DNA from: Blattamonas nauphoetae
Lineage: Eukaryota > Preaxostyla > Oxymonadida
Length of the DNA: 64,000 bases
Assembly: GCA_033064195.1 (NCBI GenBank)
Contig: JARBJD010000184.1
Location: 1 to 64,000 of the forward strand
Reading direction: 5' to 3'
Shown: piece by piece, positions 1-64,000 of the stretch
Numbering within the stretch: position 1 is the first letter of the stretch
How the letters are laid out: every line of letters begins with the position of its first letter
Made by a program: the position numbers and the translations under genes
The notes under the pieces: generated by a model
The model's input: only the letters and a program-made list of their open reading frames with translations
Told to the model about the DNA's origin: nothing
The model's database searches: none

Positions 1-539
1 GTATATATTCGCAGCTTTTCAAGCAAGTATTGTCAGCAATGTTCAGTCCACCACCAGGTTGCACGGAACGAGATATAAAGCAGCCCTGGTCGCTGCTTTG
101 CCAGGTGCGTTTGAAAGCAACTACACCTGATATTATCCGTGCATCATTCTCAGCCACTGGTATTTCCCCACTTTCACTTGAGGCACTAATCAAAATCTTC
201 AGAAATATCAAAATGGTGCGGGCCATCAGTTAGATCGCGTTGGAGAAGATACCTCTCCTCAATCTCCTCAAACTCACCAATCCTTACCCATCTCCTACCA
301 AAATATGTGGGATGCCTTCTGGACACCTCAGAAAGACAAATCGATCCGACTCTCCTAAATCTGAACGATTGAGAATGATTATGCAAGCCCCACCAGCCCA
401 CCCACCTCCGCCAACTCAAACTCAGTTTCATGTGGTTAAATTGAAACGAACGCAATCAGGACCCATCTCACCGTCGACTGCAACTCAGAGCTCGAACAGT
501 TCGCCTGCCACCGAAAAACGACCCATCACATTCTTCTGA
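1..539 (+). pseudogene. C-terminal remnant of a DDE transposase (pogo/Tigger type)
   Basis: The frame through position 30 reads a stretch around TPDIIRASFSATGISPLSLE (about 126-185), which resembles the end of the DDE_1 domain in pogo/Tigger transposases, where a short helix is followed by a GI.P motif. The same frame has a TAG near 231 and then continues as a Pro/Ser-rich tail to 539. A short piece of another frame at 1-75 may be the preceding part, implying a frame change. The rest of the gene lies outside the window. This is a plain DNA transposon remnant. The match rests on a short motif, so the assignment is moderate to weak. Confidence 0.38.
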
Positions 540-1000
540 CATTTCTACAAGGACGAGAACCTCTAATTCAAAGTTTCTGTCAGATTTCTTCTCACCATTG
601 TCCTCTTTTCTAGATACTTTTCGAATCACGAAATGAAATTGAAATGCGTTTGAATGAGTGTCGAAAGAGATGAAGCAAAACGAACACGATTGAAAAGTCG
701 AAACTTGCACCATCGGGTTAATTTCGATCCGCGGGTAAATTTCGAACTTTATTTGAGGTTTCAGGATCGGTCGTGGATCTCGGTACATTTATGTATTCTT
801 CATCATTTCACTCTCACTTTCATCTTATTTCAGCTCTGTTCTAACTATTTTTGGTTGAATTGTTACTTGTTTCTCATTCGTTCCCATCTCATTTTGGTCT
901 CACTTCCGTCTTCGTTTCTCGTTGTTTACTGTTTTAACCACTTCATTCATGTTTCTTTCGACTAAACTTTTTCTCACATTCAACACACTAATTTCTGTTA
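540..1000. other. Gap with no recognisable gene
   Basis: AT-rich sequence between the transposase remnant and the left repeat of the Polinton-like element. The open frames here (468-788 minus, 654-965 plus) have no recognisable domain and a composition like the surrounding non-coding DNA. The left edge of the Polinton-like element probably lies here or just after, but no terminal inverted repeat could be identified by eye. Confidence 0.5.
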
Positions 1001-1139
1001 AGTGAAGATTCCGGACTTTACCGAGATCTCACTTTCAACGGCTCACTTCATATCTCGGAATTTTTCCGTAATCTTCATCATATCACGTACATTTTGATCA
1101 CTTTTCGATGTTTTTAAGAGATAAAACCGAGAACACAAG

Positions 1140-3050
1140 CGACATTTTCACTATTGGTGTCACATTTCACGTCATTTTCACGATCGTCAATTTTCATCTC
1201 AGTCTCATACCTTGCGTTTCATTCCTTGTTTCGCTTTCTTTTACTCTGTTTTGTGAAAAAGTGATGAAAAGTTGACTAAAATGATGTGCTAGTGAAGTGA
1301 GAACGGCCCACAAAATGGAAGTGAATTGAGCAAAATGAAGAGGAATGGTGAAGAGATCAAATGTGAAATGGGAGAGAAAGTGATGAAATGAAAGGGACTA
1401 CAGTCGGTTTTGAAGTGACAAAACGGTCAAAAGCTGAGAAGTGAAAACATGAAAAGTGACTTTATGGGAGAACTATCCGACAAAATCTCCTCAAAATTCG
1501 AGCACACTCACTCATACCGTGAGAAAGAAGGATTTGTAACGAAATTCAGATCAAAAAATCCATAGTGTCAAAATGTTGGTGCAAATGTGTCGTCACAAGT
1601 GTGATCGAAAACCGACCCTCCAGAGCGAACTATAGGTGATGTACAACCAGAATTCTCAAAAAGCGTCGCTTGAGTGCGATTGTGAAGTGGTTGACGTGAA
1701 ATCAATGAGAAATGAAAATTGACAAAAAATGTGAAAACGATCGTGTGTCGAGGATCGTCAGAACCGAATGACGCGAATACCTGTCCACTATCGATTTGAC
1801 ACCTACGGAGACCATCAGAGGGCGAAAGTGACGTGTAGGAGAAGAGCGAGACGTCACTTTCTCCTCCTTAAAATTTTGTCATTTTCAAAATATGTTGTGG
1901 GGTCGGATCAAACTTTTTTCAAAGGTGCTTTTTCCTAAAATTTCACCTATCAACATCAATTTCGTAATTTTAGAACGTGTTTGAACACAATTTGAGACAT
2001 AAAGCGGTTCATAGTGGCGAAATCCGAACATCGACTTTTCGTCACTTTTCAACCTAAGTTCGGTACACAGTTCGACGAATTCTCAACCGATTTTGATCAA
2101 ACCTCTTTTGATCGATGACCAGTGTCCCCGAGATTTTAGAATTTTTGCAGAATTTTTCGAAATGGTTCAACTGTTGGTTTCACTTGATTTGTGGTCAAAA
2201 TAGATTTTCAGTAGTTTCATGACCTATCATGGTACTTTCTCAAGTGAGGACGGTCTCCAAAATACAACCACTATCCAAGCGAACGTAATACTCGTTCTTT
2301 GTTCGTAAATCGCGATATTTGAATGGCTCAAGTACCTTTGTGTATGTTCCAATGAGTTCACAATTCTCTTTTCAATTCATTTTCAACAAACGATTGTGTG
2401 TATCGTTTTCGTTTGTTCTGATGAGTTCTGAATCCTTTCATCCATTTTGATGGGATCACTATCCATTCGATTCCTTCATGTCGATATGTTACTGGGGTAC
2501 TTGAATGAGTGTATTCTGAAACGAGTTCACAATTTTCGTTTTCAATGATTCGAGAAACTTTTCTTTCGTACAACAATTGGATACTTGAATGAATCTCTGA
2601 CGATTCGTATGTGGTCTAGATCCTTTGACAAAACGCGGTAAGTACACTCGATAAATGTCATCTGGTTTATCTTCATGATAATATTCGAAAGTACTCGATG
2701 TGAGATATGTTGTTCCTTGTCGATTGAGAGTTGGTGGAACTTTCATCTTCAAATTTTCTTTGTCCAAATTTCCTGTAGTTGATTTGGTGTTAATACGCAA
2801 CTCATTTTATCCAAATTAAAAATTGAATAAAAAGAAATCGAATTTGTTTTTGGAAAGTACTCAAAAAGCTTCAAAAGGACACTTTTCAAGAGGTCATTTT
2901 TGGCTATTATTTTCGAATTTAGGGCACTTTTTGAGGTCATCGAAATGTCATAAATTCCTTTTAATACAAGATACAAAATTGGTCAATCGGCGTTGACTTT
3001 TTAGTTTTGATTTCAAAGCCAATTTCAGATTGGTTCTCAAATCGCTTCTA
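1140..3050. repeat. Left direct repeat of the Polinton-like element
   Basis: Same orientation as 13,995-15,915. Long shared blocks include the stretch around 2,240-2,370 (matching 15,080-15,215) and the AT-rich tail at 2,800-3,050 (matching 15,655-15,915). Similarity is clear but interrupted by many substitutions and small length differences. It carries a decayed copy of the small repeat-protein gene found whole in the right repeat. The upstream part (1,140-1,460) is a loose match to 13,995-14,460. Confidence 0.7.
2358..2815 (-). pseudogene. Decayed copy of the element's small repeat-protein gene
   Basis: Recognisable on the minus strand as a relative of the 200-residue gene at 15,064-15,666, sharing the about 60-residue unit with the YR.EGIEW and PSKWMKG words. 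It is part of the left flanking repeat and is broken. Function unknown. Confidence 0.65.
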
Positions 3051-3293
3051 CCACTACTTAAAGAATCTTCGAATATGTGTTGAAGAGGGATTGTTTTGTT
3101 GCATCTGCGATTTGATATCCGTAGCAGACAGTTGTTGCTTTGTCTTCCGGAATTGGATCCATTATTATCGATGATGACATTGTTGGTGACGTTGGAACTG
3201 AAGAAGAACTTGTGTGTTTTGTAAATTGACAACTTAGAATTGGTTGCATCACTTTCTATAAAAATAAAAAATATATATTTATGTTTTAATCAC

Positions 3294-4156
3294 TCATATC
3301 TTTCTCAAGTGTGCGAATCGAGCATATTCGGGCATATACATTGTTTGATATTGTCCTGTATCTCTTGTTCGATATGCTTCATTCGTCAGTTGATTCAAAA
3401 TTGTTGATATTTCAACATTGTATTGACCAAGGAATTCACTCAAATACGTTGGATTTGTTGTCGTAATGTCAAGAAATTGTGGATTTACCAATTCTTTGAA
3501 ATCTTTCCTGTTCTTGACTCTCTGACATTCTTCATTTGTGCTAACGAAGTTTTGAACATTATCTTCAAGCCATTTATCCCACATCTTTGATGCTATTTTA
3601 GACTGAATTGAATTGAAACCATATTATCCAATATTCCCTTGCTAACTTCAACTGGATTTTCTTTACTGGCACGATATACCTTCAACGTATCAGTCATATA
3701 GTCACCGACAGCTTTCTTCATTATTGCATAAGGTTGTTGTGATCGTTGCTTTTGCTTGTCTCCATAGCTCACCTCATGATAGTTTCCTGGTAAATCGTAT
3801 GTTCCAGTCTTGAGGAAATTGTTGTGTGCAGCTTTGATTCTTCTTCCATGATCTTGACGAAATGATGAATATGGTTGTTGTCTTCGCATATCTGGTGTAG
3901 GATTCATTGAATAGTAAGTCTCGACTACAGGTCTGCTGTTGTATGGTGCAAGCATGAACCCATTCGCTGCAATCAGATCACCAGTTTCTTTGTCATAAAT
4001 CATTACATCAGGAACTTTACCATATTTTTCCATTTTGACTTCCCAATTTTGTCCAGTTCGTTCAGTATACTCTAATGCTGATGGAACACTACTGAGTGCA
4101 GAATTGAATTTGGTGCGAATGTCATCATCAGCATAGATTCTTTTCATTGCATCCAT
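3294..4156 (-). pseudogene. Element gene of unknown function (possible virion protein region)
   Basis: A protein-like stretch on the minus strand beside the ATPase region, rich in charged and aromatic residues, with no domain I can name. In Polintons the genes next to the ATPase often encode virion-type proteins or a protease, but nothing visible here proves either, so the role is inferred only from position. The region appears broken. Confidence 0.4.
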
Positions 4157-4386
4157 TGTCCCCTGCTCCTATCTCATTTTCGGTTTCTTTGGTTGTGCTT
4201 TTCTCTGCGGGAATGTATTGTATCTTCGACATTGTGTTTTCATACACAATAAAAACCAAAAGTATATTTTAATTAGAGTTAAATCATAAATGAAAAGAAC
4301 GAATTCCATTCTAAGGGCATCACCCGTATCTTCAACAACAAAATCTTTGGTTTCGCGGAGGGTGGAACCCTCTTCTCTTAGCATAC

Positions 4387-5153
4387 GTGAATGCAAAACT
4401 GAGTGAAGCATCTAGTAGGAATGTTTCTCATGAAGTTCAATCACAAATACATCCAGACCTAAATTTCAATCGCAATAGTGTGAATGTCCTCGTTGGAAAC
4501 AGAGGTGGGAAAACATTCAATACTCTTCGAGAAGTTGCCAAGCTCCAAAATGTTAATGTTAGGAATGAACTCTTTCACCTGTTGGTCTTCGTCACTGATA
4601 AGAACATTGATCCAACTTTCGATAAATTCAAACCAATACTGAACGTTCCATACGTGAAAGTGAAATATGATGAAGCTTTGCCGTTTCTGTTGGAACTTTC
4701 TGAATCAAAAGCTGCTTATGAAGAGATTATTGACAATCAATGGCAAGATAGAATCACTGATGAATGCAGGGATGATATCTTGAATGCTCTCTACATTGAT
4801 GACTTCTCAGTGAAGAATCTCCAAACGATTATTCTCCTTGATGACTGTCGCAGAATTCTTGGTGATTGTAGAACATCCAAAATAGAATGACAATGATGGA
4901 CTTGTTATTGGAGAATCGACAACCGAAATTCACTTTCTTTCTGACGATGCATGAACTCTTCAGTTTGTCAGCAGATATGAAGTCAAACATTGATTCAATG
5001 TGGATCTTTGGAGGATTCAACAAAGAACGAATCAGCAGAGTCTATCCTCAACTGAATGCACCAACTGACATTCGACAGTTCTGGAACATCTATCAACGAA
5101 AACAAAATGTGAAGCAATCATTCTTCGAAACAATACAGATGGAGTTGCACTGA
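4387..5153 (+). pseudogene. FtsK/HerA-type packaging ATPase region of the Polinton-like element
   Basis: The only plus-strand gene region of the element core. It shows a P-loop-like glycine/lysine stretch near its start and a hydrophobic run followed by acidic residues about 110 residues later, the spacing of Walker A and B in the small packaging ATPases of Polintons and related viruses. The assignment also relies on the neighbouring integrase and polymerase. The region is broken. Confidence 0.55.
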
Positions 5154-5589
5154 CTGAGATCAGCAAAGATGGTTTAATTTAGTGTCCGATTGCTCTTGGA
5201 TGAGACTGCCAATCGTGTCTGTCAATGTACGAATTGATTCTTCAATGTCTGATAATCTTTGATCAATCGAGAATGAAGTGGAGTCACCTGTGTTGTCATG
5301 GTTTATTTTTCTAAGTGTAATCTCACCTCTTATTTTTGTTATTTTGTATCCGTCAATTCTGATCAACCGATTCAGTTTCTGGGTCGTATATTCGTTCAGT
5401 TCTTTTCTGTTCTTTCCAAAACTTCTGAAAATCATAGATGTTTTCAAAACAGTTCTGTTTAGGATCAAACGGTTCTAAAATCTTTAGATCTTAATCAAAA
5501 TGTTCTAAAACTTTGGATCTTTTCAAAATGTAATAAACTGTTCCGAATCATTTTAAACCGAATAAAAATATTTGAAACACTTTTTGAAA

Positions 5590-6865
5590 TTAAATGATAT
5601 TAAATTCATCAATGAACTCTGGTGATAAATCATCGATGGAAGCAGCATGATACTTTGTGTGTTGAATTGGAACGTACACTATTTTGGTAGACACGTGAGC
5701 CCGTTCAGAGTTTTGCCACCACATTTCCGTGTTTATATTCAATGAATTGTCCAACAAATTGAAACTGTCTTCGCTTCTTCTGAAACTTGGCAACAGTCTT
5801 GTCCAAATCAAGGTGGATCAGTAGAATGTTTCCTGATTTATATCGCCAAAGCAGTTGTGTTGACTGATGTCTCTGGATGTTCTTCAATTGTTCTTCACAA
5901 CTGAGAGACAGTGCCTCTATCTCTATTATTTTGTGCTTGCTGTGGAGTGAACTTGTTCCAGTACGCTCGATGTGGTGTCATGTTGTAGTATTCCACCATC
6001 TGATTCATCAGTGAATGATTTGCCATCTGTGTCGCATTGTCCTGAATCCATCTCTGATTGTTCTGATCACTCGATCGACAATTCTATTGTGATTTGTGAA
6101 TGGTGAGCTTGTGAAATATGTACCTTTTCTTGAAGTTAATTGATGCTTCCACTTGTCCACGCCGTTCTCCGTCACTACGAATGTTGTTGATATGAATTCC
6201 ACGATGATAAATCAGATCATTGATTGCAGTTTTGACTTTGCTCCATGATTTATCCAGTACAGGAATAACTACAAGGTATTTGGTGTTGATGTTGATGGCA
6301 AACAGGTACATCTGCAGGACTGTTTTTGACGTTGGTGATTGGATAAAACGAGATCAATTTCCCATGATCCGAACTTGGGAGAAAAGTATGGTCTGTCACA
6401 CTTTTGTGGAACCTTTTGTCTGATGTCTTCTGTGGATCTCCAGTGATGTCTTTGGACATGAATTGCATTTTGATCGAAATGGATACACAATTTTCTCTGT
6501 TGTTTTAGGAATCATTGGTGGATCAATTCTCATTCTGTCACCTCCTTTTTCTCTCTGGATTTTCCTCGGATGTGCAGCACTCCATCTATGATCATATTCC
6601 TCATACCAATCCTGAAATGATCTTCCTCGAATGGTATTTGTTTTGTGTGAGTCAGAATGAAGTCAAGATCTTCGTTCGCAATCTTTCTGTTTCTTGAGGC
6701 TCGAACAAAAGTGTCTCTGTTCATTTTATTTGCATCAAGAATGTGTGAGGTAATAAAGTGTTCCATCTGCTTTTGATTATTCATGATTGAGTTCTCAGCT
6801 TTGATCTGTTCATCTTCTGAGTCATTTCTCTGTTGATGATCAAACAATCCTTTCATTCGTCCCAA
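5590..6865 (-). pseudogene. Integrase (rve-type) region of the Polinton-like element
   Basis: Minus-strand stretch with words typical of the integrase core (a YLFAININTKY-like beta strand and a later IRSDGE-like strand) and, towards 5,590, a tail rich in aromatic residues as seen after the core in Polinton integrases. The N-terminal part lies towards 6,865. It is readable only in pieces and is broken. Confidence 0.6.
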
Positions 6866-7259
6866 CTTATTGAGTAATTTGCTGTGTCGTCGGTTCGTAG
6901 TGTCTGATCTCTCTCACAGGGTGTTTGGACGCAGTTGTTCTGATTGACATTGGTGGATTGGGAATAATGACATCATCCTCCTCCTCTTCAAATCTCCTCT
7001 CCTTCATTGATATTCATATTCAAACCCCATTGATTTCAAGTTTCTCATCTGTCCATTTTGATTGAGATTCAGGTGATTCTATTGCTATTGGTCTTTGCAC
7101 TGGAATTGGTATTGGTCTTGCCTCTGCAGGCCTTCGAATCCGTGGTGAAAATTCACTCTTGAGTCACCTCGTGATGATAAAATTGATATGCTTCGAATGC
7201 AAGTTTAGCAGTGCTATCCCGAATACGAACTCCTAGGAAGTTGCTAACAAATTGTTGAA

Positions 7260-7481
7260 CTACTTTCTTCCATCAGGTAGTGATAATTCAGGAGATAAAC
7301 CTCCATTGAACCAATCCTCGAAGTATGTTTCATCATTTCCATCAAATGGTCCATTAGAATCAGCGCCATGATAGACAGGTAAAACGTTAGTTAAAGTCCA
7401 TTTCTCGACAATTTCTGTTTTGGAATGCTGTGTGCACCGAAGAAGTCTATTCACTAAAGCATTAATCTGTCGTGTGTTCAT
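7260..7481 (-). CDS. Small element protein, 73 aa, unknown
   Basis: A short minus-strand frame between the integrase and polymerase regions, beginning MNTRQINALVNRLL and ending in an acidic, aromatic stretch (YFEDWFNGGLSPEL). It starts just downstream of an AT-rich gap, as the other element genes do. No family recognised. It may be a whole small gene or the start of a longer one continuing towards 6,880, where proline-rich coding-like sequence is visible. Confidence 0.35.
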   Translation of the reverse strand: MNTRQINALVNRLLRCTQHSKTEIVEKWTLTNVLPVYHGADSNGPFDGNDETYFEDWFNGGLSPELSLPDGRK

Positions 7482-7710
7482 TTTACAAAATAAAGTTTGT
7501 GTTTATTCTATAATATAATCAGTTGCTTCAGTCCATGAATGAATGGAGGACACGATTCATTTTCAAGTACGATTGCCTTCAGATGAATTCCACTGAGACT
7601 GAGTTTCTGTTGTTGTATTTTCGCATCTCAAATCCATTTGTATTCTCTTCGCTCACGATTCTTCTTGTCTGGAAGTTCAAATGTGAGTCAAGACACTTCA
7701 TACGTCACTT

Positions 7711-10700
7711 GTGATATTTGTTTCTTTAGAGACACTCTTTGATCTTTGGGAGACTTCCTTTTCAATTGCTAATCCCAACAGCTTCTTCTCATCGTCAACT
7801 CCTTTTCAGGATTGGGAAACCATTCATATTTGTGAGCATCATAGAATTCTTTGTCAGCAATCACGTGTTCAAATTGTTGATGGATTCCAGCATTCGGATC
7901 TCCACTAATTGCCCAATAGAGTCTGTGTCTCCCTCACAGAAGTGAATCCTTGTTCATGTCTAGACATTTGTACATGAAGTTGTAGATGAAATTTAGATAC
8001 CAGAACTTGGCATTGTCGAGTGTGAATACTGCTTCTTGCAGACAAGTTTTACACGATGCTTTCTCTCTGTCTTCAATCACGATGTAGTTGTCCCATTGAT
8101 CTCTCTTGCTACAAATCCTTTCATCATTTGCTTCAAGTATGTTCTCTTCTCATTGCAGATTGTGATTGAGTTGTACTTCTCAGTGTTCATTCCATCATAT
8201 CCGTAACTTCATTGGTTGGTCTTACAGAATTGTTCTTTTCCTTTGTTTCCAACCTTCATTGCTTCTATTCTATCATTCATGAATGAGGTCACAAATGGTT
8301 CGAATCCAGCATGTCTCGAGAATACCATTACAGTCTTAATGTCGTCGACAATGAAGTGACAGTAGTCGATGAGGAACCACAGATAGTATGTCGAAAAGAA
8401 CATATACTGATCGTGTGTGCTCAAGAGTTGGGTCAGCTTTCTTTGTTTGTCATCAGTCTTCAATCCATGCTTCTTCATCAGTGAATATGTCTTCTCCAAT
8501 GTTCTCTTCTGTTGTATTGACCACAATGTTTCTGAAGATTGGTGGGAAGTTAATGAAATCATTAATGTACTTCTCGTCGATGTGTCCTTTCAGTTCTGCA
8601 ACGAACAATGTCTTCTGATTCTTGTCATCAATAATCTTTCGACATTCTTTATCTCCTGTTGCTGTGTACAAACATCTTCCTGGCATGTACATTCTGTGAT
8701 TAGTGTATGGATTGTTTTGTTCTTGATTGAGGAGAAAGCACTTGGGTAGAGGAATTAAAGTCAACACCACAGACGTGAGTCATTTTATGTTCTGTATCTT
8801 TGAGATAACTCTTCCGTCTTCATAAGTGAAGTGATTGATTGAGTCACGTCTTTGATGTTCTGTCGATGTTGAACATTCGATAATCCACCAGTCACTGCTG
8901 CTCTCAGTTTGTGATAGGTTTGCTCATGTGTCAGAGTCATAGGTAATGATTTCCAGATGCAATACTTCTTAAGTTGAATTCTCAATCGAGTGAGATGTTC
9001 ATCTTTGTCTGACTTGTATGTGTTGCAGTAATCACAGCAGATCTTCACGTTCTCTTTAGAATGTCCTTTCGAATTGTCGATTCGATCCAACGTTGGTCGT
9101 ACTGCTTGTGTGAAGTGACACTTGCATATATAGCACACTCTCTTGCACTGTTGAACAAACCAGTCGTAATCCGCTTCAGTGACATTTTGTCAGTACTGCG
9201 ATGAGCTTTCTGGTCTTGATAGATGTACGATGCAACTTTGTACTTCCAGTATTGCTTGGTGATTTTATTTCTCCAGATTGATCCACTCCATTGAAATCAT
9301 CGTCGATATCAAAGTCTTTGTAGGCACACGCATATTTGATTGCAGAAGCGTTGGCTGACAATGAGAGATTGTGCAACATATCCACTTTGTATTGGAAGTT
9401 CAGATCAATCAGATTGTCCAGAGGTGCAATCATACATTCGACATCTCTGATGTTGTAGAATTTCAGATATTCCCAACGGTTCTTGAATCCTTGTTTGTTC
9501 CAATCATCAAGGTACATTTGGTAGTCACTGTCGGACATTTCACTGTTGTTCAGACTCGAATAGAATTCATATTTGGAGAATGGTTCTTGTTTGCTCAGCA
9601 CTGTATCGTAGTCTGATGAGTCGAATGATTCGTAAGCAAAGAATGATTTCTGGAGTGTAGTGTTTCCTCCGAAAGCTTTGACTGCATTATCCAAAAGTCA
9701 TTGGTCCGGTATACGACATCATGTCAATAAAGCGAAGAACCTGTTGTGTCTTCTCATGTCGGATCAGTACTTGTTTGTACTTCGTTGTGGATCCAAGGAA
9801 GCTCACCACTTTCCAATCCTTGTCGACGAGATCTCGGAAGATGAGATTGATGTCGAATCTGGAGCTATTGAATCCAATCACACTGACTTCATTTTGTGAG
9901 GGTATTTCCAGGTCTTCGTAGTAGTTGTCATCTCGTACTGTCTCAGCATATCTGAAGAGTTCTCTGATCCATTGCTTCACAAAGTCCTTTCCATCTCGAA
10001 GATCAAAGTAGATTGACTTCACACCTGATTTTGTTTTGATTGCAGATGCAACGGAGAGAGGCTTCAAAGTGTGAGATCAGTTGTGTGTTGTCATCAGAGA
10101 ATAAATTGTCAAGAATGAGATCTTCCATGGTTTCGAAATCGTATGTGATGTAGTATTGTGTTGGTTTGAATTCGTCTTGTCTTTGTGTGCCATCAGAAAT
10201 TCAAATGTTCGATTGTTGAGAATATGTGGAACGTATGGTCTTGGTGTCTTGTCAAGTGAGATCTTCTTCACATGTTTTCCATCAAGTTCTTTGCACTCTC
10301 TGAGATGCTTCTCAAAATCTCTGCTGTAGTTTTTATTCTTCACTTGGAATCCTCTAGACTGACAATATGGACAGAGTTTGTATCCAGTGATTTTCTCAGG
10401 ATCCACAATAAACATCACATGGACGAGAGTTGCCGTCAGTGGAATCATCAGAATGGGAAGAACTCTTGCATCATCATTGTCGTTGATGTACGATTGACTG
10501 AGGAAGTATCGTTTCTTGTCTTCGTCGTATTCATAAATGTGAACTGTGATGTTGAATTGAATCATCGCTTTCTCAATGTCACATGCAATATCAAATCCAG
10601 GATAATTCTGAAGATGTGGGGTCAATTGTCGAGATTGGAGATGAGTGAGATTCATCCATTGTGCGAACAATCTGTAGGCTTCACTGTTCCTCATATTGAT

Positions 10701-11782
10701 AGATATTTTCTTGCCTTGAACTTCAGGAAGTGTGAGGAATGATAGCGCTTGAAAGAAGCAGATATTGTACTCAGAATCGATGTATCGAACATTCCTCGTT
10801 TTGATGTGTTCAGTGAGAATTGCATTGGCTTTTCCTGCATCTGGAAATCGATAGACTCAACCAGAATGGAGTGGAATGTAATGTAAACGGTCTTCGTATC
10901 CATCAGTGTTCTCTCTTCTGATTCTTTTATCAGATTGATTGCATATTTTGAATACTCATTGATGTCGCCTGAACTTCTGATCACAGTTGGGAATCTCTTC
11001 GATGTATTCTCCAATTCTGGTCTGAAGTCATTGTAAGTTGTCTCATCTTTGTCTTTTCTCTCGATGATCTTTCCAAAGTCAATACTAATCTTGAATGGAT
11101 GATCTTTCTCCTTGTCGAACACTGCTTTAGTGAAGGTTGTGATTTCCTCGACATTCTTCAGATGATTGTGGAAGTACAACTGATATGGTTTTCCATTGTC
11201 TTCAACCTTCTCGACCTCATTCTTTTTGAACTTCCTTCGTGCATCCATGAGACAAGAATTGAATGCTGCTTTGTCTCGTGGTTCAGCAAGTAGAATGCAT
11301 TCTTCAAATCCCTCAAATGTCTGCACTTCTCTCTTTTCCATTTGTTCATTTTTCTTCTGAATGATTAACAGATTCTTCATCCAATGATCCATCAGCTTCT
11401 CTTCAATTGATTTCAGTTTCCACGTCATTTTGAACACTTGCTTTTTCAGTTCCTCTTTGTTCACTCTTGGATTTTCTTTCATGATTTGCATTCTTGCTTT
11501 GCTGTCTTCTTCATTCATCATTGCATTGTTGTTGTGCTCTTCCAGTTTGTGAATAAAATCATCAATCTGATAGTTGGTAATATTCCTTATCTCTCCTTCA
11601 AAATGGAGATCTGGATTCTTGAGCATTGACAGGAGATATGCACGATGATGTTGGTAGTTTCTAATGTTTGGATTATATGTTCGATCATAGCCATGTTCAT
11701 CCTTGAATTCAAAGGTGGTGTTTGGAAATAGTGCTCTTATTTTCGTGATGCTGTCTGTGACAAATTTCAGTGTCGCCGCCAT
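7711..11782 (-). pseudogene. Protein-primed family B DNA polymerase region of the Polinton-like element
   Basis: The largest gene region of the element. The well-preserved N-terminal third is a charged, helical domain. The middle shows exonuclease-type blocks (IGFNSSRFD near 9,860 and YNIRDVE near 9,445), and the distal part has palm-type blocks. A cysteine-rich HNH/treble-clef-like block (CYICKCHF, DRIDNSKGH, CCDYCN) sits within the polymerase near 9,000-9,130. This order fits pPolB of Polintons. The region is broken in several places and is treated as a fossil. Confidence 0.7.
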
Positions 11783-11825
11783 TTACTACAAATTAAAAAA
11801 TCCGAAAATAAAAAAAGTTGAGCGT

Positions 11826-12215
11826 TTATTTCTGTTTTCTCTGATGGGGCTTTATCGTTGCCTTTAGCCAGGAATCAAGTCTAATTCTGAACACTTCACT
11901 TCCGCCAATCTCTCGATATGTGAATGGAACCAGAACTTTGGTGTACTCACCGACGAGCTCACAATTATATTTCTTCAGTTCATTTTCGACGAATGATTGA
12001 GTGCAGTGCCGACGTTTTGCTATGTGTGGTCGGTTTCCTTGATTCCACAACTTTGGTTTTATTCTCCATTCAACTCCCTCATGAACATACGTCACCGGCA
12101 CATTATTTCTGACATACTCAGAGACTAGCGAACAGTTCTCTTCTTTCATTGATTCAATTAATGCTTGTTCTGAACATACTCGACGTCTTTCGTTGTACAT
12201 TTCAGTTGGATTCAT
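11826..12215 (-). CDS. Small repeat protein of the element, 129 aa
   Basis: Appears whole. It contains two units of the about 60-residue repeat shared with 15,064-15,666: a CSLVSEY/CELVGEY start, a PVTY or PFTY word, an EW or FRI strand, a tryptophan, and RPH or KPH before a basic tail. The layout recalls small viral and homing-endonuclease-associated repeats thought to bind nucleic acid, but the cysteine pairs of those families are missing, so the function is not known. It lies between the polymerase region and the palindromic satellite. Confidence 0.55.
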   Translation of the reverse strand: MNPTEMYNERRRVCSEQALIESMKEENCSLVSEYVRNNVPVTYVHEGVEWRIKPKLWNQGNRPHIAKRRHCTQSFVENELKKYNCELVGEYTKVLVPFTYREIGGSEVFRIRLDSWLKATIKPHQRKQK

Positions 12216-12479
12216 TTAATACAAATTAAAAAATTCAAAAATAAATTTACATTCGTGATTTTATCATTTGTGATCTTCCGAGACTTCGATTCTGTCATCG
12301 ATGGGTTCGATCAGTCTTGTTTGATCAGCGAAAGTACTTCAATGGGACACGATCATCCCTTCTCATTCCTGACGTCTCTTTACTGTTTCGTTTAGGTGTG
12401 TTATGCTTTCTACTTTCACATTTGTTCTCTCTTCTTTTTTGTCTCTTCATTCTTGTTCTCGATCCTTCACTTTTTTCTG

Positions 12480-13930
12480 TCTCTCTCGTTCAGGTACATC
12501 ACATTGTTTTATGAACGGTGGTTTCATTCCCGACTTGTTTTGAACAGGTTTGCTCCATTTTTGAATTCATTATTTCCTAAAACACATTTATGTACCAACG
12601 CCGATCAAACCGAAAGTGGACCTGAAGATCAGGTACACAGATGCGTTTTATCGCTTAAGAGTATGTCTCTCGTGATTTACCAAACAGGTATTCTCTTCTT
12701 TTTTATTCATCTTTTCATAAAACATCTTCATGTACTCGATCTGTGTGATCATCAAACTCAGGTACACTATTGCGTCTTATGACCAGAAAGTGCTGTTCAC
12801 TGAATATTTGAAACAGGTTTGCTCTCTTTTTTGTATTATCTCTTTATAAGACACAATGACGTACCAGAATTTTCACTTCACTTTTGACATTCTCTTTTCT
12901 GGTACAACACTTCACTTTATCCTCTCATTTTCACTTCATTGTCAATTTTTTCTCATTGTCTCTCACTTTTTTCAAAAATTAAAATTTAAAATGACGTGAA
13001 CAAAATTTTGATCCTCATCTTTCTTCGAGAAACTTCGTGATTCATCGATAAAATTGTATGCGTTGGTACACCACTTTGTTTTACTTTCATTCAACTTTCA
13101 TTTCACCTTTTACACTTCACTACTCTTCGGTTTGTGCTCTTCATTTTTTCTAAAACACAACGGTGTACCAACAAAACGCGATCTGAAGTGATCATCCAGA
13201 TCAGGTACACCACTTCACCTTATCGTTTCATTTCACAACTATTTGATTTCAATTCTCTTTTTTGATCAAAACAAAGTGGAACACAGAACTAAAAATGTTT
13301 GATCGTCAAGATAAAAACGAACTGTAAGATCTGGTACATGAATGTGTTTTATCACTTCAAACCTTGTTTCACTTCACAATTTTGATCTCTTTATTGACAT
13401 TTTTGCTCTAATCTTTCATAAAACAAAGTGGTGTACCAACGAGACTCAATCTGAAATGATCGGTGAGATCTGGTACATGAATGTGTTTTATCGTTTAGTT
13501 CTCACTTCAATCATTGTTTTTTACTCTTGTTTTCTGAAATTTTGATGAACACGTTCATAAGGTGAAGTGGTGTACCAACGAAGTGAGAAAAACAATGACT
13601 GGAGAGATCTGGTACGTCACTTCACCTTATCGTTGCTAACATTGTTTCACTTCACAATTTTACTCTAATTAGAAACATTTTGGTCAAACTCGTTCATAAA
13701 GTGAAGTGGTGTACCAATGAAACGCGAACAACAAAGATCGTTCAGATCTGGTACGAGATTTTGTTTTATCGTTTAGTTTTCACTTCACTCACTTGTTTTT
13801 TCTCTTTGTTTGTGAAATTTTGACGAACCCGTTCATAAGGTGAAGTGGTGTACCAACAAAACACAAAGAATCAAGATCGCTCCGATCTGGTACATGATTT
13901 TGTTTTATCGTCTCATTCTCACTTCATTTA
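12480..13930. repeat. Palindromic satellite array, about ten units
   Basis: Each unit has two arms facing each other around a 30-45 nt loop: a left arm ending GTGGTGTACC and a right arm starting GGTAC and ending TTTTAT or CCTTAT. The best unit, 13,557-13,630, pairs ATAAGGTGAAGTGGTGTACC with its partner at 18 of 20 positions. The last four left arms start at 13,418, 13,557, 13,696 and 13,835, a period of exactly 139 bp. Earlier units (from about 12,480) are looser in spacing and sequence. Arms mix two central versions (GTGAAGTGG and CAAAGTGG), as expected from conversion between arms. Confidence 0.8.
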
Positions 13931-13994
13931 CATTTTAGTACTCTAGTTTTGTGAAATTTAGATGAAGATGTTCATCAAACTCAATACTTTCCCA

Positions 13995-15915
13995 CCATTT
14001 TCACTATTTCCATTTCACCATTCACTATCATACTTGCCCACTTCATTTTAGCTTCATTCACCTTCATTTGGTCTAATTAAGAGAAAAAGTCGACGAAAAA
14101 TGAAGTATTGTGATGTGCTCGTGAAGTGTGAATGACTGAAAAATGGGTTGTAAAATGAGGGGAATGAAGAGGAGAGTTGAATACCTGAAATGTGAAACGT
14201 GGAAAGTGAAATGAGAGATGAAAGGTGTTGAAGTTGTTTAAGCTTAGACAAACGGTATGATGGAAAAACACATAAAACCAACATTATGAAAAACTAGTCG
14301 TCAAAAGTGTCGCGAAAATTCAGTACTCCCTCCTCGAAAGGTGAGAAAGAAGATGTGATGTGAGAAAATCGGGGCAAAAATCGATATGAGTGAAAAGTTG
14401 GTGAAAATGTGGTGCAAAAAGGTGCGTTCAAAAAAAGACGACTATGAAGGTGAGGTGATCGGGAACCTAGGAAAAGCGTCGGAAGGACGCAAATGTGAAG
14501 ATTTTGAAAAATCTAACGTAAAAAACGAAAACTGACGAAAAAGTGGTGAAAGATGACGTGAAAAGTGAGGGTTGAAAAGTGTCACCAAAAGGCGACTCCG
14601 AGCAAAATGAAGTGTAAAAACGCAAATAGGAGGCAAAAGTGATCCTAAAAGTGAAGTGCTGAAAGCGCATACATTTTTTAAAATTCGGAGAAACTCGAAA
14701 AATGGAATATGGGTTGATCTAGAAAAATCCCGATCCGGCCTTGATCTAACCAAAAATCCCAAAAGTGTTTTTTATCGCGAATTTCACCTTCTGAAATCGA
14801 TTTTGTAATTTTAGAAGGTGTTTGAGGTGTATTTGAGCCATATAGCAGCAGTTTTAAGCAAGTTCTGAAAATCGACTTTTTGGACACTTTTTTGACCACT
14901 GTTCGGTACGTAGCTCCACGAATTCTCAACCGATTTTCATCAGGATTGTTTTGATCGACGACTCACATCGTCCTCGACATTTTAGAATTTTTTTCGATTT
15001 TTTTCGAAGTGGTTCTCAAGTTGGATTCACTTTGTTGTGGTCAAAAATAGATTTTCAGTGTTTTCATGACCTCTCGTGGTACTTTCTCAAGTGAGGACGG
15101 TCTCCAAAATACAACCAATTGTCTAGTCGAACGTAATACTCATTCTTTGTTCGTAAATCGCGATATTTGAATGGCTCAAGTACCTTTGTGTATGTTCCAA
15201 TGAGTTCGCAATTCTCTTTTTTCAATACATTTTCAACAAATGATTGAGTGTAATGTTTTCGTTGACAATTATGAGCTCGATATCCTTTCATCCATTTCGA
15301 GGGAATCACTTTCCATTCGATTCCTTCGTACCGGTATGTGACAAGTGAATCAGCATACTTGTATTCAGAAATGAGTTCACAATTTTCATTTTTCAATGAT
15401 TCGAGAAACTTTTCTTTCGTGCAACAATTAGATGCTGAAAGATATCTCTGGCGATTCAGATGTGGTCTGTATCCTTTGACGAAATTATTGACATACGCTC
15501 GATAAATGTCATCTGGTTTATCTTCGTGCACGTATTCGAAAGTACTCGCCGTGAGATATGTTGTTCCTTGTCGATTGAGAGTTGGTGGTGATTTCAGAAT
15601 CAATTTTTCTTTCTCCAAAATTTCCTGTAGTTGAGTTGGTGTCAAGACAGAGCTCATTTTATCCAAATTAAAAAATTGAATAAAAAAAGAAATCGACTTT
15701 GTTTTCTGAAAGCACTCAAAATTTGCTTCAAAAAAGACGCTTCAAAAGAGGTCCAAATATTTGACATATTTTTGGAATTTAGGTCAAATATTGACATCGT
15801 CAAAATGCATAAAAGACTTTTAGTTCAAGATTCAAAAGTGGGTCAATCGGAATTGAGATTTGACTTCTATTTATCGATCGAGACCAACGTGGTTCTTAAT
15901 TCTTCTCTATAACTA
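13995..15915. repeat. Right direct repeat of the Polinton-like element
   Basis: Direct counterpart of 1,140-3,050. Similarity ends near 15,915, which is the best available estimate of the right edge of the element. It contains the whole 200-residue small repeat-protein gene and an A/G-rich stretch (14,090-14,760) with the same words as the left copy. Confidence 0.7.
15064..15666 (-). CDS. Small repeat protein of the element, 200 aa, whole copy
   Basis: Three tandem units of the family's about 60-residue repeat: first TYLTASTFEY...RPHLNRQRY, then CELISEYKYADS...RAHNCQRK, then CELIGTYTKVLEPF...RPHLRK. The last two units are joined by TQSFVENVLKK, the linker also present in the 129-aa relative. 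It opens with MDKMSSVLTPTQLQEILEKE after an AT-rich leader. There is no signal peptide or membrane segment. Conserved W, RPH and CEL positions suggest a small repeated fold. The function is unknown; DNA binding is only a guess from loose resemblance to endonuclease-associated repeats. Confidence 0.6.
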   Translation of the reverse strand: MDKMSSVLTPTQLQEILEKEKLILKSPPTLNRQGTTYLTASTFEYVHEDKPDDIYRAYVNNFVKGYRPHLNRQRYLSASNCCTKEKFLESLKNENCELISEYKYADSLVTYRYEGIEWKVIPSKWMKGYRAHNCQRKHYTQSFVENVLKKENCELIGTYTKVLEPFKYRDLRTKNEYYVRLDNWLYFGDRPHLRKYHERS

Positions 15916-16826
15916 CTACTCTCCACTCTGCTTGTGTTCCCAGACATTATACCAATTGCACCGACTCCTCTTCAAGATTGGTGTTGTGTCTTGCGGCAGT
16001 GGACCGTACGGTGTTGTTTTGCTCGGTTCGGCGAGAGGGATCGTTGGATGGAGGACTGAACATGACCGATCGTCGCCTCTTCTGTGCAGCCTTGCATCAT
16101 GACGAAATGGCTGTTTTACAGAGTTGGTGACTTGGATGAGAGTGTTGGTTTGTTGATCGAACCGCTGATTGTGAATGAACGATGGAGATGCTCAAAAATC
16201 TGATGTCGACAATTTCTCCGCCAACGATCGTTGCTCTTCTTTGTGACAGGCGATCTGGTGGCTGAAAAGATGATCGCTCCGAATGGACAGTTTATCTGTT
16301 TTACGACGCAGAAGACGTCGATGTCTGTGTGATTGACGTGAACACTTGTGTGGCGAATCTGACAACTCCAGATGGACATGAAAATGTCGAAAATGAACAC
16401 ACTGTTGAACGATAGACAATGCATGGATTCTTCTTGGAATAAATTCTCGTTCCATCAGAGTGCTTGTCTGCTACTGTCCGAACTCCGCTTTTCCATCGTC
16501 GAAAGCAGGAATCCTCTCAACCACGGAAATACCTACTCTGATCGTCGTTTTCTGCCGCTCTCATCAACCGACGATGGTGCCCGTTCACTCCCTGCTCGTC
16601 TTTCTCGTCTTCTTGCATTTCCTCACTTGTTGATTCGTTGTTCTTCATCGAGTTCGTTCCTTCTTTCTTTTTGTCTCGTTCACAAACTCCATAGCATTCA
16701 TCGATTATCTCACTCGTTATGATTTGATGTTTTTTTCTTCCTTCGGACATCTATTTCATCTCAATATGATTGTTTTCCATCTTTCTTTTGACCCATAATG
16801 AGAATTGTTTCATCGAATCCATCAGA
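15916..16826. other. Gap with decayed coding-like patches
   Basis: Between the element and the first ARM-like gene. Plus-strand patches around 16,080-16,460 read like protein in more than one frame with stops between them and may be a decayed gene, but I recognise no family. The last 100 bases before 16,827 are T-rich, as upstream of other genes here. Confidence 0.4.
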
Positions 16827-17971
16827 ATGACCGAGATTGCCATAAAACCAGCCACTTCATCAAATCCAACACGCTCTGACTTGACCTCCTCTCAGTTATT
16901 CTTTTCAATAGATTGCTCTCCTTTCCTGAATTGGAACAAAGAAGACCTAGAATCTCCCGAGGAATGGGCAATTGTTTTTCGATCTCTCGTTGCCACTGTG
17001 AAGTCTCAGCCTGCTCTTGATGTCTGTCTGGAAGCGAAAGCAGTTAAACTTCTAGTTTATATTTCTCCATGGAAAGAAGAATCAGCCGATGCTTTTCTCA
17101 ACAGCTTTGCATCGAACTCCGGTGATTCTACGACAGAATTCGTACAATACATTGTGGTTCTCCTTTCTTCAACCAGCCAAGTCATCACCACAGCAGCAAT
17201 GAAGCTCCTCGATTCTGTTGTCCAGAACAGTTCAGCTCAAGTCCGACTTACCCTTGTCAAAGCTGATCTGGTTCCTCAACTCATCAACACTCTCAATCCA
17301 CAGTCTTTTTCATTCGCGGAAGGAGTGGATATCCACATCAACCTCACGAACAGCGTATCTCGATCTCTCTGGCTCGCAACTCCGTATTGTCTCGAACAAC
17401 ACGGAATTGAAGATTGGAATGAACAACAAGCTGTTCACGAGACGGTTTTGAAGCATGTTGTGGCACCCTCGGAGAAGTATATTCGACATTTATGCGTCAA
17501 CCGATATTCGATCATCGGCAACAGCCGGGATGTTGGGAACCAACAAGACTGACATGACTTGTCTTCCTTGTCCGTCCACACATCATCACCATTTCATTCC
17601 TCCATTTTTAAGGAAAATCTCCACTCAACTCATGAAGAAGGAAGGAAATACAAGAATGAGCATTTCTGGAATTATGAAGAATAAAAATGTAAAGAAAAAA
17701 GAGATTCTCCAGCAAGACACTCTAATATTATGATGAGTAGTTGTCCTGTCCTCCTCGCTTTCTGTCCGTCCTCCACTTTGTCTTGTCCGATTCTGAAAAT
17801 GAAAGAAAACAGCGATTTTTTGATGTTTACGGTGAAAATATTGCATTTTAGGACTGATTTTGGCGTTTTTTGCACAAAAAACATGAAAATCAACAAAATC
17901 GATCCAACAAATCACATTAAGGGTTGATCACGAACTTAACCATCTCGAGTAGTTTTGTTTCCGATGAATTA

Positions 17972-20900
17972 TTACGAAAGACAGAAAACGAAAGAAGGGC
18001 CGGAACAAATGGAAGAAAAACGAGTGAATATACTGTGGATTTCATCCGGTGAACGTAGAAAAGCCGGAGGAACGGCTTGAGGTTCGCCAAATTTGTGCCG
18101 TATTGAAGTGAGAGATGGAGCAATCGAACGTTTGAGAGGAGAGGGAGGAAGCAGTGTGGGGGCAAGACCCTTTCCAGTGACATTCCACTTCCACTCGCCT
18201 CCATCGCGGGAGGTGATCTTGATCATTGTAGCTTCCTCAACATCGATTTGCGACGGAGATAACTTGCAGATGAAGTTGACTGTCTGGGACGGCTGAACGA
18301 CGATCTTATTTTGGAGGCCGAGAATGTTGAGGGCGTCGACTCGGGCGATGGTCATGTGTGAGTCGACTGTCTGATGGACAGACTCGATTTCCTGTCTGTC
18401 AAAGTTGATGGGTGTTCGTTGGTGTTGGGCGGAAAGAGGTGTGATCGAGAAGACAAGCGGATTGGAACTCGCCAGCAATGTCATTCGAGAAGGCGATGAA
18501 GCTCAACTCTTCAAACTTGTCTTCTTCGTTCTCCACTCCTTCCAGGATGAGTGTCGGGAAGACAGGGGTGTAGATGAGTGTGTACACATCCTCGACCAGC
18601 GAATCCAGATGGAACGACGGTGGGTCCGTGAGTCCCATTCCTCGCATCTTCACAGCGAACGCAATGCTTTCTGTCTCGCTTGGGTTGAAGAGGCGGAGAT
18701 CGAGAGTAATTGGCTTCCGAACTTGAGTGCTGAGATTCACCTCCTCCTCGTTCGTAATGGACATCAGAGTGCCCTCCTCTACACCCGCGTGTGTACTGGG
18801 GATGGTCAGCTCGTACTCGTTCGAATGTGCTTGTGCGGATGGATACGAGCTGAGTGCAGGTGTGGGTTGCTGATTTGAAATCTTTGAGTCGGACTTCAAT
18901 TTCGTCGGAGAGACACTATTGAAAGCAGCGACAGGATTCTTGGATGGTGTTGATGGAAGTGATGGATTGCTTGTTTCGGTTGGAGGACACACACGTTATG
19001 TTCCTTCTCCACTGCAGGGCGGGACATCGCAGACAACACGATACTTGATATGCCCTGGATTTGCCATCGGGACAACAGTTTTGCGTTTCTGTTCAACTCT
19101 GGCAACTGTGTCGACTTCGATGCGGAACGAGAACTTGTCTGCTGACGTCGATGGTGTAGAGGACGATGATTGAACAGTGTTCACAAGCTTGTACATCGCA
19201 GTCGAGTGTGGATTGATGTTCAACTCACTTGGTCCCGTGAAGACAGCTTGATTGCCAGCTCCTGTTGACCCTGATGTTGGAGTGAGAGTGCATTTCATGA
19301 CCCATTCTGTCAGCGTTGGGTTTGCAATCGGGATCTCCTGTGAGACAGGCTTTCAAGCGATGGTCTGCAAATCAATCGTTGCTTCCATTCCGGGTGACTG
19401 GGCAATGTCTTTGATGTCGAAGATTCGGAGATCGAGAGTGGACTTGAGGACAACACGGCACATGTACTCGCCGGCCTGCTTCGGATGGAAGGAGAAGGAC
19501 AGCCGCACACGACCGCCTGAAGTGTCGGTCTTTTGGCCGTCGGCTGTGGAAAACACCTTCTTCAATCCTTGCGGCTGTTCGAGGACAATCTGGAGTTCTT
19601 TCGGGACCGAGAAGAACGGCGAGGTTGATTCGACTTGCTAAGTGAGCGAGTTCAATCGGTGATTCTTTGTGGGGAAGATGATTTCCTGTTGAGAAGCTGT
19701 GTCTGCCTGTCCGATAATGATGAAGGACTCCGACGGTGCGGGGATGGTTGAGATACCTTCGATCTCCACTGTGAACTCGCCCTGGTCTTCGTCGCGGAAC
19801 ATCACACGGCATCTGTGCACGCCCACAGAGATTGGTTGGAATTGGACCTGGATGGTGCCTGTTGCTCCACTGGTGAGCATCAGCTGCTGTGTGTTTAGTC
19901 GGGACTGTACGGGACCGCTTTGTGTTTTGGGTGTTCCGAGAGACTTGGGGGAGCCTCCAGGCGTCGATGTCTTCGCAACTGCTGTTGGCGCGGGAGGGGG
20001 TTGGGTTTAGCACTTTCGTCACCAGCTTCATCGCAATCTGGTGGACTTGACCGCCTCCCTCGTTATTCGTGATGAACAACAGAGTCGCCTTGATTGGGTT
20101 GGAGAAGCGAGGGCTGACTGTAACTGTGACAGAGCCAGGGTTTAGAGATTCGAGAGTGACGTGCGGCGTGTGAAGAACAAATGCCGCCGAATCTTCCAGT
20201 TTGACAGTGTGTTGGAGAGTGCGTTGTGATGGATTCTGAAGTTTGATGACTTTGGTTGGAGCTTCCTTCTGTTTCTCCTCTTTGAAGATGCCCGGAAGAG
20301 CTTTGAATCGTTTGAGAGTCACTTTGCTCAGAACGAAGAGCTTGATTATCTGAAGAAGAAGCGTCGTCCACGCGATGTTGGACACAACAGCAAACGTCTC
20401 CTTCGTCTCCTGACTCTTCTGCACAGCGAAGAGAATCTCGTTCACGCCGGGGACGGGATAGTGGAAGCGGCTCGAGACACTCATCCGCCACAAATCGAGC
20501 GTATTCGGCCCATTTCAGGAAATACTCCGGCCGCAGCTCCGACACACCGCCTCCGTAACTCCGAATGAAGGCGAGGATGGCGGTGTAGTGCGAGAGGATC
20601 GCCTGCAGGCGTTCGGTGTGGACGACATGGTCTGAGGAAGGGAGTGGCGTTGGAGGTCTCTGTTTCGTGCTGTTGGTGTGACTAGCTGTTTTGAGGGCGA
20701 CATCGGAGTTCTGATCACTGACGAAACTGGCGGGGCTGCGTGGGTTGTGTTTCCAGTCATCATCATCGTCTGCATGATTTCTGCGAGAAGTCTGCTCGGG
20801 ATCTTCTCGCCGAGGATGTCCTCGAGCACTTCCCACAGTGGCTGCCCGAACTGCTCGATCATCGACTCTGGCCAAGCAGAAATGCGAGCGGCAAGGAAAG

Positions 20901-21109
20901 ACGTGTTCAGGAAGTGGAGGAGGACCTTGTTGAGCGAGGACGGGTAATACGGCAGAGAGAACGAGCCCTCGTAGGCAGGTGCGAGGAGTGGTGGCCGCGA
21001 AGATCCCTCCATATTTCTCTACGGCTCGGGTGCCACCATTCGCTGTGATCTGGCGAGAGAGGGCGTGCGTGTTGGATGCAGATTGTGTCACTGAGAGGAA
21101 CAGACGCAT
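17972..21109 (-). pseudogene. CFAP47: CFAP47-like ciliary gene fragment, decayed
   Basis: Minus-strand protein-like sequence in several frames that reads in the order of CFAP47. A CH-like block comes first (FLNTSFLAARISAWPESM, FGQPLWEVLEDILGEKIP, about 20,770-20,940), then LSHYTAILAFIRSYGGGVSELRPEYFL (about 20,530-20,610), then repeated ASH/MSP-type beta domains (KVIKLQNPSQRTLQHTV; QVQFQPISVG; QEIPIANPTLTEW; IKITSRDGGEWKWNV near the end). CFAP47 is a cilium-associated protein built from such domains. There are at least three in-frame stops (near 19,640, 19,355 and 18,998) and at least four frame changes, so this is a pseudogene. It lies wholly inside the inner transposon, which suggests capture. 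The family call rests on domain order recalled from memory. Confidence 0.6.
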
Positions 21110-21695
21110 CCATACCTTCGAAGGACTTGTGTATTATGGAACTTTCCTTGAGGGATGTTCGCTCAACAGCTTCGACTGGAGATAGTGGCCGGAAGTTGGG
21201 TGTCTCGACGCATTTTGGTTGATTGGCTGAGTTAAAACACCGATCGGATCACAAAAAGATACGAGTGGACTGGCTGTGCGGGAGTTTGCGGGTGATTTTT
21301 GGTTGTTGACGGAGAGAATGACAGGAGTGGGGGAAGATGCTGGGTGGACCGTTGGTGGCTTCGTTTGGATTTGTGAAGGCCCAACTATTGAAGGATTTGG
21401 AACATGATGGAGAGAATTGGACATCGCATGTGTGAATGAGTCTTTGGAGAGGATTGTGTGGGGATGACAAGTGACACCGATGTCTTGGTTGGATCATCCA
21501 CTTTATGAGTCAGTATTTGCTATTGTGCATTTCCCATTACATCCATATACACTTTGCTGCGTAGTTCGAATACAGTTGAGCTGAGTATCATCATCAAAAG
21601 AGAGTTGTGAAGGTGTTGTGGGCGATCGATGTTTAATCCGTTTGACTGAGGTATCGAGATCATTGCTTGCTCTACCGCTCATTTTGCTGTGGTTT

Positions 21696-22483
21696 TCATA
21701 GCTGGGGCTTGGGAAATAGGGTATTTTCCACTTTCGGGGAGATCAGTGGGGTGTTGGACAGGATCGCTGGAGTCTCATCAGGAACCGTGTTGTAGAGGAC
21801 AGGAATTAGTTCATTCGGTCTAACAGCCCATTTTGAGCGGGAAAACGTGCGAGAGAGGAAGAACACTCCCACGGAAACGCCGAGAATGGCGACGCTCAAA
21901 CGATCCACATAATGGTATTCAGCCACGTCTTGTCATTGCCAACGAATGAACAGATCATTCCAGTGAGATGGAAGACAGCGATATCAGCAAACTTTGCGGA
22001 ATATTATGCGTTGGCTGTGTCAGTGAAGATCGGGAGCACGAAGAAGGAGGACAGGAAGAGAAGGAGAGATAGTGCGAGGCAAGCGAGGGTTAGATATTGG
22101 GGGAATCGTCTGAGGAACATAGTGAAGATGTGAAGGGCCACGTTGGTCAACAAGACAAGTGAATTGAAGATGACTGTTTGGCATGTGAAGTGTGATCAAG
22201 ACATCTATTCCAAATTAAGAGAGACAAACAGAAAAATACGAAGGTAAAAACAAAGGAGAGGCATACTGACATCGTGAATCTTCCATATCTCTCTTCTTTC
22301 GGTCCACATCAGATCTGCATTTGAACCATACACCAATTCCAGACTAATGAAGAGTAAAACACGGATAAGATGGCAAAAACAATGGAAATTCACACTGATA
22401 TTGTGATATTGGCATTTATCAAAGGAGGTTGTAGTCATGGACAGAGAAGAGGAGAGTGTATGAATAGTCGAGCAGATCTCCAC
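21696..22483 (-). pseudogene. Fragment of an unidentified membrane protein
   Basis: Minus-strand sequence with three hydrophobic segments in different frames: one near 22,050-22,100 (LTLACLALSLLLFLSSFFVL), one near 21,870-21,900 (VAILGVSVGVFFLS) and one near 22,340-22,380. Stops and a frame change separate them. A possible intron lies near 22,210-22,270. It is inside the inner transposon, upstream in transcription terms of the CFAP47-like fragment. No family recognised. Confidence 0.3.
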
Positions 22484-22791
22484 AAATTTTACTTCAACGG
22501 AGATAAAAATGAGGTATCACGGGACAAAAGAAGTGTTGAATGGAGGACGAACTTCAAATCGCGGGATGAGATGGCCTGAAAGATAAGTGATGACAAAGAC
22601 AACTTGACATGGGGAAGAGGATCAGATCATAGGACAGGACAGGACAGGACATGTCCGATTTGTCCTGTTTTGAGATAAGTATAGAAGTTGGATGAACTAA
22701 TTGAGAGAAAGTTACAGTGAAAATATTAGGTGCTTGTCCGATTTGTTCTCCTCTCTGTCCTCTCTTGGGCCGATCGTCCTGTAAACTCCTA

Positions 22792-23844
22792 CAGGGTGTC
22801 CCAGACTGAACCCCTTTGTTTTTCTTTTGACGTTCATCACTCTACAGATAACCTTCACTTCTCGTATTACATTATATCACTCCATAGTTGCCGCATTTAA
22901 TCGAAGAGTGAGGAAAAAAGGAAATATGTCTTGATAGGGACGGAACAAATGCATGCCAAACATCTGAAGTGGAACGACGGACGTTGAATCAAGAATCGGA
23001 GGTGAAGAACTGGAGAGTGAGAAAATTGATGGAGTTTGAATGGATGTCAGAGAATTCTGATAGAAAAGAACTGAATGTAGATGGAATTTCGACGGTGATT
23101 TTGCGATGCCTGGATTCCAAAGAGCACTCAGATTGTGATCATTCCTAGGAAAGATACTTCAAGAAAAGATAGCGAACAAACACATTCGAGATGGAAAAGG
23201 GTCATTCTCGATCTGTTAAGTCTTTCAGCGGAGATGGTTATCGCGTCCGCTGTGGTACTTATGATTGCGATCAATTCAACGATATCAAATATCTTTCATG
23301 GTCATTTCCTTGTGGTTGGAGCATGGACGAAGAATCTCTAAAGTACTATGCCTACAATATACGAAAAATGAGTGATCGCAAACTTTGGCTCAAATTATCT
23401 GAACACACGTCCAGGGGGAGAGAAGTGTTGACTGTTAGAAACAAAATGATGAACGATGGAGATAGGGTCAAGATATTCGGACAATCCCATGTTTTTGCGA
23501 AGGATAGGATCTGATCTCCCCCATTGAATGGGAAAACGCTCCTTCAGACAATCGCTGTTCTCTGATTGTTTTCCAATTATATTTCACGTCCTTTGAAGAT
23601 TTCAAAATCCAACTTGATATAATGAATGAATCACAGATCATAATTCCGAATGAAGTGAAAATACTTATTTCTTTCTGAAAGAGGTCTGAAACAGTTCCCT
23701 ATCAAGACATATTTCCTTTTTTCCTCACTCTTCGATTAAATGCGGCAACTATGGAGTGATATAATGTAATACGAGAAGTGAAGGTTATCTGTAGAGTGAT
23801 GAACGTCAAAAGAAAAACAAAGGGGTTCAGTCTGGGACACCCTG
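22792..23844. mobile_element. Mariner-like element, 1,053 bp, with identical 149-bp inverted repeats
   Basis: It begins CAGGGTGTCCCAGACTGAAC and ends with the exact reverse complement. The repeats 22,792-22,940 and 23,696-23,844 appear identical over 149 bp. It is flanked by TA on both sides (22,790-22,791 and 23,845-23,846). The CAGGGTGTCCCA start and TA duplication are hallmarks of Tc1/mariner. The about 755-bp interior has no recognisable transposase, so it is probably non-autonomous. The empty site would read AACTCCTAATTAGGAGTT, a perfect 18-bp palindrome around the TA. Confidence 0.88.
23191..23514 (+). CDS. Unidentified 107-aa frame inside the mariner-like element
   Basis: Opens MEKGHSRSVKSFSGDG and reads as a mixed, mostly polar protein with several aromatics (YLSWSFPCGW, DRKLWLKL). 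No mariner D,D(34)D pattern is visible. It may be cargo or a chance frame; its coding status is uncertain. Confidence 0.22.
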   Translation: MEKGHSRSVKSFSGDGYRVRCGTYDCDQFNDIKYLSWSFPCGWSMDEESLKYYAYNIRKMSDRKLWLKLSEHTSRGREVLTVRNKMMNDGDRVKIFGQSHVFAKDRI

Positions 23845-24308
23845 TAATTAGGAGTTCATCGGACAGAGACCCGACAGCTCGTGATTCGTCACCAAAACGA
23901 TTTTTATGCACTTTTCCGCCATTTTTAACATCACATGACAGATACAATCGAATATTGAAAGATAAATTCACCCCATATACTCTGAAAATGACAAAACACA
24001 ATCGGGGGTTTTGAAATCGTCTTTTCAGGTCTTCTCATGAATTCTCTGGTACTGTACAGGTCAGAATGGAGACAAGGAGTGGCTAACGAGGAGAGAGAAT
24101 GTGAACTCAGATGAAATAAACACGAGAAAAGCTGAATTTCTGAATCGGACAAGACCTCTGTCCTCTGTCCTCAAGATCTGGTGCTCTGTCCGTCCGCTAC
24201 TCATCATAACTCTAATACGTTAACTCTTTTGATTTTGTGGTAAATCGTGTGGTAGATCTGCTGAAAAATGGCTCCTGCTGGTCCGATCGAGGCCACATTT
24301 TGTTTTGT

Positions 24309-24447
24309 CACTTCACAAAGATCCTTTTTTCTATGTTTCTTTTGATAATTCTCTTCTAGTCTTCACAGCCCCCCTGCTCTTGAGCGGGGGCTGTGAAGAC
24401 GACCAGACATTGTGAAAAAGCGACAGAAAAAAGGATCGGGTGAAGTG
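24309..24447. repeat. Foldback hairpin, copy 1
   Basis: Outer arms CACTTCAC...GATCCTTTTTTC and GAAAAAAGGATC...GTGAAGTG. An inner, near-perfect stem of GTCTTCACAGCCCCC pairs with GGGGGCTGTGAAGAC, closed by GCTC-TT-GAGC. The whole stretch can fold into a two-tier hairpin. It lies inside the outer miniature element. A close second copy is at 26,995-27,135. Confidence 0.8.
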
Positions 24448-25012
24448 AGAATCAACTCGAAAAGCACGATCACAATTTTTTCGACGAAATTTTTTTCAAA
24501 CATATCGATTTTCGTTGACCATATGTGGCTCTTGTGAAAGTGTTGAGTCTGGGAGATGAGTTCCCATCTGCCCGGCTGTTGCCCGATCATCGATCGCGAG
24601 TTATCCTGGGTTTTTCTGACTCTCCTTGGCCGACTCCTCCGAATATCTCCTTCTTATCAACCCACATTGGAAATCGTTCTTCGTATGCCTGTCATTCTCA
24701 CGATCCCAAGTTGTCTCACATTCTTCGACAAAGAGAGCTCATTCAGGTTTTCTCTGCATATAATGAACAATATTCAACGTGAATTGAACGATTCAAAGGG
24801 AGAATTGCGACAGATGGGGAAGAAAATGCATCGAATGTTGAGAATGGAGGGCGTCGAAGATGTGACTGAAGAAACGCTGAGAAACGACAAAAATGAAGAC
24901 ATCGGAAGATATATTGTTGCTGACTCGATCGAACTGAACAACCTTCAGGGACTAAACCTTCCAGAACATGAATAGAGACAGACCATTCACAGCACAGAAT
25001 CGGGCCGCACTT

Positions 25013-25540
25013 CAAATGGTTTTGCCTCTCTCAAATTTGAAGATGATGATGAACAACAAGCTGTTCATGAGACCGTTTTTCCGCAAGTTTTGGTCCCTTC
25101 GGAGAAGGATATTTGGCATTTGGGCGTGAATTACTTTTCGATCGTCGATGGAGACCAATCAATACAATTCTTGCTCCTTCTTGGCCGACTTCTCCACATA
25201 TCTCCTTATTACCAACCGACACTGGATTTCATTCTGAATCTGCCAGTTGTTCTCACAATCCCAAGTTGTCTGACATTCTTCGAGACAGATGCCGCTATTA
25301 GGTATTTCTTTCTGAATATGCTCGATCGCTGTGAAAACTGGAAGAATCAAGCCAAAATACGGGAGAACTCTGACAGACATGGAAGACAGTGAATCGGCAG
25401 TTGAGAATGGAGGGCATCGAAGATGTATTTGAACAAAGGCTCCGAAACAACAAAGCTAAATCAAGGGGTGGATGGATTGTTGCCAAATCAATCAGATGGA
25501 ACAACCTACTGGGCATGATATTCCCGAAACAGGAATAGAG
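25013..25540 (+). pseudogene. ARM-like family gene, copy 2, 5'-truncated
   Basis: Matches only the C-terminal part of the family, starting at the EQQAVHETVF word (about 25,045) and running through PSEKDIWHLGVNYFSIVDGDQ, LLGRLLHISPYYQPTLDF and FFETDAAIRYFFLNML, with a frame change near 25,365-25,400 before the last MEGIEDV motif and a TAG near 25,537. It lacks the first about 230 residues. It sits head-to-tail between copy 1 and copy 3, consistent with tandem duplication followed by decay. Confidence 0.75.
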
Positions 25541-25691
25541 ACAGATACGACCCAGCTCATCTTCTGCCAGTTATTGTGTGACTTTCTCTCAGCTATGGCA
25601 TTTCACAATATAGTCATGAAAACATGGATCTCCATTTCTAAAGATTCATAAGTGAACCCATATTCTTTAACTCTTTAATTAAATCCACTTA

Positions 25692-26768
25692 ATGAGTGAT
25701 TCTGTATCTCCAAAAAGCGTCTTAAATGAGCATTACAATGATGGTTTGTTATATTTTCGTCTTTCATTGTCGGTCGACCGTTCAGCATTCATGAATTGGG
25801 ATGGCAAACCAAGCGAGACATCTTTGGATACATTAGCAATCTTTCGATCATTGGTGGCTCGGTCGAAGAACAACCATCATTTCGATGATGCTTTGGAGAA
25901 GAAAGCCGTCTTATTTTTTGATCAGATCAAGTTGCACAGTTCCTTCAATTTAGAAGACTTAATTTATGACCTAAAGCAGTCGATCTCAAGTGAATCTTTG
26001 ACAAACTTCGTAACTTCGATCAATGTGCTCATTTCTTCCTCCAGTCAGGCTATCAATATCGCATCGATGAAGGTGCTTGACAGTCTGATCCAAGATATTA
26101 CTCCACACATCCTTCTTGGTCTCGTCAAAGCTAATCTAATCCCTCAGCTCATCATCACTCTCAATCCACAGTCGCTCTCTTTTGCAGAAGCTGAAGATAT
26201 CCACGCTTGTTTCATTTCGATCATCACTTCATCGACGTGGCTCGCAACTCAGATGGGACTGGACGAACTTGAAAAAAAACATCCTCTTGAAAGACACACA
26301 ATGCATCAAACTGTTTTGGATCAAGTTCTCGTACCATCAGAAGACTATCTTCTCCACCTGTGTGTGAACCGCTTTTCGATCATCGATGGGGACCAATCTT
26401 CAGAATTCATGCTCCTTCTTGGCCGACTCCTCCACATATCTCCGTATTACCAACCCACGCTGGATTTTGTTCTTGATCTGCCAATCGTTCTCACGATCCC
26501 AAGTTGTCTGACATTCGTCGAGACAGATTCCGCTATTAGGTATTTCTTTTTGAATATGCTCAATCGCTCTGAAAACTGGAAGAATCAAGCCAAAAATATT
26601 CGACTGCCAAGGATGACACTTCTTCGCTCGTTGAGGATGGAAGGACTGGCTGACGTGTCAGAACAAAAACTCCAAAACTGCAAATGGGGGTCCTACGGAA
26701 GGGAAATTGTTAGGTCTGCAATCAGATTGAACATTACCCAGGGAATGAACCTTGAACGACTTGAATAG
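25692..26768 (+). CDS. ARM-like family protein, copy 3, 358 aa, whole
   Basis: Single exon from ATG at 25,692 (after an AT-rich leader) to TAG. Family landmarks in order: AFMNWDGKPSET, LAIFRSLVAR (about residue 55), INVLISSSSQAINIASMKVLDSL, LVKANLIPQLIITLNPQSLSF, PSEDYLLHLCVNRFSIIDGDQ, LLGRLLHISPYYQPTLDFVL, ETDSAIRYFFLNML and a C-terminal RMEGLADVSEQKLQN motif. All-helical, with no signal peptide or membrane segment. I recognise it as an expanded family of this lineage, probably ARM/HEAT-type, but know no function. It is the reference that shows copies 1 and 2 to be broken. Confidence 0.85.
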   Translation: MSDSVSPKSVLNEHYNDGLLYFRLSLSVDRSAFMNWDGKPSETSLDTLAIFRSLVARSKNNHHFDDALEKKAVLFFDQIKLHSSFNLEDLIYDLKQSISSESLTNFVTSINVLISSSSQAINIASMKVLDSLIQDITPHILLGLVKANLIPQLIITLNPQSLSFAEAEDIHACFISIITSSTWLATQMGLDELEKKHPLERHTMHQTVLDQVLVPSEDYLLHLCVNRFSIIDGDQSSEFMLLLGRLLHISPYYQPTLDFVLDLPIVLTIPSCLTFVETDSAIRYFFLNMLNRSENWKNQAKNIRLPRMTLLRSLRMEGLADVSEQKLQNCKWGSYGREIVRSAIRLNITQGMNLERLE

Positions 26769-26857
26769 AGTCAGACCGGAAACAGCAAAATCCGTGTCCC
26801 CCAGAGTCATCCATTCTCCTCATTCGGCCATCTCCTGCATTCTTTCCGGCTTAATCA

Positions 26858-27249
26858 TACCCCGTGCCCCCTCACAAAAAATTTCGAATATGTCTGTTTT
26901 TGATTCATAAACACACTTTTGATAAAATTTTGTGATTTTGAGGACGAAAAGAAGCTGCCCTTTTTGGCTCGATCCAGCCCATTATTTGTTTCAACACTTC
27001 ACAAAGATCCTTTTTTCTATGTTACTTTTGAGAATTCACCAATAGTCTTCACAGCCCCCCCTGCTCTTGAGCGGGGGGCTGTGAAGACTATCCGACATTA
27101 TGAAAAAGTGTCTGGAAAAAGGATCGGGTGAAGTGTAGATGAATTTATATCTCCAAAACCCGGTCTCAAATCGAAAAATAAAAACAAAGACATTGTGAAA
27201 TGATATTAAACAAAGCTCCTCTTAAAATATTGGAGGGGGGCACGGGGTA
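26858..27249. mobile_element. MITE-like element with TACCCCGTGCCCCC inverted repeats
   Basis: The left end TACCCCGTGCCCCCTC (from 26,858) and right end GAGGGGGGCACGGGGTA (to 27,249) form an inverted repeat of about 16 bp with one extra C/G. The 392 bp between them have no coding capacity and contain foldback hairpin copy 2. A clean target duplication is not visible (only ATCAT is shared just outside), so the exact ends are uncertain. It starts about 90 bp after the stop of ARM-like copy 3. Confidence 0.6.
26995..27135. repeat. Foldback hairpin, copy 2
   Basis: Same two-tier structure as 24,309-24,447: outer CACTTCAC...GATCCTTTTTTC arms and an inner stem TAGTCTTCACAGCCCCCC pairing exactly with its mirror, around GCTC-TT-GAGC. 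The inner stem has compensating changes relative to copy 1 (both arms have one more C/G pair and both outer ends differ together), so pairing is kept. Confidence 0.8.
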
Positions 27250-27611
27250 GGATCATGCCTTCTTTCCTCATGTTGGAGATGATTTCCACCACTTTCTTCT
27301 CCGCATGTGGTGATTGAAGATCCACTCCAAGAATCTCCCTTCACCCATTTTACTGCGTCGCTACCTGGACTCACCCGCGCCAGAAAGGGACTATCGATTT
27401 TGATTGGATCCTTCTTGTTCATTTCTTCACCATTTCACTTATTTCATCAAGATCAACCGTTCCTGGTGAAGTATAGTGGGTTAGATCTTGGTTAACATTG
27501 GAGTACTGCGTATATGTCAGATCTTGCATCCACTTCCGTACACCCGTTTCGGAAAATTTGATCTTTTGTCTGAATTTGATTCTTTTCATTTCTCACCTCT
27601 CTATTCCGTAG

Positions 27612-30600
27612 TATTTTCAAAGTACTCCATATTTACCTACAGGTAGGACATTTTTTATTCGTACATTTTCTTTTTTTCCGTGTTAGCACCAATTGAATCC
27701 CCCTGCTTGGGTCGTAGTCTTCCAATGGATCATCAGTTCGTTCTATCTTCTCACACTTCCACTCAAACGCATGTACACCTCTGGATCATATTTTGAAGTT
27801 CTTGTGAGATTTCTTGGGTTTGCTCTTTCTGTCCTGAAACTCCACCAGAAACTATATCGACCCACAGTTCTTCCTCAGCTCATTCTCTCGACTCATCATC
27901 TTCTTTGTGGTTGTTGTCCTCCTCGTATTTCTCCCATATATCTTTCTTATCGTGACAACTATATTCTCTGGAACCGACAAGCAACTTCATCGATACATCG
28001 GAAAAGCCACCAGAGTCTTTGGATATCTCATCGTCTCACCTGTATCCTTTTTGATCACTGGCATCCTCGCGAAACCATTATCGTGTTATCTAAAGCCACC
28101 ATATATCAACTTGGCGTACTGCACGGAGACAACTCAGCTTCCGATGGTCATCATTGGATGTATTGCTTTTGCAGTTCATGTCGTGTTTATCTCCGTCTAC
28201 CACTTCTTTGTGTTCGAATCAAACCTTTCAAAGCCGTCACTGCTTCGGGCTCGATCTGGAAGGACGATGGCCATCATGATGAGTATCATCACGATCTGGT
28301 TCTTTTTCTCGGGGACTGTCATCATATTCACGTGGAAAACCAACGGATTCGTTCACATTGCAATATCGTCGGTTATTTCTGTTCTTATACTCCTGTTCCC
28401 ACCGTTCTACACACCAAGAATGAATTGTATCGTATTGGCCACTTTTCTGTGTTCTGCGTGGGGTGGAATCAGTACTTTCATGATTAACGTGACAATGACC
28501 TTCTCAGCCTCACTTGGGTCACCAATTTTGCCCAATATCTTGCTTTACCTGTTTGTATTCGGTGGCTCAATCGCCATCTGGATTTGCGTTCATACATTTC
28601 TTCCTCGCTTTTTCAGACGCAATTGGCTCGTTGAAATCGATAGACAACCTTCCAAAATATCACCAAAAACGCCGCAAATGCTCCAAACACTATCGACTCA
28701 TCAAGAGGTCGTCGGATTCACACTCCGACTTGGCAACGACACCTACATCTACAGAAAGGCTGGATTTCCCATGCCAAGCATTACACGCCTTCCTTCGATT
28801 GCTCCCCTGAGTATGCCATCTGTCAAACAGTTCTCGTCGACAGGCTCCCTTCTCGGCAGCCCTAACCCCATAACCCCTGTCTCTCCATCAGTTGCGTCGA
28901 TAAATCCTTCCATTCTCACCCAAGCAGCTCCTATTTCTGTTCTCTCGTCTATCAACCCATCTCCAGCATCGGAGACTCCTCGGACACCAACTGTCATTCA
29001 AGCCCCGACGATCATACTGCAGCCGTCGGTGGCTATCCTCCCAAAACTGGCCACAACACCTGCTCCAACCTCATCTCGTGATGCCGATTCTCTCCTTCAG
29101 AAAATGCGGGATAGTCGGGCGGAAGCTGCCAGAAAGAAACAGCCGCAAACGATCGTCCTTGACGAGAACAATTTGAGGGATATTGTTCCCCTAATCGCCA
29201 AAAATTACAAAGATACACGCAAATTTCGTGAAGCTCTTCAATTTTTGCAGACTCCGGAGCTTTCCAACGACGCCTTCACAGTTCGGATGGTTGATCAAAC
29301 ATTCCGGCGTTTGGTGGCGAAAGATTGGTTCGGATTGAAAGCCTCCGTTCGAATAGACTATGGAATCTTCCTTATGCAGAATATGGGTGCACAATACCGG
29401 ATGGGTCTTCAGATCCAGAAGGCTGTTGAATTGTTCCCAGATTGGACTGATCGATGGCTCAGTTTTGTTCTGACGAAAGAGATGGAGAAGAAACAATCTC
29501 CACAAGGAAAGAAAACCACTGGAAATAATCTTGAGAAGCTTAGAATTGCTAAAATCAACAAGCCACTTCCGCCAGGGAAAAAGCTCACCTTCGCTGTGAA
29601 TGACGAAGACGCAGTGAATGCATTCGCTCGCCCATCCGATTCTGGCGACGACAACTCTGCTTCCTCCAAAATGTACAACTTACAAGCCCAGCTCTCGCAG
29701 GCCCACAAACATTACATTTCAGCGATGCACAATCTCCAAATCATGTGGATGTATCTGGGAAGAAGAAATGTGGATTGTGCAAAAGTGCAGACACATGCAC
29801 TGAGAGCAATGCACGCAGAGAAAGAAGCCACTCATCTGTACATCAGTTTGTTGACAGAGAACCCAGACAACCCAAATGTAATGCGGCCGTTCGCGAGACT
29901 GCTCCGAGACGTGACTTTTGATGACGAAGCATCAAACATGCTGATTCAGGAGTCGGACAGGGTGGAGGACATGAACGAGAGCTTCATTCCAATTGAGTGG
30001 GGGAACGATGAACAGGGGGAGAGTGACGATGGGGGGATGAGTGAGTCTTCGGTCAAAAGAGAGAACACCGTTGTTGCTCCAACCCACACCGAGAACAGCC
30101 CGCAATCAGCACCGAAGACGACGTCAGCCAGTCTGTCGCTGTTCCTCAATCAACTGAAAGCAAACGAACCAAAGAAATCTAAATTGGACAACTTGATCCT
30201 TCCTCTGAACATCTTCTCTCTCGTCGGTGTCCTCGTCATCACAATCGCAGCATATGTCATCGCCAACACATCCTTCGTTCGATTTGTCGTTCAATCAGGA
30301 AACCTACGAGCAACACTGTTCACAGCGATGTCGGCAGAAGAGATCGCTTATCTCCTCGCAACAATGGCCCATCTTTCACAGAAGATCCCTGACCACACCA
30401 ACCTCGTCACAGATCAAGACATCTTGTACTACAATTATTTATCAGATTTGATCGATGAACTGCGGCCAGCCTTTGATACATTCAATAATTATGTGCAAGC
30501 GTTTTACAAGGCTTGTGACAAAGAGTGGTTTTCTGGACATAACATACCTTATTCTGTTCCGAAGAATCTTGTGGGCGGGAAGATTGGGACGAGATTTGAC

Positions 30601-32604
30601 GAAAACCTGCAGTTGCGACAGGTGTTCTATCGAACGCAGGAACGATCGTTGGAGCTGGCTGACTCGCACGAAGCATTCTTCGACGATCTTGATGGGTTCA
30701 CAATGTCCATGGTTGAATGTCAGATGAACACGCATTTGGTCATCACGGAAGAGGTGAAGCTGCTCGGACAGTGGACGATGGATAAGATTGCGTCGATTGC
30801 AACGACAGGAATGATGTCGATGATCGGATTGCTCATTATTGGGACCGCACTCCTTCTTCTCCTCGCGTCACTCCCACTCGCTATCAAGATTCGAAGCACC
30901 AACAAGAAAGGAAGGGAGAAGATGATCAAAGTATGTTCGGTGTCGGTTCAAACAGCAAGGATGATGAGCGAGCGACTTGAACTCTCCAGCCACGACTCAA
31001 CGACGGCCGATATGGACTCTGAAACCAGCAGCCTCTCCAAAAAGGACCAAGTTGAAGAGAACGAAGAGATGGCGGCGAAGGAGGAAGAGGAGAGGTCGGA
31101 CGACGCTGCAGAGAAGCTGAAGAAGATGTCAGGCGTCGTTCCTGGCTCCATTATTGCCTCTCTCGTCGTTGGAACTCTCCTCATCGTCTTCGTGTCGTAC
31201 ACATTCTTCATTCTGGCGTTTGTCGCGATGCGCTCAGTGTCCGAGCTGAGTCGGCTGATCATTTTGAGTGGGTATCGCCGAATCTACCTCAACACACTTC
31301 TCTGCTTTGATATTCTGAGTCTAACACCGACAGTGTTCCCACCTCTCAATCCTGAGGACGATACAATCGTCTACAAGACCGATAAGTATTCTGGTGTCAT
31401 CCTCTGGAACACGTCGTTCATACATGATCCGAATGAAATCAGCGCTGTCATCAGAAGGACGTCATCTTTCCTCACTCTCCTTGGAGCACACTTTCTCAAT
31501 GGACTGAGTGAAGATGTCACAACTGGAGACGAGTTCTATGATTCTCTCGCGACTTCGGGAGCTCGGGGTCGATATTCGAAGATTGATGACATCAACACCC
31601 GCGAAGATGATTGTTTCTTGGAGAATCGTACGCAATGCGATGAGAAGGACAGACTTGGGTCGTTTTCAGGATCGTTCCACGGTTTGTTGGAAGTGTTGTC
31701 GACAATTCTGGATCGCTCGATCCAGATGTCACACGACGACTCCCATGCTGCTCATTACGAAGATGACGACGTACAATTCGTCCTCCGATTGACCACGCAA
31801 GATGCTCAATCGTCGTTGAAGCAGATTGGGGCATTCCTGCAAGAAGAGCTTGATAATCGTATCACGATTTTTGAGACAGCGCTTGTTATTGTGATTGTGG
31901 TTGTCTCGATTTTGGAGGTTGTGTTCGCCCTCATCTTCCTCGCCCCACTTTCGACCCAACTTCGCAAAATCGACGCAAACGTGTTGCAGCTGGACAGACT
32001 CAGCACGTCTGGAGAAGATGCCCCGCTGGAATGGACAGACGAGCTCGCGACAGGTCTCATTCGAATGGATTCTCAGAAAGAAATGCTGTACCAACTGTTT
32101 GAAGCCCTCAGAGAGCAAGTTTCAACGAAAGCGAAGATGGACGTCATTCAACAGACTGTCGACCAAATCATTCTGATAACGATCTCAATCTTTTATGACG
32201 AGGAAGAACTGATGCTGAAGTATGAATATCCGTCTGCACAGACCAGCGAGCACATTCGACAACACGCACTTCTCTTCAAACGACTTGTTGATTTCGCTCT
32301 CGATTCTGACAAAAAGCGTCCGTCACTCGAGAAGACCAAGAGATTCGTCTCGACTTGGATTCAGAGTCATATGGCGTCTGCCGATGCTGATCTCTCGTTG
32401 TTCCTGCGACAGACGCTGTCTCCATCTGAAATGAACACGATGGCCGACATGAACGAGACACAACTTCCATCCTCTGTCGTCCAATTCTATCGAAGGTCCA
32501 ATCTTGGAATGGAGGACAAGATGGGTGTGACGGCTCTTCTCGAACGAAACGGTTTTGACTTACTGGACAATTCGGAGGAGGACGATGGAAACGACATGGA
32601 GTGA
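27612..32604 (+). CDS. TmcB-like multi-pass membrane protein with hemerythrin-like tail
   Basis: Main frame 27,868-32,604, preceded by an exon at 27,687-27,803 (intron 27,804-27,867, 64 nt) and probably one at 27,612-27,642 (intron 27,643-27,686); the start codon was not resolved. About 1,620 residues. Order: several membrane segments to about 28,620; a Pro/Ser-rich linker; HAT/TPR-like helical repeats (29,200-29,990, with FREALQFLQ, IQKAVELFPDWTDRW and NPDNPNVMRPFARLLRDV); then two blocks each bounded by membrane helices (near 30,210-30,290 and 30,800-30,890; 31,140-31,220 and 31,870-31,960) with large loops between. The last 180 residues (from 32,028) look like hemerythrin. The plan matches the TmcB/TmcC-type sensor proteins of protists, many of which end in a cyclase domain; none is seen here. 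I infer a surface or endomembrane sensor. Confidence 0.75.
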
Positions 32605-33270
32605 TTTATACGCGATTTTCCGATGTCGAACTTCTGGTCCAGATTTGAAGCCTGCAGAGGAAGCAAGAGTTGACCACTTCAACTTGTGTTGAGTGCTGCT
32701 CTTTCTCCACTTATCACAATGCAGTGTCTTCACATATTCTAGTGTCCGCTTGGACTGACCCCAATTTTCAAGATGGTTGATATTTTCGTCAATCAAACCA
32801 GCACATTCGGCGACCGCAAATCGTGGTCCGATCGTGCTCAATCTTCATTTTATTCATCACATCTACAGTCACTTTTTTGCCGCTTTAGGCTTGTCATTTG
32901 CTATTCTTTCACCCTTATTTTCGGCGCCACAAACATTTATCTATCAACCAACGAAATCTGGACCCATCTTCTCTAAACATTACTTTTCTTTATCACAATT
33001 GTTCAACCAATGTTTACCGACCTTGGCTCGCCTTTATTGTTGGAACCTTTCTTGTTGACACGCGAGTCATGTCACAATTTTGTCACATTTGATCCGTGTT
33101 TATTCAGATTTAGTGGAACTGTGTGGCAGACATGCCCTCTTGGGTGACTTTCATTGTTGATGAAGAAACCCTCCTCATTGTGTTTCTCGTTCTGTGGGGG
33201 TTGATTAGCGAAAAGTGGGAGAATGAAGAAGAGTGAAGTGAAAGCGAGTGTGAAGAGAGAAGAACTCTGA
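32605..33270. other. Intergenic region
   Basis: Convergent gap between the plus-strand TmcB-like gene and the minus-strand SPRY-type gene. T-rich from 32,830 to 33,110. I see no gene or repeat. Confidence 0.6.
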
Positions 33271-36200
33271 CTAGTCCATCACTACTTCCAAACTCCCTCC
33301 GACTATCGAGACCTCTCTCAACACTTCTGTTGATACAATCTCCACTGAATTTCCAGCTACGTAGGGAAGGATAACGAATCGGAAGGGAACAGGGATGTTC
33401 GTGAAGAAGACTGGCGCTGTCTCTCCATCTTGTGACAGCTTCAGTGTTCGCTTCCCCTCTCGTCCATATGCCTCCAACACCACTCGCTGTCCAGCTGCTC
33501 CTGCCTTGCATGTTGATCCTGTGAGTGAGTTTATGTCGTTTTGCTTCGGTTTCCGAACATTTATAAAACAATTCCACCCAGCTCCTCCTTTCATATTCAT
33601 AAACCAATCCTGTGCTGTCATTATTTGCTCGGTCAGATCGGTCGAGATCAGTCCAAAATAAAAGTACTCATTGATTGTCCGGATAACGAAAGTGATTCGC
33701 ACGACGACAGCTCCGAATGAATGCGAGAGAAGATGATGATAAGTGTAACGTTCTGTCATTGTGAACACATTTCCAGCGAGAGTGAACTTGTCTTGTTGGA
33801 ACACTTCGATTGCTGCTGCTCCTTCCTTCAAATCCTTTCTTCGCTCATCTTCTTCATTTCTCTTCCTTTCCTCTTCTCTCTTCCTTTCTTCATTTTCTTT
33901 CTCTTCCTGGAGTCGTCCTTTTTCGATGAGTCGTTCGTTCATCCTCTTCATCTCTTCTATTTCTCTCATCTTCTTCGAGAACTCTTTCTGTCTTTCCTCT
34001 TCTGCCTTCCTTGCGGTTATCTCTCTTTCTTTCTCTCGCATCTCCATCTCTCTTTTCTCCTTCTCTCTTTCTTGCCGGATCATGATTCGTTCTTCTTCCA
34101 TCTCCCTCCGAACAGCAGCCAAGTCAATCCCAATCGATCCAATCTCTTTCTGAGACAAGTGGATCGACGATCGGAAATGGCGAACAATCATTCCTCCAAT
34201 CTTTGCTTGGATGGTTTGTGTCCTCTCATCGCAGGGAACGACTATAACCCATCAAGCAAATCGACTAAAACCCATCAAGTCCCACTTTTTTCTTCGTCAC
34301 AAGTCATTTCGGCTATGTCACCTCTGAACATTCACAGCTGAGTTGGAACAGACGAAACCCATGAAAGTGGAGAATTGGACACAAATTTCGTTCCTCACAT
34401 TCAAAGAGGGAAGGGAGACGAGTCCTTCCGAGTCGGGAGAGAAGAGAGGCTTCGAGAGACGTTGGGTCTGAGGCGATTCGGATTTGGATGTGTCAGTCTC
34501 GGTGTCGGGTGCAGAATCGGAGTGAGAGAGACGACGGATGAGAGGGTGGTGTTGGAGTGCTCACAATCCGCATCCGTCTCACCCTCTCCTCCGCTCCACC
34601 CACACACACCTCTCCCCTCTATCCTCTCCCCACTGCCACGCCCTCTCTCCCTTCCTCTCCCCTCAACTCGAGCCCTCCCACGCTCACTTCACCCCTCTCT
34701 CCAATCTCTCGCACATGAAGCGGTGATGTGTTCCGCATCTCCTCATCAATCGGTGGTTTCGGTGTGTCTCCCCGCTCTCCACAGACAACTCCCTTTTTTG
34801 CCCTCACAATTCATCATCGGCGCCATCAACTTCCCATCAAGACCATCAGATTCAAGAGGCGAGTCCACGCACTCCATCGCTCCCACTTGGATCATCTGGC
34901 TCTGGCTGTGTTCTCCTCTTTCACAATCGCCTCGTCCGACGGGAGAAGAGCGAATGGAGGCGAGCATGTTTGGTTGGGTTGGTTGAGCGAGGAGGGATGC
35001 TCATCGTTCTCGTCGTGATTCGCTCTGAACCGAAACACTGGGATAGTCTCTTCTTTCGATTCCTCTCCACTCGCCAGTCCAGTCCCTGACAAGTGAATAA
35101 CTTGTTCTTTGTCGATCCTGCCCCTTGAATTGTTATGGAAAAGACTTTTTTGCCTTCGCTGCGCCTATGATGTCCTGTTGGGTCTTCTGTGAGTCATCAG
35201 AGGTTTGTTCTGTCATCGATAGTCAACTCTGTGGGAGACTGTGCCGAAGGAGAGTGGATGCTTGGAACAAGCGACTGTATATTCAGTTTTGACCATCCCA
35301 CTGTCGATATATTGCGTTTGGGATGTGAATCTTCATTGAATTGTCGAAGCGGGATACCAAAGGAAAATGGGTCGATCAAAACTTGATGGGTTTTAGTCGA
35401 TTTGCTTGATGGGTTATAGTCGGTCCCCTCATCGCAATCCATTTGTCCTCCGACTGTCTTCTCCAGTGTCAGAACTGCCTGTTCTATTCGAGACAGCGCG
35501 AATCCACACCGACGAGTCAGCGAAAACTGGTTCTTGTTTGATTCCGAAAGCGGTTCTGTGTCGATGTGAGATCGAAGGCCTTTGCACAACCTGTCCAAAA
35601 CATGAAGTGTTGGGAGAAGATCCACTTCGCTTGATTCACTTTCAATTCGAGTGCAAAGTGTCTCAATGATTCCCGAATTCAACACTCCCTCCATTTCCAT
35701 CGACAAAAGACTTCCTCCACACAGAAGACTTTTGACAGAAACCAAAGAAAGAGAGGGAATAAACGAAAGAAAAGAGTGATGAGCAGAGAGGAAATAACAG
35801 ACCCAATTGAATGTGTGGCTGGTGTCGATAACGAACTGTCTGTATGCTGATCAATCAAGAAACAACGAGAAGAGGAGATAGAAGGAGAAAAGCAAGAAAT
35901 GAAGAAAAAGAGGAACAAACGGAGGAGAGCGCAAGGAGAGAAGGAATCAGGCCACTCCGAAGAATATGCCGTCCTTCTGACACCGATGTCACCATCACTC
36001 CGATTACACTCGAGAGAACTGCCTGAATACAATAATCCATCACAAAATCAATCAAAAGGAGAATCACAAAGAGAATGTCAAATATGATCATATCGAGAGA
36101 AGAAGAGAGACACACAGAAAGCGTGCATGCACAAGTCGAAGAAAGTCGTTCCGAAAAGCTCTCCAACAATCCACTCCGAATCCCAATCTCACTTCGCTCT

Positions 36201-36575
36201 TTCATTTTTGAGGCTTCTGAAATATCACAAGAAGGAACAATAATAGATGAAGAACAGATGAAGAGGTTCAAAAATAATATAAAAAACATGAATAGATCAT
36301 CTAACATACCTGACAAGAGAATATTGAACACAGAATGAGCGATGTTGAATTGGACAGATTCATCACCATTCTTGAACTCACTTTCATACCTCCTGAATTC
36401 CTCCATCTGAAAGAAAACAAATGCAAAAAGGGTGGTGATCATTGAGAAGAGACAGAATCTTGTGGACAGGATGGGAAAACGAATGAAAATGAAGCACGAA
36501 AAGTAGTCCCGTGGGATGATTGAAAAGTGACAGGATAGATTCAGACCAGTCCATCAGAAGTGTGAACAGTTCCAT
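33271..36575 (-). pseudogene. Six-exon ARM-like/coiled-coil/SPRY-like gene split by a Mutator-like element
   Basis: Exons on the minus strand: 36,575-36,498; 36,406-36,310; 36,216-36,116; 36,022-35,921; 35,846-35,803; and a last exon from 35,728 that is cut at 35,428 and resumes at 34,224, ending in TAG at 33,271. Counting one target duplication, the exons total 1,677 nt, exactly 559 codons. N-terminal half: helical, ARM-like (FNIAHSVFNILLS, HILRSGLIPSLLALSS, GVLNSGIIETLCTRIE). Middle: a long charged coiled coil (about 33,830-34,130). C-terminal 150 residues: a SPRY/B30.2-like beta fold with GQRVVLEAYGREGKRTLKLS and FFTNIPVPFRFVI, a pattern common in proteins of this lineage. Role unknown; SPRY domains usually bind proteins. 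Apart from the insertion no break is seen. Confidence 0.8.
34234..35427. mobile_element. Mutator-like (MULE) non-autonomous element, 1,194 bp, 9-bp target duplication
   Basis: The 47-bp terminal inverted repeats match at 46 of 47 positions and start GGGA(A/C)CGACTATAACCC. Each contains the word ACCCATCAAG twice, CAAATCGACTAAA apart. The 9-bp duplication CTCATCGCA lies at 34,225-34,233 and 35,428-35,436. Long TIRs plus a 9-bp duplication are the Mutator signature. The interior is unusually C-rich (34,570-34,830) and has no recognisable transposase; its longest frame (34,375-34,986) is low-complexity and probably not a gene. The element sits in the last exon of the SPRY-type gene. Confidence 0.88.
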
Positions 36576-36781
36576 GTGTGTTTGAAATGGTTAATTGTGT
36601 CTGGGTTGGAATCATGAGGTTTGAAGAAAACTGATATGGTTGGATCCTTCACAATTCTGTCTTTACTTGAAATTGACTGAAATGTGGCTCGGGGTTTTCA
36701 TTTCCAAGTTTGTAAAAAACTGTCTCAAACAATCACACAAGAATGGTTGGAAGAAGGCCACAAAAACCCTCTTCGTTCTCT

Positions 36782-39754
36782 TCAATCAAACAAAGAGCCA
36801 AAAATTACACACTCATCCTCGTCTGTGAATCCCGGATCGACCGAAGGACGAAGATCGATCGATGTAAGTGACGGATACGAAGGACGAGATGAATACGAAG
36901 ACCTGAACTGGAACGAACTGTTCACTCCGAAGCCCAAACGGAGAGAGATGGCGCATTCGGAGATGTGTGTCTCACTCACATCTTCCACCCCTTCCTCAAT
37001 CAGTGTGTCGACCCATTCCATTGTCGTCGGCAGCAATCCCAATTTCTTGATTTGTGTGGTGATTCGGAGTGAGATGGGGGTTTGTGTGTTCAAAGATTGG
37101 CTCATCCAAAGTTCCAGTTGAGGATGCTGTTCCATCAGTCGAACAGCGAGAAGTGCACACAGCGACATCATCTGCGAAGGCGACGAGGGAGACACAACAA
37201 GACGAATCAATTCTGCATCGGTGTGAATCAAGTCCCAAACATGTCTGAGCTGATTCTGTTGATCGATTGACCGGAACGTTCGTTCAGGTCGAACCAGCTT
37301 CAGCATCGCGAAACCAATCCCGATGACTGCTGGCAATCGTCCTGCGAACAATCTGCCGAATGAGCCGTATTTCTGTTGATCCATCATCGACTGCCATGCT
37401 GCTTTCAACTGTTGGGGCGTTGTGAATCGGGGAAGCTGCTTGAACCAAATGACTAATCGAAGATCAGCCGCGAACGAAGACGGAAGGGCTTTGAGGAAGG
37501 ACTCAGACAGACGGAGAGGGTCATTGGGGAGAGTTTCGTCGAAGGTCAGAACGGAAGATGCGTGTGACTCGACAAAGAAGTCAACAACTGTTGAGAGTGT
37601 TTGGAGTTCGTCCAGCTCGGCCAGAGCGAGTGGGAAGGACGAGAAAACGGGGTTGTTGGAGTTGTGGGAGTGATACATGCCTTGATATGTGATTTTGATG
37701 CGAGATTCGAGTGATGTGGAGTGGAAGGACTTGACCAGCTTGAAGAGCGAGAGGAGGATGATCACAGCATCTGTGTAGACGAGCGATGGCGAGACGGCGG
37801 CAACCAGACAACTCAAATCCACAAAAACTCCGCCCCACAACTTGTTCTCGTCAAACTCCATTTCTTCTCTTCCTTCTTCCTTCTGTTCATCCTTCGCCTT
37901 TTCAAACGCAGAGGCCAGCAGCGTCGGCAGTGCTTCGGTCACTCTGTTGAAGAAAGGGCGTGTTGCCTCCTCGTCTCCGCGAAAATCAAATCTCCCATTT
38001 TGTCCAAAGCGTTCCACCAGCTCCCGATCATCTTCCCTCCTCTTTTCACAATGCATCATGAATCGGAGGAGAGCCTTCAAGGCTTTCTGCGACAGGGCAG
38101 GAAGAGGCCGATTGACCAAATCCCAAAGTGGTTCGGCCAGATCGAGGAAGAACGGAGTGTGATGATTAAGCGAGTGCGACGATGATAGATACTTGAACAT
38201 CTGCTCGATCATGTCGCAGATGAACCAGCGAGCGTTCGGGTTGGTTGGATCGGTCAGCATTCGTCTCATTTTCAGTGTTGGCAGTCGTTCGTTGAAGTAC
38301 ATCAGTGTTCCACATGAGCCAAGTGCCCACAATCGGACAAGGCACTCGTTGTCTCGCTCAGAATCCTCCGAAACACCAAATTCTCCAACCCATAGGTCCA
38401 CCAGCGATTGGATTTGCTGTGTCAGAGGGTAGTTGCCTGCATAATAAACATAATCCGCAAGTGTGAGAGTGTGGATCATGGTTTTCTGAATCTTCTGTGC
38501 CAACCAAATCGGTGTGTCCACACTTTTGAAAAGGAAAGTGTCGAGGAAGGCATTCATCATTTCGGTGTCAGTGGGTTGGCCATATTCGCCGCCCAAGTTG
38601 AATGGATTTATGAAATTGTGTTCCAGCGACACTTGTCCGTGTTGTGGGAAGAGTGGATAATAGCGAAGGATGAATGTCCACAATTGTTTGAGAATTGGCG
38701 TGACAGTGTGGAGGTGATGTGGTTTGACGGATGAATGGCTAAACATGCGCTGGGCACTGTGGAGGGCAACCATCATCGCGTCGAGCAAGTGTGCTTTGGA
38801 GGGAAGTGAAAGAGAGGCAGATGGTGTCAATGAAAGGGTTTGTTGGTCCAGATGAGCTGAAAGTGACGAGATGAGGAGGAGGGAGAGTTTGGCGGGGAGA
38901 AGATCTCGGAGGATCGCAGAATGGCAAGATCGGTTGTTCTGCTTTCTATCCTGCTCACTCCTCCTCAAAGCAATCTTGAACTTGTCCAGAACAAGTTGAC
39001 ATGCTTCAACAAAACATGTGTCGTCGTCCAGATCCGCCAACCAATTCATCGACAGTTCCGCCAGACACGCCTTGACTCCAGTGCGAAACAGAATATCATG
39101 CAGTTCATTCTCATTCAATGTTGTCACTTTCTGAAATAATTGTTGGGCTGGCTTCGCTATTTCAGAGTTTGAGCAAAGTGTCAGAAGTGCCAATTGGGTA
39201 AGGCATGGAACGAATGGAAGAAAAGCAGCATTTGTGTCCACATGCTGTTGGGAGAGATAAGCATCGTGAAGAACATCCAGAAACTGGAGGAACACCAGTA
39301 GAGACTGTTCATCACGTGCCAAAATCAGTGTCGAGTCAGACACAGTAGTACTCACTATCATCTCACTATCCTCCACAACGGAGAAGATCATGTCATCGTA
39401 GGGCAAGTTGATGAATGTTGAATTTGACAGATGCACAGATGACTTGTTCGATCGAATGATTTCGCCAAGTCTGTGTAAAACCTTAAAAAATTCAATGAAC
39501 AAGAATCAAACCTGACATCTCACATCCTGTGATATGCTAGCATCGCTGACACGGGATAAAATGTTGTCAAAATCGTTGTTAGAAGCAGAAGAAGAAGTCG
39601 GTGAAGTTTGTGGAGTTGAGAGGCCATCTAACGGATTCGTTGAGATTCTGACAAGAAGAGACTCCACAAGGCTGATCTGTAGGAGTTCAATGAATCACAG
39701 ACGAAGAGGAGTGACTTTCAGAGATGAAACAGACAATTTCGACTTCAGCTTCAT
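36782..39754 (-). CDS. Large helical-repeat protein, about 967 aa, unknown
   Basis: Model: exon 39,754-39,716 (MKLKSKLSVSSLK), exon 39,676-39,512 and exon 39,481-36,782, joined by introns of 39 and 30 nt with GT-AG ends; all three are multiples of three. The last exon alone is open for 900 codons. The protein is almost all alpha-helical with Leu-rich repeats of ARM/HEAT character and short disordered linkers, with no signal peptide or membrane segment. Near the C-terminus it has EGVEDVSETHISECAISLRLG, resembling the EG.EDV.E motif that ends the ARM-like family at 25,692, which suggests a shared domain. No known family recognised. The first exon is the weakest part of the model. Confidence 0.72.
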
Positions 39755-41083
39755 TCACGTCATTTGGCGGACGAAGTGAGCTTGACGTTGCTGACATGGG
39801 AATTTCGGGCTGAATGATCATCTCCAACAGTCTCAATCGCGAAGAATCGCAGTATTGAAGACCGACACGTCGAAAACTGAAGATGTGGGTCGATCAATTT
39901 ACATGAGTTTTTCTGTTTCAATCTGTCATTTCAGGAGCCCCATCTGTATCTTTGTCATTGTTTTCTGTGTGTCCGGTAAGCGTTCGAGAAAATTCGTGTT
40001 TAATGGATCTTATTGCCACTAGAAAAGCATTTCCACATGTATTCGGGCAAGTTTCTGCTCGTTTCTACTAATTAGACAGAGGAGTGTTAAGGAGAGAGAA
40101 TTCTATGAGGTGAAGTAAAATAAAGGCAAAAAAGTATTGTGCTTCCAAGGAAATCAACAACTCAAAATGAGAATGTAAATCCACAATTCCGAGAGAAGAG
40201 TTCGTGACAATTCAAAATAACTGAGAATTCCCAAGTTGTACCCGCATATGCACAAGAAAAGCTCGTTCCATCATCCCCCAAAAATCACTGTCGAGTGGAC
40301 GGCATGTTCGATTCCTGAGTTTGGCCAAAGCCACAAGAAATGCTGGTCTGACGGTCTCTTTGCGCAAACTGGTCGAAATCGCCAAAATATGAACATAATA
40401 AGCAGTTATCTCGGATCGGACCGGAATCATGACGAAAGTCGAAGGCGACGGTTGATGTGTCAAATGAGGGATTTATCCGAGATCCCACAATATGTCGGCA
40501 ATTTCAGTTCAGGAGAGAAATGTACAACACGAATTGGATCGGTTGTGTCCAAAATATGACATCATTCAAGGATTGTGCAAATCCAGTTGTATTGCGACTG
40601 GTTTCTGGTTTCATTGATGAAGAGGTTGACCCCTAGAATCGCAACGAGAAACAAAAATCAAGGGGAAAATACTTCCATACATCACATCCATCTCGTTTTC
40701 AGCGAGGATCTCCAGAGTGTCGGGAGGGACGGAAGAGTCAAAACTGTTCGTTCATAAGATGAGATACAGATTTTTGTGACAACTTTTCGACTGTCAACAG
40801 ACGATGAAATCCACAGCAAATATTTGAGACATAATGTCGTATCTAATGTAATCAGACTTTGAGAGATGTCGTTGCTGTCTTTTGAGCTTCGTGTGATCTG
40901 ATGTAGGATGGAAGTAGAGTTAACATGGAGGCAAAGAAATATCAGACAGATGTCTACGCGGTAAGCGGAGTTCATTCAAAGCTCGGTTCATGGATGATTT
41001 GTACTTGGAGTGGAAATGTGGAGAGAATGAACAATGGTTTGATCATCGAATTATTCTCCTTCAACCAAACATACGAACGACCT
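39755..41083. other. Intergenic region between divergent genes
   Basis: 1.3 kb between the start of the helical-repeat gene (minus) and the surface-protein gene (plus). Short frames only. The frame of the surface protein is open upstream to 40,925, but the start at 41,084 is preferred because it creates a signal peptide. Promoters of both genes must lie here; no motif is clear. Confidence 0.55.
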
Positions 41084-44000
41084 ATGTTTCTTCTCGTCAT
41101 ATGGATCTCGAATGCCGTTGACGCCAATTTCAGTGATCGCTCTTTCCCAAATATTGCGTTGCATTCCCAGCCAAAGTACAAGAGTCTCGAAACCTTGTTC
41201 TCCAGCCCTCAACTGAATAATCGTCCAATGGAACTAATTCTCGACTCTACCGTATATTTTGGTCAGGAAATTCATATTTCTGAAACACAACTCTCGATCC
41301 GTGGATCCCAAACTTCAATTGTCCATTCAACTCACATGAACATTCGAGGACACAATTCACAGGATACTTCCAATCAAGTTTCCCAGAGTCGCCCAAGTCC
41401 CATCTTCAACATCGAAAATTCAACGCTTTCACTAACCGCCAATATCCTGAAAGCCTCGACGCATGGAACAACCATCTGTCACATCTCCTCATCTGATGTG
41501 ATTGTGTCCCAAAGTGCCATCATATCAAGTGGATCCCATTGTCCCTTTCTGGTTACCGGTCATCAGACAGGAGCCCAGTGCACGATATCTCTAATTCGCT
41601 GCTCTCACACAACTCCTTCACAAAATCTCCTCCCATTCGTCGGTCTTGATCGTCAGGGACTCTCAACAACAGATGCAAGCGTGTGTGTGTCAGGATCTGG
41701 TCTCGAATTCTCAGATAGGACTCTAATTCTGGGAACTGGCCCACTGTTCTCTTTTGATCGATCGCCATCAGTCTCTGAACCAATTTCTCCGAGAAACTCA
41801 CCCATTCGCCAGACATCTCTCATCTCATGTTCTCTCCGCAATATGAGTAGCCGTCTTGACCCACTTCGGTCCCCCACCATCGGATCGCAGACTTCACAAA
41901 CCGTGTCTGGCTGTTCTGTTACAAACTCTTTCAACCATCAGCACGGAACGACTATGCTCAATCCAAGTCTTGGAGGCAACTTTCTCTGTCAGAATACGTC
42001 TTTTTCATCATGCAGGACCAAGCCAAATGCAGAAGTCGACGTTTGGAGCAAAGAATACTCCGCTGGTGACCGAATCTTTAATCCGGTGGCCACATCAGCT
42101 AAATACACACTATGTACCTTTTGCGAGATGACATATGAGATTGATGGCAATGTATCTGGAGCCGCCATTTGTTTCCGCCCGTCACCGTCCTCTCTCACGA
42201 TTATCCAATGTTTCTTCCACAAATGCGTTTCATTTGGCTTTGATAATGACGGAGGAGCAGTTGCGTTCAGTTGCGAGCTCTCCACTGAGCACCACCCGTT
42301 CGAACTTCGAGGCTCGTCGTTCACAGAGTGCGCAACCACTTACGAATCGTACACAACAAGTGGAGGAAGTCTTCTTTGTCATTGTTACACGACAGCTGTT
42401 GTATCAGACAGTGTCTTTGAGAAGAGTTACGCAGCCGGACGTGGAGGATCGGTCTATTTCCGGACGGGAGGTGCAACAATGACAAATTGTGTGTTCCATT
42501 CCTGCTCCACTGGTTTCTTTGGAGCAGGGTTGCTTCTGGCGGACATACCCTCTGTCACACTGTCCTCTATCCAGTTTCGGAACAACACCTGCAACCCGAA
42601 GTATCAAACAGCCACTGACATGGTTGTAGAAAAAACAGAGGTAAGCATCTTCAACTCGAACACCGTCACATTCTGCGATACAACATCAAGCGGGGACACG
42701 GTCTTCTTCGTGACTGTATCAGGTCAAAATCCAGAAGGGTATGCTGATGGAACTCTGATCGAACACGTGACGAAAACGGCACAGATCACTGCAAGGAAAC
42801 AGACAATCGACACAGACACAATGCTCTTGACAATGAAACTCTCAATATCAAAAGCGATCAGAGGAAATATGAATGTTCTTCTGGAAGGGTCGAACGTGCC
42901 TCGACTCGTCATCATTCCATTCGGGACAGACTCAACCACGTCGGACACTGGTTCAGCAGCCATCACTGTTGGACCAGCGGGTGTTCTCCCGCTTGATGTG
43001 GACTACAACACTCGATTTGTGACGATTCCAGGATGGGATTTCGAACCAAGTGTGTATGAGGTGCAAGGAAAACTGGAAGGACATAACGAAGCCCGTGTGT
43101 CGTTTCTCGGAGTCCTTCTGCTCGACGGATCGTACGAAGTCGAAGTCACGGGCCCTGATGGACAAAACTTGCTGTTCCCTCTCGTGTTTGCATCACCATC
43201 AGAACTGACGCTGTCCACCACAGCCACTTTAGGTGACATCGACACGATTCGTTATGGAGACGTGTATTCTGTGAATTGGTTGAGGTTGAATGGTGTTCCA
43301 GTTGCACTCCCAAATTCACTCTCATTTACGATCCCATTCCCGAATGCTGATGTATCCTCGATTGCGAAAACAGATGGAAATGACAGCATCACCCTCACGT
43401 TCTCGGGAAATGGATTTGTCTGTCCGTCATACCAGCTCACTCTCAGCACAAGCGATGCACTCCTCCCACCTCACTCGAAAACCTTCACTGCCAACCGAGT
43501 CTCCCTGACTCAGCTGGAAGAGAGGGAAGCAATCTTGTATCCTCTCGATGGCGCAGATCTGCTTTATGGACGCAATTATGTGCTTTTTTCAATCATCTCA
43601 AGTGATTCTCGGCAAACAACGTCGATAACTTCCCAGCCATTCGAAACACCTGTCGAACCGAAACGGATCACAAAACTGACGAAGAAAGATGAATCAGATG
43701 AGATGAAGACAGCGAATTTTGAAGTTGAAGGACGAGCGATGTGTGAGAACGAAGAAATCACATTTACTGTCAAGAAAACCGCCGATGACACTGAATCTTC
43801 TTTCAAGGTGACATTCTCCTCAGCAGTGTCTGGATCTGGATCAGCGATTCTGTTCTCAAAGACAGCAAGCGAGATCCAGCTGAACTATGACACAGAATAT
43901 GAGCTTATTAGTGCTTCTGATTCGACAAATGGGAAAGTGATTGTGATGCCGAATTTGTGTTTCACAACAGTTCAGGAACCAGTTCGACTTGTTGATTTTG

Positions 44001-47000
44001 AGAACTCTGGAATGTCAGATCAACAGAAGACGCAAGATTTCGAGATGGAAGGGACGCAGTTGGATGCCAGCAAGAAGTATGTTGTTGAACTGTCGATTGG
44101 GAAAACGCGGCATGCGTCAATTGTGATGAGCTTCAACTCGGAGTCATCGAAATGGGAGGGTGCTGCCACTCTCTTCCCTCAGCAATTGCCCTGTCTCGAA
44201 TATGGGAAAAGCTATTCCGTGTCGAAGTTTGGTGTGGATGGGACTGAAAGCGAAGATTCGCTCTTTTTCGAAGCATCGAGTGTTGTGATCTCGACCGAAC
44301 CGCCTCGCCTCGCTTCTGTGGTGATCTCGCCAGCAGTTGGGTTCAATTCATCGATGCTGACGATATCGACGCGTGCTCTAACTGCAAACAAGAAGTATTT
44401 GATGAAACTGCGTGGGGTTCCTTCATCCTCGGGAGCCAACGCCGACGATTCGCGTTCAATTGAAATGTCGTTCTCGTCTGGGAACGTTGTGGAGATTGCT
44501 CGGACTCTGCATCCGCTGGATGAAGCTGATTTGTTGTTCGGACACTCGTACACAGTGGAGTCGATGACCGAAGATGGAAACACAACATCGATGTGGATCG
44601 AAGACGCGAGCTCGTTCTCGACGCCGATTGAGCCCGAGCGTTTGGTTCAGATTGTACGAAGTGACTTCACGAACGACCTGAAAACGACGATTGATCTGTC
44701 ATTCTCGTCTTTCGCTCTTTCTGCATCCGCAAACTACAAATTGATTCTCGAATCGGTTCCGAAATCTGGCGAGCAAGCTCATCAAAGGACTCTGCCACTC
44801 TCAACTGACGCATCTGGAAATCTGGAAAAGTATGAAGCCGTTCTGTATCCTTTCGCGACTTCCGAATCCGCGAAGGAACAGCTCTCCTTCTCGACCAACT
44901 ACAAAGTGTTCAAAATCTTCAACTTCCAGAATGGTGAAAATGAAATCCTTTTCGATTCAATCACGACATCGTTCGAAACTCCAGCTGAACCGAAACGGAT
45001 CACACAATTGTCGAAGAAAGATGAATCAGATGAGATGAAGACAGCGAATTTTGAAGTTGAAGGACGAGCGATGGGTGAGAACGAAGAAATCACAATTAAA
45101 GTCAAGAAGACAGCCGACAACACTGAGTCTTCTTTCAAGGCGACTTTCTCCTCAGCAGTGTCTGGATCTGGATCAGCGATTCTGTTCTCAAAGACAGCAA
45201 GCGAGATCCAGCTGAACTATGACACAGAATATGAGCTTATTAGTGCTTCTGATTCGACAAGCAGTGAAGTGATTGTGATGCCGAATTTGGGTTTCACAAC
45301 AGTTAAGGAACCAGTTCGACTTGTTGATTTTGAGAACTCTGGAATGTCAGATCAACAGAAAACGCAAGATTTCGAGATGGAAGGGACGCAGTTGGATGCC
45401 AGCAAGAAGTATGTTGTTGAACTGTCGATTGGGAAAACGCGGCATGCGTCAATTGTGATGAGCTTCAACATGGAGTCATCGAAATGGGAGGGTGCTGCCA
45501 CTCTCTTCCCTCAGCAATTGCCCTGTCTCGAATATGGGAAAAGCTATTCCGTGTCGAAGTTTGGTGTGGATGGGACTGAAAGCGAAGATTCGCTCTTTTT
45601 CGAAGCATCGAGTGTTGTGATCTCGACCGAACCGCCTCGCCTCGCTTCTGTGGTGATCTCGCCAGCAGTTGGGTTCAATTCATCGATGCTGACGATATCG
45701 ACGCGTGCTCTAACTGCAAACAAGAAGTATTTGATGAAACTGCGTGGGGTTCCTTCATCCTCGGGAGCCAACGCCGACGATTCGCGTTCAATTGAAATGT
45801 CGTTCTCGTCTGGGAACGTTGTGGAGATTGCTCGGACTCTGCATCCGCTGGATGAAGCTGATTTGTTGTTCGGACACTCGTACACAGTGGAGTCGATGAC
45901 CGAAGATGGAAACACAACATCGATGTGGATCGAAGACGCGAGCTCGTTCTCGACGCCGATTGAGCCCGAGCGTTTGGTTCAGATTGTACGAAGTGACTTC
46001 ACGAACGACCTGAAAACGACGATTGATCTGTCATTCTCGTCTTTCGCTCTTTCTGCATCCGCAAACTACAAATTGATTCTCGAATCGGTTCCGAAATCTG
46101 GCGAGCAAGCTCATCAAAGGACTCTGCCACTCTCAACTGACGCATCTGGAAATCTGGAAAAGTATGAAGCCGTTCTGTATCCTTTCGCGACTTCCGAATC
46201 CGCGAAGGAACAGCTCTCCTTCTCGACCAACTACAAAGTGTTCAAAATCATCAACTTCCAGAATGGTGAAGACGAAATCCTTTTCGACAAACTCACGACA
46301 TCATTCGAAACCCCAGCGGAGCCCGCTCGTATTGAGCGATGCATCGACTGCTCACTCGACAAAGATCGCACGAAAGTCACGCTTCTCTTGGAAGGACGCG
46401 CTCTGCCTAATTTGTTGGGCACTATTAGCCTGATGGACGGGTCAACTCGATGGACATCGGAGAAAGCTGTCTTCATCAGTACCACGAGATGCTCAGCAGT
46501 GTTCTCTGTCGGAAATGTCGAAAGTTCATCCGACTTGGAGTACGGGAAGGATTATATCCTCGCAGTGAATGCAGACGGCACAAGCGGGTTTGTTGTGAAC
46601 GGAGGAATTGACGTCAAGATCCCACACGCTCCTTTGGTCGAATCGGCAGGCTTCTCGTTCAGCAATGACGTCTGCACTGGTTGGCGTCTGACATTGACAG
46701 GAAGCGATCTCGTCCCTGGGACGCAATATCTTGTCACGGTGAATAATACTCTTTCAGTCACCGTTCGGTTTGTATCCGATAAGAAAGGGGTTTCTGATGA
46801 AATGGAAATCGGATGGGATTTCAGTCTTGCTTATGACAGCGAGTATTTCATCACATCGATCACTCCTTTCGATGATAACGATGGGGCTGTGGTGAATACG
46901 ACAACACTCACATTCGAATCCCTCCCACAACCACCCAAAATCGAACTTTTCTGCGACGCATCGTCAAGTGACTCATCCAATTTCTGTGGAGATGAAACAA

Positions 47001-49054
47001 GGCCCTGCTCATCACTCGATGTTGCCTGGAAAATTGTCACCGGAATTGGGTTCACACGCTCCACTCTGTCCATCATTGGATCAGCTTCTCTCTCGTCTCC
47101 ACTGTCTGTGACCAGCTCGATGAATGTCCTCGTCAGAAATGGAAGCAACACCATCCCAACTTTAAAGATTCCATCGTCTGCCACTCCGTCCACTGACAAT
47201 TCTCTGATTGTTGTGTCATCAGCGACATTAGAAATGAATGATCTGAAGATAACTGTTGACAGCTCAACAATCTGCTTACTGAGTGCCGAATCGTCAACAA
47301 TCACTTTTTCAGGCTGCCGTCTGTCCGGTCCCAGCCAACCCGTCAATTCGGATGAATCCAGCAATGTTTGCGCCTGGTCGTCGGGCGTTCTGCAGCTGTC
47401 TGACTGTGAAACAGAACTTCACTCGACCGAAATGAACTATTTCGCACAGGGAGCTGTCAATATGAACGGAGGAAGCTTGTCTGTCGAAGGCTGCATCTTC
47501 CACGACAACACAGCGTCAAACGAGATCTTTCCATCGGCTCGTCGAAACATCCACTGCTCGAACGAAGGGACAGTTGAAATTGGAAGCCTGAGAGGTGGAG
47601 ATGGATCGTCTGAGGCCCACCCACATCACTGGATCTCAGCGCAAAACTGTCGCGTTTATGGCGAAGATGCCAATCCACGTTCCCCTCTCTTTGTCCCAAC
47701 ATTAACAACCAAATCATCGAAGAGCACATTGAGCAAGAAAGCCGGACAGTTCATAATTTCGGTGGTTGGAACAACGTTGATTCCTTGTGGACTGGATCTG
47801 GAAATATTCGAGCTTCTGAAAGGCGGGAAGATGGGCAAATCGTTACCATTCGAGTTGAACTTGAATACAACATCGTCATTCACAGAAACTCAGGTCGATA
47901 TCTCCATCCCCAAGACATCCCTCTCCTCCTTCGATTCCTCTTTAGAATGGCAAGGTCGCCTTCTCTTTGGAGACAATGTTCCTTCATCAAACTCTTTCCG
48001 CATCCAGGCCAACACTGTTGACCGATTCGCACAATCGATGAAGGATAACATGTTCTGGTGGATTCCTCTCGTCGCAGCTCTCTCAGCCGCTTTTCTCGCC
48101 ATGCTGATCATTATCATCTGCTGCTGCTGGCGTCGCAGGAACCGAAAAGAGACTGAAGAGAAGAAACAACTTCTGGCAGAAATGGATGAAGTCGTCGAAG
48201 TCAAACTCGATGAGGGGGATCACAGCTTTTTGACGATTGATGGAACAACACGACAAATGAATGCCATTCCGTCGACTGTTGATGAACCGTTCCGCCCGCC
48301 GACGAAAGAAAATGGGGGTTTTGAAGAAGAGGAGAATCACACCAAGAAGGCACCGGGACTGGCAGTGGTTGGAACAGAAGAAGCGGTTGAAACGAAAACC
48401 ATCCTGAAATACGAGACGTTGTACGATCGACTGCACAAAACAAAACTTCCTCTCGACAAGAAGAAGGTGATGACGGATGTCGTCCGCGGACTTCGTAACG
48501 CCTCCAGAATCCAGGCCACACACGATCTCTTCGCTCATCTGACATCTCGCTGGATTCTTCTGGACGAAGATCAAAAAGCCTGGATCCAGCTCAGCCAGCC
48601 ATCGAATCCGACACAAACAGACGTCGGGAATCCACTCTTTGGAGAGAGAACTGTGCATAGCACTGCAATTAGCACGGTGACGAAGGACACTGAAGAGGCG
48701 AAGAGGTATGCAGCGCCAGAAATCTGCAACAAAGTGAACGGAGTGGATCAGACAAAAGCGGCGGTTTTTAGGCTTGGCCTCATCTTGTGGGAAATCGAGA
48801 CTGGTTCTGTGCCATACGGCGAGGTTGATGCCGTGAATGCTCAACGACAGATTGGGATGGGCGTTCTGCCACCGTTGCTCACACTTCAAGACCAGAACTT
48901 GGCCGACTTACTCACACAGTGCCTATCTTTCAGCCCCGACATGAGGCCGACGCTGGAGCAGGTGGAAAAGACACTCGAAACATTGTTCTCCACAGGGAAG
49001 CCACAGATAGCACAAGTTGATGGAAGCAATGCACCTCAAGTTATATCGGTTTGA
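41084..49054 (+). CDS. Giant surface protein: beta-helix, Ig-like repeats, one membrane helix, C-terminal pseudokinase
   Basis: Single exon. Start chosen at 41,084 because MFLLVIWISNAVDA reads as a signal peptide; about 2,656 aa. Order: right-handed beta-helix-like region (to about 42,620, with Gly/Ser/Cys rungs such as GGSVYFRTGGATMTNCVF); beta-sandwich modules of about 110 residues opening with EP.R(I/L) (42,800-46,930); a second beta-helix (46,960-47,680, starting CGDETRPCSSLDVAW); a membrane helix (48,050-48,130) followed by CCCWRRRNRK; and a kinase-like domain (48,400-48,990). The kinase keeps an APE-like AAPEI and the helical lobe (AAVFRLGLILWEIETGSVPYGEVDAVNAQRQI), but the glycine loop, VAIK lysine, HRD and DFG are not recognisable, so it is probably inactive. 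Likely cell-surface adhesion or sensing. The same architecture is repeated as a fragment at 60,630. Confidence 0.85.
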   Translation: MFLLVIWISNAVDANFSDRSFPNIALHSQPKYKSLETLFSSPQLNNRPMELILDSTVYFGQEIHISETQLSIRGSQTSIVHSTHMNIRGHNSQDTSNQVSQSRPSPIFNIENSTLSLTANILKASTHGTTICHISSSDVIVSQSAIISSGSHCPFLVTGHQTGAQCTISLIRCSHTTPSQNLLPFVGLDRQGLSTTDASVCVSGSGLEFSDRTLILGTGPLFSFDRSPSVSEPISPRNSPIRQTSLISCSLRNMSSRLDPLRSPTIGSQTSQTVSGCSVTNSFNHQHGTTMLNPSLGGNFLCQNTSFSSCRTKPNAEVDVWSKEYSAGDRIFNPVATSAKYTLCTFCEMTYEIDGNVSGAAICFRPSPSSLTIIQCFFHKCVSFGFDNDGGAVAFSCELSTEHHPFELRGSSFTECATTYESYTTSGGSLLCHCYTTAVVSDSVFEKSYAAGRGGSVYFRTGGATMTNCVFHSCSTGFFGAGLLLADIPSVTLSSIQFRNNTCNPKYQTATDMVVEKTEVSIFNSNTVTFCDTTSSGDTVFFVTVSGQNPEGYADGTLIEHVTKTAQITARKQTIDTDTMLLTMKLSISKAIRGNMNVLLEGSNVPRLVIIPFGTDSTTSDTGSAAITVGPAGVLPLDVDYNTRFVTIPGWDFEPSVYEVQGKLEGHNEARVSFLGVLLLDGSYEVEVTGPDGQNLLFPLVFASPSELTLSTTATLGDIDTIRYGDVYSVNWLRLNGVPVALPNSLSFTIPFPNADVSSIAKTDGNDSITLTFSGNGFVCPSYQLTLSTSDALLPPHSKTFTANRVSLTQLEEREAILYPLDGADLLYGRNYVLFSIISSDSRQTTSITSQPFETPVEPKRITKLTKKDESDEMKTANFEVEGRAMCENEEITFTVKKTADDTESSFKVTFSSAVSGSGSAILFSKTASEIQLNYDTEYELISASDSTNGKVIVMPNLCFTTVQEPVRLVDFENSGMSDQQKTQDFEMEGTQLDASKKYVVELSIGKTRHASIVMSFNSESSKWEGAATLFPQQLPCLEYGKSYSVSKFGVDGTESEDSLFFEASSVVISTEPPRLASVVISPAVGFNSSMLTISTRALTANKKYLMKLRGVPSSSGANADDSRSIEMSFSSGNVVEIARTLHPLDEADLLFGHSYTVESMTEDGNTTSMWIEDASSFSTPIEPERLVQIVRSDFTNDLKTTIDLSFSSFALSASANYKLILESVPKSGEQAHQRTLPLSTDASGNLEKYEAVLYPFATSESAKEQLSFSTNYKVFKIFNFQNGENEILFDSITTSFETPAEPKRITQLSKKDESDEMKTANFEVEGRAMGENEEITIKVKKTADNTESSFKATFSSAVSGSGSAILFSKTASEIQLNYDTEYELISASDSTSSEVIVMPNLGFTTVKEPVRLVDFENSGMSDQQKTQDFEMEGTQLDASKKYVVELSIGKTRHASIVMSFNMESSKWEGAATLFPQQLPCLEYGKSYSVSKFGVDGTESEDSLFFEASSVVISTEPPRLASVVISPAVGFNSSMLTISTRALTANKKYLMKLRGVPSSSGANADDSRSIEMSFSSGNVVEIARTLHPLDEADLLFGHSYTVESMTEDGNTTSMWIEDASSFSTPIEPERLVQIVRSDFTNDLKTTIDLSFSSFALSASANYKLILESVPKSGEQAHQRTLPLSTDASGNLEKYEAVLYPFATSESAKEQLSFSTNYKVFKIINFQNGEDEILFDKLTTSFETPAEPARIERCIDCSLDKDRTKVTLLLEGRALPNLLGTISLMDGSTRWTSEKAVFISTTRCSAVFSVGNVESSSDLEYGKDYILAVNADGTSGFVVNGGIDVKIPHAPLVESAGFSFSNDVCTGWRLTLTGSDLVPGTQYLVTVNNTLSVTVRFVSDKKGVSDEMEIGWDFSLAYDSEYFITSITPFDDNDGAVVNTTTLTFESLPQPPKIELFCDASSSDSSNFCGDETRPCSSLDVAWKIVTGIGFTRSTLSIIGSASLSSPLSVTSSMNVLVRNGSNTIPTLKIPSSATPSTDNSLIVVSSATLEMNDLKITVDSSTICLLSAESSTITFSGCRLSGPSQPVNSDESSNVCAWSSGVLQLSDCETELHSTEMNYFAQGAVNMNGGSLSVEGCIFHDNTASNEIFPSARRNIHCSNEGTVEIGSLRGGDGSSEAHPHHWISAQNCRVYGEDANPRSPLFVPTLTTKSSKSTLSKKAGQFIISVVGTTLIPCGLDLEIFELLKGGKMGKSLPFELNLNTTSSFTETQVDISIPKTSLSSFDSSLEWQGRLLFGDNVPSSNSFRIQANTVDRFAQSMKDNMFWWIPLVAALSAAFLAMLIIIICCCWRRRNRKETEEKKQLLAEMDEVVEVKLDEGDHSFLTIDGTTRQMNAIPSTVDEPFRPPTKENGGFEEEENHTKKAPGLAVVGTEEAVETKTILKYETLYDRLHKTKLPLDKKKVMTDVVRGLRNASRIQATHDLFAHLTSRWILLDEDQKAWIQLSQPSNPTQTDVGNPLFGERTVHSTAISTVTKDTEEAKRYAAPEICNKVNGVDQTKAAVFRLGLILWEIETGSVPYGEVDAVNAQRQIGMGVLPPLLTLQDQNLADLLTQCLSFSPDMRPTLEQVEKTLETLFSTGKPQIAQVDGSNAPQVISV
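43655..46318 (+). repeat. 1,332-bp in-frame tandem duplication inside the surface-protein gene
   Basis: Unit 1 is 43,655-44,986 and unit 2 is 44,987-46,318, each 444 codons holding four EP.R(I/L) modules (EPKRIT, EPVRLV, EPPRLA, EPERLV). Over most of their length the units look identical at the base level; the few differences cluster in the first 300 bases and last 100. This points to a recent duplication or ongoing gene conversion. The next module (EPARIE, 46,317) is clearly diverged. Confidence 0.9.
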
Positions 49055-49870
49055 CAATATCAACAATGAAGTTGTCATCATCTCACAACACGTCATCTCA
49101 ACACAACCACTCCACCACACACCTTCACCTCACATCCTCATCCACAACATCACACAACCCAAGTCGTCACTGTATGCAAGGAATGATGAATCATCGGAAG
49201 CCCGACACTTCACAAGTCGTTCTCTTGCCTCACAAACGCCAGACTAACGTCTGATTCACCACACAACACTCTCTATTTTCAAATCTCATTGGAACTACAC
49301 GTCATTCTAGATATCTGGGGACTTTCCTCTCACGTCAAGCACATTCTTCGTTCAATACAACACTTGCTGTAGATTGGAGTTTGTGCACTCTCATCATTTG
49401 ACTCGTTGGGTGGAATAGGACGAGTCCTCTTCATTTTGATCGAATTCTTCATCATTCTGCATCATCATCATTTTAGACGTCATGTCTCTCGTCAGTTCTT
49501 GTCGTTTGTGTTTCAATTTCCTGGATTCTCAGGATCAGACCATCTGTTCTCGGATTCTCGACTGATCATGATGGCTGGAAAGGGTCTCCAAACAACTACT
49601 TTCTGTACTGCACCATTTCCCATGAAATTTCCCTCATTTCACGGAATTCGAGTCATTACTTTGTTCACATCACAATTTTCATTCCACTGAATTGTGTTTT
49701 TCCTGGAATTGACGAACAGAACGAAAAAAGATTGTGGCTTGAAATGAGGAAATATGTCCATTTAGAGCGTAAAGATTTCAAAAGAAGAACGAAAATAGAA
49801 TGAAATTCCTGCGAGGAAGACATGGGTCTTCTTTTCATCTCGGTTATGATGATGTCCAAACAAGCTTGAG
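49055..49870. other. Intergenic region between convergent genes
   Basis: Between the stops of the surface-protein gene (plus) and the RRM gene (minus). It starts with a C/A-rich stretch (49,080-49,170) and turns T-rich after 49,420. No gene seen. Confidence 0.6.
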
Positions 49871-52366
49871 CTAATCCTGAACCCACTGATAAAGCGACTG
49901 CATGTCCTCGTCAATGTTGACTTGATCATAAAAGTCATCGCCTGACTCATTTGGAGAGACATCAACAGCATCTATCACGCGTTCGCGCCTTTCTTTTCGT
50001 CGTTTCTCGTTTTCCGTCTGAGGAGGCATCAATCCCTCAATTTTCGACGGCAGTTGCCTATCAAAGTCTAGAAGCGAATGGATAGTAGGTTGGGCTGGTA
50101 GTGGGAGACTATGGTACGAAGAGGCGAAGTTCTGATCGGAGTTCAGCGAGGAGAATGAAGATGGCGTAGAAACTGAGTCTAGCATGTCTATCGCGTCTAT
50201 TGATTCTATGGAACTATCATAGTCGGAGTGAGAGCGAATTGAGAACGACATGGACGATCTTGTGGCTGGTGAAGTTCGACTGGAAAATGAGAACGGTGAT
50301 AACGTTTCTGATCGATGGGAGGTTGTGGGAGTGTATGAAAGGTTGGAAATTGGGAATGACTCAAATGACGAAACAGAACGAAGAATTGATGATTCGATTG
50401 GGAGTGGTGGAAGTGTGGTTGATTGGAGTGATGACGTCGGGAAGGATATTTGAGATGAGACGGAAGGAACCGATGGGAAATGCACTGGTGATGTTGGAGG
50501 ACGTTCAACAGTCTTTGTAAGAGGCGGAGACGCGAATTCTCGGAAGTGATCAAACTGTGAGGAGGTCATGGAAAATAACGAAGTCGATGAAGATGCGAGA
50601 GATGGAGAGAAGAAGTAATTCGATTCGGAGACGGGTGAGGAGTGCATTCGAACGAATGAGTGTGTTGAATGGGATGATTGTGTATCTGAATGACTTGAAA
50701 AAGGCGGGTTTGAGGACGATACTGAAGAAGAGGAGGAATCTCGTTCATTCGGTTGGATGTCAAAAGAGACAATTGAAGCTGGTGGATCGAGCATGGTCAT
50801 CGGGGGCATAGGGAAGGAGAGTTTTGGGAGGTTGGAAAGCTCAAGTTGAGTGTTTCTGGATTTTGAGGCTGAAGCGGGTGTGAATGGGGGAGAATTCACT
50901 GAAAACTGTGGGGATTGACGAGTGGAGGAATGGGCAGAGGATAATGAACTGTTCGAGAGTGAGTGGTTGAGCGACTTGCTCGGAACAAACGTGACATGCT
51001 GCGGGACATTCATCGTTCCAGACAGCCCCCTCGGTGATATAAGAGAAATTGAAGAGTATTGGCCTCCTAACGGGAGTGGATGGGGATTAAATGAGGTGAT
51101 CTGTGGTGGTTGTGCTCGCGGGATGAACAGTTTGGGTGGATCTGTGTTTACAGAGAGTTGTGGTGTATGTCCATCGAATGGGATTGAAAAGATACCATCT
51201 GATCCCGAAAATTGATTGAATAAGGCTTTGTTCACAGATTGGATGGACACTGTGATTTCCAGCCCGCAGAGGTTGATGCTGGGTTTACTCTGACGAACAG
51301 CGGATGCAGCACTCTGATGAGGAAATGAGAAGAGGAGAATGATCCGAATACAAATGGAAAGGGTAGAAATAGGAGGAAATTGAGATGATGTGAGATCACA
51401 CATTGATTCCTTTCATGTTGTTCAAGAAACTAACTTTTCCCGATCCTTTCAAGTTTCCATCAGTGACTCGATGCAAATCCACCTTTGTTATTTCTCCATA
51501 TTTCTCAAAATGCGACTTGATTTCATTCTCAGTCAATTCTACACGTTCCTGGGAGTCAGTACGACCCAATGTCGTCACTTTTGGATTGAAAGCAAGAACA
51601 ATGGTGTTTGGGATGGTTCTTGGATCTCCCCAATCAGACATCAGTGTACCTGCCACGGAACAGCCTGGTGGGAGTTGTGGTGATTGGGCGAGATAGAAGG
51701 TTGAACCGTGGATTAGGTCTGGTTGAGAGAGGACCCGCGTGTTTTTGAGTCTTGTGAAGCAGTTTTCAGCAGATTCACGGGTCACAAAGGTGGCAAAACA
51801 ACAGCCGAGATGGGCGGTATGTTCAAGATCTTTGATTGGGCCAAATTGTCTGAGGAAAGAATCGGAGAAGGAATGGAGAATGAGAGATGATGAGTGGAGC
51901 TTCAAAGGCGATCATGGAAAAGCATGGAGAAGGAATGTGGATGAAGTGAATTTTAGAACAATGTTGAACATACGAGCACCATTCAGTCACAGTTTGAGTC
52001 GGGACAGCCGTTGGGATGCCATGGATCATAACCGTGGTGTTTTTCATGGCTGGCTTGATTTGGAGTTTATGTGAACCAAGGTACTGAATGAGATTGCAGA
52101 AATAAGTTTGTATACGAGTTCATTCTGTTGTTTGAAGACAGCGTTAACACTGACTTCTTTGTCGAAGTACACAAAAGCAAAAGGAAGTGGTTTTTTGTTG
52201 TTTGAGAGTCGTTTCATGTGGATTTTTATGACGTTTCCGAATCTGGAGAAAAATGAACGGAGATCATTTTCGGTTGTAGTTCCAGGGAGATCTTTGATGC
52301 AAAAGCCATCTAAAAAGGAGTATGAATGATGAAAAACTGATGGAAATGAAAACATTCTGGTTCCAT
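49871..52366 (-). CDS. Three-RRM RNA-binding protein, 735 aa, five exons
   Basis: Exons: 52,366-52,354; 52,309-52,116; 52,083-51,974; 51,849-51,402; 51,313-49,871. Introns of 44, 32, 124 and 88 nt, all GT-AG; total 2,208 nt, an exact multiple of three. RRM1 (exon 2): FCIKDLPGTTTENDLRSFF (RNP2) and PFAFVYF (RNP1). RRM2 (exons 3-4): VMIHGIPTAVP (RNP2) and GCCFATFVT (RNP1). RRM3 (exons 4-5): TIVLAFNPKV, a helix LTENEIKSHFEKYGEI, and GSGKVSFLN. RRM2 and RRM3 are spliced within the domain, which supports the model. The C-terminal 450 residues are Ser/Pro-rich and disordered. Probably binds mRNA in splicing, stability or translation; the exact class is not clear. Confidence 0.85.
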
Positions 52367-52794
52367 AGAAATCGGCAAAGTTTGAGACGTGAAACAGAAG
52401 AATCTAACAAAAGCTGCGGTAGAAGAGCAAGAAAGATGGCAGGACTAGAGGAAAATCACCGGATCAAGATGTTGAACTAGATCAACCCAACACAAATGTG
52501 TATCAAAAGCTTCTATTCAATACCGCTTTTTTGTTACAATTGGTAGCTTGATCGTGTTTATTTGATGAAAATAGTGTCACTAAGTTCCTACAAAAAGATG
52601 CTGTCACTCCTAGAGTCATCTGTTGGAAAACGTGAGTAAAATGACAATAAATCAAGAAACCTCAAATCATTGTCCATGACAGAGGGTACGGAAGGAAGAA
52701 CTGTGTGAAACCATGACAAAAAAACAGAAATCTTCAAATAAAGACGTCGAACACAGACTAATCACTTACTCGCACCCTTCCTTTCTCACCCTTC

Positions 52795-55700
52795 CTAACT
52801 CAGAAATGTCGCTGTCCTCTTCCCAATACTATCGTTCATCTTCTGCCTCATCTCTTCTGCAGTCTTCATCACCTTTTTCCTTTTCTCTGCCTTCTCCCTC
52901 TCAACGATCATCTCGTGAATCTCCTGCGCCATCTCATCGGTGCTCTTCATCCCGCTTCTTCTCATCCCTCGTTGTCTTCCCGATTGCTGTCCTTTCCTCT
53001 CAGTTTGTGATCTCTGCACCAACCACTCTTCTCCCAAACTATCTCGCATTCGTCCACTGAAGCTTGGGGTTCTGTCCTGTGATGAAGCAGACGAGACAGT
53101 CCCTCGTTTGGAACCATCGCGAGCTGTCATCGCTCGTCGGCCTGTGCTGATCACACGTGGACTGGCCAATCCCTGGTTGTAGTCTGTTTGTCTTGTGTAA
53201 TTTCGGTGTTGTGTGTCTGATGTGTGGATGGGTCGTGAGGTGAGTGGGGATGAAGGGATGGATGATGGAGAGAGGAGAGGCGGGACTGTTGGGCGAGTGG
53301 CAGACGAAGCATTCGATGAGCGTGTTGGATTGAAACTACGACGAGATCCAATTTCCAGTTGTGTGTCACCGAATCCTTCCCGTTTTGGTGTGTCTGGCTT
53401 CAAACTTTGGAGAAGAACAGGTCCATCATCTCGGAGGAGAAGGGGGATGGAATAGACTGGTGTTGTTTGAGTGCCGCTGACATCCTGTGGTGAAAGAAAT
53501 GAAGAAAATGAGGATGGTATAGAAAGAGACAAATGGATAGAGAAGCAGTGAAGTGGAGAATGGTGCTGGGATGAGAACTTCAACAAACCTGGTATTCCAC
53601 CCGATCGGTGGGTGGGAGAGTTCGTGGGAACATCTCCCTTCCTTCCTCTGCAACAGGCGGGGCACTGACAGCGAGTGTGTTCTCACTGTTTCCCGTACCA
53701 GGTCTGATCAACGGCACAACACGCACCAATCGGCGATCGTAACTGATGACTAAAAAAGAGGAGATGGAGAGAATCGAACCAGGACACAAACCATGTTCGG
53801 TTTCGTCATCGCACCAGCGTTTCTTTGGACTGTCGCGAGGTTTGAGATGAGGTGGCAAGTTGTCTTCGTCGAGTCTCTCCTCATTTTGGGTCGTTTGGGG
53901 TTGGGGCTGTTCTTCGGAGAGTTGATTCCATCCGCGAACTTTGATTCCATGTTCCTCGTCTTCTGCCTTTCGCAGCTCCTCCTCTTCTCTGATTTGCTGT
54001 TCTTTCTTGGACATGTCATCCACTGTGTCTTCGTTCTGTGTGTCTTCTCTCTCATCTTCGGGTTCTTTCTCTTGCTCTTCGATTTCGCCTTCGACATCTT
54101 CTTCCTCTTGTTGATCCTCCTCCTGTCTATCCTCCCATCTCTGCCTCATTCCTGTCCTTCTCCATCCTTTCTCGTTCCTGTCCCTTCTCCTCCTCTCCTC
54201 GCTCTCCCTCAACCACTCCTTCGTGTTACGAGAGCGCCGAATTTTGGCCAGTTTTCGATCGTTTTCGTGTCTTCGCTCGATCTCCTTCTTCTCCATCAGG
54301 GTCCTCTCAACGTTGTATTGTTCGCCAGCAATCAGCTTCTTCTGCCAAATCGAGAGATTCTCCAAGTCCTTCTCGGATGGCTGGAGACTTCGGTCGAACA
54401 CGAGCGGTGGATTGCCTGTGGATGAGACGGGAAGAGATGAAAATAACGAATAAAGAGGGAAAATGAGAGAAGTGGCGAAAAAGACAAGAGATGGACGAAA
54501 GAGAGAGAAGTGGGGAGAAGCGTGAAGGGGGCACTACACACTCATGATGATGTTCAACTGCTCGAGATGGAGATCGGCTGTTGGATCGGTCTTCACCTTT
54601 CGTCGGTCTGACTTCCGCTTCTCTTCGTGTTTGGCGATATCTCGTGCGTGTCGCTGTTGTTCCTTCATCTTTTGTTGGAAGAGCGAGATTGATTCTGAAA
54701 AATGAGAGAAGAGAGAGAAGTGTGATCAACGATTCATGATGAGAGAAGAGAGAGAAGATGGAGAAGAATCGAATGAAATCAATTCCAAACAATGTGCCCC
54801 CCGATCGTCTCTCCAAACCTTGCAATTTGTTCTTAACAGGCTTCTTGAACTGGAACTCCGTCTGCAACGGGTCTCGTTGTGCTCGCATTGCGACGAGGGC
54901 GTCGTCGTCCACCCACGTGACCCCTCCGTCCCTCCTTCTCCCCTCTCCCATCCGACTCTCTTCGCCAACCTGGATTTCAGTGGATTCTCCCAACCTTCTC
55001 CATTCTCCCTCTCCTTCGCTCCTCGCTGAATATTCCAACCTGTTTGAAGTGCGAGGTGAGAATGAATCTGTGTCGCTCTCCTGCTCGTCTCGTTTCAGCT
55101 GGCGTCCAGTGGTTTGTGGTGAATCGTTGTTTTGTCTGGCCTGGCGGTGAATGGAAGGTGATGTGAAGCGGTTCCGTTTGTGGCGGAATGTGGAGGATGT
55201 CTTTTCGTCAATCCGTTCACGTGATCGCATGCGTTCAGTGTCTGAATGAAGAGATGGCGAGAGGAGTAAGAAATGGGAGTGTTGGTCAAACTGAGGATTC
55301 TGTTTACTCTGCGCGTGTCTTCCTCCTCGCTGATTGCCTGGATACGACGTGACTTCAGCTCCATCGCACTTTTTCCATCAACAGGAACGAAGATGTTTTG
55401 CATGGCTACGATGGGGGGAGTGGGAGAGGGGAAGAAGATGACGAGAAAGATGATGAGAAGGAAGAGAAATTGATGTGAAATGATAATAAAGCGAGAGAGA
55501 CGAACATACATTCAAATTCATCTTTCTTCTTCTGCATTGGTTTTTCCTTCCCATCCTGTGCTTGAGCCAATTGTTCTTTCGCCCGATCAGCTTTCGTCTT
55601 GCCCATAAAATGAATAATGACAAAATATTACCTTGTATCGCTTTACTCCCATCATTTCATAATTCACTGCTGGCTTGAAAGTGCATTCTTCGTCCAATCC

Positions 55701-58499
55701 GTCGTTTCCAAGGCCTCTCATCACTTGCGGGCGTGACAAAGCTTCCCAATGTTCCTTTCGGTCGGTAAAGAAGGTTTTTCTCCTTTCTGGGTCGCGAACA
55801 CTCTTCCATTTCACTGGAACTGGTAGTGTTGCTGATATTTCGTGTTGAAGTTTGTTTTGACGAGCGGCAATTGAAAGCATGGTGTTCTCATGTTCGGTTG
55901 GGGTGAACTCGAGATGTGTTCGAGTAAATGCAAGATCAGACGCTTCTTTGGCTCGTTTCTTCTCTGTTGCTTCCTTTTGAAGGAGTTTTTCGCGCACAAT
56001 CGCATCTTCCAGCTCCTCTGGTCGGATGAATTTTGACGCGACGATCGAGTCGAAGTGAAGTTCTTTGAACCGCTGTGACGGCTCTGGATTGGCTATTCTG
56101 ACAACTATTGACTTGTCCACAGTTTTTGGGAGATTGTCAACACATTCTGAGGACGGCTGAAATGATGTTGGGAGGTTGAAGATCGGCATATCATCGAAGT
56201 TGGTTGTCTCGATATTTCGCGGCGAGGATGTGCGAGATTGGCGTGGGGCATCATTGTCAATTTGTTCGATCGCATTTTGGGCCCCGTCGACGAAAACACC
56301 CTTTTTTTCGAGTTGCTGTCTCACCCGATGATCGTGTTCGCGCTTCTCAACATCTTCATCGATGTCATCCTTCTCAATGATCATTTTGAGCCCATCTTCA
56401 CTTTCAATATAATCAGTGTGTTTCCGTGTTCGCGCCTGGCTCGCTCTGAATTGTGAGATGCCATCGACAGCTGCTACGACGTCTAGATTCTTAGGAATTG
56501 GCGGCATTTCGAGAGGAAAATAAAACTCTCTCAGAAATTGTGGATTGGGGATGTAGCATTCTTTCTGTTCCGCGATTATTTGTTCAGTTGTTCGTGGCAG
56601 GCCGTACGTGACGTTTGGGTCAGAGAAAACGAAGAATTGGCGATGAGGTCGAGGGCGAGGATGAAAGTTGGCTGGTTTGTTTGGAGTTGTTGGTGTATGA
56701 GTGAGTGCTTTCGTGATAGCTGGGCTTGGTTTCGTGTTGAGTTCATTCATGAGCTGTGAATGAATTGTTCCTGTCTTCTTTGGTATTGCAGTTTTCGTTT
56801 GAGGTGAACGAACAATCATCAGCTTCGATGAATGCATGCTGGAGCGAGAAAACACTCCAAGCTCAGCAGAGCGTGGGAGTGACCGTGATCGACTTTGAAC
56901 TGCAGCAGACTTGACAAAATCGTCTCCATCTGTCTTCCCATCATTGTTTGTTGTTCCGGTGAGGCGAGCAGAGGTTGGTCTAGCACCATCGCCAACTGAA
57001 TATCGAATTTGGCGAACTTCGGAAACTGGGTCTCGAGGTTTGTCTTTGTGCATGTTCATTCGGTTAAGTGTCTCAGTGAGTGCATTTGGATCATAAAGTT
57101 GGAGAGCGCCAACGCGGAGAGACTGAAGTTGTGATGACAGGGCAGATTTTTCCTTCCTGTTGAGCTAAATGGGAGAAATTGATAAGAAGGACGATGATAA
57201 GAGAGGGGTTTCAAAGTGAAGAGGAGATATCCAACGATAAACGAATTTTTCTCACATCATCTGTTGAAGTGAAAGAAGCAGAATTTTCGATCAGGCAAAC
57301 CTTATAAGACAGTTTAGGAAGTCCATTCTTCTCAAGCTCATCTGCATCTTGCTGGTGATAGATCCTCTCAAGAGCTTCCGTGAGATCCCATCTCACATTT
57401 TTGAGTTTGGGCATTTCTCCTTTGATCTTGTCCCGTTCGTCTTTGTATTCCCGGTCAAGCATTGCAAAGGCTTCTTCAACATTGTGAACCTGTTGGCCGC
57501 CCCAGAACACTCTGATTGTTGGAGATGAGAAATCAGGTTTGTCGGCTGAAAGCGAGGCGAGAAACAGAAAGTGGGCGAGAGGAAGGTAATTTGGTGGTGA
57601 AAGCATTGGCTTGATTCGGTCGAGCTGATCGCGGAGACGTTGAGGTGAGATGAGGAGATGGGCAGTCTGGCGTGACATGAACGAAAATATGACAGAATGG
57701 AAGCAAGAAACATACATCTAGGGCTTGTGGGATCGCAAGTGGTGAGGATATATCGAGTCCAGATTCGGTTTCATAGATTGAGAAGGCTCGAACGATCCGA
57801 GCTAGTTTTCTGACGCTACAAGAAGAAAAAAGTGGAAAGATAAAAATAATCATAAATATGAGATAGAAAGACTTGAATAAGATGTGTTGTGACGAGATAG
57901 ATGAATGGGTATCAGAATAAATGAGAACTTGGGGTTTTGGAATTGAGAAATATTGAAACAAACCTGAACTGTTTGTCGATAAGAAGATAGAGAGCGGTGT
58001 CAAGGGCACGTAAGTTTTGTTGTGACGTACGTTGTGTTGTTGTTCGGTCGATTGAAAGAGCGAAAGCTGGCGATAGAACGAGTTTATCCCATTCTTCTTC
58101 AGACATTCGACCAAAATCTGGTGTATTCACGATTCTCCATTCGACAAGTTCCTGGGCGGTGATATTTGGGAGCTGGGACATGATTATTGATGAGATGACA
58201 TATTTGTGGCAGGAAGAAGAAAGAGAAAGAAAATGCTTTAAAAATATTCACAAGAGAAACCTGTAGAGCACGTAGGATTGCTTGAAATTCCTCTAGAGTG
58301 AACATAATGAGGAACAGTTGGTTGAAAGAAAAAAATTGTGGGTCTGATCTGATGAGAGTGATAATTGATCAACCTCGAGGTAATCGCAACGGGCAACTGT
58401 TTCCTCCAAGTCCCTCCGACATTCCCATCTAGGCTTGTCTGACCGGCCAAAAGTACTGGTCAGTGTCAGTCCAGATTTCTTCAATGGGTCAGATCTCAT
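52795..58499 (-). CDS. Long coiled-coil protein, about 1,538 aa, 13 exons
   Basis: Exons: 58,499-58,374; 58,290-58,261; 58,172-57,964; 57,815-57,716; 57,666-57,301; 57,164-55,632; 55,597-55,510; 55,405-55,292; 55,241-54,819; 54,694-54,542; 54,415-53,792; 53,749-53,589; 53,484-52,795. Introns 34-148 nt. The exons sum to 4,617 nt, 1,539 codons with no internal stop, strong support for the model. N-terminal about 300 residues: a globular helical domain (ITAQELVEWRIV, ALYLLIDKQFR, LAHFLFLASLSAD). The rest is disordered and charged with coiled-coil stretches (near 55,900 and 54,000-54,330, the latter extremely Glu/Arg-rich) and an EECTFKPAVN word like those in axonemal and basal-body proteins. I infer a flagellar or cytoskeletal protein; no named family recognised. 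Confidence 0.8.
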
Positions 58500-59470
58500 C
58501 TAATCATTAAATCACATGCTATTCGCAAAACTTTGGCAACCTGAAAGATATACACGTTTGAATATGCAGAATGAACCCGTTTGGCAGCCTTCTTTCAAGT
58601 ATTGGTGCAATTCAACTCATCCTCTTCATTCCTGAGTTCTTCTCTGGGTTTATCATGCATTTGACACGATTTTGTCTCTCTTTATCTGTCATATTCACTA
58701 TTTAGATCAGAAAAGAATCTCAGATGGAACGCTAAAGCGCAGATCAGTCATCACTCCCATCTCTCACATCATCAGCTCCTCTTCTGTCAATCAATGCGTA
58801 AAGATTCTTAACAAATGTGTTTGTGACTGACACATTGTCAACAGCCTTCGAACACGTTGAGAAACGCCACTTCCCAGATGAGTTCAATGTTTAACCTCAA
58901 ATAACCCCACCACCGCCCGCCACTTTGCTGAAGGCTCCATTTCTATCTGCATAATCACCTTTCACCAACCTTTGGTTTCTATTTGGTTCACTTGTGTCTG
59001 CAGGTGGACGGAAAAGCTTGGTGATCGATCTTCCTCACAGATGATCCACCATTGGTCTGTCTGAACCCATTGAAAGTTCAGCGTTGCTGAACATGATTCT
59101 CTCCCAATTTACCACAGTGAATCCAAGCTGTTGTAGATATCAACCAAATTTCGTTCAAACTGAGGGAACGACATGAAACGAAAGGATCGGTCTGTGATTC
59201 ATGTTTTTCTCATTTCATATGTTTTCGACGTCATTTTAATGATTGTTTATTGGACCATCTCTCTATCAACAGATTACGCGACGATAAGGAGATTCGAATG
59301 ATTGTTTATTGGACCATCTCTCAGAAACAAGACCTGAAGGTGTTTAAAGACACTGGAGATTCAAAAGGAAAACAAAAACGTGTGAAAACTCACTCTCATC
59401 ATACTCTTCGATTGCTTCGTCAAGTTGTGATAGCTTAACGAAAACAGTCGCATTCTGAACACTTCCCGTC
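58500..59470. other. Intergenic region
   Basis: Upstream of the 13-exon gene. It contains two copies of the word GATTGTTTATTGGACCATCT (59,243 and 59,300, 57 bp apart), a short tandem duplication. No gene seen. Confidence 0.5.
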
Positions 59471-59477
59471 TCCTCAT

Positions 59478-59891
59478 TCATTCAACTCCACGAAAACATC
59501 CTATATACTCTCATCAAATCAACGGCTCGTATCCCGCTCGATATACTCCTCGACACTCTCCACGAGGTGCCCGCTTCGCCATCCAAACTCAGCACACACA
59601 CCTCCCTCTCCACCTTCACCCCACTCAGCGTACGAGACGGCTTCCAAACTCGCAGTGTGAATATCCTCATCCCCGCTTTCTACATTCTGCATGGAATCGA
59701 TGAACGGGAAGGGAGACGCCAATCGCCTCCAACTTTTGGAGATCATTTTGAAAGTTGTGAATGTTGCCGACTCGTCGATTCGCGGGAAGGATGTGTACAC
59801 CGAAGATCCAGTTGTTGACTGGGTGAACCAGGTCTTCAACATGACCGAAGTGCGCAAGAATGAATGCACAGAACCGAGAGGACTTGATTGA
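59478..59891 (+). pseudogene. C-terminal gene fragment, possibly tubulin cofactor D (TBCD)-like
   Basis: Plus-strand protein-like sequence: IQLHENILYTLIKSTARIPL, then LLDTLHEVPASPSKLSTH, FQTRSVNILIPAFYIL and, after a frame change near 59,695, NRLQLLEIILKVVNVADSS to a TGA at 59,891. The helical pattern and the RSVNILIP...L...L word recall the C-terminal repeats of tubulin-specific chaperone D, but I hold this loosely. No upstream part of the gene is visible, so it is a 5'-truncated fragment. Confidence 0.3.
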
Positions 59892-60625
59892 TGAGTGTCG
59901 AAGTTGCATCTACTGGTGCCGTGACAGCCGTGAACACTCATCGGATCGAGAGTGGATTTCTAGACAGAGATAGACGACTGAGAACTGTGATGCTAGGAGA
60001 GGAGTGAAGGAGAGAAGAAATGCAACTTTTGAAGAAAACAACACACCAAAGCCATTTATTACTTTCTTTGCACTTTCGGAGTCTCCCACTTCAACAAGTG
60101 ACTACATATGGATTACAAATCTGTTATATTAATGACTATTTCACAAGAAACTTGTCAATGAAATGTATGTCGGATCGAACCCATTGATCTTCTTTTTGAC
60201 GACTTATAATCTATCAGAGATATCGGTTGGTTGTTTTATGTTGGCAATGCTGTAATTCTCACGAATTGAGTCAATTTAGCACCTGTTTCATCGTCTCTCA
60301 CACTTGTCAGTTAAAAATCCTCAAAAACAAAGTTTAAAAAGAGAACACTTCGGAGAAATGATAACTCTCTATTACGGGTTTCAGAATTTCTCCGGTCAGT
60401 GACCGTCAGTACTTTTCGGTGAAAACTGACCGGTCAGTGCCGGTCAGACAAGCCTATTCCCATCTGGTCTCTCGCGTGTCTCGCCTCAACACTCCCTCAC
60501 TCCCATCCCAGCTGGCTCCCTTCTCTCATAGCCATCCAAACCACAGCCAGCCAATTCCGCAAATGCTAAGTCAGGTCTCGACCATTTTTTTCGACATTCG
60601 GACCAAACGACGGCGGGATGTCAGT
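59892..60625. other. Gap without recognised gene
   Basis: AT-rich to 60,400. At 60,395-60,450 the words GGTCAGTGACCGTCAGTAC and GACCGGTCAGTGCCGGTCAG form a short cluster of GGTCAGT repeats. No coding feature supported. Confidence 0.45.
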
Positions 60626-60629
60626 CGGA

Positions 60630-60918
60630 GACGGTGGGAAAGACGCAGGAAGATCAGCGTTGGTTCGCCCCTGAAGTTGCAGACAACAGACCAAGGCTTG
60701 ATGTGAAAAGAGCAGCAGTTTTTAGTCTTGGCCTGATCTTGTGGGAGATGGAGACTGGACTTGTGCCATTTGGGGAAGTGGATGGGATTAATGCACAGAG
60801 GATGTTGGGAACAGGAACACCACTTTTGATGGAGTTCCCCTTGGTCACTCCAAGCCCAAACGAGGGCTCCTCAACACAGCGAGTACCTCGAAGTGGGCTG
60901 GCCGATCTGAGATTCTAA
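60630..60918 (+). pseudogene. Pseudokinase-domain fragment, paralogue of the 48.7 kb domain
   Basis: Reads QRWFAPEVADNRPRLDVKRA, then AVFSLGLILWEMETGLVPFG and EVDGINAQRMLGTGTPLLME, matching the APE region and helical lobe of the surface protein's kinase-like domain (48,715-48,880) at most positions. It starts abruptly, lacks all upstream kinase sequence, and its last 20 residues do not follow the family, so it is a truncated copy. Confidence 0.75.
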
Positions 60919-63900
60919 AAACAAAATATATTGACCTCCTCGTCTTTTTACAAAACTATATTGCTGTGAGTCAAAATATTTTTCTCAATTCCTTGTCAAG
61001 AATGGACATAACGACGAACTAGCAGTTCCGTCATTCCAATACCATGCAGTCATTTCTGTCTCAAGCGAAGAAGTTCATTCACAAACTACACCTCATAATC
61101 ACTGGAGTTGATTGCGACGAGGTTCACTTAGGCGAAACAACCCGAAATAAGATGCAGGGACAGTCCAGGTGACTAAAATTCACCGACGGGAAACGACAAG
61201 CGCAGCGAACAAGGAAGACGAGGAGGTGGAGCAGGGTGTCACTTATCTCGGACATCATTGGACCCTATATCAGCTTCTTTCACAGAAGTCAAAATTTTGT
61301 CGAATAGCCCATGTTTCTAGTTCAAACACCGTTCGACAAGAAAGGACTGATTCAAGGCGTTTAGCGTCCTTTCACACGAATGCGAGTGATACTCACAATC
61401 AAATATCATTCACTTGAGGCGATTTGCAGTGACACACGATATTTCGTACGTGTCGAACGCCGTGGGATCGGACATCTGCTCTGGACAAATGAAGACATTG
61501 ATCATTCCGATCGCTGGGGAGGTCGTACAAAACGCCAATTCCGAGTCGTATCGAGGACTCATGTTTATGCCAAAGGACTGAACTAGTTGCCCACCCAAGT
61601 TGATGCGTAAGTTGCGCCCACGAACTCAAAGGTTAATAATAATACGAGACTCATCTTCGAAACACATTACAATGCGGACAACGCCCAAATTTCTCTCACG
61701 CTGGAGAATCTCATTCGGGAAATGCTGCTCATTAACATCACCACCCAGTGAGGAGATAAATCAGAATGATGGCACATATCACCATCCCCAAGAATCATAC
61801 ACATCATGGCGTCACAACACAAGCTCTAGAGATGATTGACGTTCGTATACAAGAGGCTATACCAGTGGATCATGTCCGACGATCCGATCGAACACAAGCT
61901 GAGTCTGGACGTCCATCAGACTTCATAAATCGACCACGATCGTTTATGTTGGGTTTTAACGGGTGCGGACCGACAGATGGAACATTTCGATCGCCTGGAG
62001 AAATTTTACGCCAGATCGACACTTAAGACGTCCCAATTCAGTTTCTGGGTTCAACTTCGAGTTTTCTTCAACTATGAACGATGATACTGGGAGGACAGTT
62101 GATCTCATGGGAAGAATTGCATCCCATTCGTTATCTGCAACTCGTGGCCTCCAAATCCAGAAATTTGGAGGGACGACAAGGGATATCACATGGTTATCTC
62201 GCACAAACTGCGTAACCAAGATGTATGATTATCATCAGGCTAGCCAGACGCTGTTGTTATGGACTGTCTCACTGGAATGCAGACAATCCAGGACCGTCCT
62301 CATGTCAATATTTTCCATCGAATCATGTTCTTCCTGATTACCGTGAGAAATTTCACGACAACCTAATCTGGAACATGTCCATCATTGATGCCTCGAATCC
62401 GAGACAGGAATCTCACCATCGCTGTCGTGAGGAAGGCAGATAGTTCCGATTCTATCCACATTCCTGTGGTACTTAAAAATTCAAGCCACAAAGAGCTTGA
62501 GAGGACACACTGCGATCTGCAATCCCCTCGGCACGGTCGGAAGAATGAATTGCGGGAAGTGAAGCAGAAATTTCAAGCGGATTTAAAATACGCACAACAG
62601 ATTCGACACAAGAAGCACGAGAAAAATAACACTTTTCCCAGGAGAAACTCACTACTCTTGGACAATCAATGAACAACGGGAACGAACTTTGAACAATACT
62701 TTGCGAAGGTGTACAGAGGAGCTTTCACTCGAACTTTGGGAACGACACTCTGAAGCGGCTCTAAAACCAGTGAATATGGAAGTCAAGCCTGAAGTGGTCA
62801 AGAAGTATATTCAGAAAACTTGCTGCTTGTGAGACCATTCTTCAGAAAGGGAAGATAGCACCTGACAGCGATAACGAGGAGCGAATCCGACTCACCGAGT
62901 CTGCGACATTCGCGGGATACGACATTAACTACACAACAGACACATTTGGAGAGGATGAGTACAACCAACATCGGCGACTCCTGTCTGCTCACTAACGTCC
63001 TCTCATCCACAATCGTGCCAATCTCCCTCACACCAAAAGGGGGAGGCCTCTCTCGGACGGTCTCTATCAAGAGGAATTGAATGGAGGTCATCGAAGTGTG
63101 AAATGTTCAGAAACTGTGATATCAGGCCAAGTCGAAATCAAGTCTTCAATCTAATCTCTCAACTACCCTCTCCAATGGTGCCAGTGGCAGAATAACCGAT
63201 CAATCCATACTCCCTTTCCTGTTCGCTTCATGTACAGCATCAACAAAATGAAACACGAGGTGCTCGTGGCGAGTAAAATGCGATGCCGAAGTGAGGAGAA
63301 GGAAGCCTGTCGAGTTGGACAGTGTGTGGACAGGGCGGAAGACATCAACGGAATAGGTCTTCTGTGTCAATCTCTGAGGCGACTTCTCCCAGGAGGAAAT
63401 GAGGATCCGTTATCGATAAGGAAGATGATCCAGAAGCTAAATTGATTGGCAGCCGTGACAGATGTAATAGGCCGATCTTCGATTGCCTCAACGACCCAAG
63501 GATCGTTTGGTGTCGTGGAAGATTGAATTGGGAGAAGAGAAGTGGAACCAGATTTCCATCTTCATCTCTGATTTGACGGTCCGTGACACCACCATATCAA
63601 AACGTCTTTGATCGATATTCCATCGCAGTCGCCTCACTCAGCATTCGCTCAACAGAAGTTTGAAGTGTTTTCTCAATCGATATCTGGTACATTTTCTGTC
63701 AACTCCGCTCGCTGGTGGGATCGAAATACATGTTCGACTGACCAGACGAGAACACGACCAGATTCACTACACCCCATCACGATGTTGCGACAATGAGCAA
63801 CTCTCCAAAGATCCCTTTGGAACAGGGATTGTGAACAAGCGAACTGTCCTATTGAGTAGAGATGGGAGTGAAGTAGTATTGGAGCTCAATTAAAGACATC

Positions 63901-64000
63901 GATGGAGGGTGGATCAGAAACGAAGTTAATACGAGTTCAGGAGGGGCTGCTTCTTCGTTTCAAGAACACTGTTGAAATCAATCAGATATTCTCTGGAATC
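60919..64000. other. Decayed region, not identified
   Basis: No frame exceeds about 125 codons. Protein-like patches occur in several plus-strand frames (for example around 61,670-61,750, 61,770-62,020 and 62,385-62,670, the last basic and Lys-rich), separated by stops. They could be remains of a mobile element or a host gene. I recognise no polymerase, transposase, capsid or kinase motif, so no call is made. Confidence 0.35.

What the first reader, a model, noticed from the sequence alone, without database searches (positions are those of the whole stretch)
17509..24591. Three-level nest of DNA transposons inside one coding exon
The ARM-like gene is cut at CGATCATC by a 577-bp miniature element. 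That element is cut at CTCTAATA by a 6.48 kb element, which is cut at TA by a mariner-like element. Each level has its own inverted repeats and exact target duplication. Counting one duplication, the gene has 357 intact codons against 358 in its neighbour. The order of arrival can be read directly.
Basis: seen in the sequence. Interest (0 to 1): 0.88.

Follow-up and report, generated by a model that had tools for sequence, protein, structure and literature searches.

The report
Nested jumping genes, one gene-carrying
One gene of a single-celled gut flagellate is split by a jumping gene that holds a second, which holds a third; this is ordinary genome clutter except that the middle one also carries a copied piece of a flagellum gene.

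Summary
The nest is real. An open 357-codon ORF (ARM-like, weakly supported) is cut by a 577-bp Merlin-like miniature element (L1). L1 is cut by a 6,482-bp element (L2), and L2 by a 1,053-bp Tc1/mariner-like miniature element (L3). Target duplications are 8, 8 and 2 bp. Related sites without the insert exist at each level: 6 of 6 gene paralogues read, 3 of 7 L1 relatives (2 distinct insertions) and 14 of 17 L2 relatives, 11 of these with the single TA. Which element lies in which is certain. Whether each jump happened at this gene, or an element arrived already loaded, is not.

The more interesting part was not in the finding. L2's family has 93 exact left ends in this 88.3-Mb genome. L2 carries a decayed copy of 4.2 kb of the host's own CFAP47/FAP47 flagellar gene, whose donor stands elsewhere as an open frame. 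Six elements share one deletion breakpoint in that cargo, so capture probably happened once, then copies spread. L2 resembles plant Pack-TYPE elements; its transposase was not found. By assembly statistics the genome is Blattamonas nauphoetae, an oxymonad. Other nested insertions were found, so the nest itself is ordinary.

The parts
16827..17516 (+). 5' part of the split ARM-like ORF, 230 open codons from ATG (ends with the left copy of the L1 target duplication)
   Evidence: paralogues align across the junction without a gap there
24592..24975 (+). 3' part of the split ORF, 127 codons plus TAG
17509..17516 (+). L1 target duplication, left copy CGATCATC
24584..24591 (+). L1 target duplication, right copy CGATCATC
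17517..24583 (+). L1: Merlin-like miniature element, 577 bp without its insert; TIRs 17517-17529 and 24571-24583
   Evidence: weak Merlin-type transposase remnant beside a matching left end on contig C98
17720..17727 (+). L2 target duplication, left copy CTCTAATA
   Evidence: single copy in L002, L003, L005
24210..24217 (+). L2 target duplication, right copy CTCTAATA
17728..24209 (+). L2: 6,482-bp element, TIR TTATGATGAGTAG, family with 8-bp target duplications; no transposase recognised in the five frames scanned
18143..21030 (-). captured, decayed copy of part of the host CFAP47/FAP47 gene (donor C62:95055-99239)
21034..22791 (+). right-hand backbone of L2, shared in large part with L047, which lacks the CFAP47 cargo; continues at 23845-24209
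22790..22791 (+). TA target of L3, left copy (right copy 23845-23846)
22792..23844 (+). L3: 1,053-bp Tc1/mariner-like miniature element, TIRs 22792-22940 and 23696-23844 identical over 149 bp; no transposase frame seen
25692..26768 (+). intact in-window paralogue of the split gene, 358 aa, one CGATCATC at the corresponding site

Best explanation
A multicopy single-exon ARM-like gene was split by a non-autonomous Merlin-type element (L1). L1 was entered by a non-autonomous, gene-carrying element (L2). L2 was entered by a non-autonomous Tc1/mariner-type element (L3). Each was presumably moved in trans by a transposase coded elsewhere, duplicating 8, 8 and 2 bp of target (duplications shown; trans-mobilisation inferred). 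L2's cargo is a copy of 4.2 kb of the host CFAP47 gene. It was taken up once by an L2 ancestor (supported by a shared breakpoint), most likely by copying during gap repair after excision (inferred). It was then multiplied with the element (shown) and shortened by deletions, the six measured in the window copy lying at short direct repeats (shown). The split gene is probably a null allele of one member of a large gene family (inferred).
For: TIRs and exact TSDs at three levels. Level 1: five genomic paralogues and the neighbour align across the junction without a gap there and with one target copy. Level 2: L002, L003 and L005 carry L1 uninterrupted with a single CTCTAATA. Level 3: 14 of 17 L2 relatives read across the site without L3, 11 of the 14 with the single TA. 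Families: L1 8 places including this one; L2 93 exact left ends; full-length L3 copies on C712 and C23 are 99.7-99.8% identical and 1,052-1,053 bp long. Cargo: six of seven aligned pieces are 92.8-96.5% identical to the C62 gene and one, which contains gaps, 83.4%; the second host gene C180 is 78%. C62 has a 3,834-aa open frame and its stretch matches solved FAP47 at 3.3e-84. Six elements align across one breakpoint at which C62 has 79 more bp. Six cargo losses lie at overlaps of 3, 1, 4, 9, 3 and 6 bp, against a mean of 0.7 for random deletions.
Against: No transposase was identified for L2. Hits of hAT (61), MULE (100) and IS1595/Merlin (94) domains were compared by eye with the 93 exact L2 left ends and none lies inside an element that starts at one of them. 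One IS1595-OTU frame (L042) lies about 2.8 kb inward of a truncated L2 left end that lacks its first 56 bp; no right end or own ends were found, so it is neither linked nor excluded. The Merlin link of L1 rests on one decayed relative without a right end and a sub-cut-off domain match. L3 has no transposase of its own. No allele of this very locus without the insertions was found. Three of 14 L2 copies lack an exact TSD, and 3 of the 14 L3-free sites lack the TA. Loss of function of the split gene is not shown.
Confidence: 0.93

Rival explanations
1. Assembly artefact: repeats from elsewhere were stitched into the gene by the assembler.
For: Nanopore-based assembly if it is the published one (PMC10703272, passages); all three elements are repeats; no second contig was found for the right-hand side.
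Against: A second contig, C426, has the same left L1 and L2 junctions, 894/904 identical with 9 gaps and 1 mismatch. The other junctions are exact TSDs with ends that match relatives' ends. An assembler would not create 8-bp duplications absent from paralogues.
Confidence: 0.03
2. Loaded arrival: L1 already carrying L2 (or L2 already carrying L3) jumped as one unit, so the order of arrival at the gene is not the nesting order.
For: TSDs fix only which element entered which. A unit with outer TIRs intact could in principle move.
Against: No other L1 place found is joined to L2 except the same-locus contig C426; three L1 relatives (L006-L008) are uninformative at the site. None of the 14 L2 relatives read across the site holds L3. 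The closest full-length L3 copies are 99.7-99.8% identical, as expected for a late arrival.
Confidence: 0.12
3. The 7-kb insert is removed as an intron and the gene still works.
For: All 357 flanking codons are still open, although no selection test was done.
Against: The insert is far longer than expected for an intron here (recalled); splice signals were not tested. The five genomic paralogues and the neighbour are single open frames. Recent insertion explains the open frame equally well.
Confidence: 0.03
4. The CFAP47 stretch in L2 is an old element gene that the host took over, not a host gene that the element captured.
For: Several elements carry it.
Against: CFAP47/FAP47 has solved homologues in the PDB named as flagellar proteins. 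The host copy is an open 3.8-kilocodon frame, while the five element copies read are broken and shortened. No exact L2 left end lies on contig C62.
Confidence: 0.01

Closest known systems
Merlin / IS1016 DNA transposons and their miniature derivatives (PMC8101967, passages read)
   Same: L1 has ends starting GG, 8-bp TSDs and a relative with a weak DDE_Tnp_IS1595 match next to the left terminus. Merlin is reported there with over 100 copies and 8-bp TSDs in Monocercomonoides, another oxymonad.
   Different: L1 has no transposase. Its TIR is exact for only 13 bp and imperfect to about 24. The transposase-bearing relative lacks a recognisable right end in the stretch read.
Pack-TYPE transposons of plants (Pack-MULE, Pack-CACTA, Pack-hAT; PMC8903248, passages read)
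   Same: L2 has TIRs and TSDs and no recognised transposase, carries a host gene fragment whose donor stands elsewhere, and multiplied with it.
   Different: The host is an oxymonad flagellate, not a plant. L2's superfamily is unknown. One captured gene stretch was shown here, not exons from several genes.
Tc1/mariner miniature elements
   Same: L3 has TA duplications, and its terminus CAGGGTGTCCC is mariner-like (recalled).
   Different: It is 1,053 bp with 149-bp perfect TIRs and no transposase frame; the autonomous partner was not found.
Nested transposons, including nested TvMULE1 in Trichomonas vaginalis (PMC2725143, passages read)
   Same: Element within element, with TSDs around the units.
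   Different: Three different element families stacked in one exon; otherwise the same phenomenon.

Membership tests
Merlin superfamily (L1) | termini start with GG | tested here: met
   GGCAACAG at both ends
Merlin superfamily (L1) | 8- or 9-bp target duplications | tested here: met
   8 bp here, in L002/L003 and L005, and 7 of 8 in L007, by reading the flanks printed
Merlin superfamily (L1) | TIRs of 24 bp or more | tested here: inconclusive
   13/13 then imperfect, 21 of 24 by reading
Merlin superfamily (L1) | DDE_Tnp_IS1595 transposase in an element with the same ends | tested here: inconclusive
   L008 has the left end and a 357-aa frame matching PF12762 at 2.3e-5, 24.9 bits, below the cut-off of 27; no right end within the stretch read
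hAT (L2) | hAT transposase in elements with these ends | tested here: inconclusive
   61 PF05699 hits in the genome; those near an exact L2 left end (C255, C398) lie outside the element (compared by eye)
hAT (L2) | TSD consensus nTnnnnAn (recalled) | tested here: not met
   CTCTAATA and the 11 exact TSDs show no such consensus by reading; one of the twelve (GTGCACAT) fits
Mutator/MULE (L2) | MULE transposase (PF10551) in elements with these ends | tested here: inconclusive
   100 hits in the genome; the one nearest to an exact L2 left end (C734) lies outside the element (compared by eye)
P superfamily (L2) | P-type transposase (PF21787) | tested here: inconclusive
   0 hits in the genome, but no control genome rang either
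KDZ superfamily (L2) | KDZ transposase (PF18758) | tested here: inconclusive
   0 hits, no control rang
Merlin superfamily (L2) | termini start with GG | tested here: not met
   ends start TTATGATG
Pack-TYPE-like gene-capturing element (L2) | TIRs and TSD without its own transposase | tested here: met
   no transposase by Pfam in the frames scanned
Pack-TYPE-like gene-capturing element (L2) | internal copy of a host gene whose donor is found elsewhere | tested here: met
   CFAP47, donor C62
Pack-TYPE-like gene-capturing element (L2) | superfamily of the mobilising transposase known | tested here: inconclusive
   not found
Tc1/mariner (L3) | TA target duplication | tested here: met
   here, C23, C257 and C490; on C712 only one side reads TA
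Tc1/mariner (L3) | DDE transposase in an element with the same ends | tested here: inconclusive
   no transposase frame seen in L3; of the longer copies only C490 was read in full, and it has no frame of 180 codons or more

The most novel reading that the evidence does not exclude
L2 is a gene-capturing DNA transposon family of an undescribed superfamily (TIR TTATGATGNNNAG, 8-bp TSDs, unknown transposase) that shuffles host gene pieces in oxymonads the way Pack-TYPE elements do in plants.
Probability: 0.2. Interest if true: 0.6.

Novelty: new member of a known kind. Interest (0 to 1): 0.36.

Why it matters
The nest is a clean, checkable record of three insertions, but other nested insertions turned up in the element copies read here. 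What would matter more is the middle element: a transposon family that picked up part of a host flagellar gene and spread it, in a lineage (oxymonads) for which the searches made here (top rows only where many papers matched) listed no report of gene capture by transposons. It offers a place to test how gene capture works outside plants and which transposase does it.

Tried and rejected
Looked for L2's transposase among hAT, P, MULE, IS1595/Merlin and KDZ domains in the whole genome and by Pfam scans of chosen open frames in L2 relatives. Nothing was assigned. A DDE_1 transposase in L037 belongs to a separate insert. An IS1595-OTU frame in L042 was tested for L2 or own ends around it; none was found. 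An apparent allele (C426) was dropped as independent evidence because around the gene it differs from the window almost only by short gaps. Gaps of the window's CFAP47 cargo relative to its relatives looked at first like missing introns; this was rejected because the donor gene is one open frame across them, so they are deletions. The ARM label was tested: profile matches are below cut-off; a low-confidence model of the neighbour (mean pLDDT 60, three-row alignment) is all-helical and its best matches are armadillo proteins at E 0.02, none below 0.001, so 'ARM-like' is plausible but weak. A PDB sequence search with the neighbour gave only an unrelated weak match (AsnC, E 0.005). The RNA-family scan of the window was empty.
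Full report
What was checked. The window lies on contig C95 of an 88,311,006-base, 837-contig assembly. The published Blattamonas nauphoetae assembly has 879 contigs and 88,537,989 bp (PMC10703272, passages). I take it to be this oxymonad; that is an inference from assembly statistics, not a sequence match. That it lives in cockroach gut is recalled.

The nest. L1 runs 17517-24583 between two CGATCATC copies, L2 runs 17728-24209 between two CTCTAATA copies, and L3 runs 22792-23844 between two TA. The terminal repeats are 13/13 bp for L1 and L2, and 149 bp without a mismatch for L3. Net L1 length is 577 bp. The gene flanks hold 230 and 127 open codons. Read on from the left, the frame stops at 17550 inside L1.

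Empty sites. Level 1: five genomic paralogues, chosen from the 40 scored candidates and fetched, and the in-window neighbour align across the junction without a gap there and with one target copy. It reads exactly CGATCATC in three of the six and a variant in the other three; the alignments have gaps elsewhere. Level 2: of seven L1 relatives, three (L002, L003, L005) read across with a single CTCTAATA. L002 and L003 share their flanks and are one insertion event duplicated on C57. L004 is the window's own locus on C426. L006, L007 and L008 do not cross the site. Level 3: of 17 L2 relatives, 14 read across without L3, 11 of them with the single TA (L034, L039 and L044 read otherwise there); L040, L042 and L049 were not informative.

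How firm is the order. Which element lies in which is certain. Whether each jump happened at this gene is not, because a loaded element could move as a unit. I saw no loaded relative, and the near identity of L3 copies (99.7-99.8% for the closest full-length ones) fits a late arrival.

Second contig. C426 is collinear with window 8561-18126 at 98.6% and has the same L1 and L2 left junctions before it ends inside L2. Around the gene it differs by 9 gap positions and 1 mismatch in 904. It is best read as the same locus assembled twice, or a haplotig with sequencing indels. It supports the junctions but is not an independent allele.

What L1 is. It starts with GG and makes 8-bp duplications, here and in L002/L003 and L005 (7 of 8 in L007; flanks printed). 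A relative on C98 (L008) has the first 93 bp of L1 at 94.6% identity and then, after a weaker stretch, a 357-aa frame matching the Merlin/IS1595 transposase domain at 2.3e-5, below the curated cut-off. Merlin elements are described with terminal GG and 8-9-bp duplications and are reported in over 100 copies in Monocercomonoides (PMC8101967, passages). I file L1 as a probable Merlin miniature element.

What L2 is. The left-end pattern occurs 93 times exactly, with 0 for the reversed control. Fourteen copies were tabulated of 17 relatives fetched around a left end; three without a right end in the stretch held were left out. They span 3.6-8.0 kb, and 11 have exact 8-bp duplications without a consensus seen by eye. 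The ends are conserved while the interiors differ. Pfam scans of five open frames of the window copy gave CFAP47 in three, the best at 7.4e-6, none above the curated cut-off of 27 bits. In the whole-genome search with the same profile the window piece reached 27.2 bits, and the same search found two host genes with open frames of 3,816 aa (C180) and 3,834 aa (C62) at 3.5e-23 and 4.7e-22, plus pieces in elements. The C62 stretch matches solved FAP47 at 3.3e-84 and a chain named cilia and flagella-associated protein 47 at 8.1e-41. Window 18143-21030 corresponds to C62:95055-99239: six of seven blocks are 92.8-96.5% identical and one is 83.4% including its gaps, with about 1.3 kb missing. C180 is only 78% identical, so C62 is the donor or closest to it.

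One capture. A query spanning one breakpoint aligns continuously in six elements (C95, C9, C832, C376, C272, C468), some with other gaps, whereas C62 has 79 more bp there. The breakpoint is the same in the five copies read. C211 and C159 hold further fragments not classified here. This supports one capture followed by copying. The six losses tabulated in the window copy sit at overlaps of 3, 1, 4, 9, 3 and 6 bp, taken from BLAST block ends. Random deletions of like size in the donor average 0.7 bp, and 3 bp or more occurs in 5.7%. Further gaps of 54, 48, 39 and 3 bp inside the 83.4% block were not tested for repeats. Short repeats at deletions are what gap repair with template slippage leaves behind (recalled).

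L2's transposase. None was found. Domain hits of hAT (61), MULE (100) and IS1595 (94) were compared by eye with the 93 left ends; none lies inside an element that starts at one of them. The nearest case is L042: an open frame with IS1595 and OTU domains about 2.8 kb inward of a truncated L2 left end, with no right end or own ends found.

What L3 is. It is a 1,053-bp element with TA duplication, mariner-like termini (recalled) and no transposase frame seen. Near-identical full-length copies lie on C712 and C23.

Is it unusual. Other nested insertions turned up among the copies read. The L2 copy L034 holds a 2,608-bp insert with 8-bp duplication ACGTTGAC. L041 holds a 3,369-bp insert with a 9-bp duplication. 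L037 holds a 1.6-kb insert, with a DDE_1 domain in an open 564-codon frame that begins just outside it; its target duplication was not settled. The C490 copy of L3 is itself split, with 11 bp repeated. For three other extra stretches (L038, L044, L047) the same test gave no convincing ends. The three-level stack is therefore a well-preserved example of a recurring event. The split gene belongs to a large family (1,037 first-look candidates, 40 scored, all 40 with matches), so loss of one member is unlikely to be dramatic.

Literature. The searches listed no report of gene capture by DNA transposons in oxymonads; only the top rows were seen where many papers matched. Pack-TYPE elements are described as plant elements (PMC8903248, passages). 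For PMC2725143, PMC8767320 and PMC13317346 passages or word searches were read; other papers were seen only as search listings. Absence from this library does not prove absence from print.

Verdict. The added value is the gene-carrying middle element, whose transposase remains unknown.

Noticed in passing
L042:3805-5676 (contig C35): 624-aa open frame joining a Merlin/IS1595 transposase domain (2.7e-9) to an OTU cysteine-protease domain (1.1e-5); it lies inward of a truncated L2 left end, with no element ends found.
   Followed up: partly
17725-17727, compared with L006 and L008: Two L1 relatives depart from L1 within 2 bp of the point where L2 sits. It may be the joint between L1's two halves, or a preferred target; unexplained.
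   Followed up: partly
24305-24451: The right half of L1 holds an imperfect palindrome of about 147 bp; a related piece lies in L041:5803-5973. Possibly an older miniature element inside the L1 family.
   Followed up: no
L034, L037, L041, L051: Further nested insertions in L2 and L3 copies: 2,608 bp with 8-bp duplication, 1.6 kb with a DDE_1 transposase domain in an open frame, 3,369 bp with 9-bp duplication, and an L3 copy split by about 3.5 kb.
   Followed up: partly
25177-25545: A fragment of another member of the same gene family (70% identical DNA) lies between the split gene and the intact neighbour.
   Followed up: no
13327-13975: Diverged tandem repeat with periods of 139 and 278 bp.
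   Followed up: no
27907-32604 and 40925-49054: Very long single frames: 1,565 aa with TmcB-like TPR repeats, and 2,709 aa with a C-terminal kinase-like domain.
   Followed up: no
L002 and L003 (contig C57): Two L1 copies about 24 kb apart in inverted orientation with the same printed flanks: an inverted duplication or an assembly fold.
   Followed up: no
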